Positions 1-57,819 of a stretch of 57,819 bases of DNA are shown here, one piece after another. The notes beneath the pieces were generated by a model, which was not told where the DNA came from, did not search any database, and worked only from the letters and a program-made list of their open reading frames with translations. The stretch is from Candidatus Parcubacteria bacterium (lineage in GTDB: Bacteria > Patescibacteriota > Patescibacteriia > Patescibacteriales > UBA12075): positions 1-57,819 of the forward strand of contig JAGLYP010000009.1 in NCBI GenBank assembly GCA_023132155.1, in the 5' to 3' direction. A program made the translations under genes and the position numbers. The first letter of the stretch is position 1; every line of letters begins with the position of its first letter.

Positions 1-16
1 GGGATTTTTTTATTTG

Positions 17-88
17 AGGTCTGGACCGGATTCGAACCGGTGAATGACGGTTTTGCAAACCGTTGCCTTACCGCTTGGCTACCAGACC
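17..88 (-). tRNA. tRNA-Cys (GCA)
   Basis: Reverse strand folds as GGTCTGG...CCAGACC; anticodon loop TTGCAAA gives GCA; T arm ACCGG-TTCGAAT-CCGGT; U73 discriminator as expected for tRNA-Cys. Confidence 0.95.
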
Positions 89-141
89 CAATCAATTACG
101 AATTATCAATGAAAAATTACAAATTAAAAATATTAAACCTT

Positions 142-166
142 AGAAACAGGGCAGTGCCCTGTTTCT
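142..166. repeat. Extragenic hairpin AGAAACAGGGC-AGT-GCCCTGTTTCT; same family as 47539-47563
   Basis: 11 bp arms with 3 nt loop; near-identical sequence (including downstream CTTATA) recurs at 47539. Confidence 0.8.
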
Positions 167-269
167 GCTTATATTACTATATCAAATTATTTTTTTAAAA
201 ACAAGGTTTATAAATAAAAAACCCCCTAAAAAAAGAGGAGGCGCAAATCTAATAAAAAAATTATATTCT

Positions 270-872
270 TCAAGGTTCTAAAACCTCTATTTGCATATAT
301 TGAACGCCAAATTGAATGGCTGATTGTTTTTCTTGCATCCAAATATCAATTCTACTGGTATATCTGGAATTCATGCGATCCCTAACCACGAAAATCCGAT
401 CCCCGAACATTTCCGGTATTCTAATCTTTGTGCCAAATTTTAAAAAATTTGCCGCCACCGTATCTTCTATTCCGTGCTCGCAAACATTAAAGCCGTTTGC
501 CGTAATGCAAGGAGATGCGTCACATTGCGCCACCTCGGAATTATAAGCTGTCATTGTATAGTTTGCTGTCCATGCCACTTTTAAATCACTATTATCGGGT
601 AATTTATTATAAATCATTGAATCTTTTATAGTTTTATTACTTTCTTTTTTAACTATTATTTCATCATCTTTCTCGCTAATACTAGCTTCAATATCTATAT
701 TTCCCGCTAAAACAGGGGCGGAAAAAAGAAAAAAATCAAAAACAACCACAAAAATTATAAAAATTATTAATTTTTTGGCGAATTTTAAAGGAAATATTCT
801 ATTTTCGTGAGTTGCTAAGCTCAACATAATCAAAATATTAATATAGACAAACAAAAAAATCCTATCACACAC
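270..872 (-). CDS. Exported 3D-domain/double-psi beta-barrel-like protein (RlpA/YuiC-like)
   Basis: Hydrophobic N-terminal segment; TAYNSEVAQCDASPCITANGFNV...VAANFLKFGTKIRIPE...VVRDRMNSRYTSRIDIWM pattern typical of 3D domain proteins. Confidence 0.7.
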   Translation of the reverse strand: MCDRIFLFVYINILIMLSLATHENRIFPLKFAKKLIIFIIFVVVFDFFLFSAPVLAGNIDIEASISEKDDEIIVKKESNKTIKDSMIYNKLPDNSDLKVAWTANYTMTAYNSEVAQCDASPCITANGFNVCEHGIEDTVAANFLKFGTKIRIPEMFGDRIFVVRDRMNSRYTSRIDIWMQEKQSAIQFGVQYMQIEVLEP

Positions 873-951
873 AAAGTGTAAACAGATAGGATTTCTTTAC
901 TTATATTATCATATTAGCATACCTTGCTAAAGAAGTCAATAATCGCGCATA

Positions 952-3801
952 TCAATTTTTTCTAATTTTAATTAACAAACCCACCAGCAAAATAATCAAA
1001 AATCCGGCGATAACCAGCAAATACTTAAATAATTCCAATTTTTTATCACGCGCCGCAAGCTCCCATTCGTTGCTAGTGGAAATTTCACCGAAAACTTGCG
1101 CGTGTTCCTCGCTTTCAATGTCCTTTCTAACAATATCATCGTTAAAACGAGGCAATAAGCGCAAGCCTGAACTGGTTTTGCCTAAAATTCCGCTAACTGC
1201 CAAATTCGCGCCTTCTTTAATATCTCTTACGTTTATCCCTGTTGAGCTTTTGATGTAAACTTTAATTTCTTCGGTGCCGTCATCTAAATAAATTGCTGAC
1301 GATTTTCTCTCTACCACTTCTCCGCTAACCGCGATTAATTCTCCAATATTGCTTTCATCAATTTTTTCGCATATTTTCTGTTTCGGTTCTGGCGCGCCTT
1401 TATGCTCTAATATCTTAAAATCAGCCTGAGTTTTTGTTTTCAAACGCCTCTCTCCGCCTGATTCTGATATTTCTCCGCTTACCTCTATATAATCGCCCAC
1501 TTTAAAATCGGGAAAATCTCTTTTGTAATTATAAATTTGGATTCCGGGCGAACCGACTATATAAAAAAATTGCGAGCCTAAAACTCCGGGCAAAACCGCG
1601 ACCACGCCTTTGGTTACGATTTTATCGCCGATTTTCAAATCTTTTATATTCTCTAACAATATTTCCTTTATTTTATCATCTTCTCTTTTTATATTTGTTA
1701 TTCCCAAAACTTTTGGCGCCTCCGCTAACGCAATCTGGCTATCATTTACCCTGATTATATTTTCTCTGCCCGGCGTTGGGTTAGTAGTCCAAAACCATTT
1801 GTTATTTTGTCCGCGCGCGTAGGCCTCGCCGCTGATGGCTTTCGCGTAATTCACGCTGTCAATCAATTTATTTTCTTGGTTTAAAATCCTTGCTTCATCG
1901 CCGGTATTATTCAAAGCGATTTTACTTTCAGCGCGTTCCAAAACAAAATATTTGCCCGCTCCCAAAATAAATTCCTCGCTAAAAAAGAAAGGCTTACTGC
2001 CTCCGTCTATGTCATCAACACGCCAATTAAATAAATTTATTTTTGCCTCTCCTCTATTATATATTTCAATAAACTCCTCTTCGCTGTCAGCGCCTAAAGG
2101 CGCGGGCATAATTTCGTTAATTATTATATTTGTTTCCGCTTCAGGATTATTTGTTGAGTTATTTATTTTTTCTTTAACTAATTCACCTACTATAATAATT
2201 TTTTCTTTCACAGCCTCATTTTCTAAATCGCTTACAATCAATTTAACCGTGTACGCGCCTGCTTTAAAAAATGTATGTTCTGGATTCGCTAAAACATTCG
2301 TAAAACCATCGCCAAAATCCCAAAAATATTTCAAATCATCCCCATCTTCATCAATCGTATCAGAGCTGTCAAAAATAATTGGTTTTGCAAGCGCGACTTT
2401 TTCTGGGCAATCAAAATCAACCATTGGCGGATGGTCGATTTTTTCTATGTTATTTTCTTTGCCCGGGCTCAAAAATTCGCTCCAAACATATTTACCGCTT
2501 TCCAAATCTAAATTATAGCTCTGATTTTCTTTAGCTTTTTCATAATTTAATTCAATAATAGGCTCATCTCTAAAAGGATGAAACAATTTTACCGTATCAC
2601 CGGTATTATTTAAGGCAATCTTGCTTTCATAACGATAAATAACAAAGTATTCTCCTGCCTTAATAATACTGCCGCCGTCTCTGTCTGTTTCAATTTTATA
2701 ACGTTTTTTTGATTCATCTCCAAGCCGCCAGCCGTTTAAATCAACATCCTCGCTTCCTGAATTATAAATTTCTATAAACTCGTTTCCAGTATCGCTTCCT
2801 TTGGGATTTGGCAATATTTTTGAAATTAAAATTTCAGCGCTATAATCATAATTTATTTTTTCTTCAACTTCTTTAATGCTAATTTCTTCTTTTGTTTCTT
2901 CCGGCTCTTCGCTAATAATAATATTACTGGAATTTTTTGTCGGCTTCGTTGTAACGCTAAAATCATTTTGGTTATTAAAGGTTGTGTACCCGTCAATTTT
3001 TCGCGCGATACTAAAAGGATCGCCTGCCACGGGCGCGTTGCTAACGCCTTCCCATTTGCCATAAATTACACGGTCAATCAAAATATCTTTATAATACAAC
3101 TCCGCGATATCGCCTTTATTGTTTAAATTGCCTTTTGGCTTTTCAATTATAAAAAAATCATCTATTTCGCCTTGTAAATTTGTTTTTGCGCCGCTTCCTT
3201 CTTTAATGTGCCAATCTGTTAAATCTATTTTTTCATTTAAATTGCAAAACAATTCAAGCCACTCCACCTCAAAGTCCGCGGGGTCGCTTACAAGTTCGTT
3301 AATTACGATGTCGCCCAATTTATAATTAAAGTTCTCGCTCTCTGGCGCGTCTGATTCTCCTTGTTTATAATCCGCGCTTAAATCCGCTTCATTTTCTTCT
3401 GATAAATTATCTTCGCCGCTGTCATCATCGTTAATAATATTTTCACCGTTATATTCTTCTTCCCGCGCGCCATCATCATATTCCGAATCTGTTTCGTTTT
3501 CTTGTTCTGTTTCAAATTCCGCTTCTTCACCGACTGTAATCAAATCTTTTATGCCACCATAAATAGCTTTTTTAATACCCAAGACAAACATAATATCTTC
3601 TTTGACAAGAAAATTTCCATTAGCTTTGCGATAATCAATAATTGCTTGTGCTTTAACCTGCCCAATTTCAGGTAATGTATCTAATTCCGTTAAATCCGCC
3701 GTGTTAATATTAATCAAAACGCTTGCGTTTAAGCACAAGCAATAAAAAAATCCCGATAATAGCAATATCAAGACTATGAACTTCCCTCCTTTTGATTTCA
3801 T
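952..3801 (-). CDS. Large surface protein: ComEA-like HhH, three lamin-tail domains, PKD domain, OB-fold-like repeats, C-terminal TM anchor
   Basis: ININTADLTELDTLPEIGQVKAQAIIDYRKANG (HhH); three INE/ISK..EFIEIYN..W lamin-tail segments; YFWDFGDG..F..AGAYTVKLIVSD (PKD); KGVVAVLPG..GDYIEVSGEI and SGEVVERKSSAIYLDDGTEEIKVYI; C-terminal TM then IRKN. Confidence 0.8.
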   Translation of the reverse strand: MKSKGGKFIVLILLLSGFFYCLCLNASVLININTADLTELDTLPEIGQVKAQAIIDYRKANGNFLVKEDIMFVLGIKKAIYGGIKDLITVGEEAEFETEQENETDSEYDDGAREEEYNGENIINDDDSGEDNLSEENEADLSADYKQGESDAPESENFNYKLGDIVINELVSDPADFEVEWLELFCNLNEKIDLTDWHIKEGSGAKTNLQGEIDDFFIIEKPKGNLNNKGDIAELYYKDILIDRVIYGKWEGVSNAPVAGDPFSIARKIDGYTTFNNQNDFSVTTKPTKNSSNIIISEEPEETKEEISIKEVEEKINYDYSAEILISKILPNPKGSDTGNEFIEIYNSGSEDVDLNGWRLGDESKKRYKIETDRDGGSIIKAGEYFVIYRYESKIALNNTGDTVKLFHPFRDEPIIELNYEKAKENQSYNLDLESGKYVWSEFLSPGKENNIEKIDHPPMVDFDCPEKVALAKPIIFDSSDTIDEDGDDLKYFWDFGDGFTNVLANPEHTFFKAGAYTVKLIVSDLENEAVKEKIIIVGELVKEKINNSTNNPEAETNIIINEIMPAPLGADSEEEFIEIYNRGEAKINLFNWRVDDIDGGSKPFFFSEEFILGAGKYFVLERAESKIALNNTGDEARILNQENKLIDSVNYAKAISGEAYARGQNNKWFWTTNPTPGRENIIRVNDSQIALAEAPKVLGITNIKREDDKIKEILLENIKDLKIGDKIVTKGVVAVLPGVLGSQFFYIVGSPGIQIYNYKRDFPDFKVGDYIEVSGEISESGGERRLKTKTQADFKILEHKGAPEPKQKICEKIDESNIGELIAVSGEVVERKSSAIYLDDGTEEIKVYIKSSTGINVRDIKEGANLAVSGILGKTSSGLRLLPRFNDDIVRKDIESEEHAQVFGEISTSNEWELAARDKKLELFKYLLVIAGFLIILLVGLLIKIRKN

Positions 3802-3832
3802 ATTTTAATTGATAAAAAAATAAAAAAATGTT

Positions 3833-4132
3833 TTACACCACCCCCTGAACCGCCTGAAAAACCCACTGGGTAATCGCGTATGATGAGAGGATTATTATCA
3901 TGCCGATGATTGAATTTTCAATGGTTTTTTTGGCGATTAAAACTTTTTCTTCTTTACCGCCGGATGTCATCCAAAGAAAACCGCCGTACATGATTAAAAT
4001 TAAAAATATCACTCCAAGGAGCGATAAAAAAACGCCGATTATCGCTCCGATTATTTCCGGCAAACTTTTTGGATCGCCAAAGCCCGCGGCTTTGGCGGTA
4101 ATTTCCAAATATTTTAAAATTTCTTCTTTCAT
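3833..4132 (-). CDS. T4SS_pilin/VirB2-TrbC-like two-TM small protein (paralog 1, no obvious signal peptide)
   Basis: LLGVIFLILIMYGGFLWMTSGGKEEKVLIAKKTIENSIIGMIIILSSYAI core aligns without gaps to nine others in the window. Confidence 0.8.
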   Translation of the reverse strand: MKEEILKYLEITAKAAGFGDPKSLPEIIGAIIGVFLSLLGVIFLILIMYGGFLWMTSGGKEEKVLIAKKTIENSIIGMIIILSSYAITQWVFQAVQGVV

Positions 4133-4154
4133 AGATGTTGATTAAATTTTGAAT

Positions 4155-6818
4155 TTACTTCCCTTTCACTTCATCCAACTTAACGGACAACAGCTTAGAA
4201 ACGCCGTCATCGCCCATAGTAACGCCGTAGAGGATGCTGGCGCGGCGCATTGAGGCGCGGTTGTGGGTTATGACTATGAACTGGGTTTTGCGGGATAATT
4301 CTTCAAAAATTTTCGCAAGGCGCTCGGAGTTTGCCTCATCAAGCGCGGCGTCAACTTCGTCCAAAACAACAAACGGAGACGGATTTGAACTGATAATCGC
4401 GCAGATCAAGGCAATGGCGGTTAAAGCGCGCTCACCGCCGGAAAGCATTGAGATTAATTTTATTTTTTTGCCCGGAGGCGTGGCTTGAATTTCAACTCCG
4501 GCTAAGCCGGTTGCGTTATGTTTTTGTAAAAATTTAATTTTTTTAATATCAGGCATGCTCACCAGTTCTGATTTTGCGTCTTCTTTTTGCGCTTCCGCTG
4601 TTTCTTCTTTTTCCTCATCCATAGCCTCCTCTAAAACTTTAACAATTTTGGCATTGCCGCCATTAAATAAAATTTTAAAATATTTTTCAAAATTTTGCGC
4701 TATTACTTTAAATTCCTTGTCAAATTGTTCTTTAATTATAATATCAAGCTCTTTAATTATTTTTTGCAAAGATTCAACCGCGGAACCGAAATCTATTACC
4801 TGATTATTTAAAAAATCAAAACGTTCTCTGGTTTCGTTATATTCATGTTCTGTTTGCGGATCAATCCCGCCGATAAGTTCCAGCTGCTTTTTAATTTGCC
4901 TGATTTTTTCACGCAAACCGCTAATAAGATCATTATCAAATTCGCCGGTTTCTCGCTTGCTATTTTTAATCTCGCTTAAATTTTTTAATTCTTGCCTAAT
5001 CTCTATTTCCAAATCCTCCAAACGGGTTTCATAACGAGTTGAATTGATTTTTATCGCCTGCATTTGGCTATTGCCGTTGTTTAACTCATTTTGCAATTCC
5101 TGCAAATTTCTTTGCAAAGAAAAAAGGCGGCCGCGCTTTTCCTCTTCCCTGGCGCTGATGCTGCTTATTTTTTCTTTAATAGCCAAAATCTTTTCTTGTG
5201 CTGCCGCAACCTGTTCAGTTAAAATAACTTGTTCTTTTTCAAACTCTTTAAAATCTTGTTTTTTTTCATTTTGCCGCAAGCGCTTTTCAATTTCTTGAAG
5301 TTCATTTATGAAACTCTGTTTTTTTTCATCTAACAGTTTTATTCTTTCAGCCTTTATTGACAGCCGGATATTATTTTCGTTTATTTTATTTACCATTTCT
5401 TCTTTTTCCCGCAATAATCCGCTTAAAGCGACTTGCGCTTCCTTTAATTTACTATTCCGGCTATCCGGCTTTTTGCCGTTAAAAATAATATTTTTGAGTT
5501 CTTTTAGCTCTTTTTTTATTTTCAACGCGAGCGTCTTGATTTTTTCAAATTCATTAATGCTTTCAGCCTTTTCCAAGTCTTCTAATATTTTATTTAATAT
5601 TTTATTGGCAACTCTCATTCCGTCGTCATCTGTTTTTTTATCTTCCTCTAGAAGCGCTTCATTTGTTTTTTTAATTTTAAAATCAATTTTTTCTTTTTCA
5701 CCTCTTAAATTTTGAATTTTCTCTTGTTCTTGCCTTGTGTTTAAGTTTGAGCTTCCGATTTCTTCGCCTATTTTTTCCAATTCCTTGCTAATCGCGTCCT
5801 TTTTATTAAACAAAAAAGACAAGTCATGCTGTCCGCTTGCTTCCAGCTTTATTTCCATTTGCGCCTCAATTCTGGCAAGTTTGCGGTTTAACTCGTCTTT
5901 TTTAGTTTGAATTCGGCCAAGCTCAGCCTGTAGCGCGTCAAATTCATTTTCCTTTTCACTTTCAATTTTTAATTCTTCTAAATTTCTATTTAAATTATCC
6001 AATTTTTTTTCTTTAGCAAACTTAATTTTTTCCAATTCCAAATATTCCAGATTATAATTATTAAACTTTTTACTGATATCATGCCAAATCTTGCCATAAT
6101 AATCTATTTGCATTTTTTTCAATTCCGTTTCCAATTCGCCGCGCTTACGCAGACGGCCGACTTGTCTGGTAAGGCTCTTAAGCCTTGGTTCAATTTCAGA
6201 TAAAAGCATCCGCGCCTGAGCCAAATTTTCATAGCTTGACCTAAGCTTGTTCAAAGATTCATCGCGCTTGATTTGATATTGCTTAACGCCGGTAGCTTCA
6301 TCAAAAAATTCCTTGCGCTCGGCCAAAGAAGTGTTTAAAAAACCCTCAACCATGCCTTGACCGATTACGCTATAAGTTTTTTGGCCGAATTTCGCTTTAG
6401 CAAGCAACATCTGAATATCCGACAAGCGAACACGATTATTATTAATCATGTATCCGCTGTCGCCATCGCGATATAAGCGGCGAGTAAGAACAATTTGCGA
6501 ATAATCTATCGTTGATTTACCGCTTTTAGCGCCGTCTTCATTGTTCAAATACAAAGAAACCTCGGCCATGCCGAGTTTGCCTTTCTTGTCAGATCCGGAA
6601 AAAATCACATCCTCTGACCTTTTTCCGCGCAAAGTCTTCATACTCTGCTCTCCCAGCGCCCAGCGCACCGCGTCAGCTACGTTTGACTTGCCGGAACCGT
6701 TCGGCCCGACCACGGCAGTAATTCCCCGCTTGTCTTTATCAAGCATGCCGGGAAACACAAGCGTATTTTTATTGGCAAAAGATTTAAAACCTTGAATTTC
6801 AAGTTTTTCTAGATACAT
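4155..6818 (-). CDS. smc: Chromosome segregation ATPase SMC (apparently hinge-less)
   Basis: Walker A GPNGSGKSNVADAVRWALGEQ, IGQGMVEGFLNTSLAERKEFFDEATGV, signature LSGGERALTAIALICAI and Walker B PFVVLDEVDAALDEAN. Start set to M20 of the listed ORF (MYLEKLEIQGFKSF). Confidence 0.9.
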   Translation of the reverse strand: MYLEKLEIQGFKSFANKNTLVFPGMLDKDKRGITAVVGPNGSGKSNVADAVRWALGEQSMKTLRGKRSEDVIFSGSDKKGKLGMAEVSLYLNNEDGAKSGKSTIDYSQIVLTRRLYRDGDSGYMINNNRVRLSDIQMLLAKAKFGQKTYSVIGQGMVEGFLNTSLAERKEFFDEATGVKQYQIKRDESLNKLRSSYENLAQARMLLSEIEPRLKSLTRQVGRLRKRGELETELKKMQIDYYGKIWHDISKKFNNYNLEYLELEKIKFAKEKKLDNLNRNLEELKIESEKENEFDALQAELGRIQTKKDELNRKLARIEAQMEIKLEASGQHDLSFLFNKKDAISKELEKIGEEIGSSNLNTRQEQEKIQNLRGEKEKIDFKIKKTNEALLEEDKKTDDDGMRVANKILNKILEDLEKAESINEFEKIKTLALKIKKELKELKNIIFNGKKPDSRNSKLKEAQVALSGLLREKEEMVNKINENNIRLSIKAERIKLLDEKKQSFINELQEIEKRLRQNEKKQDFKEFEKEQVILTEQVAAAQEKILAIKEKISSISAREEEKRGRLFSLQRNLQELQNELNNGNSQMQAIKINSTRYETRLEDLEIEIRQELKNLSEIKNSKRETGEFDNDLISGLREKIRQIKKQLELIGGIDPQTEHEYNETRERFDFLNNQVIDFGSAVESLQKIIKELDIIIKEQFDKEFKVIAQNFEKYFKILFNGGNAKIVKVLEEAMDEEKEETAEAQKEDAKSELVSMPDIKKIKFLQKHNATGLAGVEIQATPPGKKIKLISMLSGGERALTAIALICAIISSNPSPFVVLDEVDAALDEANSERLAKIFEELSRKTQFIVITHNRASMRRASILYGVTMGDDGVSKLLSVKLDEVKGK

Positions 6819-6911
6819 ATTTTTCACGTAACACACAACACGCATCACATAACATAAATTATTGATGCGTGCCACGTAAATATATTATACTACATTTTTG
6901 GAAAATTAAAA

Positions 6912-6939
6912 AGTCGGGAAAGATAATTCTTTCCCGACT
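6912..6939 (-). terminator. Intrinsic terminator for a minus-strand transcript upstream of smc
   Basis: AGTCGGGAAAGA / TCTTTCCCGACT 12 bp stem followed by T-run on the minus strand. Confidence 0.8.
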
Positions 6940-7130
6940 GAAACGCTGCTTGCGCCATTCTTGGATAAATTTGCCTCCGGTAAAAACAATTCTGTGGCTA
7001 TAAATAATACCTCCTTAGTTTGCCGTACTATTTGTCTATATTTACCGGTTTACGCAGCCAGCCATGGCGCTGGGTTTTTTAGATCACCTCCTTAGCACCC
7101 ATTAATTTAAAACAAAAAAAATATTTTTCG
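6940..7130 (-). ncRNA. Candidate structured transcript upstream of smc
   Basis: Nested complementarity on minus strand: CCAGC/GCTGG local hairpin, GCTGC..GCAGC outer pair, CCGGTAAA..TTTACCGG inner pair, ending in a terminator. Confidence 0.35.
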
Positions 7131-7147
7131 CGCTTAGCCACTTTCAT
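7079..7147 (-). CDS. Micro-ORF, 22 aa (MKVAKREKYFFCFKLMGAKEVI)
   Basis: Strong SD AAAAGGAGGG 7 nt upstream of ATG; not in supplied ORF list because short. Confidence 0.35.
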   Translation of the reverse strand: MKVAKREKYFFCFKLMGAKEVI

Positions 7148-7254
7148 AACATGCCCTCCTTTTCTGTTATAATCTTTGGAGTTAAGCAATATAATCGATA
7201 AAACATCTTTTATAAATACTTCAGTAGAAATATAATCCTATTTTTCTATCATTT

Positions 7255-7356
7255 TTACTTAAAAAATTTCCCTTTTCTGCATTTAATGGATTTTTTTCTT
7301 GTAAAAACCTTTCTTTTCCTAAAACCGCTCATCCTCTTCATTTTTTTAATATTCAT
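7255..7356 (-). CDS. Micro-ORF, 33 aa, very basic (MNIKKMKRMSGFRKRKVFTRKKSIKCRKGKFFK)
   Basis: Strong SD AAAGGGAGG just upstream of ATG; basic composition. Confidence 0.4.
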   Translation of the reverse strand: MNIKKMKRMSGFRKRKVFTRKKSIKCRKGKFFK

Positions 7357-7495
7357 AAGCCTCCCTTTCCTAAAAAATAGATAGAATAGAATTTAAAAAA
7401 ACAAAATTCACCTCCCTTTTAGCGGAAATATTATTTAAATAAACCTTAATTATATATAGCTTAGCAAAAAAATATTAAAAAATCAAATCAAAAAA

Positions 7496-8356
7496 TTATT
7501 TTACCAAACAAGCCGCGCCGATTGCGCCGGCGTGTTTGCCTATTTTTGATTTTAAAATTTTAATATTTTTTCTGGCTTCTGACGAACTGATATTTTCTCG
7601 CATGGTTTTTTTAGCAATTGATAAAAATAAATCACTGGAATTAACCGCGCCGCCGCCAAGCACAATTACTTCCGGAGCAATTAAATTTACAATGTTTGCC
7701 AAAGCTAATCCTAAAAATTTACCCAATTCTTCATAACTTTTTTCTGCCAATACATCCCCTCTATACGCTTCTTCCGCCAAGAGCGCGGGATTATCTTGCG
7801 TTAATTTATGATATGCTTCTTCTAATTTTATGCCTGTGTTAAAATCAATAATCATTTCTCCGGGTTCTCCGGACCCGCCAAAAGGCGCGCGATAAACATC
7901 GCCATTAAGCCACCACCCTCCGCCAACGCCGGTGCCGACAATAAAACCATAAACATTATCATACTTTTTTGCCACGCCAAGAGTCGCAACCGTCCGCGTA
8001 AAACAATTGCCATCATTATCAATTATTATCGGGAAGCCCGTTCTTTTTTCCAACTCTCGCGCTAAACACACCCCGTCTATTAAAGAAATATTTGGAGAAT
8101 ATAGCACTTTTCCTTCTTTATAATCAATCACTCCGGCAGCGCCTAAACCGATTCCTGAAATTTTTATTTTTAATTCTTTTGCTTTCTCTTCCAAAGGTTC
8201 AATTAAAGCCAGCATCATTACAAAAATATGCTCTAAATTATCTTTGGGCGTAGCTAAGGTATAATCCATTATCACTTCTTCGCCGTCAAAAAGCACGGCG
8301 CTCATTTTTGTCCCGCCTAAGTCAATGCCGATGGAGTAGGTTTTATTTTTTGTCAT
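7496..8356 (-). CDS. ROK family sugar kinase (glucokinase-like)
   Basis: IGIDLGGTKMSAVLFDG, GVGGGWWLNGDVYRAPFGGSGEPGEMI, EVIVLGGGAV. Confidence 0.85.
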   Translation of the reverse strand: MTKNKTYSIGIDLGGTKMSAVLFDGEEVIMDYTLATPKDNLEHIFVMMLALIEPLEEKAKELKIKISGIGLGAAGVIDYKEGKVLYSPNISLIDGVCLARELEKRTGFPIIIDNDGNCFTRTVATLGVAKKYDNVYGFIVGTGVGGGWWLNGDVYRAPFGGSGEPGEMIIDFNTGIKLEEAYHKLTQDNPALLAEEAYRGDVLAEKSYEELGKFLGLALANIVNLIAPEVIVLGGGAVNSSDLFLSIAKKTMRENISSSEARKNIKILKSKIGKHAGAIGAACLVK

Positions 8357-8399
8357 ATTACAAGTTATTTAATTACTTTGATTGGACCCCCTGTTTTTT

Positions 8400-8561
8400 G
8401 TCATCTCGACGAGCGATAGCGAGGAGAGATCTATAATACATAAATTATAGAAAAAAATTAAAATAAAAAATATATTGAAAATATTAAATTAATTAAAAAT
8501 CGTAGAAAAAATTTAAATATATTAAAGATCTCTCCACTCCGCTAACGCTCGTCGAGATGAC
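8400..8561. repeat. MITE-like element: ~33-36 bp terminal inverted repeats flanking ~93 bp AT-rich centre
   Basis: GTCATCTCGACGAGCGATAGCGAGGAGAGATCT at left and its imperfect reverse complement AGATCTCTCCACTCCGCTAACGCTCGTCGAGATGAC at right. Confidence 0.8.
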
Positions 8562-8586
8562 AAAAAAAGTGGTGAGTGGAAAACGG

Positions 8587-9585
8587 TCAAAATAACTTCC
8601 TCGCCTCTTCCCAAAACCGCCCGTCTCCATTCACTTGCCACTCCCAATGCCACCATTCAACTCCCCATAAATAAAATTCTTTAAAACCGGTTTTATGGGA
8701 AAAATCAATCATATCTTTAAACTTATCTAGACTCATTGTAATATCTCTTTCTGTTTTTGGCAATTCCTGAAACGGCAACGGTCCCCAAGGCTCGGCTTGT
8801 AATTCTATTACCACCCATTTTTCCGGATTGGAAAAAATACGCGTAATATTTTTCTTAAAACGAAAAAAACCCGGTTCAATCGGATAATGCACATAAGACC
8901 TTAAGAGTTTGGAATAAGTATCCCTATACATTGTGGTGCCGAAAATATCCGCGCGCCTGGCCGCCGGTATCCATGCGGACAATTCTCCGGAATCAGTGAT
9001 AATTATCGGCCTATCATCCAAATTTTTTACTAACGCTATCTCTTTATCCAATAAATCTTTATCCAGCTTAGGGCATTCGCCGAAATTAATCAAAAAAGGT
9101 TCGTTTTCCACCTGCCATGCAATGATATTTTTATTATCTTTATAACGATTTACGGTTAATTCAATATATTCCAATAATTGCTCTTTTTTTTCTTCTTGCG
9201 AAACATTTTCAATCCACCTGGGGAAATGGCACTCTGGCCAGCGCGGCAAACGTCCGCCAACCGCCAAAATTATCTCCGCTCCGGCCTCGCTTGCCTTTTT
9301 AACTTGCCAATCCAAATCCTCCCAGCTGTAATTATCTTTTTCTCCTTCAATTTCGTCCCAATATGCCGCTAATCTGATTTTTTTTACTTTTAAATCATTT
9401 AAAATAGCCAAATAAGTTTCTTGCCAGTCAAGTCCAAGGCTTTCCGCTTGCTTTAAAGAAAAAGTCACGCCATAACTTAAGTCCTCTTTATCATAAATAC
9501 AGCCGCGGCTTAATAAAAAAATTAAAAACAAAAAAATAATTAAAAAAACATAAAAATACCTTATTCTTTTTATTATTTTAAACAT
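8587..9585 (-). CDS. Membrane-anchored TIM-barrel glycoside hydrolase-like protein (clan A)
   Basis: N-terminal TM; IIAWQVENEPF (acid/base-type NEP) and WVVIELQAEPWG (nucleophile-type E). Confidence 0.7.
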   Translation of the reverse strand: MFKIIKRIRYFYVFLIIFLFLIFLLSRGCIYDKEDLSYGVTFSLKQAESLGLDWQETYLAILNDLKVKKIRLAAYWDEIEGEKDNYSWEDLDWQVKKASEAGAEIILAVGGRLPRWPECHFPRWIENVSQEEKKEQLLEYIELTVNRYKDNKNIIAWQVENEPFLINFGECPKLDKDLLDKEIALVKNLDDRPIIITDSGELSAWIPAARRADIFGTTMYRDTYSKLLRSYVHYPIEPGFFRFKKNITRIFSNPEKWVVIELQAEPWGPLPFQELPKTERDITMSLDKFKDMIDFSHKTGFKEFYLWGVEWWHWEWQVNGDGRFWEEARKLF

Positions 9586-9616
9586 TTTAAATTACGCCAA
9601 AAGCGCCAAAATTTTG

Positions 9617-10072
9617 TTAATTAAATAAATCTCCTTCAATTGAATCTTCTGTAAATTCAATCACAATCTCCGCTATCGCGTAGGCCGCGATAACAATTAT
9701 CATTCCGATTATGGCATTTTTTATTTGGCTTTTGGCTTTTGTTACTTCTTCTTCATTGCCACGCGAATTCATCCAGCGAAAACCGCCTAAAATTATCAAA
9801 ACCGTAAAGTACAAGCCCAAAAAACCTAAAAAAATCCTTACTCCGCTTACGACAATACCGCGCACATCCCTGGTTTCACCGCTTGGGCCTTCAAAAACCT
9901 CGCCTACACTCCCTGAATCATTACCCATACCGCTTTGTTTTTGCAGATCCCACAAGCTTGAATCCGCCGCCTTAACATTTTGCGTGTTAATAAACACCGT
10001 AAAAATCCAAAAAAAAGCTAATAATAATACGAAGTGCCCTTTGGGTGAAAATATATTTTTATTCATTTTCAT
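9617..10072 (-). CDS. T4SS_pilin/VirB2-like protein (paralog 2)
   Basis: FLGLYFTVLIILGGFRWMNSRGNEEEVTKAKSQIKNAIIGMIIVIAAYAI core. Confidence 0.8.
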   Translation of the reverse strand: MKMNKNIFSPKGHFVLLLAFFWIFTVFINTQNVKAADSSLWDLQKQSGMGNDSGSVGEVFEGPSGETRDVRGIVVSGVRIFLGFLGLYFTVLIILGGFRWMNSRGNEEEVTKAKSQIKNAIIGMIIVIAAYAIAEIVIEFTEDSIEGDLFN

Positions 10073-10139
10073 AGATATTATGCTATAATTATTTATAATT
10101 ACATTATAGCTAAATTTCTTAAATTATTCAAAAAAATTC

Positions 10140-11579
10140 ATGCGCCTATCCACAAAAATTGCTTATAATACTATTATTCAAATAATCAGCAAAGTTCTTT
10201 CAGTTATAGTTGGCCTGATTTCTGTAGCGATTATTACCCGGCACTTAGGGCAAAACGGCTTTGGGCAATATACGACTATCCTTACTTTTTTATCTTTTTT
10301 TGGAATTATCGCCGATTTTGGATTAACCTTGGTTACCATTCAAATAATCAGCAAACCGGGAGTTGACCAAAACAAAGCCCTGGGAAATTTACTGAGCCTG
10401 CGCTTGGTTTCCGCGCTTATTTTTCTAGGGGCGGCTCCTATAATTGTCTTGCTATTCCCCTATTCCGCTGAAGTTAAAAACGGAGTGGCAATAGCTTCTT
10501 TTTCCTTTCTTTTTATCGCTTTAAACCAAATATTAGTCGGCTTATTCCAGACAAAACTGCGCATGGATAAAGTTTCTATCGCGGAAATCGCAAGCCGCTT
10601 GGCTATGCTTCTTGGAATTATTATTGCCGTAAAATTTAATTATGGCCTGCAAGGCATTTTAATAGCTACTGTTTTTTCAAGTTTTGTCAGTTTTTTGCTT
10701 CATTTTATTTTCTCAAAAAAGTTTGCCGCAATAAGATTAAAATTTGATTTGCCATATTGGTCGGAAATCATGAAGAAATCATGGCCCTTAGCCATCACTA
10801 TTACGCTTAATCTTATCTACCTTAAATCAGATACTTTATTTCTTTCTGTAATTCCAAGAGATTCAGACATCGGCATAATCGCGGAAGTGGGAATATATGG
10901 CGCGGCTTACAAAGTAATTGATGTTTTAATTACGATTCCCTTCATGTTTGCCGGAATAATATTGCCGATAATGGCTAAAAGCTGGGTAGAAAAAAAGACG
11001 GATACTTTCGCGTCTGTTTTGCAAAAATCTTTTGACGTATTAGTAATGCTTGCCCTGCCAATGGCAGTTGGCACGCAATTTATTGCCAATGATGTAATGG
11101 CTATTGTTGCCGGAAATGATTTTTTAGCTTCCGGGCCGATTTTAAAAGTTTTGATTTTTGCCGCTGCCGCAATATTTTTAGGCAATATGTTCGCGCACGC
11201 GGTTATTGCCATAAATAAACAAAAGAAAGTTATCAAATCCTATATTTTTGTGGCTATCACCGCGGTAATCGGCTACCTCATGGTTATCCCGAACTTTTCT
11301 TACATGGGCGCCGCATGGGTTACGATTTATTCCGAATTCGCGATCGCAATCGCCTCTTTCCTGATTGTTTGGAGATATACCCGCTTCATTCCCAAATTTA
11401 CGGTTTTCATAAAATCATTAATTGCCTGTTTAATTATGGCGCTCGCGATATTTATTTTAAAAACTGAAACAAATAATTTAATCATTATTATTTTAAGCGC
11501 TGTTTTTGCTTATTTTACCTCATTATACTTTTTGAGAGCTTTAAGCAAACAAGATATATTGAATTTATTAAACAAATAA
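10140..11579 (+). CDS. Polysaccharide flippase (Wzx/MATE-like)
   Basis: Polytopic; ISKVLSVIVGLISVAIITRHLGQNGFGQYTTILTFLSFFGIIADFGL typical N-terminus. Confidence 0.85.
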   Translation: MRLSTKIAYNTIIQIISKVLSVIVGLISVAIITRHLGQNGFGQYTTILTFLSFFGIIADFGLTLVTIQIISKPGVDQNKALGNLLSLRLVSALIFLGAAPIIVLLFPYSAEVKNGVAIASFSFLFIALNQILVGLFQTKLRMDKVSIAEIASRLAMLLGIIIAVKFNYGLQGILIATVFSSFVSFLLHFIFSKKFAAIRLKFDLPYWSEIMKKSWPLAITITLNLIYLKSDTLFLSVIPRDSDIGIIAEVGIYGAAYKVIDVLITIPFMFAGIILPIMAKSWVEKKTDTFASVLQKSFDVLVMLALPMAVGTQFIANDVMAIVAGNDFLASGPILKVLIFAAAAIFLGNMFAHAVIAINKQKKVIKSYIFVAITAVIGYLMVIPNFSYMGAAWVTIYSEFAIAIASFLIVWRYTRFIPKFTVFIKSLIACLIMALAIFILKTETNNLIIIILSAVFAYFTSLYFLRALSKQDILNLLNK

Positions 11580-11655
11580 TTTAACAGATAAATTTCAATA
11601 TTATTATTCGCATGTCCCGCATTCGTAGTTGCGGGTTCGCGAAGCGAATAACATT

Positions 11656-12744
11656 ATGAAAGATAAAATACTTATTATTAAATCGTCAGCCGCGAATATT
11701 AATCCGCTATTTGCCTTATTTAGCGCGCTTGAGGAAAATAATTATGACTTATTATTTTTTAGCAATGATAAATCATTAATAAAATATTGCAAAGAAAAAA
11801 AATGGCATATTAAAAAAATAAAAAAAATATTCGCGTACGCTCTAACAAAACTTATATATTATAAATTTAAATTTAAATTAAAAAATATTATTTGTTTTGA
11901 TAATAAAGAAAAAATCCTTTTCACGCCTGTGGCCAAAATTTTAAGAATCAAAACCGTTTGGCTGGAATTGCCCGGAGGGAAAGAAAAATCTAATTTTGTT
12001 TTAAATTTCTTGCTTCAAAAAATATCCAAATGGCCAAAAACAATTGTTTTTAAAAAAGATGATAAAAATAGTTTAATAAAATCCGGATTAAGCTCAAAAA
12101 AAATCGCTTTTATCGCTCCGGGCATTAATCTAAAACAAAATAGCCGCCAAGAAAATATTTTTAATAATCTGGCTTATTGCAAAAAATTTCAATCGCAAAA
12201 AAAATTTTTTACTATCGGCACCGCGACAACCTTTAATTCCGCCCAAACAATAGAAATATTATTCGGCGCCGTCAAAAAAGCGCTTCATGTTATTCCAAAT
12301 TTGCAAATTATTATTATCGGGGACGGGGACGAAAGAAAAAAATTAACCTGGCTGGCCAAAAAAATGGAAATAGACGATTTAAGCTGGTTTGTCGGCGAGC
12401 AAGCCCATTTAAATAAATGGTTTGAGGGCTTTGATATTTTTTCAACCTCGCGCGTTAATGCTGATTTATCTGATATTTTTATCTTATTAAAAGCAATGAG
12501 CGCCGGACTGCCGATTATTAGCGCGGAAAACCGCGGATTTGATGATATTATTGAAAATGGCAGAAACGGATTATTACTGCCGAAAGACGATTCCGAACTT
12601 CTTGCCGGCGCGATTATAAAACTGCGGCAAGATAAAAAATTAAGTAAAAACTTGGGGCAAAACGCGAAAAATGATATACGGGATAGGATGAGTTTGGATT
12701 TGATGTTAGGGGATTTTCTGGGAATTTTGGGGGATGGGGGTTAA
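11656..12744 (+). CDS. Glycosyltransferase, group 1 family
   Basis: IIGDGDERKKLTWLAKKMEI, DIFSTSRVNADLSDIFILLKAMSAGLPIISAENRGFDDIIENGRNGLLL. Start set to M10 of ORF. Confidence 0.8.
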   Translation: MKDKILIIKSSAANINPLFALFSALEENNYDLLFFSNDKSLIKYCKEKKWHIKKIKKIFAYALTKLIYYKFKFKLKNIICFDNKEKILFTPVAKILRIKTVWLELPGGKEKSNFVLNFLLQKISKWPKTIVFKKDDKNSLIKSGLSSKKIAFIAPGINLKQNSRQENIFNNLAYCKKFQSQKKFFTIGTATTFNSAQTIEILFGAVKKALHVIPNLQIIIIGDGDERKKLTWLAKKMEIDDLSWFVGEQAHLNKWFEGFDIFSTSRVNADLSDIFILLKAMSAGLPIISAENRGFDDIIENGRNGLLLPKDDSELLAGAIIKLRQDKKLSKNLGQNAKNDIRDRMSLDLMLGDFLGILGDGG

Positions 12745-12781
12745 CATTTACAAAACACCCAATCCATGCTAATAATTATAC

Positions 12782-13495
12782 ATGCGCTATAAATTAATTG
12801 AAAAAAATAAAGATTATTTAATAATCAATAAACCAGCCGGGCTTTTGACGCATGGCGCAAAGCATATCAAGGAAAAATCTTTGATTGATTTTTTATTAGC
12901 TGACTGTCCCGAGCTCTCCGGTGTCGGTGAAGATGATTCACGACCGGGCATTATGCACCGCTTGGACAAGCTTGCTTCAGGGCTTATGGTCATCGCCTTG
13001 AACAATGAAAGTTTTTTTGATCTTAAAAGACAATTCCAAGAAAGAACGATTAATAAATATTATACCGCGCTTACGTTTGGGAAAATTGAAAAGGATGAAG
13101 ATGAAATTAATTTTCCAATCGCGCGTTCAAGCAAAGGCTATAAAATGGCGGCCATGCCTTTGACAAAAAAAGGCGAGGCGAATTTTGAAGGCCGCAACGC
13201 AAAAACAAAATTTGAAATCATTAAAAGATATATTAACTACAGTTTATTAAAAGTAAAAACAGAAACCGGCAGAACCCATCAAGTCAGATGCCATCTGGCG
13301 GCTTACGGACATCCTCTTGTCGGTGATGATTTATACGCAAGCAAAAAAACCAAGATTAAAAATCAAAAATTAAATTTAGGATGTATTTTCTTGATTGCCG
13401 ATGAGTTGGAATTTACAAATTTAAATGGGGAAAGAAAAAAATATAAAATTGAACTGCCTGATGAATTAAAAAAACTTTTGAAAATAATTAAATAA
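12782..13495 (+). CDS. RluA-family pseudouridine synthase
   Basis: RPGIMHRLDKLASGLMVIA catalytic motif; ETGRTHQVRCHLAAYGHPLVGDDLY. Confidence 0.9.
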   Translation: MRYKLIEKNKDYLIINKPAGLLTHGAKHIKEKSLIDFLLADCPELSGVGEDDSRPGIMHRLDKLASGLMVIALNNESFFDLKRQFQERTINKYYTALTFGKIEKDEDEINFPIARSSKGYKMAAMPLTKKGEANFEGRNAKTKFEIIKRYINYSLLKVKTETGRTHQVRCHLAAYGHPLVGDDLYASKKTKIKNQKLNLGCIFLIADELEFTNLNGERKKYKIELPDELKKLLKIIK

Positions 13496-13529
13496 CTTTA
13501 AAAATTAGAAATTAGAAATTAGAAACTTT

Positions 13530-14102
13530 ATGATAATTACCGTAAGCGGGACAATGGGATCCGGAAAAAGCACACTTGCCAAGAAACTCGCGAAAAAATT
13601 AAATTTTGACTATTTTTGCATGGGGCAAATTTTTCGCGATTTGGCAAAAAAAAGAAACATGAGATTAAGAAAATATTTAGAATTAGGGGAAACAGATCCG
13701 AATGTTGACAAGGAGGTAGATGATTATCAAAAAAAATTATCGCAAACTTGTGATAATTTTATAATTGACGGCCGCGTTTCTTTTTATATTATTCCCAAGT
13801 CAATTAAACTATATATTTATTCAAGTATAGAAGTCGGGGCTGAAAGAATTTTTAATGATTTAAAAAATAATTTTTCACGAAATGAGGGAAATTTAAAAAA
13901 CGTTAAAGAAGTAGCAAAAGAAATTAAAAAAAGACTAAAAACAGACAAAAAAAGATATAAAAAATATTATAATATTGATGTTTTTAACCCGAATAATTTT
14001 GATTTAACGATTGACACAAGCGATTTATCCCGTAATGACGTCTTTAATATTGCCTATAATTACATAAAAAGACAAAAACAAAAAAACATTGACAAAAATT
14101 AA
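13530..14102 (+). CDS. Cytidylate kinase-like P-loop kinase (archaeal-type CMK)
   Basis: IITVSGTMGSGKSTLAKKLAKKLNFDYFCMGQIFRDLA; FIIDGRVSFY. Confidence 0.75.
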   Translation: MIITVSGTMGSGKSTLAKKLAKKLNFDYFCMGQIFRDLAKKRNMRLRKYLELGETDPNVDKEVDDYQKKLSQTCDNFIIDGRVSFYIIPKSIKLYIYSSIEVGAERIFNDLKNNFSRNEGNLKNVKEVAKEIKKRLKTDKKRYKKYYNIDVFNPNNFDLTIDTSDLSRNDVFNIAYNYIKRQKQKNIDKN

Positions 14103-14187
14103 TTTTTATTATATTATTCTTACACAAGAATAAAATATTAAATTTTTTAATAGAACTTAATGTTCTGTTTTTAATTCCAAAAAATAT

Positions 14188-14574
14188 ATGGCTGAGGACA
14201 AGAAAGAATCACCTAAAAACAAAGAAAAAAGAGCTGAATCTAAAACTAAAAAAATTCCTGATTTAAAACCGGGAATGACTGTTCGCGTTTATCAAAAAAT
14301 TAAGGAGTTAAATATCAAAGGCGAGGAAAAAGAGCGCATCCAATATTTTGAAGGCATGATTATCGCGAAAAAACACGGCAAAGAAGCCGGCGGCACTATT
14401 ACTGTTAGAAAAATTTCAAACGGCGTTGAGGTGGAAAAAATCTTTCCGCTGAATTTGCCTACCATTGAAAAAATTGAAATAAAGAAACAGGCCGAAGTAA
14501 GGCGCGCCAAACTTTATTTTCTAAAACGCGGATTCAAAAAGAGGCTTAAAGAGAAAGTTATTGCCACTAAATAA
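14188..14574 (+). CDS. rplS: Ribosomal protein bL19
   Basis: PGMTVRVYQKI..ERIQYFEGMIIAKK..GGTITVRKISNGVEVEKIFPLNLPTIEKIEI..VRRAKLYFLK. Confidence 0.9.
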   Translation: MAEDKKESPKNKEKRAESKTKKIPDLKPGMTVRVYQKIKELNIKGEEKERIQYFEGMIIAKKHGKEAGGTITVRKISNGVEVEKIFPLNLPTIEKIEIKKQAEVRRAKLYFLKRGFKKRLKEKVIATK

Positions 14575-14614
14575 AATTTTATTAAAAATCGGGCGAACCC
14601 CATAAAACGCTTAT

Positions 14615-14642
14615 GGTATCACGGGGCGAGCCCCGTGATACC
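14615..14642. repeat. Hairpin GGTATCACGGGGC-GA-GCCCCGTGATACC within nested palindrome (~14592-14665)
   Basis: Perfect 13 bp arms, 2 nt loop; outer ACCCCATAAAA / TTTTACGGGGT arms with one mismatch. Confidence 0.75.
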
Positions 14643-14699
14643 GCAGGTATTTTACGGGGTGAACTTGAGGAGCTTTAAAAATTACATTCCAATTGCATT

Positions 14700-14783
<84 letters not shown>

Positions 14784-14795
14784 CTAAAATATATT

Positions 14796-14869
14796 GGGCG
14801 CATAGCTCAGTTGGCTAGAGCGCTTCGTTTACACCGAAGATGTCCGGGGTTCGAGTCCCTGTGCGCCCA
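14796..14869 (+). tRNA. tRNA-Val (UAC)
   Basis: GGGCGCA...TGCGCCC A; anticodon loop TTTACAC. Confidence 0.95.
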
Positions 14870-14872
14870 CAG

Positions 14873-14942
14873 AAAGGAACTAAGTACCTACGATTTTTCT
14901 TTTGGCGCGCCAAAAGAAAAATCGTAGGTACTTAGTTCCTTT
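14873..14942. repeat. Perfect spacerless 70 bp palindrome downstream of tRNA-Val (possible bidirectional terminator)
   Basis: AAAGGAACTAAGTACCTACGATTTTTCTTTTGGCG followed directly by its exact reverse complement. Confidence 0.9.
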
Positions 14943-14985
14943 TTATATAATTTAAAAATTTCCAATTTTATACTATAATAAAACT

Positions 14986-15417
14986 ATGAACAAGACAACA
15001 ACAAATTCAGAACAGGAAACTTTTGATTGGGCGAAAAATTTCGCGCGGGAGCTTAAAGGCAGTGAAATTATCGGCCTTGTCGGCGATCTTGGAGCCGGCA
15101 AAACCGTCTTTGCCAAAGGTCTGGCAAATGGCCTGGGAATTAAAAAAACAGTTGCCAGCCCGACTTTTGTAATTATGAAAGTATACGAAATCAAAAATCA
15201 AAAATCAAAAATCAAAAATCTGATACATATTGATGCTTACAGATTAAAATCAGAAGCAGATATTATGGCCATCGGCGCGGATGAATATTTTGGACGAAAA
15301 AACACTATAACGGTAATTGAATGGCCGGAGAATATTAAAAAATGTTTGCCAAAAAACGTAATTTATATTAATATAAACATTAAAGAGGGAGATAAAAGAA
15401 TAATAAATAAAAAATAA
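14986..15417 (+). CDS. tsaE: tRNA t6A threonylcarbamoyladenosine ATPase TsaE
   Basis: IIGLVGDLGAGKTVFAKGLANGLG..VASPTFVIMKVY..LIHIDAYRL..ITVIEWPE. Confidence 0.9.
   Translation: MNKTTTNSEQETFDWAKNFARELKGSEIIGLVGDLGAGKTVFAKGLANGLGIKKTVASPTFVIMKVYEIKNQKSKIKNLIHIDAYRLKSEADIMAIGADEYFGRKNTITVIEWPENIKKCLPKNVIYININIKEGDKRIINKK
15190..15220 (+). repeat. Tandem heptamer ATCAAAA x4 (+ATC) inside tsaE
   Basis: Four exact copies read directly from sequence. Confidence 0.95.
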
Positions 15418-15421
15418 ATTT

Positions 15422-15751
15422 ATGGGTTTTGAAAATTCAACAAATATGATAAACGCAAAAAATTATCATGAAAATAAAGGCACACGATTTATAAAAAAAG
15501 AAGAAGCGTCATTTGACAGAAGAGTCGCAAATTTATCTAAAAATCCCAAAAACGCCCTTAAATCCGAGGGAATGAAAGCAGTTGCCAAAAATTTAATGCT
15601 TGTTCAGGAATTATCCTCAAATGATTTAAGAAGAATGGCTGAAGAGGACAATGAAAAACTTGAACAAATTTGCGCTGCATATGATCCTGCCGTTATTACA
15701 ATGCTTTTACAATATTATGAAGTAAATAAAAAAGAGTTAAAGTTAAATTAA
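15422..15751 (+). CDS. Hypothetical protein
   Basis: 109 aa ORF immediately downstream of tsaE on same strand; no recognised domain. Confidence 0.55.
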   Translation: MGFENSTNMINAKNYHENKGTRFIKKEEASFDRRVANLSKNPKNALKSEGMKAVAKNLMLVQELSSNDLRRMAEEDNEKLEQICAAYDPAVITMLLQYYEVNKKELKLN

Positions 15752-15779
15752 CCCTGTAAATCCCCGAATATAAAAACAA

Positions 15780-16295
15780 TTATTTTTTAATAATTGTTTT
15801 TTTGTTTAAAATAATTAATAATACCACCCCCGCCACAATCATTGAATCGGCAATATTGAAAACTGTGAAATATTTTAAATCCAAGTAATCAATTACAAAT
15901 CCGTATTTTACGCGGTCAATAATATTACTTATAGCGCCCAATATAACAAATGTCAAACATGAGGCTTGGCTATATTCTTGCTTTTTTATTAATATCAACC
16001 AAAAATATAATAAAATCAATATAACAACTCCAATAAATACGCTTAAAATGGGGCCTGACAAGGGCAAGGAAAAGGCAATATAATAATTTTTAGCCAAAGT
16101 AAAGCCAAAATAATCAAAAATCAAATCTATCTTAATATTTTCATAACAACTAATGGCCAAAACCTTAAATAACCGGTCCAAAATAACAAAAAAAATGGCT
16201 AAAACAACACAATAAACCATCTTTTTTTTACATGAAAACATATTTTTTCTATCTTTCAAAAATCCCAAAAATCTTAACAATCCCAAAAATCCCAC
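15780..16295 (-). CDS. lspA: Lipoprotein signal peptidase (LspA-like)
   Basis: Four TM-like segments; NIIDRVKYGFVIDYLD and FNIADSMIVAG catalytic Asp motifs. Confidence 0.8.
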   Translation of the reverse strand: MGFLGLLRFLGFLKDRKNMFSCKKKMVYCVVLAIFFVILDRLFKVLAISCYENIKIDLIFDYFGFTLAKNYYIAFSLPLSGPILSVFIGVVILILLYFWLILIKKQEYSQASCLTFVILGAISNIIDRVKYGFVIDYLDLKYFTVFNIADSMIVAGVVLLIILNKKTIIKK

Positions 16296-16304
16296 ATCAA
16301 AAAA

Positions 16305-16682
16305 TCACACTCTGCTCTGCAATTTCGTCTTACAGGCAATACAAGCGCTGGCTACCGGTCTGGCTAGCATGCGTTTCTTGCCAATTGGCTGTTTGCAATA
16401 TTTACAAATTCCATAAGTGCCGTTTTCTATTCTATCTATCGCGGCATCAATGTCTTTCAAGGTGCTTTGCAAAACCTTATCTGTGGCTAAATTTGTTGAA
16501 AACTCGCTAATTTCTTGGGCATTTTCATCAGATTTATCGCCATACTCGGGGAATTTTACTTTAGCATTTTTATCATCACCGGAAATATCTTCCAAATCTT
16601 TTAAAATCTGCTCTTTTCTGGCCAATAACTCTTCTTTTATTGTTTTTATATCACTCTTGCTTAGAGCATTTTCATTTGTCAT
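16305..16682 (-). CDS. TraR/DksA family zinc-finger protein
   Basis: IENGTYGICKYCKQPIGKKRMLARPVASACIACK. Confidence 0.9.
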   Translation of the reverse strand: MTNENALSKSDIKTIKEELLARKEQILKDLEDISGDDKNAKVKFPEYGDKSDENAQEISEFSTNLATDKVLQSTLKDIDAAIDRIENGTYGICKYCKQPIGKKRMLARPVASACIACKTKLQSRV

Positions 16683-16884
16683 ATTTTTAAAGAATATTTT
16701 TCAATTCCCTTAAATAAGTAAAAAACAACCTTTTCTTCAAAAGATTATTTATCTTCAATTATAAGTATAAACCAAAACTGCAAAAATGGCAACACTATTG
16801 ACACAATAAAAATAATGATATATATTTATTTATTGAAACACCAAATGTGCCAGCCTTTTATGACGCTGGTATTTATTATTATAT

Positions 16885-18051
16885 ATGCTAAATCAGGAAC
16901 AACAAATTTTTGAGCAAATAAAAAAAGCGAAAAATATACTAATTACCTTTAATAAAAGATGGGAAGGCGACGCAATCGCTTCGGCTTTGGCGCTTTTTTT
17001 GGTTTGCAAAAAACAAGAAAAAAACGTGGAAATTATAGCTGAAAAATTTAGTGATAGCGCGATTTTTAATTTTTTACCGGCCTATGGCAATATTAAATCT
17101 TCTTTAGATATTTCTCAAGATTTCATTATCTCCCTTGACACAAGCCACGCTAAAGTGGGGCAAATCAAATATAATACAAAAGAAAATTCTCTTGATTTTA
17201 TAATCTCTCCTAAGGGGGGATTTTTTACGCATGATGACATCAGCTCCGGTTCGGAGAATTTTAAATATGATCTAATCATTGTGTTAGACACCCCTGATCT
17301 GGAATCAATCGGAACCGTTTATGACAATAATACAAACTTTTTTTATAAAACACCAATCATAAATATTGACCATCATTCTAATAATGAACGATTCGGCCAA
17401 ATTAACCATGTTGAATTAACCGCTATTTCCACGACTGAAATTTTATTTAATTTAATTTCTGAATACTCTCAAGACGCGATAGACGAAGATATTGCCACAT
17501 GCCTCTTGACGGGCATTATATCCAAAACCAAAAGCTTTAAAACACAAAATATCACTCCGCAATCCTTGGCTATTTCCTCGCAATTAATAACAATAGGCGC
17601 TGACCGGGAAAAAATCGTTAACAGGCTTTATCGCTCTCGTCCCTTAAATCTTTTAAAATTGTGGGGACGGATACTGGCGCGCTTAACCAGTTCACGGGAA
17701 AAAGCCTTGGTGTGGTCAATATTGACTCTGGCTGACTTTAATAAAACCGAAGCTAATGAAAATGACTTAATAGAGTTAATTGATGAACTTATCGTAAGCA
17801 TCCCGCAAGCAAATATAATTATTTTAATTTACGAATCAAATCTTGACGGCGATAAAAACAAAACTCAAAATAATATTACAAAAGCTCTTATTTATTCGGT
17901 AAAGAATATTAATTCTTTAAATTTAGCTAAAAAATTTAAGCCAAGCGGCACAAGAAATTTCGTCAAAATACAGCTGGACAAGCCGCTAAATGAAGCTGAG
18001 CCGGAAATCATTAATACCATAAAAGAGGAGCTGAATAAGCTGCCACAATAA
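16885..18051 (+). CDS. DHH/DHHA1-family phosphoesterase (NrnA-like) with altered motif I
   Basis: [55 protein letters not shown]. Confidence 0.75.
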
Positions 18052-18162
18052 TCGCCGTATCGCGGCGCTATCATATGGCTCCGGCAAAATTGATTAAGCC
18101 TCCTTGCAATAATCAAAAATTCCGTGTATAATGAATCAGCTGTTAAAAATAATTTTATATGC

Positions 18163-21063
18163 ATGGCAAATTCTAAAAACAATAATTTTATTAAAATTAA
18201 AGGCGCGCGCGCACATAATTTAAAAAATATTAACGTGAATGTGCCAAGGGATAAATTCACGGTTATTACCGGCTTATCCGGCTCGGGAAAATCATCTCTG
18301 GCTTTTGACACGATTTACGCTGAAGGGCAGCGCCGCTATGTTGAATCATTATCAGCCTACGCGCGGCAATTTATCGGGCTCATGGACAAGCCGGATGTGG
18401 AGTTGATTGAAGGCTTGTCGCCGGCAATATCAATTGACCAAAAAACCGCTCCGCACAATCCCCGTTCAACAGTCGGTACGGTTACGGAAATATATGACTA
18501 CATGCGCCTTTTGTATGCCCGCATCGGTATTCCGCACTGCCCGGAATGCGGCAACAAAATCCGCCAATATACGGTTGATGAAATAACGGAGCAAATCAAT
18601 AAAAACTTCTTACACACGGAAACAATTATTCTCGCGCCGATTGTTAAAGACAAAAAAGGCGAACACAAAAACATTCTAGACGGAATCGCCAAAGCCGGCT
18701 TTAGCCGCCTGCGCTTTGACGGCGCGGTTTTATCTTTGGAAGAAATAGAGGATATGGAGGTTAATAAACAAAAAAAACACACAGTGGAAATTGTAATTGA
18801 CCGCGTAAAAATCAAGAGCAACAAAGAAGATCAGGCGCGCCTGGCGGAAGCGATTGAAAAAGCGCTTGATTTGTCCAACGGACTAGTAACAGTCTTGTCA
18901 ACAATTCAACAATTCAACAATTCAACAATAAAAAAATCCAATAAAAATAAAGAACCAAAAGAAATAACTTATTCTAAATTATTCGCCTGCCCTGATTGCG
19001 GAATCAGCCTTGCCGAATTGGAGCCGCGCAACTTTTCTTTTAACTCGCCGCATGGAGCCTGTGAGGAATGCGCGGGAATCGGCACCAAGCTGGAAATTGA
19101 TCCAAAATTAATCGTTAACCCCAATTTGACAATCGCGCAAGGCGGGATTAAGCCATGGTCGCACGGAACCGCAAACGGGCAAACTTGGCTAATGCGCATT
19201 TTAGGAACCGTTGCAGTACAAAACGGCTTTGACTTGAATACGCCAATCAAAAATCTGAGCAAAAAACAGCTTGACATTATTTTTTACGGCACCGGCGGCA
19301 AAAGCTATGATGTTGATTACGCCAGCGAACGCTTTTCCGGAGAACTAAATACCGGTTTTGAAGGAGTAATTCCAAATCTGGAAAGAAAATACAACCAAAC
19401 CGAATCAGACTGGGTCAGAAAAGATATTGAGCAATATATGCGCGTTTTAGTATGCCCCGAATGTGAAGGCAAACGGCTTAAAAAAGAGGTTTTAGGCGTA
19501 AAAATTCTTGAACACTCCATTCATGACGCAAGCATCAAAACAATCGGAGAGGCAAAAAAATTCTTTTGCTCGCTTGAAACCTCCAAAAAATTAAGCACCC
19601 GCGATAAAAAAATCGCCAATCAGATAATTAAAGAAATTCGCGCGCGGCTTGATTTTCTTTTGAATGTGGGCTTGAATTACCTAACCTTAAATCGCGCCGC
19701 CAATACTCTTTCCGGCGGCGAGGCCCAGCGCATCCGCCTGGCTAACCAAATCGGCACTTCCCTGGTCGGCGTTTTGTACATTCTGGATGAGCCGTCAATC
19801 GGCCTGCATCAAAGGGATAATAAAAAACTGATTGAAACCATAAAAAAACTGCGTGATATCGGCAATACCGTAATCGTGGTTGAACATGACAAAGAAACCA
19901 TGGAGGCCGCGGATTGGATTATTGATGTCGGTCCGGGCGCAGGGGACAAAGGCGGGGAGATTGTCGCGGCCGGAACTCCGGCGCAAATCAAAAAATCCGC
20001 CAAATCCTTGACCGGCCAATACCTTGCCGGCAAAAAATCAATTCCCGCGCCAAGCAAATACCGCCCCGGACTAAAGCAGTCAATCAAAATCATCGGCGCC
20101 TCGGAGCATAATTTAAAAAATATTGACGTTGAATTTCCTTTGGGAAAATTCATAGCCATTACCGGCGTATCCGGATCCGGCAAATCTACTTTGATGTCCG
20201 ATATTCTTGCCAAAACCCTAAACAAAAAATTCTACCGCGCGAAAGCGGAACCGGGCGCGCATAAACGAATTGAAGGGCTTGGCTTTATTAATAAAATAAT
20301 CAATATTGACCAATCGCCGATCGGACGCACTCCCCGCTCCAACCCGGCCACCTATACCGGCGCTTTCACTCCCATTCGCGAATTATTCGCGCAACTGCCG
20401 GAATCAAAAATACGCGGCTACAAAGCCGGCCGCTTTTCTTTTAACGTTGCCGGCGGCCGCTGCGAGGCCTGCTCCGGCGACGGCATGATAAAAATTGAAA
20501 TGCAATTCCTGCCGGATGTTTACGTGGAATGCGAAGTCTGCCATGGACATAGATATAACAAAGAAGCGCTGGATATTTATTATAAAGGCAAAAATATTTC
20601 CGATGTTCTAAATATGTCAATTGAAGAAGCAATGGGATTCTTTAAAAATATTCCGGCAATTCATACTAAATTTAAAACCTTATACGAAATCGGATTAGGA
20701 TACATCAAACTCGGACAATCCGCCACCAGCCTTTCCGGCGGCGAAGCCCAGCGCGTCAAACTGGCCTCCGAACTCTCCCGCCGCGCAACCGGCAAAACTT
20801 TATATATTCTTGACGAACCGACCACCGGCCTGCATTTTGAAGATATTAAAAGACTTTTGAACGTATTAAATAAATTAGTTGACAAAGGCAATACCGTCTT
20901 GATTATTGAACACAATTTGGATGTAATTAAATCCGTTGACCACATCATTGACCTCGGTCCGGAAGGCGGCGACCAAGGCGGTTTAATCGTAGCAAAAGGA
21001 ACGCCGCGGGAAGTAGCAAGGACTGATACGCACACTGGAGAATTTTTGAAAAAAGTATTGTGA
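18163..21063 (+). CDS. uvrA: Excinuclease ABC subunit A
   Basis: [36 protein letters not shown]; two LSGGEAQR signatures; CPxCG zinc motifs. Start set at MANSKNN. Confidence 0.97.
18898..18929 (+). repeat. Tandem octamer TCAACAAT x4 inside uvrA
   Basis: Four exact copies read directly from sequence. Confidence 0.95.
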
Positions 21064-21143
21064 TAATATTTTGTATTAAGTATTTTGTATTAAATATTAA
21101 GCGGTTAATATGAGGAAATCGTGAAAAAATATAAATTTTTATT

Positions 21144-21695
21144 TTATTCCTTAAAAACTTGCGCGGTGAATATTTTTAATTCAACATCTGGATCGTTCTT
21201 ATAGGCGTTGGGTGCCAAACCGGCTTTTTGGCTGCAAAGCCGCGATAAAAATTCTTCCAAGCTCCAGCCGGTTTCAATGGCGACTTGCGGTAAAAACACT
21301 CCGCTATATATCTCTTTGCTGATTATTACTCCATGTCTTCCTAATTCAATATTATGCCAATCATCACATTTTTCCGGTACGGACAAAACGCTAATTTCAT
21401 AATTCAATAAGTCCAAATCTTTTGTGCCAACTGGAGAAAACCGCGGGTCTTCCGTGCCTGACGCGATCGCCATATCGCGAACAACTTCCCATAAAGGCTT
21501 TTTATCGGAAATAATCCGCCCAACGCAGCCGCGCAATTTTTCATATTCGCGCAAAGTAACAAAAGCGCCTTCTTTCGCTTCCAATCTTTCATCGTCAATC
21601 ATAAAATCCAAAATCTCACCCTTGCTTACATAAATCTCAAGCGATTCGCGGGCGATTTTCAAAAGTATATTTTTTTGTTTATCGTTTAAAGACAT
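21144..21695 (-). CDS. AMMECR1 domain protein
   Basis: GAFVTLREYEKLRGCVGRI...AIASGTEDPRFSPV...ISVLS. Confidence 0.85.
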   Translation of the reverse strand: MSLNDKQKNILLKIARESLEIYVSKGEILDFMIDDERLEAKEGAFVTLREYEKLRGCVGRIISDKKPLWEVVRDMAIASGTEDPRFSPVGTKDLDLLNYEISVLSVPEKCDDWHNIELGRHGVIISKEIYSGVFLPQVAIETGWSLEEFLSRLCSQKAGLAPNAYKNDPDVELKIFTAQVFKE

Positions 21696-21775
21696 CTTTC
21701 TCTCCCACCTGTCATTCCCGCAAACTTTGAGGCGGGAGTGACAGAGAAAGGGAGTACAAGGCGAATTGTTAAAAA

Positions 21776-23044
21776 TTAAAATGCCAATTTATCCCTTAAA
21801 TCTTTAATATTTTCAAAAAATCTTTTTTTATTCTCGTTTTTAATCGGCTTGCCCGGAGGCAAAATTTCTTTAAGGGGATTTATTTTCGCGCCGTTCTTTA
21901 CCATTTCATAATGCAAATGCGGACCGGTAGATAAGCCTGTTGAGCCGACATAGCCGATTATATCGCCTTGTTTTACTTTTTGTCCGCGTTCAACGGCAAT
22001 TTTTGATTGATGGGCGTAATTTGTCGTATAAGTTCCGTTATGGCGGATTGAAGTTAAATAACCATAGCCGATGCTTGACCATCCGGTAAAAATCACAGTA
22101 CCATTCCCAACCGTCCGAATCGGCGTTCCAATCGGCGCTGCATAATCAATCGCGCGATGCGGGCCGGCAATGCCCAGTTCCATAATCACGCGCGTTCCGG
22201 CGGTATAGCCGGAAGAAATATATTTAAACTCTACCGGCGCTTTTAAAAACATTTTCCGCGCACTGTTGCCGTTTTCATCAAAAAATCCTTTATTATCTTC
22301 ATTTTCTTCAAAATAATAAACATAATATTCCTTGCCGTCATTAATATAAACAGCGGCAAAAATTTGTCCGGGCATTATATATTCTCCGTTCAAAAACCGC
22401 TCTTCATAAATAAGTTTAAATTTATCACCCACGCGCGGATCCATAGCAAAATCAATTGTCCACTGAAAAGCGTTTGCTAATTCAATTATCGCGCGGATAT
22501 CAATATCATTATCCATGGCAGCTTGGTACATTGAAGACTTAACAACGCCTTTGGCGATTCTTGCTTTTAACGCGTAAGGAATGGCTTCCAATCTTGCCTC
22601 CCAGCCATCTATTTTTTCCAAGGTGCCGCTCGCAGTTTTAATATTATGAAAATACTTTAAATTTTTAATCCGCAATTCATCTTCACTGTCAATTTTATAG
22701 CACAGCTCTTTTAACTCATCAGTATCTCTATCATAAACTAATTCAATCACTCGCCCAACGCGAATTTTTACCAAGTCATAAATATCTCGCGCCGCATCAT
22801 AAATTTCCATTGCCAAAACATATTCCACGCCGCTTGTAGCCATTAAATTGCCATAAATCGCGCCGTCAATAATTAAAATTTTTTCTACTCTGTCTTTTGC
22901 TATTTTTTCCAAAGGTTCCACAACATTAAAAGACGCCTCTTTTGAGGCGCTGATTTTTTCTTGATTAAAAAAACAAACATAGGCAACACTGCCCAAAATT
23001 GCAATAATAACCGCCATTGATAATACGCCAACTTTTATATTCAT
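21776..23044 (-). CDS. M23 family metallopeptidase (membrane-anchored)
   Basis: GPHRAIDYAAPIGTPIRTVGNGTVIFTGW...NYAHQSKI..GQKVKQGDIIGYVGSTGLSTGPHLHYEM. Confidence 0.9.
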   Translation of the reverse strand: MNIKVGVLSMAVIIAILGSVAYVCFFNQEKISASKEASFNVVEPLEKIAKDRVEKILIIDGAIYGNLMATSGVEYVLAMEIYDAARDIYDLVKIRVGRVIELVYDRDTDELKELCYKIDSEDELRIKNLKYFHNIKTASGTLEKIDGWEARLEAIPYALKARIAKGVVKSSMYQAAMDNDIDIRAIIELANAFQWTIDFAMDPRVGDKFKLIYEERFLNGEYIMPGQIFAAVYINDGKEYYVYYFEENEDNKGFFDENGNSARKMFLKAPVEFKYISSGYTAGTRVIMELGIAGPHRAIDYAAPIGTPIRTVGNGTVIFTGWSSIGYGYLTSIRHNGTYTTNYAHQSKIAVERGQKVKQGDIIGYVGSTGLSTGPHLHYEMVKNGAKINPLKEILPPGKPIKNENKKRFFENIKDLRDKLAF

Positions 23045-23148
23045 AGACAAATAATATTATACTATTATTTTTTCACAATAACAAGATGCAAAAAAACAAA
23101 AATGACTAAGAAAATAGAAGTGTTTCATGCTGCGTGCTATATAAAAAT

Positions 23149-24087
23149 CTACAATTTTATTTGCCTCAATTTCAAAACATATTTTTCCCGAAATTCTTCC
23201 CGGCGGTCATTAACATATAACTTTAAAATTTTATCATTAACAACTACGCGCGTATCAACATTCATTCGCCTGTGCAAAACATCCGGCATAATACGCAATT
23301 GGATTTTTTTTAATAAAGAATCCGCGCCGCCGATTATCATGTCAATAAAATCCCTATAAAAAAAAGAAAAAGGCGGTCCGGCATCGCGCGTATGCCCGGA
23401 ATAAAAGGGGCGCCAATTCGGCAGATATTCTTTAAGCCAAGCATTTACATTAATTAATTTTAGATACGCGTTATCTTTGCTGTAAATCGGAACTAAATTC
23501 GCGAGCCAATACATAAAATAAACATCGTGGGTTTTATTAAAAGGAAGCATTAACTTTTTTAATTCTAAATTATCGGCCGTAATATAAAAACTTAAACAAA
23601 TCGTATCGCGCTTTTTCAACGGTTGCGGCCGCAAATTTAAAAATTTCGCGATCCCAACGCAAAACCAGCGCGTAACCCAGATTCTTTTGGCTTCCGTAAT
23701 TATAAAAAAATCAATATCGCTGCCATTACGCAAATTATTCGCGCCGATTGAATTGCCAACCGCGATCATTTTTATCCAGGGGATTAATTTGAATAGACGC
23801 GCGATTTTTAAGGCGCGCTTAAATTTACGATTGGCGTAATTATAGCGCCTCTGCCTAATATCAACAATTTCGCTTCTGCTGCTTAAAAAATAAAATCCGT
23901 ATTTTGCTTTTAAGGGCAGACTATTATCATTTAACGCCTCTAGAATCTCGTTTAGCTCGCACTTGATTCCGCAAAATGTCCAAATCTCAAAAGGCGTCAA
24001 AGGATAATCAAACATATCAAAAAAGGCAATTGCTTTTAAGATTGCCTCCTTTAAATTATTTTTATTTATTGTTTGATTATTTGACAC
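23149..24087 (-). CDS. Nucleotidyltransferase-domain protein
   Basis: MIAVGNSIGANNLRNGSDIDFFIITEAKRIW resembles pol-beta NT GS...DxD motif. Confidence 0.65.
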   Translation of the reverse strand: MSNNQTINKNNLKEAILKAIAFFDMFDYPLTPFEIWTFCGIKCELNEILEALNDNSLPLKAKYGFYFLSSRSEIVDIRQRRYNYANRKFKRALKIARLFKLIPWIKMIAVGNSIGANNLRNGSDIDFFIITEAKRIWVTRWFCVGIAKFLNLRPQPLKKRDTICLSFYITADNLELKKLMLPFNKTHDVYFMYWLANLVPIYSKDNAYLKLINVNAWLKEYLPNWRPFYSGHTRDAGPPFSFFYRDFIDMIIGGADSLLKKIQLRIMPDVLHRRMNVDTRVVVNDKILKLYVNDRREEFREKYVLKLRQIKL

Positions 24088-24168
24088 AGTTATTAAAGTA
24101 ATTAACTCTTGTTATACGCTTTTCTATTTTGTAAATTACAAATGTCATTGTGAGCGTTAATCATAAGT

Positions 24169-24276
24169 GTCATTGCGAGCGCCAGCGAAGCAACCCCGTG
24201 GTACTTGCGCCGTCCATTGTTAATCCACGCACGGTATTCTGTGGCACGGGATTGCTTCGCTGGCGCTCGCAATGAC
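24169..24276. repeat. MITE-like element with ~32 bp inverted arms GTCATTGCGAGCGCCAGCGAAGCAAYCCCGTG
   Basis: Left arm 24169-24200 and reverse complement 24245-24276; single fused copy also at 53162-53190. Confidence 0.85.
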
Positions 24277-24289
24277 AAGTAAAATTTAG

Positions 24290-25414
24290 CTATCCCCCCT
24301 TCGGCTTGTCAATTTTCAAAGGCTCTACTTTAGATTTTCCTTCCGTAATTTTAACTACGTCTTTATCAATTTTTTTAAATTCCTTATAGGCATTATTATA
24401 ATGATTAACGCTTGTACTCATGCTGTTACCCAATTTTTGCAAAAACGAATCATAACTGGAAATATGCCGCCCCAATTTTTCAACATTAGCTCTGATTTTT
24501 TTGGCGTTCTCTTCAATGTCAAGCGCTTTTAATCCCTGTAAAACAGTCTGCAAATAAGCCAAAAACGAAGTCGGCGAAACAATTATCACGTGTTTGTCTT
24601 TAAACGCGTATTCAATTAAATCACGAGTATTAACTTGAATCGCTCCTACTTTATTAACCAGCAAATCATAATAAATCGCTTCTGACGGAATAAACATAAA
24701 AGCAAAATCCATTGTTTTTTCTCCGGGTTTTACGTATTTGCTTGTTTCATCAATGCGTAATTTTAAATCTTGCTTAAATAATTTTTCCAGCTTTTCTCTT
24801 TCATCAGCATCGGAACAATTTAAAATACGCTCATAATTTTCCAAAGAAAATTTGGAATCAACAGGAATAACTTTGTCTTTTACAAAAACAACCGCGTCAA
24901 CAATACTGCCGTCCTTAAACGCGTATTGCATTTGATAAGAATTCGGCGGCAAGACATTTTTTAAAGTTTCTTCCAAAAAATATTCTCCTAAAACGCCGCG
25001 CTGTTTCGGGTTTTTTAAAATATCCTGCAAATTTTTCAGCTGAGCGGAAAAATTTACCACCTGCTTATTGGTTTCATCCAGCTTAATTAATTTCTCGGTT
25101 ACTTCCTGAATAACTTTTTGGCTTTGAGTATGGACATCCGCCAAAGCTTTTTGCGTTTGCCGGTTTACGTTCTGCATTATTCCGGCGGTTTTGCCAAAAT
25201 GATCCTGAGTCGTCTTGTGCGTTTCCGCCAGTTTATTATCAACTGAATTCCTTAAAGCCCGATTCTGCTCGCTTAAAGCCGAAATCTTCTCCATCATGGT
25301 AATTATTTTTTCATCACTGCCGTTATCGTCTTTTTTGCGAAGCAACAAAAAAATTACAGCGATTATGCCGATAACTAAGGCTATTAATAATAAAATAATT
25401 AGTATATTTTGCAT
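24290..25414 (-). CDS. rmuC: DNA recombination protein RmuC homolog
   Basis: RGVLGEYFLEETLKNVLPPNSYQMQY...VIPVDSKFSLENYERI...AFMFIPSEAIYYDLL...VIIVSPTSFLAYLQTV. Confidence 0.9.
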   Translation of the reverse strand: MQNILIILLLIALVIGIIAVIFLLLRKKDDNGSDEKIITMMEKISALSEQNRALRNSVDNKLAETHKTTQDHFGKTAGIMQNVNRQTQKALADVHTQSQKVIQEVTEKLIKLDETNKQVVNFSAQLKNLQDILKNPKQRGVLGEYFLEETLKNVLPPNSYQMQYAFKDGSIVDAVVFVKDKVIPVDSKFSLENYERILNCSDADEREKLEKLFKQDLKLRIDETSKYVKPGEKTMDFAFMFIPSEAIYYDLLVNKVGAIQVNTRDLIEYAFKDKHVIIVSPTSFLAYLQTVLQGLKALDIEENAKKIRANVEKLGRHISSYDSFLQKLGNSMSTSVNHYNNAYKEFKKIDKDVVKITEGKSKVEPLKIDKPKGG

Positions 25415-25474
25415 ATAATATAAACTTAGCAATAATAAATAAATTGGACGAAATTATAAAAAAATGTAAACAAA

Positions 25475-26593
25475 CTATGACTCCATTAAAAAATCATAAT
25501 CAACATCACCGGAAAATAAATCTTTTGGAATTTCATTTAATCTTTTTTTGACAACTTTAATTGCCTGCTCAGAATTATCAATACCAATCCAGTTTCTGCC
25601 TAGTTCTTGGGCGGCAACTAACGTAGTGCCTGAACCGCAAAAACAATCCATAACTAAGTCGTTTTTATTTGAAGAAGCGCTTATGATTAATTTTAACATA
25701 TCTAAATTTTTTTCAGTTGGATATCTAGGATACTGCGGATCTTTAAATTCCCAAATATCCTGCATTTTTTTACCTTCTCTTTCATCAACATAAATTTTTT
25801 TTCTAGGCACTCCTGTTTTTGACCATTCAATCAGCCCTTGCTTGTCCCATTTTTCTAAAACTTCCGGCGCACTCCGCCAATGCCTGCCCTTTGGCGGTTT
25901 TATTTCTTTCCATTTTTGAGAAGTCTTTCCATTAACAGTTTCACCGGGGGCGTGCAAAGGAATGGTAGTATATCTTCTTCCGTCCTTATCAATTTTTTTA
26001 AATAATTTATTAATATCTTCTTGCGTAAAAGGAAGACTGGGATTGTTCCATGTTGAATGTTCTGTTTTTGAATAAAGAAGAATTAAATCTTTGATATTTC
26101 CGTATGCCTTGCGATTAAAATTTTTAGGATTGCATTTAACTCTGGTTATATCATTTTTAAAATTTTTTTTGCCAAAAATTTCATCCATTAAAATTTTTAC
26201 ATAGTGGCCGATTTTGTAATCAATATGAAGATAAATAGAGGCGTTGTCTGACATTAATTCCCTTAAAAATATAAGGCGCTCTCTTAAAAATTCCAAAAAA
26301 TTATTTCCCACCAAAATGTCGCTATAAGCAATGTCATCATCATTGCTTTTGCTTATGGTGTTGGCTCTGTCTTTTCCAATCCTAAAATGTCCGTTAGTGG
26401 CAAATGGGGGATCAATATATATCAAATCAACCTTACCGCGGTAATCATCAAGCAAAGCGTTTAAAACACGCGAGTTATCGCCTTGAATAAATTTATTTTT
26501 ATGATTATTCTTGTTTATTTTTTTCAAAATCGCTTTTGGCGTATTATTCAAAACATCCTGCTCAATTTTTTTGTTATCATAAGTTATTACCAT
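25475..26593 (-). CDS. Site-specific DNA N6-adenine/N4-cytosine methyltransferase
   Basis: VDLIYIDPPF (DPPY-type motif) and LVMDCFCGSGTTLVAAQELGRNWIGIDNSEQAI (SAM motif). Confidence 0.9.
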   Translation of the reverse strand: MVITYDNKKIEQDVLNNTPKAILKKINKNNHKNKFIQGDNSRVLNALLDDYRGKVDLIYIDPPFATNGHFRIGKDRANTISKSNDDDIAYSDILVGNNFLEFLRERLIFLRELMSDNASIYLHIDYKIGHYVKILMDEIFGKKNFKNDITRVKCNPKNFNRKAYGNIKDLILLYSKTEHSTWNNPSLPFTQEDINKLFKKIDKDGRRYTTIPLHAPGETVNGKTSQKWKEIKPPKGRHWRSAPEVLEKWDKQGLIEWSKTGVPRKKIYVDEREGKKMQDIWEFKDPQYPRYPTEKNLDMLKLIISASSNKNDLVMDCFCGSGTTLVAAQELGRNWIGIDNSEQAIKVVKKRLNEIPKDLFSGDVDYDFLMES

Positions 26594-26595
26594 AA

Positions 26596-27378
26596 TTAAA
26601 GTTGATATAAAAATTCTCGTAAAACCAAAGCACTCATAATATTATATTTTTTATACTTAATTGTTGCGTCGGTATACAATTTATTTTTACCTTTGATATA
26701 TAAAACCCCATCCAATATTGCTATTATCTCCGCTTTAACGCCTCTTGCTTTTACTGTTGAAATTGCGTCGGCAAATTGCGCGTTTTGATGTCCCCCAAAA
26801 TCAGTTAAAAATTTAGCTTCTCCAATAACATATTTTCCATTAAATCTGCCTATAAAATCCAACCCCTTGTTTCTTTTATAATTTAAATATTCATTTGCAA
26901 ATTGCATCAACTCAGCATCCCCTGCGTCTAAAATTGCGCTATCTTTTGTTTCTAAAAACTTTTTCTTTTTTAACGGCTGAATGCCAAGCGCTTTTGAATC
27001 TAACCACCTGCGAAATAATGGTCCAATCTGCCTATTTGTTTCTTTTGGTTCGGAACATTTAAGAAACATTTTATCTAAGCCCATTTCGTATATTCTACCG
27101 CAAAGTCTATTTACGGTTTGTGGATTTCTATCAATAGCGGTAATATCTCTTTTAAAATATGCTACATAAGAATCTTTTATTGGAAAAAGATCTAGCTTTA
27201 ATAAATTCTCAAAAAGTTCATTATTATTTTTCTTATCAAAAGCCCTTTTAATATTACTCCATAATTTTTTATCAATTTCTCTAATGCCTTCCGGTATTGT
27301 CGGGTACACAGTAAAAAGATCATCTAAATAATTACGTTGATTAGCGTATTGAATACTTAATTTTAGCCAATGATCCAT
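26596..27378 (-). CDS. Putative type II restriction endonuclease (PD-(D/E)XK-like)
   Basis: Adjacent to methyltransferase with 2 nt gap; FIGRFNGKYVIGEAKFLTDFGGHQNAQFADAI contains ExK-type active-site pattern. Confidence 0.7.
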   Translation of the reverse strand: MDHWLKLSIQYANQRNYLDDLFTVYPTIPEGIREIDKKLWSNIKRAFDKKNNNELFENLLKLDLFPIKDSYVAYFKRDITAIDRNPQTVNRLCGRIYEMGLDKMFLKCSEPKETNRQIGPLFRRWLDSKALGIQPLKKKKFLETKDSAILDAGDAELMQFANEYLNYKRNKGLDFIGRFNGKYVIGEAKFLTDFGGHQNAQFADAISTVKARGVKAEIIAILDGVLYIKGKNKLYTDATIKYKKYNIMSALVLREFLYQL

Positions 27379-27468
27379 ACTTATATTTTTTTAATAATTA
27401 TAAATCAATTGTACCATTTTGCGACAAAAAATGTAACGATTATAATTTCTGCAAATTTAACATACGCG

Positions 27469-27504
27469 GGAAGCTTAGCTTCGGGTACCCGAAGCTAAGC
27501 TTCC
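27469..27504. repeat. Perfect 36 bp spacerless palindrome GGAAGCTTAGCTTCGGGTACCCGAAGCTAAGCTTCC
   Basis: Exact self-reverse-complement between gyrA and R-M genes. Confidence 0.9.
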
Positions 27505-27512
27505 GGTTATTA

Positions 27513-30125
27513 CTACGCCCAAGTCACGCAAGCTACTTTATCATTTTTATCCTTAAAACGCATTAATTTGACGCCTTGAGTATCGCGTCCGCCTTGATTG
27601 ATAGATTTAAAAGACATGCGGATTACTTGTCCGTTTTCGGAAATGATGATTATATCCCTGTCTTTCATTGATTCTGTATTAACCACAAAAGCGTTTACAA
27701 TTTTACCTGTTTTAGTTGTAACTTTTGCCGTCTTAATTCCGGAACCGCCGCGGCCTTGTACTTTGTACAAACCGAGCGCCGTTCTCTTGCCAAATCCTTG
27801 CTCCATGATAGTTAATACTTGATAGCTTTTTTGTTCCTCTTTCGCGTCAGGAATAACACCCATTCCGATTACGAAATCATCGGCTTTCAAACGAATGCCA
27901 TGTACGCCGGAAGCGGTGCGGCCCATATCCCGTACATCTTTTTCCTGAAAACGTATTGCCTGCCCCTTAGAAGTAATCAAATGAATATCATCTCTGCCGC
28001 TAGTCGGCTTGGCCCAAATCAACTTATCTTCAGGCTTGATTTTTATGGCGATAAGTCCGCTTCTGCGGACATTGTCAAAAGCGTTTAATTTAACCTTTTT
28101 AACCAGGCCTTTCTCAGTGGCAAAAAATAAATATTTTGCTTGCGCAATTTTATCCAAAGGCAGTACTGATGTTACTTTTTCACCGCTGCCCAGCTGTAAA
28201 AAATTTACAATCGCCTGGCCCTTGGCGGTTCTTGCCGCTTGGGGAGCTTCATAAGATTTAAGCTGAAAAACACGGCCGCGAGTAGTAAAAAACAAAAGGT
28301 CCGAGTGCGTCATTGTCTTAAACATAAACTCAATCGTATCTTCTTCTTTTGTGGTAAGGCCGATAACGCCTTTGCCGCCGCGGCCTTGGACTTTAAAAGT
28401 ATCCGGAGCCATGCGCTTGATATAGCCGTCCCGTGTCATAAAAATAACCGTGTCTTCGTTCGGAACCAAATCTTCAACCGAGAAATCTTTAACGCCGCGG
28501 GCGATTACTTGAGTGCGCCTGTCATCGCCGTATTTTTCCGCGATCTCGGTAATTTCTTTTTTAATTATATTTTTAATTTTGATTTTTGACGCTAAAATCG
28601 CGTCTAATTCTTTAATCAATTTCTTTTTCTCTTTAAGCTCGTTTTCAATTCTTAATTTCTCCAAATTAGCCAAATTCTGCAAACGCATTTCAAGAATGGC
28701 AACTGCTTGAATCTCGGTTAATTTGAATTTTCTCATTAGATTGCTTTTAGCCGCTTCTTTGTCTTTACTGGATTTAATAATTTTAATCACGGTATCAATG
28801 TTATTCAAGGCAATCATCAGCCCGTCTAAAATATGCGCGCGCGCTTTAGCTTTTTCCAATTCAAATTCAGTTCTTCTGCGCACCACATTTTGCCTGTGTT
28901 TTAAATATTCTTCAAAAACCATTTTCAATGTCAATACTCTCGGCTGAATGCCGTCTACAAGGGCAAGCATATTAACATGAAAAGTGTCCTGCAATTGAGT
29001 GTGCTTATACAAACTGTTTAAAATCTTTTTCGGATAAGCGTCTTTTTTAAGATCAACTACGATACGCACCCCTTCCTTGCCGGACTCATCGCGCAAATCT
29101 CTGATTCCGTCCAGTTTTTTGGTTTTAACCAAAGTGGCGATTTTTTCAACCAAAGTCGCTTTATTAACCTGATAGGGAATTTCCGAGATAATAATTTTAA
29201 ACGCGCCTTTTTTTGTTTCCTGAATTTCCGCCCTGCCTCTTAAAACAATACCGCCCTTGCCGGTAGCGTACGCCTGCAGAATATCTTTTTTATTATATAT
29301 AATCCCGCTGGTCGGAAAATCAGGACCATAAACGTACCGCATTAAATCTTCAATGGCCGCGTCCGGGTTGTCAATTAAATGGTTGATGCCGTTTACCAAT
29401 TCACGCAAATTATGCGGGGGAATATTAGTGGACATACCGACCGCGATTCCCATGGTACCGTTTAAAAGCAAATTCGGCAGCTTTGCCGGCAATACTTGCG
29501 GCTCCTTTTGCGAACCGTCATAATTCGGAATAAAATCAACCGTATTTTTTTCAATATCAACAAGCAGCTCCTCGGCCAAAGCAGTCATCTTGGCCTCGGT
29601 ATAACGCATAGCGGCAGCGCTATCACCGTCCATAGAACCGAAATTACCCTGGCCGCGCACAATCGGATAACGCATGGAAAAATCTTGCGCCATGCGAACC
29701 ATTGCTTCGTAAACGGAGGCGTCGCCATGCGGATGATACTTGCCTAAAACTTCACCGATTACATTCGCGGATTTGCGGAACTTCGCGTTTGACTTCAAGC
29801 CGATATCCCACATCGCGTAAAGAATACGCCTGTGCACCGGCTTTAAACCGTCGCGCACGTCAGGCAAAGCGCGGGAGACAATTACGCTCATCGCGTAATC
29901 CAAATAAGATTTTTTCATCTCCGCGCTAATGGGGAGCGGCTCAACCAAACCAAATTCAGTTTGTGTGCGGCCGTTTAATATGGTAATACTGCCATCGCCG
30001 TCAACTCTGGCTTCATTGTCTCGCACTATCTCTTTTTTAACTTCTGTATCCGATTTAGATTCTATATCCGGCGCTTTCTTGCTATCAGTTTTTTCGTTAA
30101 TTTTTTTTGTTGTTTTTTCTGTCAT
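27513..30125 (-). CDS. gyrA: DNA gyrase subunit A
   Basis: [42 protein letters not shown]-terminal beta-pinwheel repeats with [11 protein letters not shown]. Confidence 0.97.
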
Positions 30126-30143
30126 ATTATTCTTAAAGAATTA

Positions 30144-30782
30144 TTAATTATTAATTTTTAATTCACTACTCGCGGCAATATCCGATGCTTTTATTGCTGA
30201 CGAGCTGGCGATGTTATTTTTGATTTTTTTTATTAACTCATCATCCATTTTTTGATTTTCTTGAATATCTGATTCTTCTGAAAACTCTTTTACTTTTTCC
30301 AAATTGGTTTTTAAACCGTTAATATTTTTTTCCAAATCACTAAGCACCTCTTTCCACTCTTCGGTTTTCTGATTATTATTTTCCAATTTTGCTTGGCCGA
30401 TTGAATGCCTGATTTGATATGCCCAAACAAATATAATTAATATCATAAAAAAAGTTACGCCGCTCCACATGATTAACTGCTTGTCTTTTTCCTGTTTTTC
30501 GGAAATTATTCCGGGTTGTTTTGTTTTGGGTGAATGAGCAATCTTTTCGGCTTTAATTTCTTTTTCTAAATTTAAGTTTTTTTCTATTTCAACAACATGA
30601 GAACTATTTACTGTTCTATCCGCTTTTGAACCCATTTTTACGGCAAGTTTTACTTTTCTTTGAATAATTTTTTTCTTTACGGCTTTTTTTGCGCTCTTTT
30701 TTGCTATTTTTTTAACAGAAACAGCCCCTTTTTTAGGCTTTTCTTTATCATTTTTATTTATTTTTCTTCCTCCTTTAGGCAT
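30144..30782 (-). CDS. Membrane protein with Lys-rich N-terminal tail upstream of gyrA
   Basis: KKIAKKSAKKAVKKKIIQRKVKLAVK tail, central TM WSGVTFFMILIIFVWAYQI, coiled-coil-like C-terminus. Confidence 0.6.
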   Translation of the reverse strand: MPKGGRKINKNDKEKPKKGAVSVKKIAKKSAKKAVKKKIIQRKVKLAVKMGSKADRTVNSSHVVEIEKNLNLEKEIKAEKIAHSPKTKQPGIISEKQEKDKQLIMWSGVTFFMILIIFVWAYQIRHSIGQAKLENNNQKTEEWKEVLSDLEKNINGLKTNLEKVKEFSEESDIQENQKMDDELIKKIKNNIASSSAIKASDIAASSELKINN

Positions 30783-30959
30783 ACTTTTAATAACAAAAAC
30801 CGCCCAATTTTAAGGGCTATTTATATCTATATACTACCAAATATTAAATAAAAAGTAAATATTGACAAATATTAAAAGATATGCTATGATAAATAATCGT
30901 TATTTCAAAAATATTTTATTTTAATAAAATTATAATTATAATAAAGGAGGAAGAAAATC

Positions 30960-31601
30960 ATGAATAAAAAATTGAAAAGCACAAAATCAGACATAATAAA
31001 AAAAGGAGATTATCTTGAGGCGATTATTCATATTTTTAAGAACAAACCTCAAATCTCGGCTGTATTCCTTGGGTGGGATACAATGATAAATGGAATGTCT
31101 GTCCGTTTTTTTAATCTTAAGCAAAGCGCCCCTCTCGCAGAGGGGGAGGCATGGTTATTTAAGGTAATGGGGGTAAATAATACAAGGGAATATCTTAACT
31201 CTCAGCACAAAGACAGAGAAATTATCATATTCTCTATAAAGCCAATTGGAAGAATTATTGACTCAGAATCAGCATACTATGATCTGAATTCAAGTAAATG
31301 GGTTGAAACATTTAAATGCGGGGATATATCCAGATATAAAGAAACAAAGATTCCGGCAGAAATGAAGACCCGACTTTTTAAGCATGAGGGCATGCTTCAT
31401 AAATTGGATATTATCACTGATGTAAAAACCGACAAGATGATCCAATTATCGCATTTTGCCGAATACACCCCAGAGGAATTCCTTGAAGAAAGCCAAAGGA
31501 AACTTGGAAGAGGCATAACTCAAGTTTCCCTAAAAAACATTCCGGAAATTCCAGCTGAATGGCTGGGAAAAATCAAACATTTCCCTACATTGAATAATTA
31601 A
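30960..31601 (+). CDS. Hypothetical protein (213 aa)
   Basis: Clear SD AAAGGAGGAAG before ATG; no recognised domain. Confidence 0.7.
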   Translation: MNKKLKSTKSDIIKKGDYLEAIIHIFKNKPQISAVFLGWDTMINGMSVRFFNLKQSAPLAEGEAWLFKVMGVNNTREYLNSQHKDREIIIFSIKPIGRIIDSESAYYDLNSSKWVETFKCGDISRYKETKIPAEMKTRLFKHEGMLHKLDIITDVKTDKMIQLSHFAEYTPEEFLEESQRKLGRGITQVSLKNIPEIPAEWLGKIKHFPTLNN

Positions 31602-31628
31602 ACTTAATTTTAAAAGGAGGCAAATGCT

Positions 31629-31814
31629 ATGGATATAATTATCATTGTTGGTGTCACGGTAGTCATATGCGTTATCTCGGGTATTTTAGTAGGGGAGAAA
31701 TCGCAAATAATATGCATTTGTTTTGTGATAGGACTTACTGGCGGTTTAATCGTCGCGGCACTTAATCAGTGCTATAAACAATTAGAAATAATCATCAAAC
31801 TCCTTGGCGGATAA
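31629..31814 (+). CDS. Small membrane protein (61 aa)
   Basis: SD AAAAGGAGG; two hydrophobic segments; 28 nt after preceding gene. Confidence 0.6.
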   Translation: MDIIIIVGVTVVICVISGILVGEKSQIICICFVIGLTGGLIVAALNQCYKQLEIIIKLLGG

Positions 31815-31849
31815 GATGTTCTAAGGATAATATTTAAAACCAACTGAGG

Positions 31850-31890
31850 TGCCGCTATCATATAAACAAAATGGTAGCGGCGTTTTTTTT
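31850..31890 (+). terminator. Intrinsic terminator
   Basis: GCCGCTATCAT...ATGGTAGCGGC followed by GTTTTTTTT. Confidence 0.85.
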
Positions 31891-31979
31891 ATTTTTTAAA
31901 ATTTGCCATTCCCCATTGCCAAGAAACCAAAAAAGTTATAAACTTATAATATTAATAAATAACAAATAAAATAATCCCC

Positions 31980-33329
31980 ATGAAAAAAATCGCGATTTGC
32001 CATTATCGGGTGGGAGGAACCGACGGCGTATCTTTGGAAATAGAAAAAAGAAAAAAAATTCTGGAAAAACACGGGTATCAAATAAAACTGATTGCCGGCG
32101 GCAGAAGCAATGGAGCTGATTATACTATTAAAGAAATGGAATGGGATAACGGCATAATCCCCATTATTAAAGAAAACGGCTTTATCCATTTTGGGCGCAA
32201 CGATTTAAGCGCGGAAGAATTAAAAAGAAAAATCAACAAAGTTTCTTTAATGATTGAAGAAAAACTTGAAGAAATCCAAAAAAAAGAAAAATTTGATTAT
32301 GCTTTAACCCATAACATCTTTTCTTTTGGCGGACATATTGCCGCGTCTAAAGCGTTTAGCAAATGGATAAACAGGCACAAACTGCCAACGCTCGCGACGC
32401 ATCATGATTTTTTTTGGGAGAGAAAAGAATTTGAAATACCGATTAACGAATATTTGCGCAGCTATTTAAAAAAATTTATGCCGCCGAAATCCGCGTATAT
32501 CAAGCATGTCGTGATTAATTCCTTGGCGCGGAAAGAATTAAAAAAACGAAACGGCATAGAGGCATGCGTTATGCCTGATGTATTTGATTTTAAGCAAAAA
32601 CCATGGATAAAAGATAAATTTAACAGTGATTTCCTGCAAGAATTTGATATCAAGCCGAATGATTTAATAATTCTGCAGGCCACCAGGGTTATTCCGCGCA
32701 AGGGGATTGAACTGGCTTTTGATTACGCGGTCGCGATACAAGAAAAAATAAAAAAATTGCGCGGAAAAAAAATTTATAATAATAAAAGGCTGCCAATTAA
32801 CCCGAGAATAACATTAATACTGGCCGGATACGCCGAAGATGAAAAAAGGGATTATTTATTCAAATTAAAATCCAAGGCTTTTGACGAAAGGCTTAACGTT
32901 AAATTTATTTCCGGACACGTAAAATCTTCCAGAAAATTCAGCCATGGCATAAAAACTTATTCGCTTTGGGATGCTTATGTTTACGCTGATATTATCAGCT
33001 TCCCAAGTATTTGGGAGGGCTGGGGCAATCAATTTATTGAAGCGATTTTCGCGAAAAAACCGCTTGTTATTCATGAATATCCGGTTTACGCGAAAGATAT
33101 CAAACAGGAAGGATATGAAATCATTTCTTTGGGCAACAATTCCGTAAAAAAAGACCAAGACGGCCTTTACGCGCTTCCGCGAGAAAATATTGACAAAGCG
33201 GTTGAACAAACGCTTGAATGGCTTCAGGATAAAAATTTGCGAAATAAGCTTGAAAAAAATTTTCAAATTGGAAAAAAATATCATGATTATAAAATTTTGG
33301 AGAAATTTTTAATTGATAACATTGGATAA
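31980..33329 (+). CDS. Glycosyltransferase, group 1 family
   Basis: IILQATRVIPRKGIELAFDYA; LILAGYAEDEKRDY; IISFPSIWEGWGNQFIEAIFAKKPLVIHEYPVY. Confidence 0.85.
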   Translation: MKKIAICHYRVGGTDGVSLEIEKRKKILEKHGYQIKLIAGGRSNGADYTIKEMEWDNGIIPIIKENGFIHFGRNDLSAEELKRKINKVSLMIEEKLEEIQKKEKFDYALTHNIFSFGGHIAASKAFSKWINRHKLPTLATHHDFFWERKEFEIPINEYLRSYLKKFMPPKSAYIKHVVINSLARKELKKRNGIEACVMPDVFDFKQKPWIKDKFNSDFLQEFDIKPNDLIILQATRVIPRKGIELAFDYAVAIQEKIKKLRGKKIYNNKRLPINPRITLILAGYAEDEKRDYLFKLKSKAFDERLNVKFISGHVKSSRKFSHGIKTYSLWDAYVYADIISFPSIWEGWGNQFIEAIFAKKPLVIHEYPVYAKDIKQEGYEIISLGNNSVKKDQDGLYALPRENIDKAVEQTLEWLQDKNLRNKLEKNFQIGKKYHDYKILEKFLIDNIG

Positions 33330-33355
33330 CCCCGCTCCTCGCGAGGGGCGGGGTT
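33328..33355. terminator. Near-perfect 28 bp palindrome between convergent genes
   Basis: AACCCCGCTCCTCGCGAGGGGCGGGGTT, one mismatched pair; contains/abuts both stop codons. Confidence 0.75.
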
Positions 33356-33999
33356 TACAACCCCAAAATCACCAACTCCATATCTTCCGCCGGCAGTTCT
33401 TTTTTGCTGATTTTTAATTTTTCCTCTTCCGTGGGCTTAATGCCAATTTCTTTAATAAATTTATCAACGCCGTCAATGTCAATTTTTAAGCCGGGAACCT
33501 TATAATGCATGGGGATAACTATGCGCGGTTCAATCTGGCTGACAACCTCAACCGCTTTTTTGGCATCTATCGTATATTTGCCGCCTACAGGAATTAACAA
33601 AATATCAATTCCTGACAGCGCGTCCAACTGTTTATTGTCCAAAATATGCCCTAAGTCGCCTAAATGAGCCACGGAAATGCCGTCAATTTCAAAACGGTAC
33701 ATTACATTCATACCTCTTTCTTTTCCTTGTTTCTCGTCATGAAAAGATTCTACGCCTTTTATACCGATACCTTTAACGTCATATTCTCCGGCAATATTAA
33801 TAATAAACGGTTCGCCGCGCAAAGCTTTTACGTTATTGTGATCATAATGATCGTGGCTCACGGTTACAATATCGGCTTCAAAATTGGGAACGCGCAAGCC
33901 GATTTTATTTTCAAAAGGATCGGTGGCAATTGTTATGCCGTCAACCCCCGTTTTGTCTTGAATTTTAAAGCAAGAATGCCCTTGCCAAGTTATTATCAT
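33355..33999 (-). CDS. MBL-fold metal-dependent hydrolase (UPF0173-like)
   Basis: ITWQGHSCFKIQ; VTVSHDHYDHNN; GEYDVKGIGIKGV; IPMHY. Confidence 0.85.
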   Translation of the reverse strand: MIITWQGHSCFKIQDKTGVDGITIATDPFENKIGLRVPNFEADIVTVSHDHYDHNNVKALRGEPFIINIAGEYDVKGIGIKGVESFHDEKQGKERGMNVMYRFEIDGISVAHLGDLGHILDNKQLDALSGIDILLIPVGGKYTIDAKKAVEVVSQIEPRIVIPMHYKVPGLKIDIDGVDKFIKEIGIKPTEEEKLKISKKELPAEDMELVILGL

Positions 34000-34053
34000 A
34001 TTTTTTGTGAATTATGAATTAAGAATTATGAATCAAGGATTATTAATTATATC

Positions 34054-36528
34054 TTATTTCGCAAATAATTTATCAAAATCTTCTTCGTCCTTGTCCTCCG
34101 AAGCTTTAGCGTAGGAGGATTCATCATCTTCGTTCTCGCCATCAAAATCATTATCGCCTTTAAACGCCGGCGGATTTTCAGATTCTTCTCCTAAATAATT
34201 TTCTGGCTCTTCTGCCTCATTCTTATCATGAACCGGCACTCCGCTTACGCCTTGGTTATCAATTGCTTCTAGCTGTTGTTTGCTTATCAAAATCTCACGC
34301 GGCTTTGAACCGTTTGACGAACCGACAATTCCGGCTTCTTCCAGTTGATCAAGGATACTTGCCGCGCGCGCGTAGCCAACGCGCAATTTTCTTTGCAAAA
34401 GCGAGGCAGACGCTTTGTTCATATTAATTACTGTTTCTCTGGCTTCATACAAAAGCTCGTCTTCATCGCCGGAAATTCCGTTCAAACCGATACCGGCATT
34501 GCCTTGAACTTTCTGCCTTTCCGTAATTCTGCCGACATAATCCGGCTTGCCGCCTTTAGATTTAACATAACGGACAATTTTTTTAATCTCCTCGTCAGAC
34601 AAAAACGCTCCCTGTATGCGCACCGGCTTAGAAAGTTCGGCATTTATAAAAAGCATATCGCCGCGGCCTAATAATTTTTCCGCTCCCAAGCCGTCCAAAA
34701 TTGTTCTAGAATCCGTGCTGGAAGCGACTGAAAAGGCGATTCTCGCCGGCATATTGGCTTTAATCAAACCGGTAATAACATCAACGCTCGGCCTTTGGGT
34801 CGCTAAAACCAAATGAATGCCAACGGCTCGCGCCATCTGCGCCAAACGAATAATACCTGCTTCAATATCTTTGGCGGCCGCCACCATTAAATCAGCCAAT
34901 TCGTCAATCACAAACACCAAATAAGGCATTTTTATTTCCATAGACTCGTTATATGTTTGAATATTCCGCTTGCCGGATTTAGATAATATATCAAAGCGCC
35001 GATCCATTTCATTTAAGCACCACTTCAGGGCGTTAATGGTTTTTGGCACCTCGGTAATAACCGGAGTCATTAAATAAGGCATGCCGTTATAACCGACTAA
35101 TTCAACCCTTTTCGGATCAACCATGATAAATCTTAAATTATCAGGCGTGTTTTGATACATCAAGCTGACTATAATCGTATTCAAGCAAACCGATTTACCG
35201 GAATTTGTCGCTCCGGCAACCAGCAAATGCGGCATTTTTGTAATATCATTCAGCCAGACATTTCCAGATACATCTTTGCCAAGCGCGAGCTGCATATTAT
35301 TTTTTCTATTCTTATAACTCTTGCTAAGCATAACCTCTTTAAAACCCACCACCGCTTTAGCTTGATTAGGCACTTCAACGCCCACCAATGACTTTCCCGG
35401 AATAGGCGCTTCAATGCGAATCGGATGGACAGCCAAGGCCAAAGCCAAATCATTGCTTAAATTGGTTATACGGGATAATTTTACGCCTTCAGCAGGCCTA
35501 AAAGTATATTGGGTAACAGTCGGACCAACGCTAACGCCGCCCATTTCCACCGGAATGCCAAAATTTTCCAAAGATTTTTTTATAATATCCTTATTATTCT
35601 CAATATCTCCGCTGGTCGGTTTGTCTTTCTTGCCGTTTAACAAACTTAAAGGAATGCTTAAGTTTGATTGAGCAGGCTTCATCCACCAAATATTTTCAAG
35701 CTCTTTTTCATTAGTATTTACTTGTGCTGAAATCTCTTCTTCTTCATCATTATCCTTGCCCGCCGAAGCTTCAGCGAAGGAGGGTTCTTCATCTTCTTCA
35801 TCACTTTCTTCGTCTTCATCTTTTTCTTCATCCTCATCATCCTCTCCTCTTTCATCTTCATCATCTTCGCTGTCTTCTTCCCCTTCTTCATCTTCTTCTT
35901 CGTCTTCATCCTCTTCCTCTTCTTTTGCTTTTAAGCCGAAAATCTTGGCAATAACAAAATTAATCGGGTAAATTATTTTCGCAAAGTAACTGTCGCGCCC
36001 GAACATAGCAAGCAAAGAAGTATTAAATATCAAAAGCAAAGAAACAATCAACAAAACCAAACTAAGCAAAAGCGAGGCAATATAGCCGGTTAAGTTTAAA
36101 AATATATCCGCGAAAAACAGACCCAAATAACCTCCGCCTCGGCCAATCGCGATTGATTCTTCCCATAAATCTCTTTCTATCAGCAAAAAAAATAAAACAT
36201 GAATAGCAATAAAAAAAAGCATTACGCCCAAATAAGTTCCTCCCCTAAGTTCAAAGCGCTCCTCGTCATAAAGCGCGTAGCCCCAAACCAAAAGAACAAC
36301 CGGCAAAATAAATTTACCCCAGCCAAAAGCCAAAATCAAGCCTTGTTTTAAATATATACCTAAAAATCCGGCCAAATCAAAAAGCCCTAAAAGAGCAATT
36401 GCCCCTAAAAACATTATAAAAACAATAAAAATGCCTTTTTTTGTATCAGAATCCAAATCCAAACTCGGCAAGCTTGGCACCCTTAAAAAGCTTAACATGC
36501 CTTTTCTTTTTTTTCGTCTTCTGACCAT
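34054..36528 (-). CDS. ftsK: DNA translocase FtsK
   Basis: N-terminal TMs; PHLLVAGATNSGKSVCLNTIIVSLMYQ; VFVIDELADLMVAAAKDIE; RLAQMARAVGIHLVLATQRPSVDVITG; C-terminal gamma-like wHTH LLQRKLRVGYARAASILDQLEEAGIVG. Confidence 0.95.
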   Translation of the reverse strand: MVRRRKKRKGMLSFLRVPSLPSLDLDSDTKKGIFIVFIMFLGAIALLGLFDLAGFLGIYLKQGLILAFGWGKFILPVVLLVWGYALYDEERFELRGGTYLGVMLFFIAIHVLFFLLIERDLWEESIAIGRGGGYLGLFFADIFLNLTGYIASLLLSLVLLIVSLLLIFNTSLLAMFGRDSYFAKIIYPINFVIAKIFGLKAKEEEEDEDEEEDEEGEEDSEDDEDERGEDDEDEEKDEDEESDEEDEEPSFAEASAGKDNDEEEEISAQVNTNEKELENIWWMKPAQSNLSIPLSLLNGKKDKPTSGDIENNKDIIKKSLENFGIPVEMGGVSVGPTVTQYTFRPAEGVKLSRITNLSNDLALALAVHPIRIEAPIPGKSLVGVEVPNQAKAVVGFKEVMLSKSYKNRKNNMQLALGKDVSGNVWLNDITKMPHLLVAGATNSGKSVCLNTIIVSLMYQNTPDNLRFIMVDPKRVELVGYNGMPYLMTPVITEVPKTINALKWCLNEMDRRFDILSKSGKRNIQTYNESMEIKMPYLVFVIDELADLMVAAAKDIEAGIIRLAQMARAVGIHLVLATQRPSVDVITGLIKANMPARIAFSVASSTDSRTILDGLGAEKLLGRGDMLFINAELSKPVRIQGAFLSDEEIKKIVRYVKSKGGKPDYVGRITERQKVQGNAGIGLNGISGDEDELLYEARETVINMNKASASLLQRKLRVGYARAASILDQLEEAGIVGSSNGSKPREILISKQQLEAIDNQGVSGVPVHDKNEAEEPENYLGEESENPPAFKGDNDFDGENEDDESSYAKASEDKDEEDFDKLFAK
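34094..34119. repeat. Palindromic element in frame in ftsK (encodes SSYAKASED)
   Basis: TCCTCCGAAGCTTTAGCGTAGGAGGA; related to 35754-35786. Confidence 0.75.
35754..35786. repeat. Palindromic element in frame in ftsK acidic linker (encodes EPSFAEASAGKD)
   Basis: CCTTGCCCGCCGAAGCTTCAGCGAAGGAGGGTTC; shares CGAAGCTT.AGCG.AGGAGG with 34094 copy. Confidence 0.75.
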
Positions 36529-36682
36529 AGTTATTCGCTTCGCGAACCCGCGCTACGAATACCGTAGAACGGCACACGTGCGGGACATGCGAATATTAAC
36601 ATTACTTGTATAATATAAAACAAGGTAATATTTTATTACCTTTATGTTTATTATTATACTATTATATTTTAACAAAATCAAA

Positions 36683-37102
36683 TTACCCTACGTTCCCGCC
36701 AAAAGGCAAGGCGTTGAATATAAAATAAGTAATAGCGTACGCGGCAATTATTATAAACAAGCCGATAATCGCTGTCCGAATAGTTTCCTTGGCTTTTGTC
36801 ACTTTTTGTTCATCGCCTTCGGATGTCATCCAATTAAAACCGGCCAGAATTATTAGAATTATAAAAATTATGCCTAAAATGCTTAAAAAAGTTTTTATGA
36901 TGATAGCCATAAATTTACCCAATTCCGAGCCTGATTCATCAGATTGAAAACCGGCGCTTTCACTGAATTTTCCAAGCATGCTATCTTTTCCGACAACCGC
37001 ATCAGAATCAGTAAACGGGCCAGCCAATACGGGAATAGCAAATAAAAATAAAAGCGCAATCAACAAAAAACCATTTATAAATTTTATTTTTTTATTAACC
37101 AT
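36683..37102 (-). CDS. T4SS_pilin/VirB2-like protein (paralog 3)
   Basis: ILGIIFIILIILAGFNWMTSEGDEQKVTKAKETIRTAIIGLFIIIAAYAI; signal peptide-like N-terminus. Confidence 0.85.
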   Translation of the reverse strand: MVNKKIKFINGFLLIALLFLFAIPVLAGPFTDSDAVVGKDSMLGKFSESAGFQSDESGSELGKFMAIIIKTFLSILGIIFIILIILAGFNWMTSEGDEQKVTKAKETIRTAIIGLFIIIAAYAITYFIFNALPFGGNVG

Positions 37103-37491
37103 TATATTAATATTCTTACTAAAATAAATTGCGTTATCGCGTAAGAGCCGACGGTAATTAGCAAGCCGATTATCGCGCGCCGTATCGTATCCTGCGCCCG
37201 CTCCACCTTGCTCCGGTCTCCGGCGGCTGTCATCCAGACGTAACCGCCATATAACATTAAAGTTACAAAAATAATTCCCAAAACTGAAAAAAAGATTTGC
37301 ACGACTTTACCGGCATTGGCGGCCAAATTATTTTCGTCAGCACCGTTATCTATTTTGGCATAGCCGCTTCCGGCTTCTTGCACATCTTGTAATCCTTTTA
37401 ACGGCGAGGTTTGCGCGAACACAAAGTAAGGCAATATCAATATCACTATCAAACAAAGCAAAATAAATAAATGTTTAATTTTGTTTTTCAT
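37102..37491 (-). CDS. T4SS_pilin/VirB2-like protein (paralog 4)
   Basis: VLGIIFVTLMLYGGYVWMTAAGDRSKVERAQDTIRRAIIGLLITVGSYAI. Confidence 0.85.
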   Translation of the reverse strand: MKNKIKHLFILLCLIVILILPYFVFAQTSPLKGLQDVQEAGSGYAKIDNGADENNLAANAGKVVQIFFSVLGIIFVTLMLYGGYVWMTAAGDRSKVERAQDTIRRAIIGLLITVGSYAITQFILVRILI

Positions 37492-37535
37492 GTTTTTCTA
37501 TATTTTAATTTTATTTTTAAACTAAGCTTGCTAAA

Positions 37536-37973
37536 TTACGGATCTGGCGCTTTTGTTGCGGGAGCATTATCCAAAACCCCTGTAGTAACTTTTTCAATAA
37601 CAAAATAAGAAATCGCGTAAGCTGAAACAACTATAATCACCCCGATAATCGCGGCTGTAATTAAGTTTTTTGCCTTTGTTACCCGTGCTTCATCACCAGA
37701 GGCTGTCATCCAGATATAACCGCCATAAAGCATTAAAATTAAAAATACGACCCCCAAAGTTGATAAAATAATATTTATTACTTTGGCTACCATGCTTTCG
37801 GCTGTTACTGTGCCGTCTATTTTATATCCACCTGCACCTGCGACTGTACCGGCATTTCCGGTATTTCCAAAAGCATCTTTTAATCCTTGCGCTTCAACAA
37901 CTGCCGCCAAAGAAAAAACAATAAAAATTGAAAAAACTAAAATTATAATAAATTTTCTTTTTTGTTTTTGCAT
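37536..37973 (-). CDS. T4SS_pilin/VirB2-like protein (paralog 5)
   Basis: TLGVVFLILMLYGGYIWMTASGDEARVTKAKNLITAAIIGVIIVVSAYAI. Confidence 0.85.
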   Translation of the reverse strand: MQKQKRKFIIILVFSIFIVFSLAAVVEAQGLKDAFGNTGNAGTVAGAGGYKIDGTVTAESMVAKVINIILSTLGVVFLILMLYGGYIWMTASGDEARVTKAKNLITAAIIGVIIVVSAYAISYFVIEKVTTGVLDNAPATKAPDP

Positions 37974-38043
37974 AAATTATATGTACCTTATTTGTCATTC
38001 CCGCCTCAGAGTTTGCGGGAATAACAGGTAAAATATTGCGCCT

Positions 38044-38454
38044 TTACTCTTTTACAACCCAAACAGCCAAATTATCCCCGATAAAGGCGGTTATCGCGTA
38101 AGCCGCGATGACAATTAATAAGCCGATAATTGAATTTCTGATAATATTTTTAGCTTTTTCAACCTCTTGCTCATTCCCGCGCGAATTCATCCAGATAAAA
38201 CCGCCGTAAATCATTAAAATTAAAAAAACCACGCCAATTAAAGACAAAACTACTGATATAACTAAACTAACGCCTTTAAGCGCGCCTGCTTTAGTAATTT
38301 TGGAATCAAGATGTCCGGTTTTTTCAGCTGTTTCTTTTAAACTTGAATTAAATAAACTTTTAGCACTTTTATCAGCCGCTTCAACGACAACCGGCGCGAT
38401 AAATGCAATATTTAAAAAAATAATTGTTAATAAAGATATTAAAACTTTTTTCAT
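38044..38454 (-). CDS. T4SS_pilin/VirB2-like protein (paralog 6)
   Basis: LIGVVFLILMIYGGFIWMNSRGNEQEVEKAKNIIRNSIIGLLIVIAAYAI. Confidence 0.85.
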   Translation of the reverse strand: MKKVLISLLTIIFLNIAFIAPVVVEAADKSAKSLFNSSLKETAEKTGHLDSKITKAGALKGVSLVISVVLSLIGVVFLILMIYGGFIWMNSRGNEQEVEKAKNIIRNSIIGLLIVIAAYAITAFIGDNLAVWVVKE

Positions 38455-38456
38455 AA

Positions 38457-38876
38457 TTATTTTGGTATTTCCATTAACTTATCGCCAATATACGCGGTAA
38501 TCGCGTAAGCCGCCAAAACAATCACTAAGCCGATTATCGCGGATTGGATTAAATCTTTCGCCTTGGTTACTTCCTGCTCATTGCCGCGCGCCAGCATCCA
38601 AATAAAACCGCCGTAAATCATTAAAATTAAAAAGGCTACGCCAACCAAAGACAAAATAACGCCAATCACCTTTCCAATCGCGCCGGGAAGACTATTCATA
38701 ACTCCGCTGTCATCAGCGTTAACATCACTTACGCCATAACCTTTATTTGCGGCCGTGTTTAAGCCGGTTAAAGCATCGGTGGCGCCATCAGCCGAAACAA
38801 AAGGCGTAAAAATAAAAAAAGCCAAAAAAACGGCTGTTAAAAAAATTATTTTATTTTTAGTTTTTAATTTTCGCAT
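38457..38876 (-). CDS. T4SS_pilin/VirB2-like protein (paralog 7)
   Basis: LVGVAFLILMIYGGFIWMLARGNEQEVTKAKDLIQSAIIGLVIVLAAYAI; start set at MRKLKTKNK. Confidence 0.85.
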   Translation of the reverse strand: MRKLKTKNKIIFLTAVFLAFFIFTPFVSADGATDALTGLNTAANKGYGVSDVNADDSGVMNSLPGAIGKVIGVILSLVGVAFLILMIYGGFIWMLARGNEQEVTKAKDLIQSAIIGLVIVLAAYAITAYIGDKLMEIPK

Positions 38877-38957
38877 AAAACGATAAATATTAAAATCTAA
38901 AAACAGATAACAAACCAAAGGAGCAAAGATGTTATCTGCTTAATTTACCAACCTTAT

Positions 38958-39347
38958 TTACAAATCACCATCAAGGGCATCATTGGTCATTTCAATTACA
39001 AAATTAACAATTGCATAAGACGCGATAACAATAACCAAACCAATCACCCCCGCAATAATAATATTTTTTGCTTTAGTAACACGATCTTCATTTCCGGCAG
39101 CCGTCATCCAGACAAAACCGCCATAAAGAATAATCGCAACCGCGATAATACCTAAAAATGTAATTAAATACTTGATAATCGTAACCGCCATATCGCGCAC
39201 ATCATCATCTTCCGCTTCCGGTAAATCAAGATTTTCCGCGTATGTCATGCCCAAATCCAAAGCGCCGACTTGAACAGGCGCCAAAAAATTAAAAACAAGA
39301 ATCGCTAAAAACAAAAGGGTAAATATTTTTTTTACGGTATTTAACAT
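38958..39347 (-). CDS. T4SS_pilin/VirB2-like protein (paralog 8)
   Basis: FLGIIAVAIILYGGFVWMTAAGNEDRVTKAKNIIIAGVIGLVIVIASYAI. Confidence 0.85.
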   Translation of the reverse strand: MLNTVKKIFTLLFLAILVFNFLAPVQVGALDLGMTYAENLDLPEAEDDDVRDMAVTIIKYLITFLGIIAVAIILYGGFVWMTAAGNEDRVTKAKNIIIAGVIGLVIVIASYAIVNFVIEMTNDALDGDL

Positions 39348-39470
39348 AAAATTATCTTAAGCTCCTTAATATACATAATTTATAAAATTAATAATCGTCC
39401 ACCCTTATAAAAACAATTTTTATTTTTATAAGGGCGGATCCCTAGAATTCTAGAGGGACCCGCTATATTT

Positions 39471-39869
39471 TTAAACAATATCACCACTCAAAGCATCATT
39501 GGTAATGCCAATTACAAAGTTTACGATTGCGTAAGCCGCCAATACAACAACCAAGCCGATTGCTCCGGCAATAATAATTTTCTTTGCCTTGTCAACTTTA
39601 TCTTCATTACCCGAAGCTGTCATCCATATAAAACCGCCATATAATATTACGCAAACCGCTATAATGCCTAAAAATGTCATTAAATACTTAACAATATCAA
39701 CCGCCATTTGTCTTGGGTCTGTTTCGGTAGCCGTTACTAAACCTGTATTTGCGGCATAGCCAGTACCAATATCAGGACCCTGAGTCATTCCGGGAGTTAC
39801 CGTTATAATAGAAAATAAAAACACAAAAACAGCAATAACCACGATGTTTTTAAATAATTTAATTTTCAT
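39471..39869 (-). CDS. T4SS_pilin/VirB2-like protein (paralog 9)
   Basis: FLGIIAVCVILYGGFIWMTASGNEDKVDKAKKIIIAGAIGLVVVLAAYAI; ends near-identical to next copy. Confidence 0.85.
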   Translation of the reverse strand: MKIKLFKNIVVIAVFVFLFSIITVTPGMTQGPDIGTGYAANTGLVTATETDPRQMAVDIVKYLMTFLGIIAVCVILYGGFIWMTASGNEDKVDKAKKIIIAGAIGLVVVLAAYAIVNFVIGITNDALSGDIV

Positions 39870-39965
39870 ATTATTTATTAAATTAATAATCGTCCACCCT
39901 TATAAAAACAATTTTTATTTTTATAAGGGTGGATCCCTAGAATTCTAGAGGGACCCACTATATTT

Positions 39966-40364
39966 TTAAACAATATCACCACTCAAAGCATCATTGGTAA
40001 TGCCAATTACAAAGTTTACGATTGCGTAAGCGCATAAAATAATAATCAAACCGATAACACCGGCAATTATTAATTTTTTCGCTTCAGCGACTTTATCCTC
40101 ATTTCCGGCGGCAGTCATCCATTTAAAACCACCCAACAAAATTACAACAACCGCTATAATGCCTAAAAATGTCATTAAATATTTAACAATATCAACCGCC
40201 ATTTGTCTTGGGTCTGTTTCGGTAGCCGTTACTAAACCTGTATTTGCGGCATAGCCAGTACCAATATCAGGACCCTGAGTCATTCCGGGAGTTACCGTTA
40301 TAATAGAAAATAAAAACACAAAAACAGCAATAACCGCGATGTTTTTAAATAATTTATTTTTCAT
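39966..40364 (-). CDS. T4SS_pilin/VirB2-like protein (paralog 10)
   Basis: FLGIIAVVVILLGGFKWMTAAGNEDKVAEAKKLIIAGVIGLIIILCAYAI; SD-like GAAAGGGGGTGAATTATG. Confidence 0.85.
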   Translation of the reverse strand: MKNKLFKNIAVIAVFVFLFSIITVTPGMTQGPDIGTGYAANTGLVTATETDPRQMAVDIVKYLMTFLGIIAVVVILLGGFKWMTAAGNEDKVAEAKKLIIAGVIGLIIILCAYAIVNFVIGITNDALSGDIV

Positions 40365-40513
40365 AATTCACCCCCTTTCCTTATTCTTTGGATATTACGG
40401 CGATTCGCCGTAAAAGCAAAAAAGATAAAAGTTATTCACATTTATTATATTTTATCATAAAAAATAGCAAACAACAAACATTTATGCTAAAATCAAAACA
40501 TAATCAAAAATTT

Positions 40514-42139
40514 ATGCGAAAATTTAATTTTAATTTAATAATTACGGTTTTATTTTATATTTTAATTTTTTCGTTATTTTTAACAAACTCTTTTAACTAT
40601 CTTGATCCTGACCTTGGCTGGCATTTGAAAGCCGGAGAAGAAATATATTTGGAAAAACATGTTCCATGGAATGAAAACTATAATTATACGCTAGAAGGGA
40701 AGACATGGGTTGACCATGAATGGCTGCTTAATTTAGCCGGCTTTCTTGTTTTCACCAAAATTAACTATACCGCGCTTAATATAATTTTCGCGTTAATCGG
40801 ATTGCTGATAATTTTTTTACTTAATAATCTATTGTTAAAAAAATATTTTCAAGATAAGCTGCACTTTATATTTATATTAATAATTGAAATAATCGGTCTG
40901 GCGGGAATCCTCCCGCATTTTGGCGTACGGATGCAAGAACTTTCGGTTTTAATGCTTTTGCCGTTATTATTTATAATTGATAAATTTCATACAACAAAAG
41001 ATAATAAATTTCTTTGTTTGGTACCACTGTTATTCTTTGTCTGGGCTAATTTACACGGCGGTTTTATGCTGGGTCTTGTTATCCTTTGGTTTTATCTGTG
41101 CGTAAATCTGTTTATTCCAAAAGTCATAAAACATTTTAAAATTAACTTTTTTGATTTTAAAATTTTTGAAAGAAAAAAATATTTTTATATTTTTTTATCA
41201 GCAACTATCTCATCTCTGGCTGTTCTTATCACTCCATACCATTACAAATATTTCAGCTTTATGCTTGAGTATAAAAACACGTACTATATGAAGCACATCG
41301 CGGAATGGCTCCCTGTCTGGAATCCCCCGCTTTATTACCCGCAACAAGCTTTTTTTGTTATTTTTATACTAATTATTGTTTTATTGTTTTTTGAAAACAA
41401 AAATACAAAGTGCACCCCAAGGGCATTTCCTGCGGGTCACCCTTGGGGTAAAAAGATTAATCTTTGGCACTTTTTCATAAGCATCTTGCTTTTGGCGGCC
41501 GCGTTCAAATCCAGACGAAATTTCCCGATTTTTTTTATTGCCTCGCTCCCTTTTATTACTGCCGCGACAAGTTCAATAAATAAAAATAATTTTAAAAAAA
41601 TATATTTTTATTTATTTAAAAACAGATATATTTATTTTTCTCTGATAACAAGCTTGAGCATTTCAATCTTTTTAACTTTGGTTTTAACAAACTTTACTAA
41701 CTCGCCTTTTAAAAATAAAAAATTCTGCCAATCGTATCCATGCGGCGCTTTGGAAAAAATAAAAACATTAGCGCAAGAAAATCTAAAAATATTTAATAAT
41801 TACGGTTATGGCGGGTATTTAATTTGGAATTGGCCGGATCACAAAATATTCATTGACGGCAGGCTGCCGATGCTTCAAATCAATAACCATTCTTTACTGG
41901 AAGAATATTATGAATTTTCTAATAAAGAAAAAATATCCGATAAGTTAAATGAATATAATATTAATTTGGTGCTGGATAAAAAACATAAAACAACCAAATT
42001 CAATTGGTTTGAAAAAACTTTTTTAGGCTTTAAAAATAAAGACAAGGAATTAAATCCGCTTGAAGAATATTTAAGCGGCGAAGACGACTGGGAGCTGATT
42101 TTTGAAGACGATAATTCTTTTGTTTACTATAAAAAATAA
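40514..42139 (+). CDS. Polytopic membrane protein, GT-C/PMT-like glycosyltransferase candidate
   Basis: Many TMs; N-terminal LDPDLGWHLKAGEEIYLEKHVPWNENYNYTLEGKTWVDHEW; likely start MRKFNFN within listed ORF. Confidence 0.6.
   Translation: MRKFNFNLIITVLFYILIFSLFLTNSFNYLDPDLGWHLKAGEEIYLEKHVPWNENYNYTLEGKTWVDHEWLLNLAGFLVFTKINYTALNIIFALIGLLIIFLLNNLLLKKYFQDKLHFIFILIIEIIGLAGILPHFGVRMQELSVLMLLPLLFIIDKFHTTKDNKFLCLVPLLFFVWANLHGGFMLGLVILWFYLCVNLFIPKVIKHFKINFFDFKIFERKKYFYIFLSATISSLAVLITPYHYKYFSFMLEYKNTYYMKHIAEWLPVWNPPLYYPQQAFFVIFILIIVLLFFENKNTKCTPRAFPAGHPWGKKINLWHFFISILLLAAAFKSRRNFPIFFIASLPFITAATSSINKNNFKKIYFYLFKNRYIYFSLITSLSISIFLTLVLTNFTNSPFKNKKFCQSYPCGALEKIKTLAQENLKIFNNYGYGGYLIWNWPDHKIFIDGRLPMLQINNHSLLEEYYEFSNKEKISDKLNEYNINLVLDKKHKTTKFNWFEKTFLGFKNKDKELNPLEEYLSGEDDWELIFEDDNSFVYYKK
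41414..41449. repeat. Palindromic element in frame in membrane protein gene (peptide CTPRAFPAGHPWG)
   Basis: ACCCCAAGGG...CCCTTGGGGT perfect 10 bp arms. Confidence 0.75.
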
Positions 42140-42140
42140 C

Positions 42141-42677
42141 ATGGCGAGAAACGCGCGTACAATTGATTACACTGAAGATTATTACAGAGGCTTTGCCGGA
42201 ATTTATTTTCGAAAAATCTTAAATACAATAATAAAACTCGGAAATTTAAAAAATGAAAAAGGCGTAATTCTTGATTTTGGCTGCGGCGTCGGGCACTTTA
42301 AAAAACTGCTGAAAAAAAATAATATCATCAATTATGATATTGAGCCGGAATTAACGGAAATTGACGATTATAAAAAATTAAAGCCTGAAAAAATAATTTT
42401 ATCCGGAGTATTGGAACATTTATATTTAGAAGAAATTAAAAAACTGCTGGATGAATTTATTTTAATGAACAAAAACACGGAACTGCTTGTGTACCTGCCT
42501 ACGGAAAATCGGGTCTCAAAAATCGCCATGCGCTTGGCAGGGCAAAAAAACGCGCATGATGACCATGTTTCAAAATATAGGGATATTAATAAAATATTGG
42601 AAGAAAAATTTTCATTAAAAAAACAAAAATATATTTTCGCGCGCATGGCGCAAATCAGCTATTATGCTAAAAAATAA
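42141..42677 (+). CDS. Class I SAM-dependent methyltransferase
   Basis: GVILDFGCGVGHFKKLLKK; start set at MARNART. Confidence 0.75.
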   Translation: MARNARTIDYTEDYYRGFAGIYFRKILNTIIKLGNLKNEKGVILDFGCGVGHFKKLLKKNNIINYDIEPELTEIDDYKKLKPEKIILSGVLEHLYLEEIKKLLDEFILMNKNTELLVYLPTENRVSKIAMRLAGQKNAHDDHVSKYRDINKILEEKFSLKKQKYIFARMAQISYYAKK

Positions 42678-43422
42678 TCATCATAAAAATCAACCGCTTT
42701 TTGAGCCGGAATTATCCGTGGTAATTCTTTGTTATACCATGGAAAAAGAAATATTTAATTTTGTTAACAAAGTTAAGGCTGACTTTAGAAATAATGATAT
42801 TAATGATTATGAATTAATTTTAGTCGCCAATTTTTTAAAAAACAGCAATGACTCAACCCCGAAATACGCGGAACAAATCGCCCAAGAAAATAAAAATATA
42901 AAATGTGTTTGCAAAGTTAAAAAAGGCATGATGGGCTGGGACATGAAAAGCGGATTTAAAAAAACAGGCGGCAAATTTATTGCCGTAATTGACGGCGATG
43001 GGCAAATGCCGATTAAAGACTTGCTTAGAGTTTTTAAAAAAATTAAAACCAATGATTTTGAAATTGTTAAAACCTACCGCTTAACGCGCGGCGACGGTAT
43101 TTGGCGAAAAATAATTTCAACTGTTTATAATTTAATTTTTAATTTATTCTTCCCCGGATTAAAAGCCAAAGACATAAATTCCAAACCGAAAATTTTTACG
43201 CGAAATTTTTACGACAAGCTTGATTTAAAATCAAATGACTGGTTTATTGACGCGGAAATTATGATTAACGTCCGCCGCTTAAAAGCAAAAATCGCGGAAA
43301 TTCCCACTGAGTTTCTCGGACTTTGCGGTAAAAGAAAATCCTTTGTGCGTCTTCCGGCAGTATTTGAATTTATTAAAAATTTGGTTTTATTCAGAATTAA
43401 AGAATTTTTATACACACGCTAA
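42664..43422 (+). CDS. Glycosyltransferase family 2
   Basis: LSVVILCYTMEKEI...GGKFIAVIDGDGQMPIKDLLRVF. Confidence 0.85.
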   Translation: MLKNNHHKNQPLFEPELSVVILCYTMEKEIFNFVNKVKADFRNNDINDYELILVANFLKNSNDSTPKYAEQIAQENKNIKCVCKVKKGMMGWDMKSGFKKTGGKFIAVIDGDGQMPIKDLLRVFKKIKTNDFEIVKTYRLTRGDGIWRKIISTVYNLIFNLFFPGLKAKDINSKPKIFTRNFYDKLDLKSNDWFIDAEIMINVRRLKAKIAEIPTEFLGLCGKRKSFVRLPAVFEFIKNLVLFRIKEFLYTR

Positions 43423-43467
43423 TTTTGTCGCGTGTTACGTGACGAGTGATACGTGATATATGAAAAC

Positions 43468-44331
43468 ATGAAAATATTAATTACCGGCGCTAGCGGCGGG
43501 ATTGGAAAAATTTTAATAAAAAAATTAATTAAAGCCGGTTTTGACGATTTGGCTGTTTTGAGCAGAGGGCAATTCCAGTTTGAAAAAACAGAAAAGCTTA
43601 AAATTAAAACCGGAAATCTAAACGATTTTAACAGCCTTGATAAAGCGCTTAAAAATATAGATGTTGTAATGCACTTGGCGGGCGTTACCCATACAAACAA
43701 AACAAAAAAATATTTTCAAATTAATACGGAAGGCACAAAAAATCTGCTTCAAGCGGCGGAAAAAAACTTTGTTAAAAAATTTATTTTCATCAGCTCGCGC
43801 GCGGCCTCCCAAACAGGCGGAGCTTACGCTTATTCAAAATTTTTAGCCGAACAAATGGTAAAAAAATACAAACACGATTGGATAATATTAAAGCCTGCCG
43901 AGATTTACGGAGCCAAAAACGATGAGGTTATTCAAAAACTTATTAATAAAATAAAAAAATCCTATTTTATTCCCGTGCCCGGAAAAGGCGATTCTGAATT
44001 AAGCCCTGTTTTCGTTGATGATGTTGTCGCGGCGATAATCAATTCCATTCAAAGTGAAAAAAATAACACCAGCTATATTTTAGCCGGCGCTGACAGTTTT
44101 TCTTATAAAAATTTGGTTAATCTGATCGCGCGCGCTTATAATAAAAAAATAAAAATTATTTATATCCCGCTTTTTATCTTAAAAATTGCCGCTCTAATTT
44201 TTCCGCGCCTCTTGGTTAAAGACCAGATTCCGCGCCTGCTTGTAAAAAAATCCGATGACATTGGCTTGGCGCGCGAATATCTTAATTTTAAGCCGCGGGG
44301 TTTTGGGAAGGGGATTAAAAATTTGGAATAG
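43468..44331 (+). CDS. NAD-dependent epimerase/dehydratase (SDR)
   Basis: MKILITGASGGIGKILIKKL; VMHLAGVTHTNK; YAYSKFLAE. Confidence 0.85.
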   Translation: MKILITGASGGIGKILIKKLIKAGFDDLAVLSRGQFQFEKTEKLKIKTGNLNDFNSLDKALKNIDVVMHLAGVTHTNKTKKYFQINTEGTKNLLQAAEKNFVKKFIFISSRAASQTGGAYAYSKFLAEQMVKKYKHDWIILKPAEIYGAKNDEVIQKLINKIKKSYFIPVPGKGDSELSPVFVDDVVAAIINSIQSEKNNTSYILAGADSFSYKNLVNLIARAYNKKIKIIYIPLFILKIAALIFPRLLVKDQIPRLLVKKSDDIGLAREYLNFKPRGFGKGIKNLE

Positions 44332-44339
44332 CTTTTTAA

Positions 44340-45233
44340 TTAAAAATTGCGAAAAATTTTCGCGTTCATTATAGCTCCAACAACCTCGTCAAACAACTCC
44401 CTAATATCCTCATCTATCTCAATAACCGGCTTCATCTCCACCAAAGCTTTAACAAAATTTTTATTAAAAGGCAATTTGCCGATAATTTTTATTTTTCGCG
44501 TTTCAGCAAACTCTTCAATTCTTTGGCAATATTTTTTGTTAATATCAAATTTATTAATTATTATTCCTTTATCGCTGTTAAAATGATTAACAACCGCAAG
44601 CGCTCTTTTCATGTCAGACAAGCTGGCAGGCGTCGGTTCAACTACTAAAACAGCGTAATCGCTTCCTGAAACAGAAGCGATCACGGGACAGCCAATGCCG
44701 GCCGCCGAGTCAACCAGCATAATATCCGCGTCAGCGGATATATTTTTGGCCTTTTCCTTAACCTTGTTAACCAATTTTCCGGATCCGGATTCGCCGATAT
44801 TCAACTGGGACGAAGCCAATTTAAAGCCATATTTTGTTTTAACATAGCCGATTTTAGCGTTATTGATTTTTTTTAAAATTATCGCGCCTTCCGGACAAAC
44901 AATTTTACAAGCGCCGCAGCCCTCGCAGCCGAATTCTTTTAAACTCGGCTTGTTTTTTACCCAATCAATAGCCTTAAAATAACAAATATCAAAACATTTT
45001 TTACAAGACACGCATTTCTTTAAATCAAACACGGCTTTTTCATTTGTGGAAATATTTTCCCACTCTAAAAAAAATTTTCTTTCAATTCCAAAAACCAAAG
45101 CCAAATTAGGCGCGTCAACATCGCAGTCCGCTAATACGATTTTATGTTTTTTTGCCAATAAAATTCCCAAAGAAGCGGCAATACTGCTTTTGCCAACACC
45201 GCCCTTGCCGGAAAGAATTGTTATTTGTTTCAT
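44340..45233 (-). CDS. MinD/Mrp-superfamily ATPase with inserted 4Fe-4S ferredoxin domain
   Basis: LSGKGGVGKSSIAASLG; CVSCKKCFDIC and CEGCGACKIVCPEGAI; MLVDSAAGIGCPVIAS. Confidence 0.9.
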   Translation of the reverse strand: MKQITILSGKGGVGKSSIAASLGILLAKKHKIVLADCDVDAPNLALVFGIERKFFLEWENISTNEKAVFDLKKCVSCKKCFDICYFKAIDWVKNKPSLKEFGCEGCGACKIVCPEGAIILKKINNAKIGYVKTKYGFKLASSQLNIGESGSGKLVNKVKEKAKNISADADIMLVDSAAGIGCPVIASVSGSDYAVLVVEPTPASLSDMKRALAVVNHFNSDKGIIINKFDINKKYCQRIEEFAETRKIKIIGKLPFNKNFVKALVEMKPVIEIDEDIRELFDEVVGAIMNAKIFRNF

Positions 45234-46075
45234 TTATTTATTAAAATATTTTTTATACTCTCATTTTGAATCGGTTCGCCTTTAGCGTATTTTCGCGCGA
45301 TGGTTTTAGAATATGGGATTTCAACAGCGACTTTTATCTGTAATTTCTCAGCTAAATCATAAATCAGATTTTTATCGCCGATATCCGCGCGATTTAAAAT
45401 TATTTCTGTTTTAATATTCAATTTTTTTAAAAGTTGTAAAATCAATTCAAGGTCGTGCCTGCCCAAAGGCGTTGGTTCTGTTACGGCAAAGGCGCGATCG
45501 CACATTTCCAAAGCGGCGATTACCGGACAGTGGATGCCGGCGGCCGTATCAATAATTATATAATCATAATTTTTTTTGATTTTTTTTATTATGATATTTA
45601 ATTCATTTACCACAAACTCGGAAATGGGCTCATTGGTTTTTAATTCGCCTGATAAAAGATCAATATTATAATTTTCCCCTTTGTAAATTTCGCCGATTGC
45701 TTTTTTGCTCCAGCTAATCGCGTTTTGAGGGCATGTTAAAACACAGGCGCCGCAGCCATTGCATTGTTCGCTTGTAAAAATCGGATTTTTATTTTTAATT
45801 GATACAATCGCGTTTGTCTTGCAAACCGTTCCGCATAGGCCGCATTGGACGCACATATCAAAATCCCATTTCGGGACTCTTTGTTCAACTGTTTGCAATT
45901 TTTTTCTTTTAACGCTTAGAAGCAAATGATCATTGGGGCAGTCCGCGTCAGCGTCAACTAAGAGAACCTTAAAATCCTTAGCCAATTCATAAGCCAAGGA
46001 TGAGCAAACAGTTGATTTGCCGGTACCGCCTTTGCCGCCGGTAACGCCGATTATTCGCGCTTGTTTATTTGCCAT
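45230..46075 (-). CDS. MinD/Mrp-superfamily ATPase with inserted 4Fe-4S ferredoxin domain
   Basis: VTGGKGGTGKSTVCSSLA; CVQCGLCGTVCKTNAI and CNGCGACVLTCPQNAI; IIIDTAAGIHCPVIAA; 4 nt overlap with next gene. Confidence 0.9.
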   Translation of the reverse strand: MANKQARIIGVTGGKGGTGKSTVCSSLAYELAKDFKVLLVDADADCPNDHLLLSVKRKKLQTVEQRVPKWDFDMCVQCGLCGTVCKTNAIVSIKNKNPIFTSEQCNGCGACVLTCPQNAISWSKKAIGEIYKGENYNIDLLSGELKTNEPISEFVVNELNIIIKKIKKNYDYIIIDTAAGIHCPVIAALEMCDRAFAVTEPTPLGRHDLELILQLLKKLNIKTEIILNRADIGDKNLIYDLAEKLQIKVAVEIPYSKTIARKYAKGEPIQNESIKNILINK

Positions 46076-46080
46076 AAATT

Positions 46081-46428
46081 TTAATGCCCGCAATCGTTTT
46101 TTAAATCTTCTAAATTTTCAACATTTTCAATTACCTCTTTTAAAATTTTATACGGGCCGGTTTTTAATTTTATATTTTTTTCCTTAAAAAGCATTATCGC
46201 CCTTTGTCCTATGTCCCGCGCGAATACGATTTCCGGATCAGCGCTTTCTATAATTTGCTCAACAGGGCTTTTTTGCGAATTATCATGGTCTAATTTATTT
46301 TCCTTGATTATTAATTCTTTTGTATCCGCGTTATACAAGCCAAAATAAGGCGCGTGGCCGAAATGAAGAGAAATTTCCGAATTTTCTCCATTATCATTCA
46401 ACAGCGGAATAAAAATCTTTTGAGGCAT
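46081..46428 (-). CDS. NifX/NifB-C-terminal-like (dinitrogenase iron-molybdenum cofactor family) protein
   Basis: IPLLNDNGENSEISLHFGHAPYFGLY...DPEIVFARDIGQRAIMLF; C-terminal CGH. Confidence 0.8.
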   Translation of the reverse strand: MPQKIFIPLLNDNGENSEISLHFGHAPYFGLYNADTKELIIKENKLDHDNSQKSPVEQIIESADPEIVFARDIGQRAIMLFKEKNIKLKTGPYKILKEVIENVENLEDLKNDCGH

Positions 46429-46439
46429 ATCTTTGAATT

Positions 46440-46787
46440 TTATAAATAATTTTTTATATATTCTTCAACAACTGATTTAACAATTCCGGATTTCTTTACT
46501 ATTTTAATATCTAATTTTTCCAAAACACCTGCCGCTTTCGGCCCGATGTTTTGCGCGATCAATATATCCGCTCCCAATTTTCCAACCTGCTCTGCCGCGC
46601 TAATTCCGGCGCCGCCGCTCTGGCTTGCTCCGCTGTTTTGAACGACTTCCGTATTTAATATTTCTTTATTCTGTATCGTAAACAGCGTAAAATGTCCGCA
46701 GCGCCCAAAGCGGGAATCTATTTCCGCGTTTATGCCTTTATCGCTCGTGGCCGCGCAAATTTTTATAACTTTATTTTCTTGGTTCAT
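46440..46787 (-). CDS. NifX-like (dinitrogenase iron-molybdenum cofactor family) protein
   Basis: KGINAEIDSRFGRCGHFTLF...GADILIAQNIGPKAAGVLEKLDIKIV. Confidence 0.85.
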   Translation of the reverse strand: MNQENKVIKICAATSDKGINAEIDSRFGRCGHFTLFTIQNKEILNTEVVQNSGASQSGGAGISAAEQVGKLGADILIAQNIGPKAAGVLEKLDIKIVKKSGIVKSVVEEYIKNYL

Positions 46788-46792
46788 ATTTT

Positions 46793-47083
46793 TTATTCAT
46801 TAATAATTTTAATTGCTTTGCCTTCCGTTAAGGCAACAGCGATTTTTTGATAAGCGGATGACAGAATCCTCTGCAGGGTTGCCGGCGAAGTTTTCATTTT
46901 TTCCGCGCATTCGCGCTGATCTAAATTTTTTATATTTTTCAAGCGAATTGCTTCCATCTCTTCTTTTTTTAATTCCACAACTTCCAAAACACTCATAGGC
47001 ACGCCCTGCGGCTTAAAATAATTTATTTTAGGATTAAAATATATTCTCCTTTTTAGGCGCGGGCGCCCTATTCTGTTTCGCAT
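46793..47083 (-). CDS. DUF134 family HTH protein
   Basis: GRPRLKRRIYFNPKINYFKPQGVPMSVLEVVELKKEEMEAIRLKNIKNLDQRECAEKMKTSPATLQRILSSAYQKIA. Confidence 0.9.
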   Translation of the reverse strand: MRNRIGRPRLKRRIYFNPKINYFKPQGVPMSVLEVVELKKEEMEAIRLKNIKNLDQRECAEKMKTSPATLQRILSSAYQKIAVALTEGKAIKIINE

Positions 47084-47153
47084 ATTTTTTTGATTTTTAA
47101 GCCCAAGGCTTAAATTAACAAGTCTTTCGCGGATTTACAGGCCGGGTTCATCT

Positions 47154-47339
47154 TTACTTCTTGATTTCCGAATTATTATCGGTATTTCTGCCTAAACCGC
47201 GGCCTATTGGCTTGCCTCGTCCGCGGCCTAAGCCTAAGCCTCTTCCGTTTCCTCTTGGAGTTCCATCTCCGCAAGGACCTAAACCTCTGCCGGTTTTAGG
47301 TCCTTTCCCTTCCGGACCTGTTCCATTTCTATATGGCAT
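47154..47339 (-). CDS. DUF5320-like Gly/Arg-rich small protein
   Basis: MPYRNGTGPEGKGPKTGRGLGPCGDG; adjacent to DUF134. Confidence 0.75.
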   Translation of the reverse strand: MPYRNGTGPEGKGPKTGRGLGPCGDGTPRGNGRGLGLGRGRGKPIGRGLGRNTDNNSEIKK

Positions 47340-47538
47340 ATTTATCACCTCCCTTTCTAGTTTTATATTATTATATTATATAAAATATATAATAAAGCAT
47401 AATTCTTAAAATTGGATTAATTTTGAATATATGCTTATTATTATTTATGAGTATATACCCATTTTAAATTTTTGTCAAGAGAAATAATAAATAGCTAGCT
47501 TATAAGAAAAAACAGGGCAAAGCGTAAAAATGAACTGC

Positions 47539-47563
47539 AGGAACAGGGCAGTACCCTGTTCCT
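47539..47563. repeat. Extragenic hairpin AGGAACAGGG-CAGTA-CCCTGTTCCT
   Basis: Second copy of family at 142-166. Confidence 0.8.
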
Positions 47564-47810
47564 ACTTATACAATTTAATCACCGGCCCTAAAACCCAAGA
47601 CATAAAACCGCCGATTATATTTGCCGCGAATAATACGCCGATAAAAACAATTGCCATGCCTAATAATTTATAGCCCATGCGAGTTCCGCCGGAAGTTGGC
47701 AGATGCGCCTCAAACCAAGTTATTCTGCCAAAATTATTTAAAAACCATTCAGTCTTGGCAATAAACGCAAAACCGACAGCCATAATAATTAACCCGATAA
47801 TAATATTCAT
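47562..47810 (-). CDS. Small conserved-looking membrane protein
   Basis: 82 aa with two to three hydrophobic helices. Confidence 0.6.
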   Translation of the reverse strand: MNIIIGLIIMAVGFAFIAKTEWFLNNFGRITWFEAHLPTSGGTRMGYKLLGMAIVFIGVLFAANIIGGFMSWVLGPVIKLYK

Positions 47811-47920
47811 AAATAATATATAAAATATTTCTTTTTAGCTTTCTTGCGGTTATACACAATTCGTAATTCGTAATTCGCTTGTACTCGCTTGACGGGTGTA
47901 ATTGATAATTCGCAATTGAT

Positions 47921-49372
47921 TTATCTAATATAATTCAAAGGATTCTTTTTGGCACCATTAATAATAATTTCAAAATGGATATGCGAGCCGGTAGACCAGC
48001 CGGTTGAACCCATTGCGGCGATTGTCTGGCCTTTTGTAACGGTATTGCCTTTTTTTACGTAAAATTTTGAGCAATGAGCATATCTGGTTTTCTTGCCGCC
48101 GCCGTGATTAATTACAATTTGGTTTCCATAACCGGTCCCCCAGCCAGCGACTTCTACCGTTCCGGCATCAGCCGCGTAAAGCGGGGTGCCGGTTCTATTG
48201 GCAATATCCAAACCATGATGGCGCCAGGAATAATACTGCGTAATTCTCTTGCCGATTGTCGGCCAATTCATTTTGTTGCCCACAACCGGCTTCGCGCTCG
48301 GTGCCTTAACAATATTTTTAATCGCTTCAAAACCGGTATATGTTGTCGGCTTATAAGAAGAATAAATCGCCTTTTTCGCTCCCGGTATAATTAATTTTTG
48401 CCCAATCTTTAATGAATTATTCTCTAATTTATTAACTGATGCTATTTTTTCTCCTTCAATGTTATACTGCCTGGCAACCTTGCTTATGCTATCGCCGCTT
48501 TTAATTTTATAAGTGATCCCGCTCATCGGCAGAATATCCAAATTATCGCCCGGCCTGATTATGCTATAAGCGCTTAAATTATTTTCCCATAAAATCGTGC
48601 TAACGCTTATTCCGTAATTTTGCGCGATTGTGCTGACACTATCGCCCGGCTGTACTTTATGCGTAATAATTTTTTCTCTATCTCTTTTGGTAATTTTTGT
48701 TTCCGCTATTTCCGGCCTGACAATTGACGCGCCGTTTTTAATTATTTGTAAAAACTCATCTTCTTCTTCCGTATGATTTTCCATAACCACTCGCTGTTGA
48801 GCTTTAAAACTTCCCAAATTATCAAGATAGCTTTGCTGCGTAGGGGAAATTATCGCTTCCCTGTCAAACGTTTCTACGATTAATTGCTCGTCCGCGATAT
48901 TATTAACGCTAAACTCCGGATTAATCAAGCTTGCCAATATGGTTTTATGCGCCAAGTCCGTTAAGCCGCCTGCCTCGGTTCTGGTTGAAAGATTGATAAA
49001 TAGCAACAGAAAAGTAATAACTACGACTAATACATGAACAAGCCGCTGATTAAACATAAAGGAAAAAAAATTCCTGCCGATTTTATTCCAGCCTAATTTT
49101 CTAAATAATGACCTTTGCGCGCAATAAGCTTTTATAATTATTTTATAAAAAAGTACGCGGAAAATAAAATATAAAGGCTTAAATATGGCAAAAACAAAAA
49201 AAAGGCTTAAAAAGTTCTTTAAATAAGCCGCTAATTTCACGCCTTGAATGATTACGATAGCCGATATATTTAAAATGGCCTTCCATTTACTCTGTTTCCG
49301 GCGCTGTCGCGTGTTTTTATACTGATAATATTTTATATGTTTATTTTTATAATTATCTATATTATACTCCAA
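47921..49372 (-). CDS. LysM (x2) plus M23 metallopeptidase
   Basis: HKVQPGDSVSTIAQNYGISVSTILWENNL; YKIKSGDSISKVARQYNI; HHGLDIANRTGTPLYAADAGTVEVAGWGTGYGNQIVINHGGGKKTRYAHCSKFYVKKGNTVTKGQTIAAMGSTGWSTGSHIHFEI. Confidence 0.92.
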   Translation of the reverse strand: MEYNIDNYKNKHIKYYQYKNTRQRRKQSKWKAILNISAIVIIQGVKLAAYLKNFLSLFFVFAIFKPLYFIFRVLFYKIIIKAYCAQRSLFRKLGWNKIGRNFFSFMFNQRLVHVLVVVITFLLLFINLSTRTEAGGLTDLAHKTILASLINPEFSVNNIADEQLIVETFDREAIISPTQQSYLDNLGSFKAQQRVVMENHTEEEDEFLQIIKNGASIVRPEIAETKITKRDREKIITHKVQPGDSVSTIAQNYGISVSTILWENNLSAYSIIRPGDNLDILPMSGITYKIKSGDSISKVARQYNIEGEKIASVNKLENNSLKIGQKLIIPGAKKAIYSSYKPTTYTGFEAIKNIVKAPSAKPVVGNKMNWPTIGKRITQYYSWRHHGLDIANRTGTPLYAADAGTVEVAGWGTGYGNQIVINHGGGKKTRYAHCSKFYVKKGNTVTKGQTIAAMGSTGWSTGSHIHFEIIINGAKKNPLNYIR

Positions 49373-49461
49373 ACCGGTATTTTAATGCAAATTTAAAACC
49401 CCGATTTTTATTAAGTCAATCGGGGTTTTGTATATTAATTTATACATTAATTAATGGTTGT

Positions 49462-50673
49462 TTACGCGGCGATTAATTTTTTGCGCCACAAAGCATAACG
49501 AACATCCTTGCACCTATCCAATCCCCACGGGTAATAAGGGCAGAATTTTTTGGCGCAAAATTGTCCTTTTTTGCATCCTGTCCAACGGTATGCCTGTTTA
49601 TCTAAACCTAGACAAACGGCACGAATAATTTCTTTTATGGACAATTTTGTTGGCGAAGTTTCAGGATGCGTAAATCCTCCATTTAAAAGCGCGTTTATAT
49701 TTTTATAAAAATACCAAATATTCGCGCCTTCTACCGTTCCTTCGGAAGCAAGTTCACGCCAATCATCTGTAATAATCAGACTATTTTTTTTCTGCTCTTC
49801 ATAGCGCAGAATTGCTGCTGTTTCGTGAAAGCTTGGCCAACCATTTGATAACACCGAAATGTTACCTTTAGAATTTTGAATTATTACAAAATTAGCACTG
49901 CCCCCTTTTTTGGATTTTGCGGCAGCTACCATTTTATAACTATCCGATTTAAGCGCCACAATTTTTAGCTGAACTGTCTTTTTTTTCTTTTTTAGCCAAA
50001 AAGGAATGTAAGCAGTTAATATTTCTCCCGCTTTCTCTTTGCTCTTATATTCCTCTACCGCGGCCAAAAAATCAATTTGGCCTTGTCTAATCGCCTCTGT
50101 GCCGGTGTCAAGCCATTCATCAGCATTAAAATGAATTTGGTTTTGATTTTCTTGGGCAACTTTCGCGATATGATCAATCGTGAAGTCGTCATTCTCGTAG
50201 TCAAATTCATACTTAAGCCATATTGCGTTAATCATCCACTCCAAATTATCCAATTGGTTTTCTTTATCTTGATGCTGTCTATGAAGAAGATTTAAAACAG
50301 ACGCAATATCACGGCAGCCTCCTTGCGTGTAGCCGTCAACATCGTTTTTCTTCGTAAATTCCAAAATTTTTTTAAATTTTTGAAATTTTTCATCTTCAAA
50401 TTTTAACGCTTTTGCGATCAGTATTGCGCAACATTTACCTTTCTTTTTAAAAGGCTTGCCGCTAATAGGATGTTCATCTCCCGCGCCACCGTTGACGCCT
50501 AAGTACAAAGCGGAACATAGACTGTCGTCGCCTCCACGGCAATATTTATCAAGAAATTCCATATTGCCAAACCATTTAACGGCACAGATTGCCACAACCT
50601 CATCTAAATGCGCCATGTTATGAGTAATAACTCTTAATATTTCGCCAGCTACCTCGATTCTAAAATCAAACAT
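49462..50673 (-). CDS. Divergent protein, possible MYG1/DHH-like hydrolase with Cys-rich C-terminus
   Basis: VITHNMAHLDEVVAICAVKWFG resembles THNGxFHxDE; CKKGQFCAKKFCPYYPWGLDRC at C-terminus; SD AAGGAGGG before MFDFRIEV. Confidence 0.4.
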   Translation of the reverse strand: MFDFRIEVAGEILRVITHNMAHLDEVVAICAVKWFGNMEFLDKYCRGGDDSLCSALYLGVNGGAGDEHPISGKPFKKKGKCCAILIAKALKFEDEKFQKFKKILEFTKKNDVDGYTQGGCRDIASVLNLLHRQHQDKENQLDNLEWMINAIWLKYEFDYENDDFTIDHIAKVAQENQNQIHFNADEWLDTGTEAIRQGQIDFLAAVEEYKSKEKAGEILTAYIPFWLKKKKKTVQLKIVALKSDSYKMVAAAKSKKGGSANFVIIQNSKGNISVLSNGWPSFHETAAILRYEEQKKNSLIITDDWRELASEGTVEGANIWYFYKNINALLNGGFTHPETSPTKLSIKEIIRAVCLGLDKQAYRWTGCKKGQFCAKKFCPYYPWGLDRCKDVRYALWRKKLIAA

Positions 50674-50850
50674 TATTTCCCTCCTTATTTTTAATGTTTT
50701 TGCCAAAAATAAAATGTACAAACTAATCGTACACAGTAACATATTTTATTAATTATGTCAAATAAATTTTAAATTTTAAATTTAGATTTTAAATTTGGCT
50801 ATTTTGAAATAATATATTATAATAAAAATATAAATAACTCAAACAAATAT

Positions 50851-51066
50851 ATGGAATTTGAAATTGAAGAAATATTATCTTTAGTTAAAAAAAAGATGCG
50901 CGAACAAGGAGGATATACTCGCGATGCCTACAAACAATATGTAATAGAAACAATTGATTATTTTCTTGAAAAAGGCAAATTAACCGATGATGATAATTTG
51001 GAATTCATTGAAGACCGGCTAATGGATATGTGGGAGACGGTTAGCGAGGAATTCGTAAAAAAATAA
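50851..51066 (+). CDS. Hypothetical small acidic protein (71 aa)
   Basis: Followed directly by strong bidirectional hairpin. Confidence 0.6.
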   Translation: MEFEIEEILSLVKKKMREQGGYTRDAYKQYVIETIDYFLEKGKLTDDDNLEFIEDRLMDMWETVSEEFVKK

Positions 51067-51072
51067 TAAAAG

Positions 51073-51134
51073 AACACGCGACACGCATCATGCAGCAAAT
51101 GATTAAATTTGTTGTATGATGCGTGTCGCGTGTT
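51073..51134. terminator. Long hairpin with 19 bp perfect arms between convergent genes
   Basis: AACACGCGACACGCATCAT ... ATGATGCGTGTCGCGTGTT followed by TTTT. Confidence 0.85.
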
Positions 51135-51150
51135 TTTTGATTGTATTTTT

Positions 51151-53037
51151 TTAGACCTTAATTACCACAGGCAGAACCATTGGCCTTCTTTTGGTTTTAC
51201 TGAATAAAAATTGTCCGACATCGTTGCGGATTTTATTTTTTATAAAATCGTCATCCGCCCTGCTGGTGCCCTTGTGCTCGCGAACCAGATTTTTTACTTT
51301 CATTCTTGTTTTTTCAATTAACTCGCGATTTTCTTTCATATACACAAAACCGCGGGAAATAATATCCGGATTGCCTATTATATCTCCTGTTTTAGAATCT
51401 ATCGTCGCGATAACCACAATCATGCCGTCTTCAGCCATAACTCTCCTGTCTCGCAAAACTATATTAGATACGTCTCCTACGCCAAGCCCGTCAACCATTA
51501 CGTAATCAGCGGCTATTTTTTCTTTGGTTAATTCGCCGTTAACCAAAATTATTCTGCCTGTTTGCGAATCTTTTATTTTTACCGTGCCAAAACCGGCCTT
51601 ACTGTCAATTTTGGTTTGATTTTTCGCGATTGACAATTCAACTACCTGTCCGTTATCGGGAACAAAAATATTTTCTAAGGGTATGCCGACTTGTTCCGCC
51701 AAATCCGCATGCGCTTGCAGCATATAATGGCTGCCCTCAATAGGCATAAAAAATTTCGGCTTTAACAAACGCATCATTAATTTTAGATCTTCCTGTTTAG
51801 CGTGTCCGCCCGCATGTACATCCATCATCTGATAATGGATAATATGGGCGCCTTGGCGCACTACTTGATCTTTTAAATTTTGAATTGACCTTTCATTGCC
51901 CGGAATAACCGATGACGAAAAAATCACCGTATCGCCCTTTTTCAAGCTAACGGTTCTGTGCGCGCCTGTAACCACCCTTACTAAAAACGCGTTGCTTTCG
52001 CCTTGCGCCCCTGTTCCGAGTATCATTATTTTTTCATCTGGCAAACGCCTTAAATCAGCATCGCGAATTAAAATTCCGGGGTTGAATTTTAAATAACCGA
52101 TTTTGTGCGCGATATCCACGTTATCATTCATGCTGCGGCCTTGCAAATAAACTTTACGATTGTGCTTTCTTGCCAAATCAAACAATTTTTGAATACGCGA
52201 AAGCTGGGAAGCAAAAGTGCCGATGATTATACGGCCGGAAATTTTCTCAAAAATCCTATCCATTTCATCGCCGATTGAAGATTCCGAAATCTGATAGCCC
52301 GGGTGAGTTGAATCAGTGGAATCAGACATCATTAAAAGCACTTCCTGTCCGCCGATCTGCGCGATCCGATTCAAATCGGCCGGCTTATCATTAACCGGAG
52401 AATAATCAATTTTAAAATCTCCGGTATGAATTACCGTGCCGATCGGCGTATGTATAATAATGGCGAAAGAATCAGGAATTGAATGATTGACGCGCAAAAA
52501 TTCCACTTTAAACGATTTGCCTAATTGCGCTACGGAACTTTCATCAATCTCGGAAATATTTAAATTCGGGCAGGCGCGATGCTCTTCGCATCTTTTCCTG
52601 ATTAATCCTGCTGTTAATTTTCCCGTAAACATAGGCGGATTGCCGATTTTGCCGATAATATGCGGAATGCCGCCGATATGATCCATATGACCATGGGTAA
52701 TTATCGCGCCCTTAATCCAATCGGCTTTATCTTCCAAATAAGAAATATTCGGAATGATATAATCAATTCCATACATATCTTCTTCCGGAAACTGCAAACC
52801 CATGTCAATGATTATTATTTCTTTATTATACTCAATTAATGTCATATTGCGCCCGACTTCTTCAAGCCCGCCCAAAACGATTACGCGCAATTTATCTTTG
52901 TGAAAAACTTCTTTGGCCGCCGCTTTTGGCGCGCTAATTTTCGCGCCCGCGTACCGGCCGCGAGTATAGGTTTTTCTTGTTCTTTGACTGCTCGCCGCTC
53001 TTGCGGACGAGGCTTTTGGTTTATACTTTGTTATCAT
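51151..53037 (-). CDS. rnj: Ribonuclease J
   Basis: LRVIVLGGLEEVGRNMTLIEY; ITHGHMDHIGGIPHI; HTGDFKID; MMDVHAGGHAKQEDLKLMMRLLKPKFFMPIEGSHYML. Confidence 0.95.
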   Translation of the reverse strand: MITKYKPKASSARAASSQRTRKTYTRGRYAGAKISAPKAAAKEVFHKDKLRVIVLGGLEEVGRNMTLIEYNKEIIIIDMGLQFPEEDMYGIDYIIPNISYLEDKADWIKGAIITHGHMDHIGGIPHIIGKIGNPPMFTGKLTAGLIRKRCEEHRACPNLNISEIDESSVAQLGKSFKVEFLRVNHSIPDSFAIIIHTPIGTVIHTGDFKIDYSPVNDKPADLNRIAQIGGQEVLLMMSDSTDSTHPGYQISESSIGDEMDRIFEKISGRIIIGTFASQLSRIQKLFDLARKHNRKVYLQGRSMNDNVDIAHKIGYLKFNPGILIRDADLRRLPDEKIMILGTGAQGESNAFLVRVVTGAHRTVSLKKGDTVIFSSSVIPGNERSIQNLKDQVVRQGAHIIHYQMMDVHAGGHAKQEDLKLMMRLLKPKFFMPIEGSHYMLQAHADLAEQVGIPLENIFVPDNGQVVELSIAKNQTKIDSKAGFGTVKIKDSQTGRIILVNGELTKEKIAADYVMVDGLGVGDVSNIVLRDRRVMAEDGMIVVIATIDSKTGDIIGNPDIISRGFVYMKENRELIEKTRMKVKNLVREHKGTSRADDDFIKNKIRNDVGQFLFSKTKRRPMVLPVVIKV

Positions 53038-53161
53038 ATTTTTTGTTTATAGTTATTTAATTTTATTAGCCGCCTAGGCATGAATGCCTAGGCTACATTT
53101 TTTTAATCCCGTTGAAGCGGGATATTTGTTATTGACGTTTTTATATATAGCCCGATTTTTT

Positions 53162-53190
53162 GTCATTGCTTCGCTGGCGCTCGCAATGAC
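53162..53190. repeat. Fused copy of the GTCATTGCGAGCGCCAGCGAAGCAATGAC element
   Basis: GTCATTGCTTCGCTGGCGCTCGCAATGAC; matches arms at 24169-24276. Confidence 0.85.
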
Positions 53191-53199
53191 AAAATGGAG

Positions 53200-53283
53200 T
53201 GCCGCAGAAGGGATTTGAACCCTTACGCCTAAAAAGACACTAGTACCTGAAACTAGCCCGTCTACCAATTCCGGCACTGCGGC
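53200..53283 (-). tRNA. tRNA-Leu (CAG)
   Basis: GCCGCAG...CTGCGGC A on minus; anticodon loop TTCAGGT; long variable arm. Confidence 0.95.
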
Positions 53284-53398
53284 AAAGCTGTCTTGAACCA
53301 CTGATTAACACTCGATTTTTTTGAATTACACTGAATATAAATAATCAGTGTAATTCAGTGTAATCAGGAAAATTCAGTGGTTAAGACAATTGATAAAG

Positions 53399-55273
53399 CT
53401 AAAACACCAATTTCTTCTCAGTCTCTAAATACCAATCGCTTATGTTATTGAAACGATCGCTTGGAACAAATATGTTTTTAATATCAAAGCCCTTTACGCT
53501 ATTGCCTTGAACATACGTATAAAGCGGCGAGTACATAAAAATTGCCGGCACCTCTTCAGCGATTATTTCCTGGAATTTTTTATAATTTTCCTGCCTGATG
53601 GAAATTTCGCTTGTTAGCCTGGCATCTTCAAGCAGTTTATCAACTTCCTTATTTACAAAATTCGCAATATTAAAACCATGTTCATTCGCTTGGGAAGAAT
53701 GCCAAAAAGAATACGGATCAGGATCAGCCCCTAAAACCTGCCCGTAAAAAAGCGCCTCATAATCCCGCGGCTTAATCACTCTAGCCTGCGCTTGACTGGC
53801 CGGAATAATTTCAACAACAACTTTTATGCCGATTACCTCCCAATATTTTTTTATTTCCTCTACAATTTTTTGATATTCCTCCTTGTCAATTGTCCGCAAA
53901 TTGACTGTTAAAAAATTTCCGTCCTTTTTGCGCCAAGCGCCCTCGCCTGTTTGAATTATTTTTTCCGCTTTAGCGCGTACATCTTCATCTTCCGATTCAA
54001 TTTCAATTTCTGCTTCTTCAATCATTTCCGTATTTATTTCCACGATTTTCCAGTCAATACTATCTAATAATTTTTCCGCTTCGGAAACATTATAATCGTA
54101 TTTTTTTTGTTCATTATAATAAGCGAAGCTATTCGGCAAAATCGGTCCGTTCACGCCATAAGCGCCTCCGTTTAATAAATCATTAATCAAAAAATTCTTG
54201 TCAATCGCGTAAGCCATTGCCTGCCTGAGAGCTTTGTCGGCTAACGCCGGATTTTTTTCTTGATTAAAAAATATTACCGTCGTCTGCGGAAGATAAAGAT
54301 TATAAAAATTAAAAGTTTTCGGAGTTATTATATCAGCTTTCAATTCCGGCGGCAGATAGCTTAACCCGTCAGTTTCATTATTATTTAAAGCATTAACCGC
54401 GTCGGCGAAAGTAGCATAAAATTTAAAATTTATATTTGTATAAGGCTTTTTATCGTAATAATTTTCATTAACCGTTAATTTATATTCCTTAATCGTCCCT
54501 AATTTTTTTTCTTTAGCCAGTCCGCTATATTCGTAAGGGCCTGATCCGATCGGTTCCAAATTTAAACCGGCCAAACTTGCCGCTTCCGGCCGGATTAAAG
54601 ACCAAGGCTCTGAAGGCATAATTCCAAAAGTTAATAATTCAAAAAACGCCGCGTAAGGATTGGATAAAACAAATTTAAAATTATAATCATCAATCATTTC
54701 AATTGTTACTCCGGTAAAACTTGTTCTGAGCGGGGATTTATATCCAGGTTCTTTAATCGCATTAAAAGTAAAATAAACATCATTTGCCGTTAATTTCGCG
54801 CCATCGTGCCATTTCGCATCCTCTCTTATTTTAAATGAATAGACTTTTTTATCATCGCTGATTTGATAATTTTTAACTAAGTCTCGCGCCAATTCGCCGT
54901 TCTTATCCCGTTTAAACAGGGAAGAAAATATTAATTTGCTAATATCATTATCTACATCGCTTACTTTTTCATATAATGGATTAATATATTTTAGGGTGCC
55001 AACCAATCCTTCCGCGTACTCGCCCCCTTTTTTAGGAACAATCTCCAAATGAGTATAATAAAAATATATCCCAAAAAAAATCGCGCTAAATAAAGCTATC
55101 GCGATACTGCCGTATAAAAACCATAACTCCAGCTTGCTTAAATAATTTCCTATATATTTTAACTGCTTTAATTTCGGAATTCTTGATTTTGACAATGATA
55201 AAACCAATTTTTTATCTAAATCATCATTATAAATATTACCGCCGTCTTGCTTTTTATTTTTTTTTATAAACAA
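53399..55273 (-). CDS. ABC transporter substrate-binding protein family 5 (peptide/Opp-like), TM-anchored
   Basis: YSFKIREDAKWHDGAKLTANDVYFTFNAI; LRQAMAYAIDKNFLINDLLNGGA; internal N-terminal TM. Confidence 0.85.
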   Translation of the reverse strand: MFIKKNKKQDGGNIYNDDLDKKLVLSLSKSRIPKLKQLKYIGNYLSKLELWFLYGSIAIALFSAIFFGIYFYYTHLEIVPKKGGEYAEGLVGTLKYINPLYEKVSDVDNDISKLIFSSLFKRDKNGELARDLVKNYQISDDKKVYSFKIREDAKWHDGAKLTANDVYFTFNAIKEPGYKSPLRTSFTGVTIEMIDDYNFKFVLSNPYAAFFELLTFGIMPSEPWSLIRPEAASLAGLNLEPIGSGPYEYSGLAKEKKLGTIKEYKLTVNENYYDKKPYTNINFKFYATFADAVNALNNNETDGLSYLPPELKADIITPKTFNFYNLYLPQTTVIFFNQEKNPALADKALRQAMAYAIDKNFLINDLLNGGAYGVNGPILPNSFAYYNEQKKYDYNVSEAEKLLDSIDWKIVEINTEMIEEAEIEIESEDEDVRAKAEKIIQTGEGAWRKKDGNFLTVNLRTIDKEEYQKIVEEIKKYWEVIGIKVVVEIIPASQAQARVIKPRDYEALFYGQVLGADPDPYSFWHSSQANEHGFNIANFVNKEVDKLLEDARLTSEISIRQENYKKFQEIIAEEVPAIFMYSPLYTYVQGNSVKGFDIKNIFVPSDRFNNISDWYLETEKKLVF

Positions 55274-55539
55274 AAAATATGTTTTAAAATAATTAAAAAT
55301 TTTAAAACTATTCGCGAAAAATTTTTTCGCGCTTATTTTAATTTTTATAATACTATTTTTTGAGTCCCAAATATATTTTACACGCTTTCGCTTTATAATT
55401 TATAGCCAAGGAATTTGAATATTTTCGTCTGCTGTTAATGCCCTTTGGGCATAAAATACCCTTCAGGGTATAATTTGAAATCAGCTGTGGCGCGTTATGC
55501 TAATTTTTAATATGTTATCGAGTATAAAAAGAGAGTATA

Positions 55540-55755
55540 TTACAAAATAACAATTAACAAAGAGACTGAAAGAAACATAGCCGCTAAAACAATGGTGGCG
55601 GTAAATAATTTTTTTTCCAATCCGCGTTTTGTCATATAGACGTTTCCGCCTCCGCCGCCAAAAACATTTGACAAGCCTCCGCCGCGATTTTGCATTAAAA
55701 TTACGCCGATTAAAATAATCGCGATTATAATTTGAAATATTCTGATAATTTCCAT
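55540..55755 (-). CDS. secG: Preprotein translocase subunit SecG
   Basis: IILIGVILMQNRGGGLSNVFGGGGGNVYMTKRGLEKKLFTATIVLA. Confidence 0.9.
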   Translation of the reverse strand: MEIIRIFQIIIAIILIGVILMQNRGGGLSNVFGGGGGNVYMTKRGLEKKLFTATIVLAAMFLSVSLLIVIL

Positions 55756-55761
55756 AAAAAT

Positions 55762-56106
55762 TTATTTTACGGTTTCAACGATTTTAGAGATAATCTTTTT
55801 ATTGTTAACCGCCAAATCCGCTAAAACTTTGCGATCCAATTCCACTTTATTTATTTTTAGAGCATGGATAAATTTAGAATAACTTAAGCCTTTTTCTCGT
55901 ACAAAAGCGCCGATTTTAATCTGCCACAAAGATCTTCTGTTTCTTTTATTTTTCTTGCGGTCAACAAAAGCATGAACACCGGCTTTTACCGAGGCTTCTT
56001 TAGCTTGTTTTAACAAGTTTTTTCTACCCCACTTAAAACCCTTGGTTTTGGCTAATAATTTTTTTCTTTTTTTAATATGAGTTGTTCCTCTTTTTACTCT
56101 GGACAT
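55762..56106 (-). CDS. rplT: Ribosomal protein bL20
   Basis: MSRVKRGTTHIKKRKKLLAKTKGFKWGRKNL; DRKKNKRNRRSLWQIKIGA. Confidence 0.96.
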   Translation of the reverse strand: MSRVKRGTTHIKKRKKLLAKTKGFKWGRKNLLKQAKEASVKAGVHAFVDRKKNKRNRRSLWQIKIGAFVREKGLSYSKFIHALKINKVELDRKVLADLAVNNKKIISKIVETVK

Positions 56107-56121
56107 TTTTTTACTTTCAAC

Positions 56122-56322
56122 TTATGAATTATACGGCATTAGCGTCTTAATGGTTTTGTTTAAACTTTTATCAGTATTAATATCGCGGCGCTTATTACGC
56201 TTGGTATTTCCTGACTCACGGGCGTTAAAATGCCCTTGCCCGGCTTTGCGCTGTTTTATTTTTTTAGTTTTAGTGATTGTAAAGCGCTTAGCAGTCGCTT
56301 TATGCGTCTTTATTTTCGGCAT
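56122..56322 (-). CDS. rpmI: Ribosomal protein bL35
   Basis: MPKIKTHKATAKRFTITKTKKIKQRKAGQGHFN. Confidence 0.93.
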   Translation of the reverse strand: MPKIKTHKATAKRFTITKTKKIKQRKAGQGHFNARESGNTKRNKRRDINTDKSLNKTIKTLMPYNS

Positions 56323-56361
56323 ATAATATAAAAATCAGGCTAAAACCTGATTATGTAAAAA

Positions 56362-56919
56362 TTAATTTTTTTTATTAATCAATATCATTATAAACCTTCC
56401 GCCTTGTTTTGTCAAGTCTTGCTCGCGCTCTATATTTAACTCTTCATTTTGCTCCAAATTCGCGACAAAATCATTAATAATTTCCACGGCTTTTTCAGGA
56501 TGCTGTTTTTCTCTTCCTTTTAATATTAGGTCAATTTTTACTTTATGCCCTTTTTTAAAAAATTTTATTGCCTGGTCAATTCTTAATTGGAAATCATTTT
56601 GGCTGATTCTTACTGACAATCTGACTCCTTTAGTATCAACTTTTTTTTGCGCCTGTTTCTGCTTATGCGCTTTTTTTTCTTTTTCATATTTGAATTGTCC
56701 GTAATCCATTATTTTGGCTACCGGAGGCTTGGCGGTCGGATTAACTTCAACCAAATCAAGTTCCAGCTCAACGGCTCTTTGAATAGCTTCGCTTGTGCTG
56801 ACATTGCCTACATTTTCCCCGTTTTCATCAATTAAAAAAACTTCCGGAACACGGATTTGCCGGTTAATAAAAAACCTTTTTTCCGGTTTGGGTTTTGCTT
56901 TTCGCCAAGTTCTGCGCAT
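56362..56919 (-). CDS. infC: Translation initiation factor IF-3
   Basis: FINRQIRVPEVFLIDENGENVG; DYGQFKYEKEKK; EVRLS-like KGVRLSVRISQNDFQLRIDQAIKFFKKGHKVKIDLILKGRE. Confidence 0.95.
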   Translation of the reverse strand: MRRTWRKAKPKPEKRFFINRQIRVPEVFLIDENGENVGNVSTSEAIQRAVELELDLVEVNPTAKPPVAKIMDYGQFKYEKEKKAHKQKQAQKKVDTKGVRLSVRISQNDFQLRIDQAIKFFKKGHKVKIDLILKGREKQHPEKAVEIINDFVANLEQNEELNIEREQDLTKQGGRFIMILINKKN

Positions 56920-57140
56920 ATTTTTTTTAAATAAAAACCCATTTATATGGGCATTTATTCTACCTTTATATATTACAATATAATTTTAAAAAAATCAAGC
57001 ATTTATTCTTAAATAGGATAAAAAAATTATATTAAAATTAATTTAAAATTAACCAATTTTTATAAATAAAAGTGTCAATTATGCTCGCGGACTTGCACAT
57101 TTTTTTGACTTATTTTTGATTTTATAATAGAATATTTTAA

Positions 57141-57530
57141 TTGGCACATTGTTACATCGGTACTTTAAAAATTTATTCTAAAACTCAAATCAAGGGCGAG
57201 CCCATTTTTTTCTCCATAAAATCCCGTGAGAAAGAGTTAATATTAGGAAAGTTAATTATAGATTTATACAAATTTGTAATTGACAACCTATTTTTTTCCG
57301 GCTTTGAGGCATATTTCGAAACTCATAGCTGCGTAATAAATTTGATGCGATCTTTTTTTGGAGATAATTTTGCCATTCCTATGGCATGTGAAGTTCTTTG
57401 GGATAAAATTCCCCATGAAAGAATGGGATTTTATAAAAAATTCAAAACAAAAGAAGCGGGCCTTTTTAAGGCCAATCTCAGTATTTTAAAAAAAATCGCG
57501 CCACCGATACAGATGGCGGTCAATTATTAA
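57141..57530 (+). CDS. Hypothetical protein (129 aa, TTG start)
   Basis: ORF followed directly by an intrinsic terminator. Confidence 0.5.
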   Translation: MAHCYIGTLKIYSKTQIKGEPIFFSIKSREKELILGKLIIDLYKFVIDNLFFSGFEAYFETHSCVINLMRSFFGDNFAIPMACEVLWDKIPHERMGFYKKFKTKEAGLFKANLSILKKIAPPIQMAVNY

Positions 57531-57537
57531 AAATATA

Positions 57538-57567
57538 CCGGACAAACTGTTTACCAGTCTTGTCCGG
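57538..57567 (+). terminator. Intrinsic terminator
   Basis: CCGGACAA...TTGTCCGG followed by TTTTTGTTTTT. Confidence 0.85.
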
Positions 57568-57735
57568 TTTTTGTTTTTCTAAATTTTTAAAAAATTTATT
57601 CCCCCAATCTTTAATCCTCTAATCCTATCAGATTTTCCTCAAATTTAATAAGGATATACTTTATGTGAATTTATAAAAAAAACAAAAATCATGCTATAAT
57701 AACCGTAATAAACTTTAAAAAATAAATTCATTTTC

Positions 57736-57819
57736 ATGAAACCAAAAACAGCCATAATTATTTTAATCATCATAGTAATCGCCTGCGGTTTGTTTATGGT
57801 TTATTTGGCAGATGTTATG
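57736..57819 (+). CDS. Truncated ORF start, membrane/exported protein
   Basis: MKPKTAIIILIIIVIACGLFMVYLADVM...; TATAAT-like box upstream; runs off window end. Confidence 0.55.
   Translation, partial: MKPKTAIIILIIIVIACGLFMVYLADVM

Follow-up and report, generated by a model that had tools for sequence, protein, structure and literature searches.

An ordered array of T4SS pilin-family genes and giant proteins with a related module in a Falkowbacteria-like Patescibacterium

Eight short genes lie head to tail on the minus strand of a Patescibacterial contig (positions 36683–40364), upstream of ftsK (34054–36528), and two similar genes stand isolated on the same contig; each of the ten encodes a small two-helix protein. 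What would so many related membrane proteins build, and are they a variable repertoire or a set of distinct parts? VirB2-like pilins (PF18895) have been reported in 1,948 VirB4-bearing Patescibacteria assemblies, as have 441 Patescibacterial arrays of 2–11 genes with a mean identity of about 25%, for which host adaptation was suggested (PMC12102498, 2025). In Southlakia epibionticum, the one Patescibacterium tested, the pilin genes inside the T4SS cluster are essential (PMC10633639, 2023), and its T4SS pilins number six (review PMC12857230). Most monoderm T4SSs are without pili (PMC12102498).

The window analysed here is the whole contig (C42, 57,819 nt) of a 1.23-Mb, 42-contig genome with an estimated completeness of 98.8%. 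Its nearest named relatives are the Candidatus Parcubacteria ROV157 bins and Candidatus Falkowbacteria; the bacterium is an ultra-small, Falkowbacteria-like Patescibacterium that probably depends on a host. The layout given in an initial annotation of this DNA, with eight tandem paralogs and two isolated copies on the minus strand, ending at ftsK, was confirmed at every coordinate (Table 1).

Table 1. Positions of the pilin-family genes and of two folded spacers in the window
Feature	Coordinates	Strand	Description
P8	39966..40364	-	First X-class T4SS_pilin gene, 132 aa; candidate major pilin; PF18895 41.1 bits
P8/P7 spacer	39870..39965	-	19-bp RNA hairpin without U tract; dG -31.7, z -5.7
P7	39471..39869	-	Second X-class T4SS_pilin gene, 132 aa; PF18895 38.4 bits
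P7/P6 spacer	39348..39470	-	Near-copy of the P8/P7 hairpin; dG -34.9, z -4.4; within repeat D4
P6	38958..39347	-	Third X-class T4SS_pilin gene, 129 aa; PF18895 33.8 bits
P5	38457..38918	-	Minor-slot T4SS_pilin gene; PF18895 36.6 bits
P4	38044..38454	-	Minor-slot T4SS_pilin gene, 136 aa; PF18895 36.0 bits
P3	37536..37973	-	Minor-slot T4SS_pilin gene, 145 aa; PF18895 34.1 bits
P2	37102..37491	-	Minor-slot T4SS_pilin gene, 129 aa; PF18895 29.1 bits
P1	36683..37102	-	Minor-slot T4SS_pilin gene, 139 aa, array end; PF18895 39.5 bits; NF045849 44.2 bits
S1	3833..4132	-	Isolated T4SS_pilin protein, 99 aa, without signal peptide; PF18895 37.8 bits
S2	9617..10072	-	Isolated T4SS_pilin protein, 151 aa; PF18895 37.3 bits

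Family assignment and predicted structure

All ten proteins matched the Pfam family T4SS_pilin (PF18895) at 29.1–41.1 bits (E-values from 1e-6 to 2e-10), above its curated cut-off of 26.6 bits, and no other Pfam family exceeded its cut-off for any of them. TrbC/VirB2 (PF04956) was matched by some of the proteins below threshold (best 22.4 bits, cut-off 27.9 bits). The VirB2/TrbC-type identity proposed in the initial annotation was thus supported through PF18895. The initial annotation had also named a clear match to an unrelated family as evidence against this identity. The only hint that these are unrelated small membrane proteins, such as a holin or a transporter subunit, comes from Pfam matches below threshold (DctQ, FixQ, and others); because no family other than PF18895 exceeds its cut-off, this explanation is refuted at the family level and its probability is negligible. 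Eight PF18895 genes in tandem place the locus within the published definition of an array (at least two tandem PF18895 genes in a Patescibacterial genome; PMC12102498). T4SS pilin arrays in Patescibacteria are therefore already known, and this array belongs to that kind.

Alignment confirmed a gap-free core common to all ten proteins, about 60 aa long (~55 aa in the initial annotation), with the signature GGFxWM...G[NDK]E..V..AK..I...IIG..I...YAI. The invariant residues, in the numbering of the protein encoded at 36683, are G77, G88, W91, M92, G96, V101, A104, I108, I113, G114, and YAI 122–124. Nine of the ten proteins have a hydrophobic N-terminal stretch interpretable as a signal peptide, the exception being S1. 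The P5 ORF was called from a TTG codon, but its true start is more likely the ATG at codon 15 (position 38876).

In the AlphaFold model of P8, a disordered linker joins a signal helix to a helical hairpin predicted with confidence (H52–83/H89–126, core pLDDT of about 90); the model of P1 resembles it. The predicted layout is thus that of VirB2, with a signal peptide (except in S1), a first transmembrane helix, a short charged cytoplasmic loop, and a second transmembrane helix, and both ends would lie outside the cell. Foldseek returned no match at E ≤ 0.001; the archaeal conjugation pilus 8dfu (E 2.6) was the only pilus in the top 50, the two-helix hairpin being too simple for a decisive fold comparison. 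A PDB sequence search gave no match.

The model NF045849, a pilin-like conjugal protein of mycoplasma integrative elements (Mbov_0395/MMCAP2_0565), was matched by P1 above its curated cut-off of 40 bits and at E ≤ 1e-3 by all nine P1-slot proteins tested. The T4SS ATPase of this genome likewise resembles the ICE ATPase family. However, this model was built from ICE proteins rather than a chromosomal array, and the other nine proteins here fell below its cut-off (28.5–38.8 bits).

Slot order and selection along the array

Slot profiles were built from three related genomes and used to score the arrays of 17 others. A single gene order along the direction of transcription, X(1–4)-P5-P4-P3-P2-P1, was found in 17 of 17 test genomes, some of the middle-slot calls having narrow margins (0–5 bits); P6–P8 of the window belong to the X class. 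In the contiguous arrays of these genomes there were no inversions of slot order, compared with a mean of 147 and a minimum of 96 in 20,000 shuffles, in a test that excluded two distant extra pilin genes (in G003 and G047). The phylogenetic tree resolved the ends of the array best: the P1-slot proteins formed one clade over 20 genomes (support 100/94), and the X pilins formed one clade together with the giant proteins described below (100/97), while P2–P5 were resolved only in part. Outside the order, arrays were present and their slots were no longer resolved; in most arrays across the class, an X gene with a longer spacer behind it (about 50–270 nt) could still be recognised. A recent expansion of the whole array was rejected, as the end slots form order-wide clades and only the X copies are lineage-specific or homogenised. 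The array is an ancient, strictly ordered parts list, not a shuffled repertoire. In sister species, orthologues of P1–P8 occur in the same order and adjoin ftsK. The ftsK adjacency is limited to the genus, only the two congeners showing it among 69 ftsK loci fetched, and a functional linkage to ftsK was dropped for this reason.

The P1–P8 orthologues correspond 1:1 between species, with dN/dS values of 0.07–0.35 (dS of about 0.5–1.1), indicating that each slot is under purifying selection and that all copies are maintained as different parts. Together with the PF18895 matches above the cut-off, these values show that the ten-protein family is not a chance grouping. P7 and P8 are near-identical over their first ~210 bp (2–3 differences) and likewise over their last 66 bp, and their middle parts are strongly diverged (core dS 0.81); in their cores, each is closer to its own orthologue (89% and 88%) than to the other (82%). 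In our reading, gene conversion made P7 and P8 alike in their exported N-terminal part and their tail but spared the helix-loop-helix, a pattern opposite to antigenic diversification. Copy number varies only in the X class, which tends to be homogenised rather than diversified.

These results bear on the proposal that the array is a variable repertoire for antigenic variation or host-range switching, comparable to the VirB2 paralogues of Bartonella and Anaplasma and suggested for Patescibacteria (PMC12102498). The paralogues are indeed divergent, and in several slots (P3, P7, and P8) the core changes more slowly than the extracellular N-terminal parts. However, slot orthology is 1:1, gene order is fixed throughout the order, dN/dS is well under 1 even in the N-terminal parts, and P7 and P8 have homogenised surface parts, so we consider this proposal improbable. 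The Anaplasma and Bartonella clusters are likewise tandem VirB2 paralogues in host-dependent bacteria, but these are diderms in which the paralogues were proposed to serve variation, whereas the slots here are conserved and ordered. The diversified repertoire envisaged in the initial annotation therefore gives way to fixed slots under purifying selection, and the ordered slots and the distinct X class argue against antigenic variation.

The X class and its giant relatives

The spacer following an X gene has a median length of 108 nt, compared with 6 nt at the other joints, these lengths being lower bounds because the first possible start codons were used; the X genes are thereby set apart from neighbours that are otherwise almost fused. 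In 18 of 20 genomes, a spacer after an X gene folds with z < -3. However, 46% of 158 unrelated same-strand spacers of 40–250 nt also reach this value, which weakens the hairpin as a specific signal, and the argument is therefore carried by the spacer asymmetry. Candidate canonical terminators and promoters in the array were not clearly more numerous than in shuffled sequences, and Rfam gave no match in the array. In E. coli, hairpins of this sort are known to shield the operon segments upstream of them (PMC5927463), and X mRNA is presumably present in excess here. Because the long spacers set its genes apart, X is probably the major pilin.

On another contig of the genome (C39), two adjacent genes encode proteins of 919 and 2286 aa. 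Each begins with a signal peptide and an X-type pilin hairpin and continues into ectodomains with matches to Big_5, TIG, and fn3, and has no other strongly hydrophobic segment. Of the 20 genomes of the order for which the region was fetched, 19 yielded this giant pair, as did all 11 genomes sampled elsewhere in the class; in G006, the larger giant gene alone was recovered, near a contig end, and the giants of G003 are shorter (581 and 927 aa). A giant frame of 14,266 aa in G143 was discarded as an artefact of a masked run of N. The giant module always scored as X, and wherever a giant has an X pilin in its own genome, the module was nearer to that X than to the minor pilins of the same genome. 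Concerted evolution of the giants with their own X pilins was rejected, as most giants are closer to the giants of other genera. The giant module is an ancient offshoot of X that has not been homogenised with it. Given a VirB2-type topology with both ends outside, the ectodomain would face outward, and we infer that the giants join an X-built structure as display or adhesin subunits. Separately, pilin-module fusions of 273 and 288 aa are encoded on contig C5.

A probable T4SS pilus and the alternatives

The genome contains 17 PF18895 domains, ten in the window and the others on C5, C6, C10, and C39, and the domain was found in 59 of 59 relatives searched (3–20 each). The initial annotation had seen no secretion system, which holds for the window, where profile searches found no VirB4, PrgI, or TraG-type match, but not for the genome. 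PrgI is encoded at C35:1560–2030. Its neighbours include a TrsD/VirB4-N protein of 228 aa and the first part of a VirB4 gene, which runs off the contig end; the remainder of VirB4 starts at the end of C14. The whole gene is present in the sister species G001 (L118, 644 aa; NF045971 347 bits, cut-off 325), so the split is presumably an effect of assembly only. An 842-aa protein beside PrgI, which matched no profile, is putatively VirB6-like by its position and hydrophobic appearance, and VirD4/TraG-type ATPases are encoded on C12 and C16. The genome-wide search that the initial annotation had proposed for VirB4 and VirB6 thus yielded VirB4, in halves on abutting contig ends, and a VirB6-like candidate. 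Exactly one PrgI was found in each of 12 relatives. No pilin of the array type occurred in any of nine T4SS neighbourhoods (14–20 kb) from genomes of the order; therefore, array and motor are unlinked in the order.

We consider it probable that the array encodes the subunit set of a VirB2-type pilus of a single chromosomal T4SS, with X as the major subunit, about five minor subunits, and displayed giants. This reading draws on the family matches, the co-resident T4SS genes, the slot order, the dN/dS values, the clade uniting X and the giants, the spacer pattern, and the predicted hairpin, as well as on the essential pilin genes of S. epibionticum (PMC10633639). Counted against it are the lack of linkage to virB4 and prgI in nine genomes, the absence of a significant fold match, and the empty PDB sequence search. 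In such a system, the pre-pilins would be exported by Sec and their signal peptide cleaved, leaving a membrane-embedded helical hairpin whose charged loop faces inward and whose two ends lie outside. These subunits would be extracted into a filament by the T4SS machinery encoded elsewhere (PrgI/VirB3, TrsD, VirB4, and the VirB6-like protein). The X-class proteins P6–P8 would form its bulk, a separable part of the transcript supplying them in excess, and P5–P1, about five minor subunits encoded by single-copy genes, would each have a distinct and fixed role. The giants of 919 and 2286 aa would enter the same structure through their N-terminal pilin module, and their Ig/fn3-type ectodomains would be carried outward as adhesins, at the tip or the base, that bind the host cell.

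A T4SS-independent role, in which the hairpin is a generic membrane anchor for giant surface proteins or part of a type IV pilus or competence envelope, would account for the lack of linkage of array and giants to virB4 and for the fusion of the module to large ectodomains and in the smaller proteins on C5. However, every genome checked for both contains a PrgI-type T4SS and all members match a T4SS pilin family, making this role very improbable. The proteins could also form a hetero-oligomeric membrane pore or T4SS scaffold, a VirB2-like channel lining without an extracellular filament. The small size of the hairpin proteins, the absence of pili from most monoderm T4SSs (PMC12102498), and the giants, in which the module is evidently able to anchor a protein in the membrane, are consistent with a pore; nevertheless, a separable, duplicated, and homogenised X class suits a bulk filament subunit better than a ring of fixed stoichiometry. 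We therefore favour a pilin over a pore, which we regard as unlikely.

A more elaborate form of the T4SS pilus is possible but doubtful: a hetero-polymeric pilus of fixed recipe, with X as the mass-produced major subunit, five conserved and ordered minor subunits, and two giant adhesins (about 600–930 and 1700–3300 aa) polymerising through their X-type module. Such a pilus would be of monoderm conjugation type, turned into the host-attachment organelle of a class of Patescibacteria. The ordered slots and the X-based giants point to host attachment, and the fixed order, the major-like class, and the giants built on that class provide a testable parts list of major, minor, and display subunits.

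The arrays described previously (PMC12102498) share with this one the Pfam family, the tandem divergent genes (2–11), and monoderm-type (FATA) T4SS genes in the genome, but they were characterised by variability and often lie near virB4, from which the present array is unlinked. In the literature searched, we found no order-wide slot order, X/minor split, or giant X-module proteins; the fixed order, the probable major/minor division, and the giants are added here. The six divergent VirB2-like pilins of Southlakia epibionticum ML1 (PMC10633639, PMC12857230) equal in number the slot types found here (X and P5–P1), and that array sits inside the T4SS cluster, unlike this one.

P7/P8 similarity and pilin-module fusions elsewhere in the genome

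Within the tandem T4SS_pilin (PF18895) genes, P7 and P8 are nearly identical over the 5′ ~210 bp and the 3′ 66 bp, whereas the middle has diverged; judged from sequence, this mosaic is a clean gene-conversion pattern in which the hairpin core was spared. On contig C39 of the same genome, the X-class module, the candidate major pilin type, forms the N-terminus of two giant proteins whose genes lie side by side, a pair kept across the order and class. The PF18895 fusions on C5 constitute a second pair, with a divergent hairpin type of their own, and a similar pair occurs in genome G004 (L111).

Coordinates of the pilin genes and PF18895 fusions
Feature	Location	Positions	Strand	Composition
P7	window	39471-39869	minus	T4SS_pilin
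P8	window	39966-40364	minus	T4SS_pilin
Giant protein, 2286 aa	C39 (L023)	3018-9878	minus	N-terminal X-class T4SS_pilin module + Big_5/TIG/fn3 ectodomains
Giant protein, 919 aa	C39 (L023)	9990-12749	minus	N-terminal X-class T4SS_pilin module + Big_5/TIG/fn3 ectodomains
Fusion, 273 aa	C5 (L024)	9112-9933		PF18895
Fusion, 288 aa	C5 (L024)	9939-10805		PF18895

Palindromic repeat within coding sequences

A 583-aa ORF contains a palindromic repeat (41402-41455; in-frame translation TPRAFPAGHPWG), the one copy in a scan of 194 kb of own-genome sequence. The repeat resembles palindromic elements of the Rickettsia type, which insert themselves within coding genes. In the sister species G001, the P5 orthologue (L030 6587-7105) has a variant in frame in its N-terminal part.

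Other proteins in the window and at related loci

In FtsK (34054-36528) there is a long insert rich in Asp/Glu, together with SFAEASAGK/SYAKASEDK motifs; these may represent translated dispersed repeats. Patescibacterial-type ftsK also occurs on contigs filed under Planctomycetota and Bacteroides MAGs (L081, L097), which are possibly mis-binned. The T4SS operon has insertions (L099 8300-8800; L118 14044-15611) encoding short proteins of the MPNIxPLEKIENKIxLIRGxKVMLDxDLAxLY type, with three tandem copies in G001; their sequences read like ORF6N domains. The exported 949-aa protein (952-3801), combining a ComEA-like HHH, three lamin-tail domains, a PKD and an OB-like domain, may be a surface DNA-handling protein.
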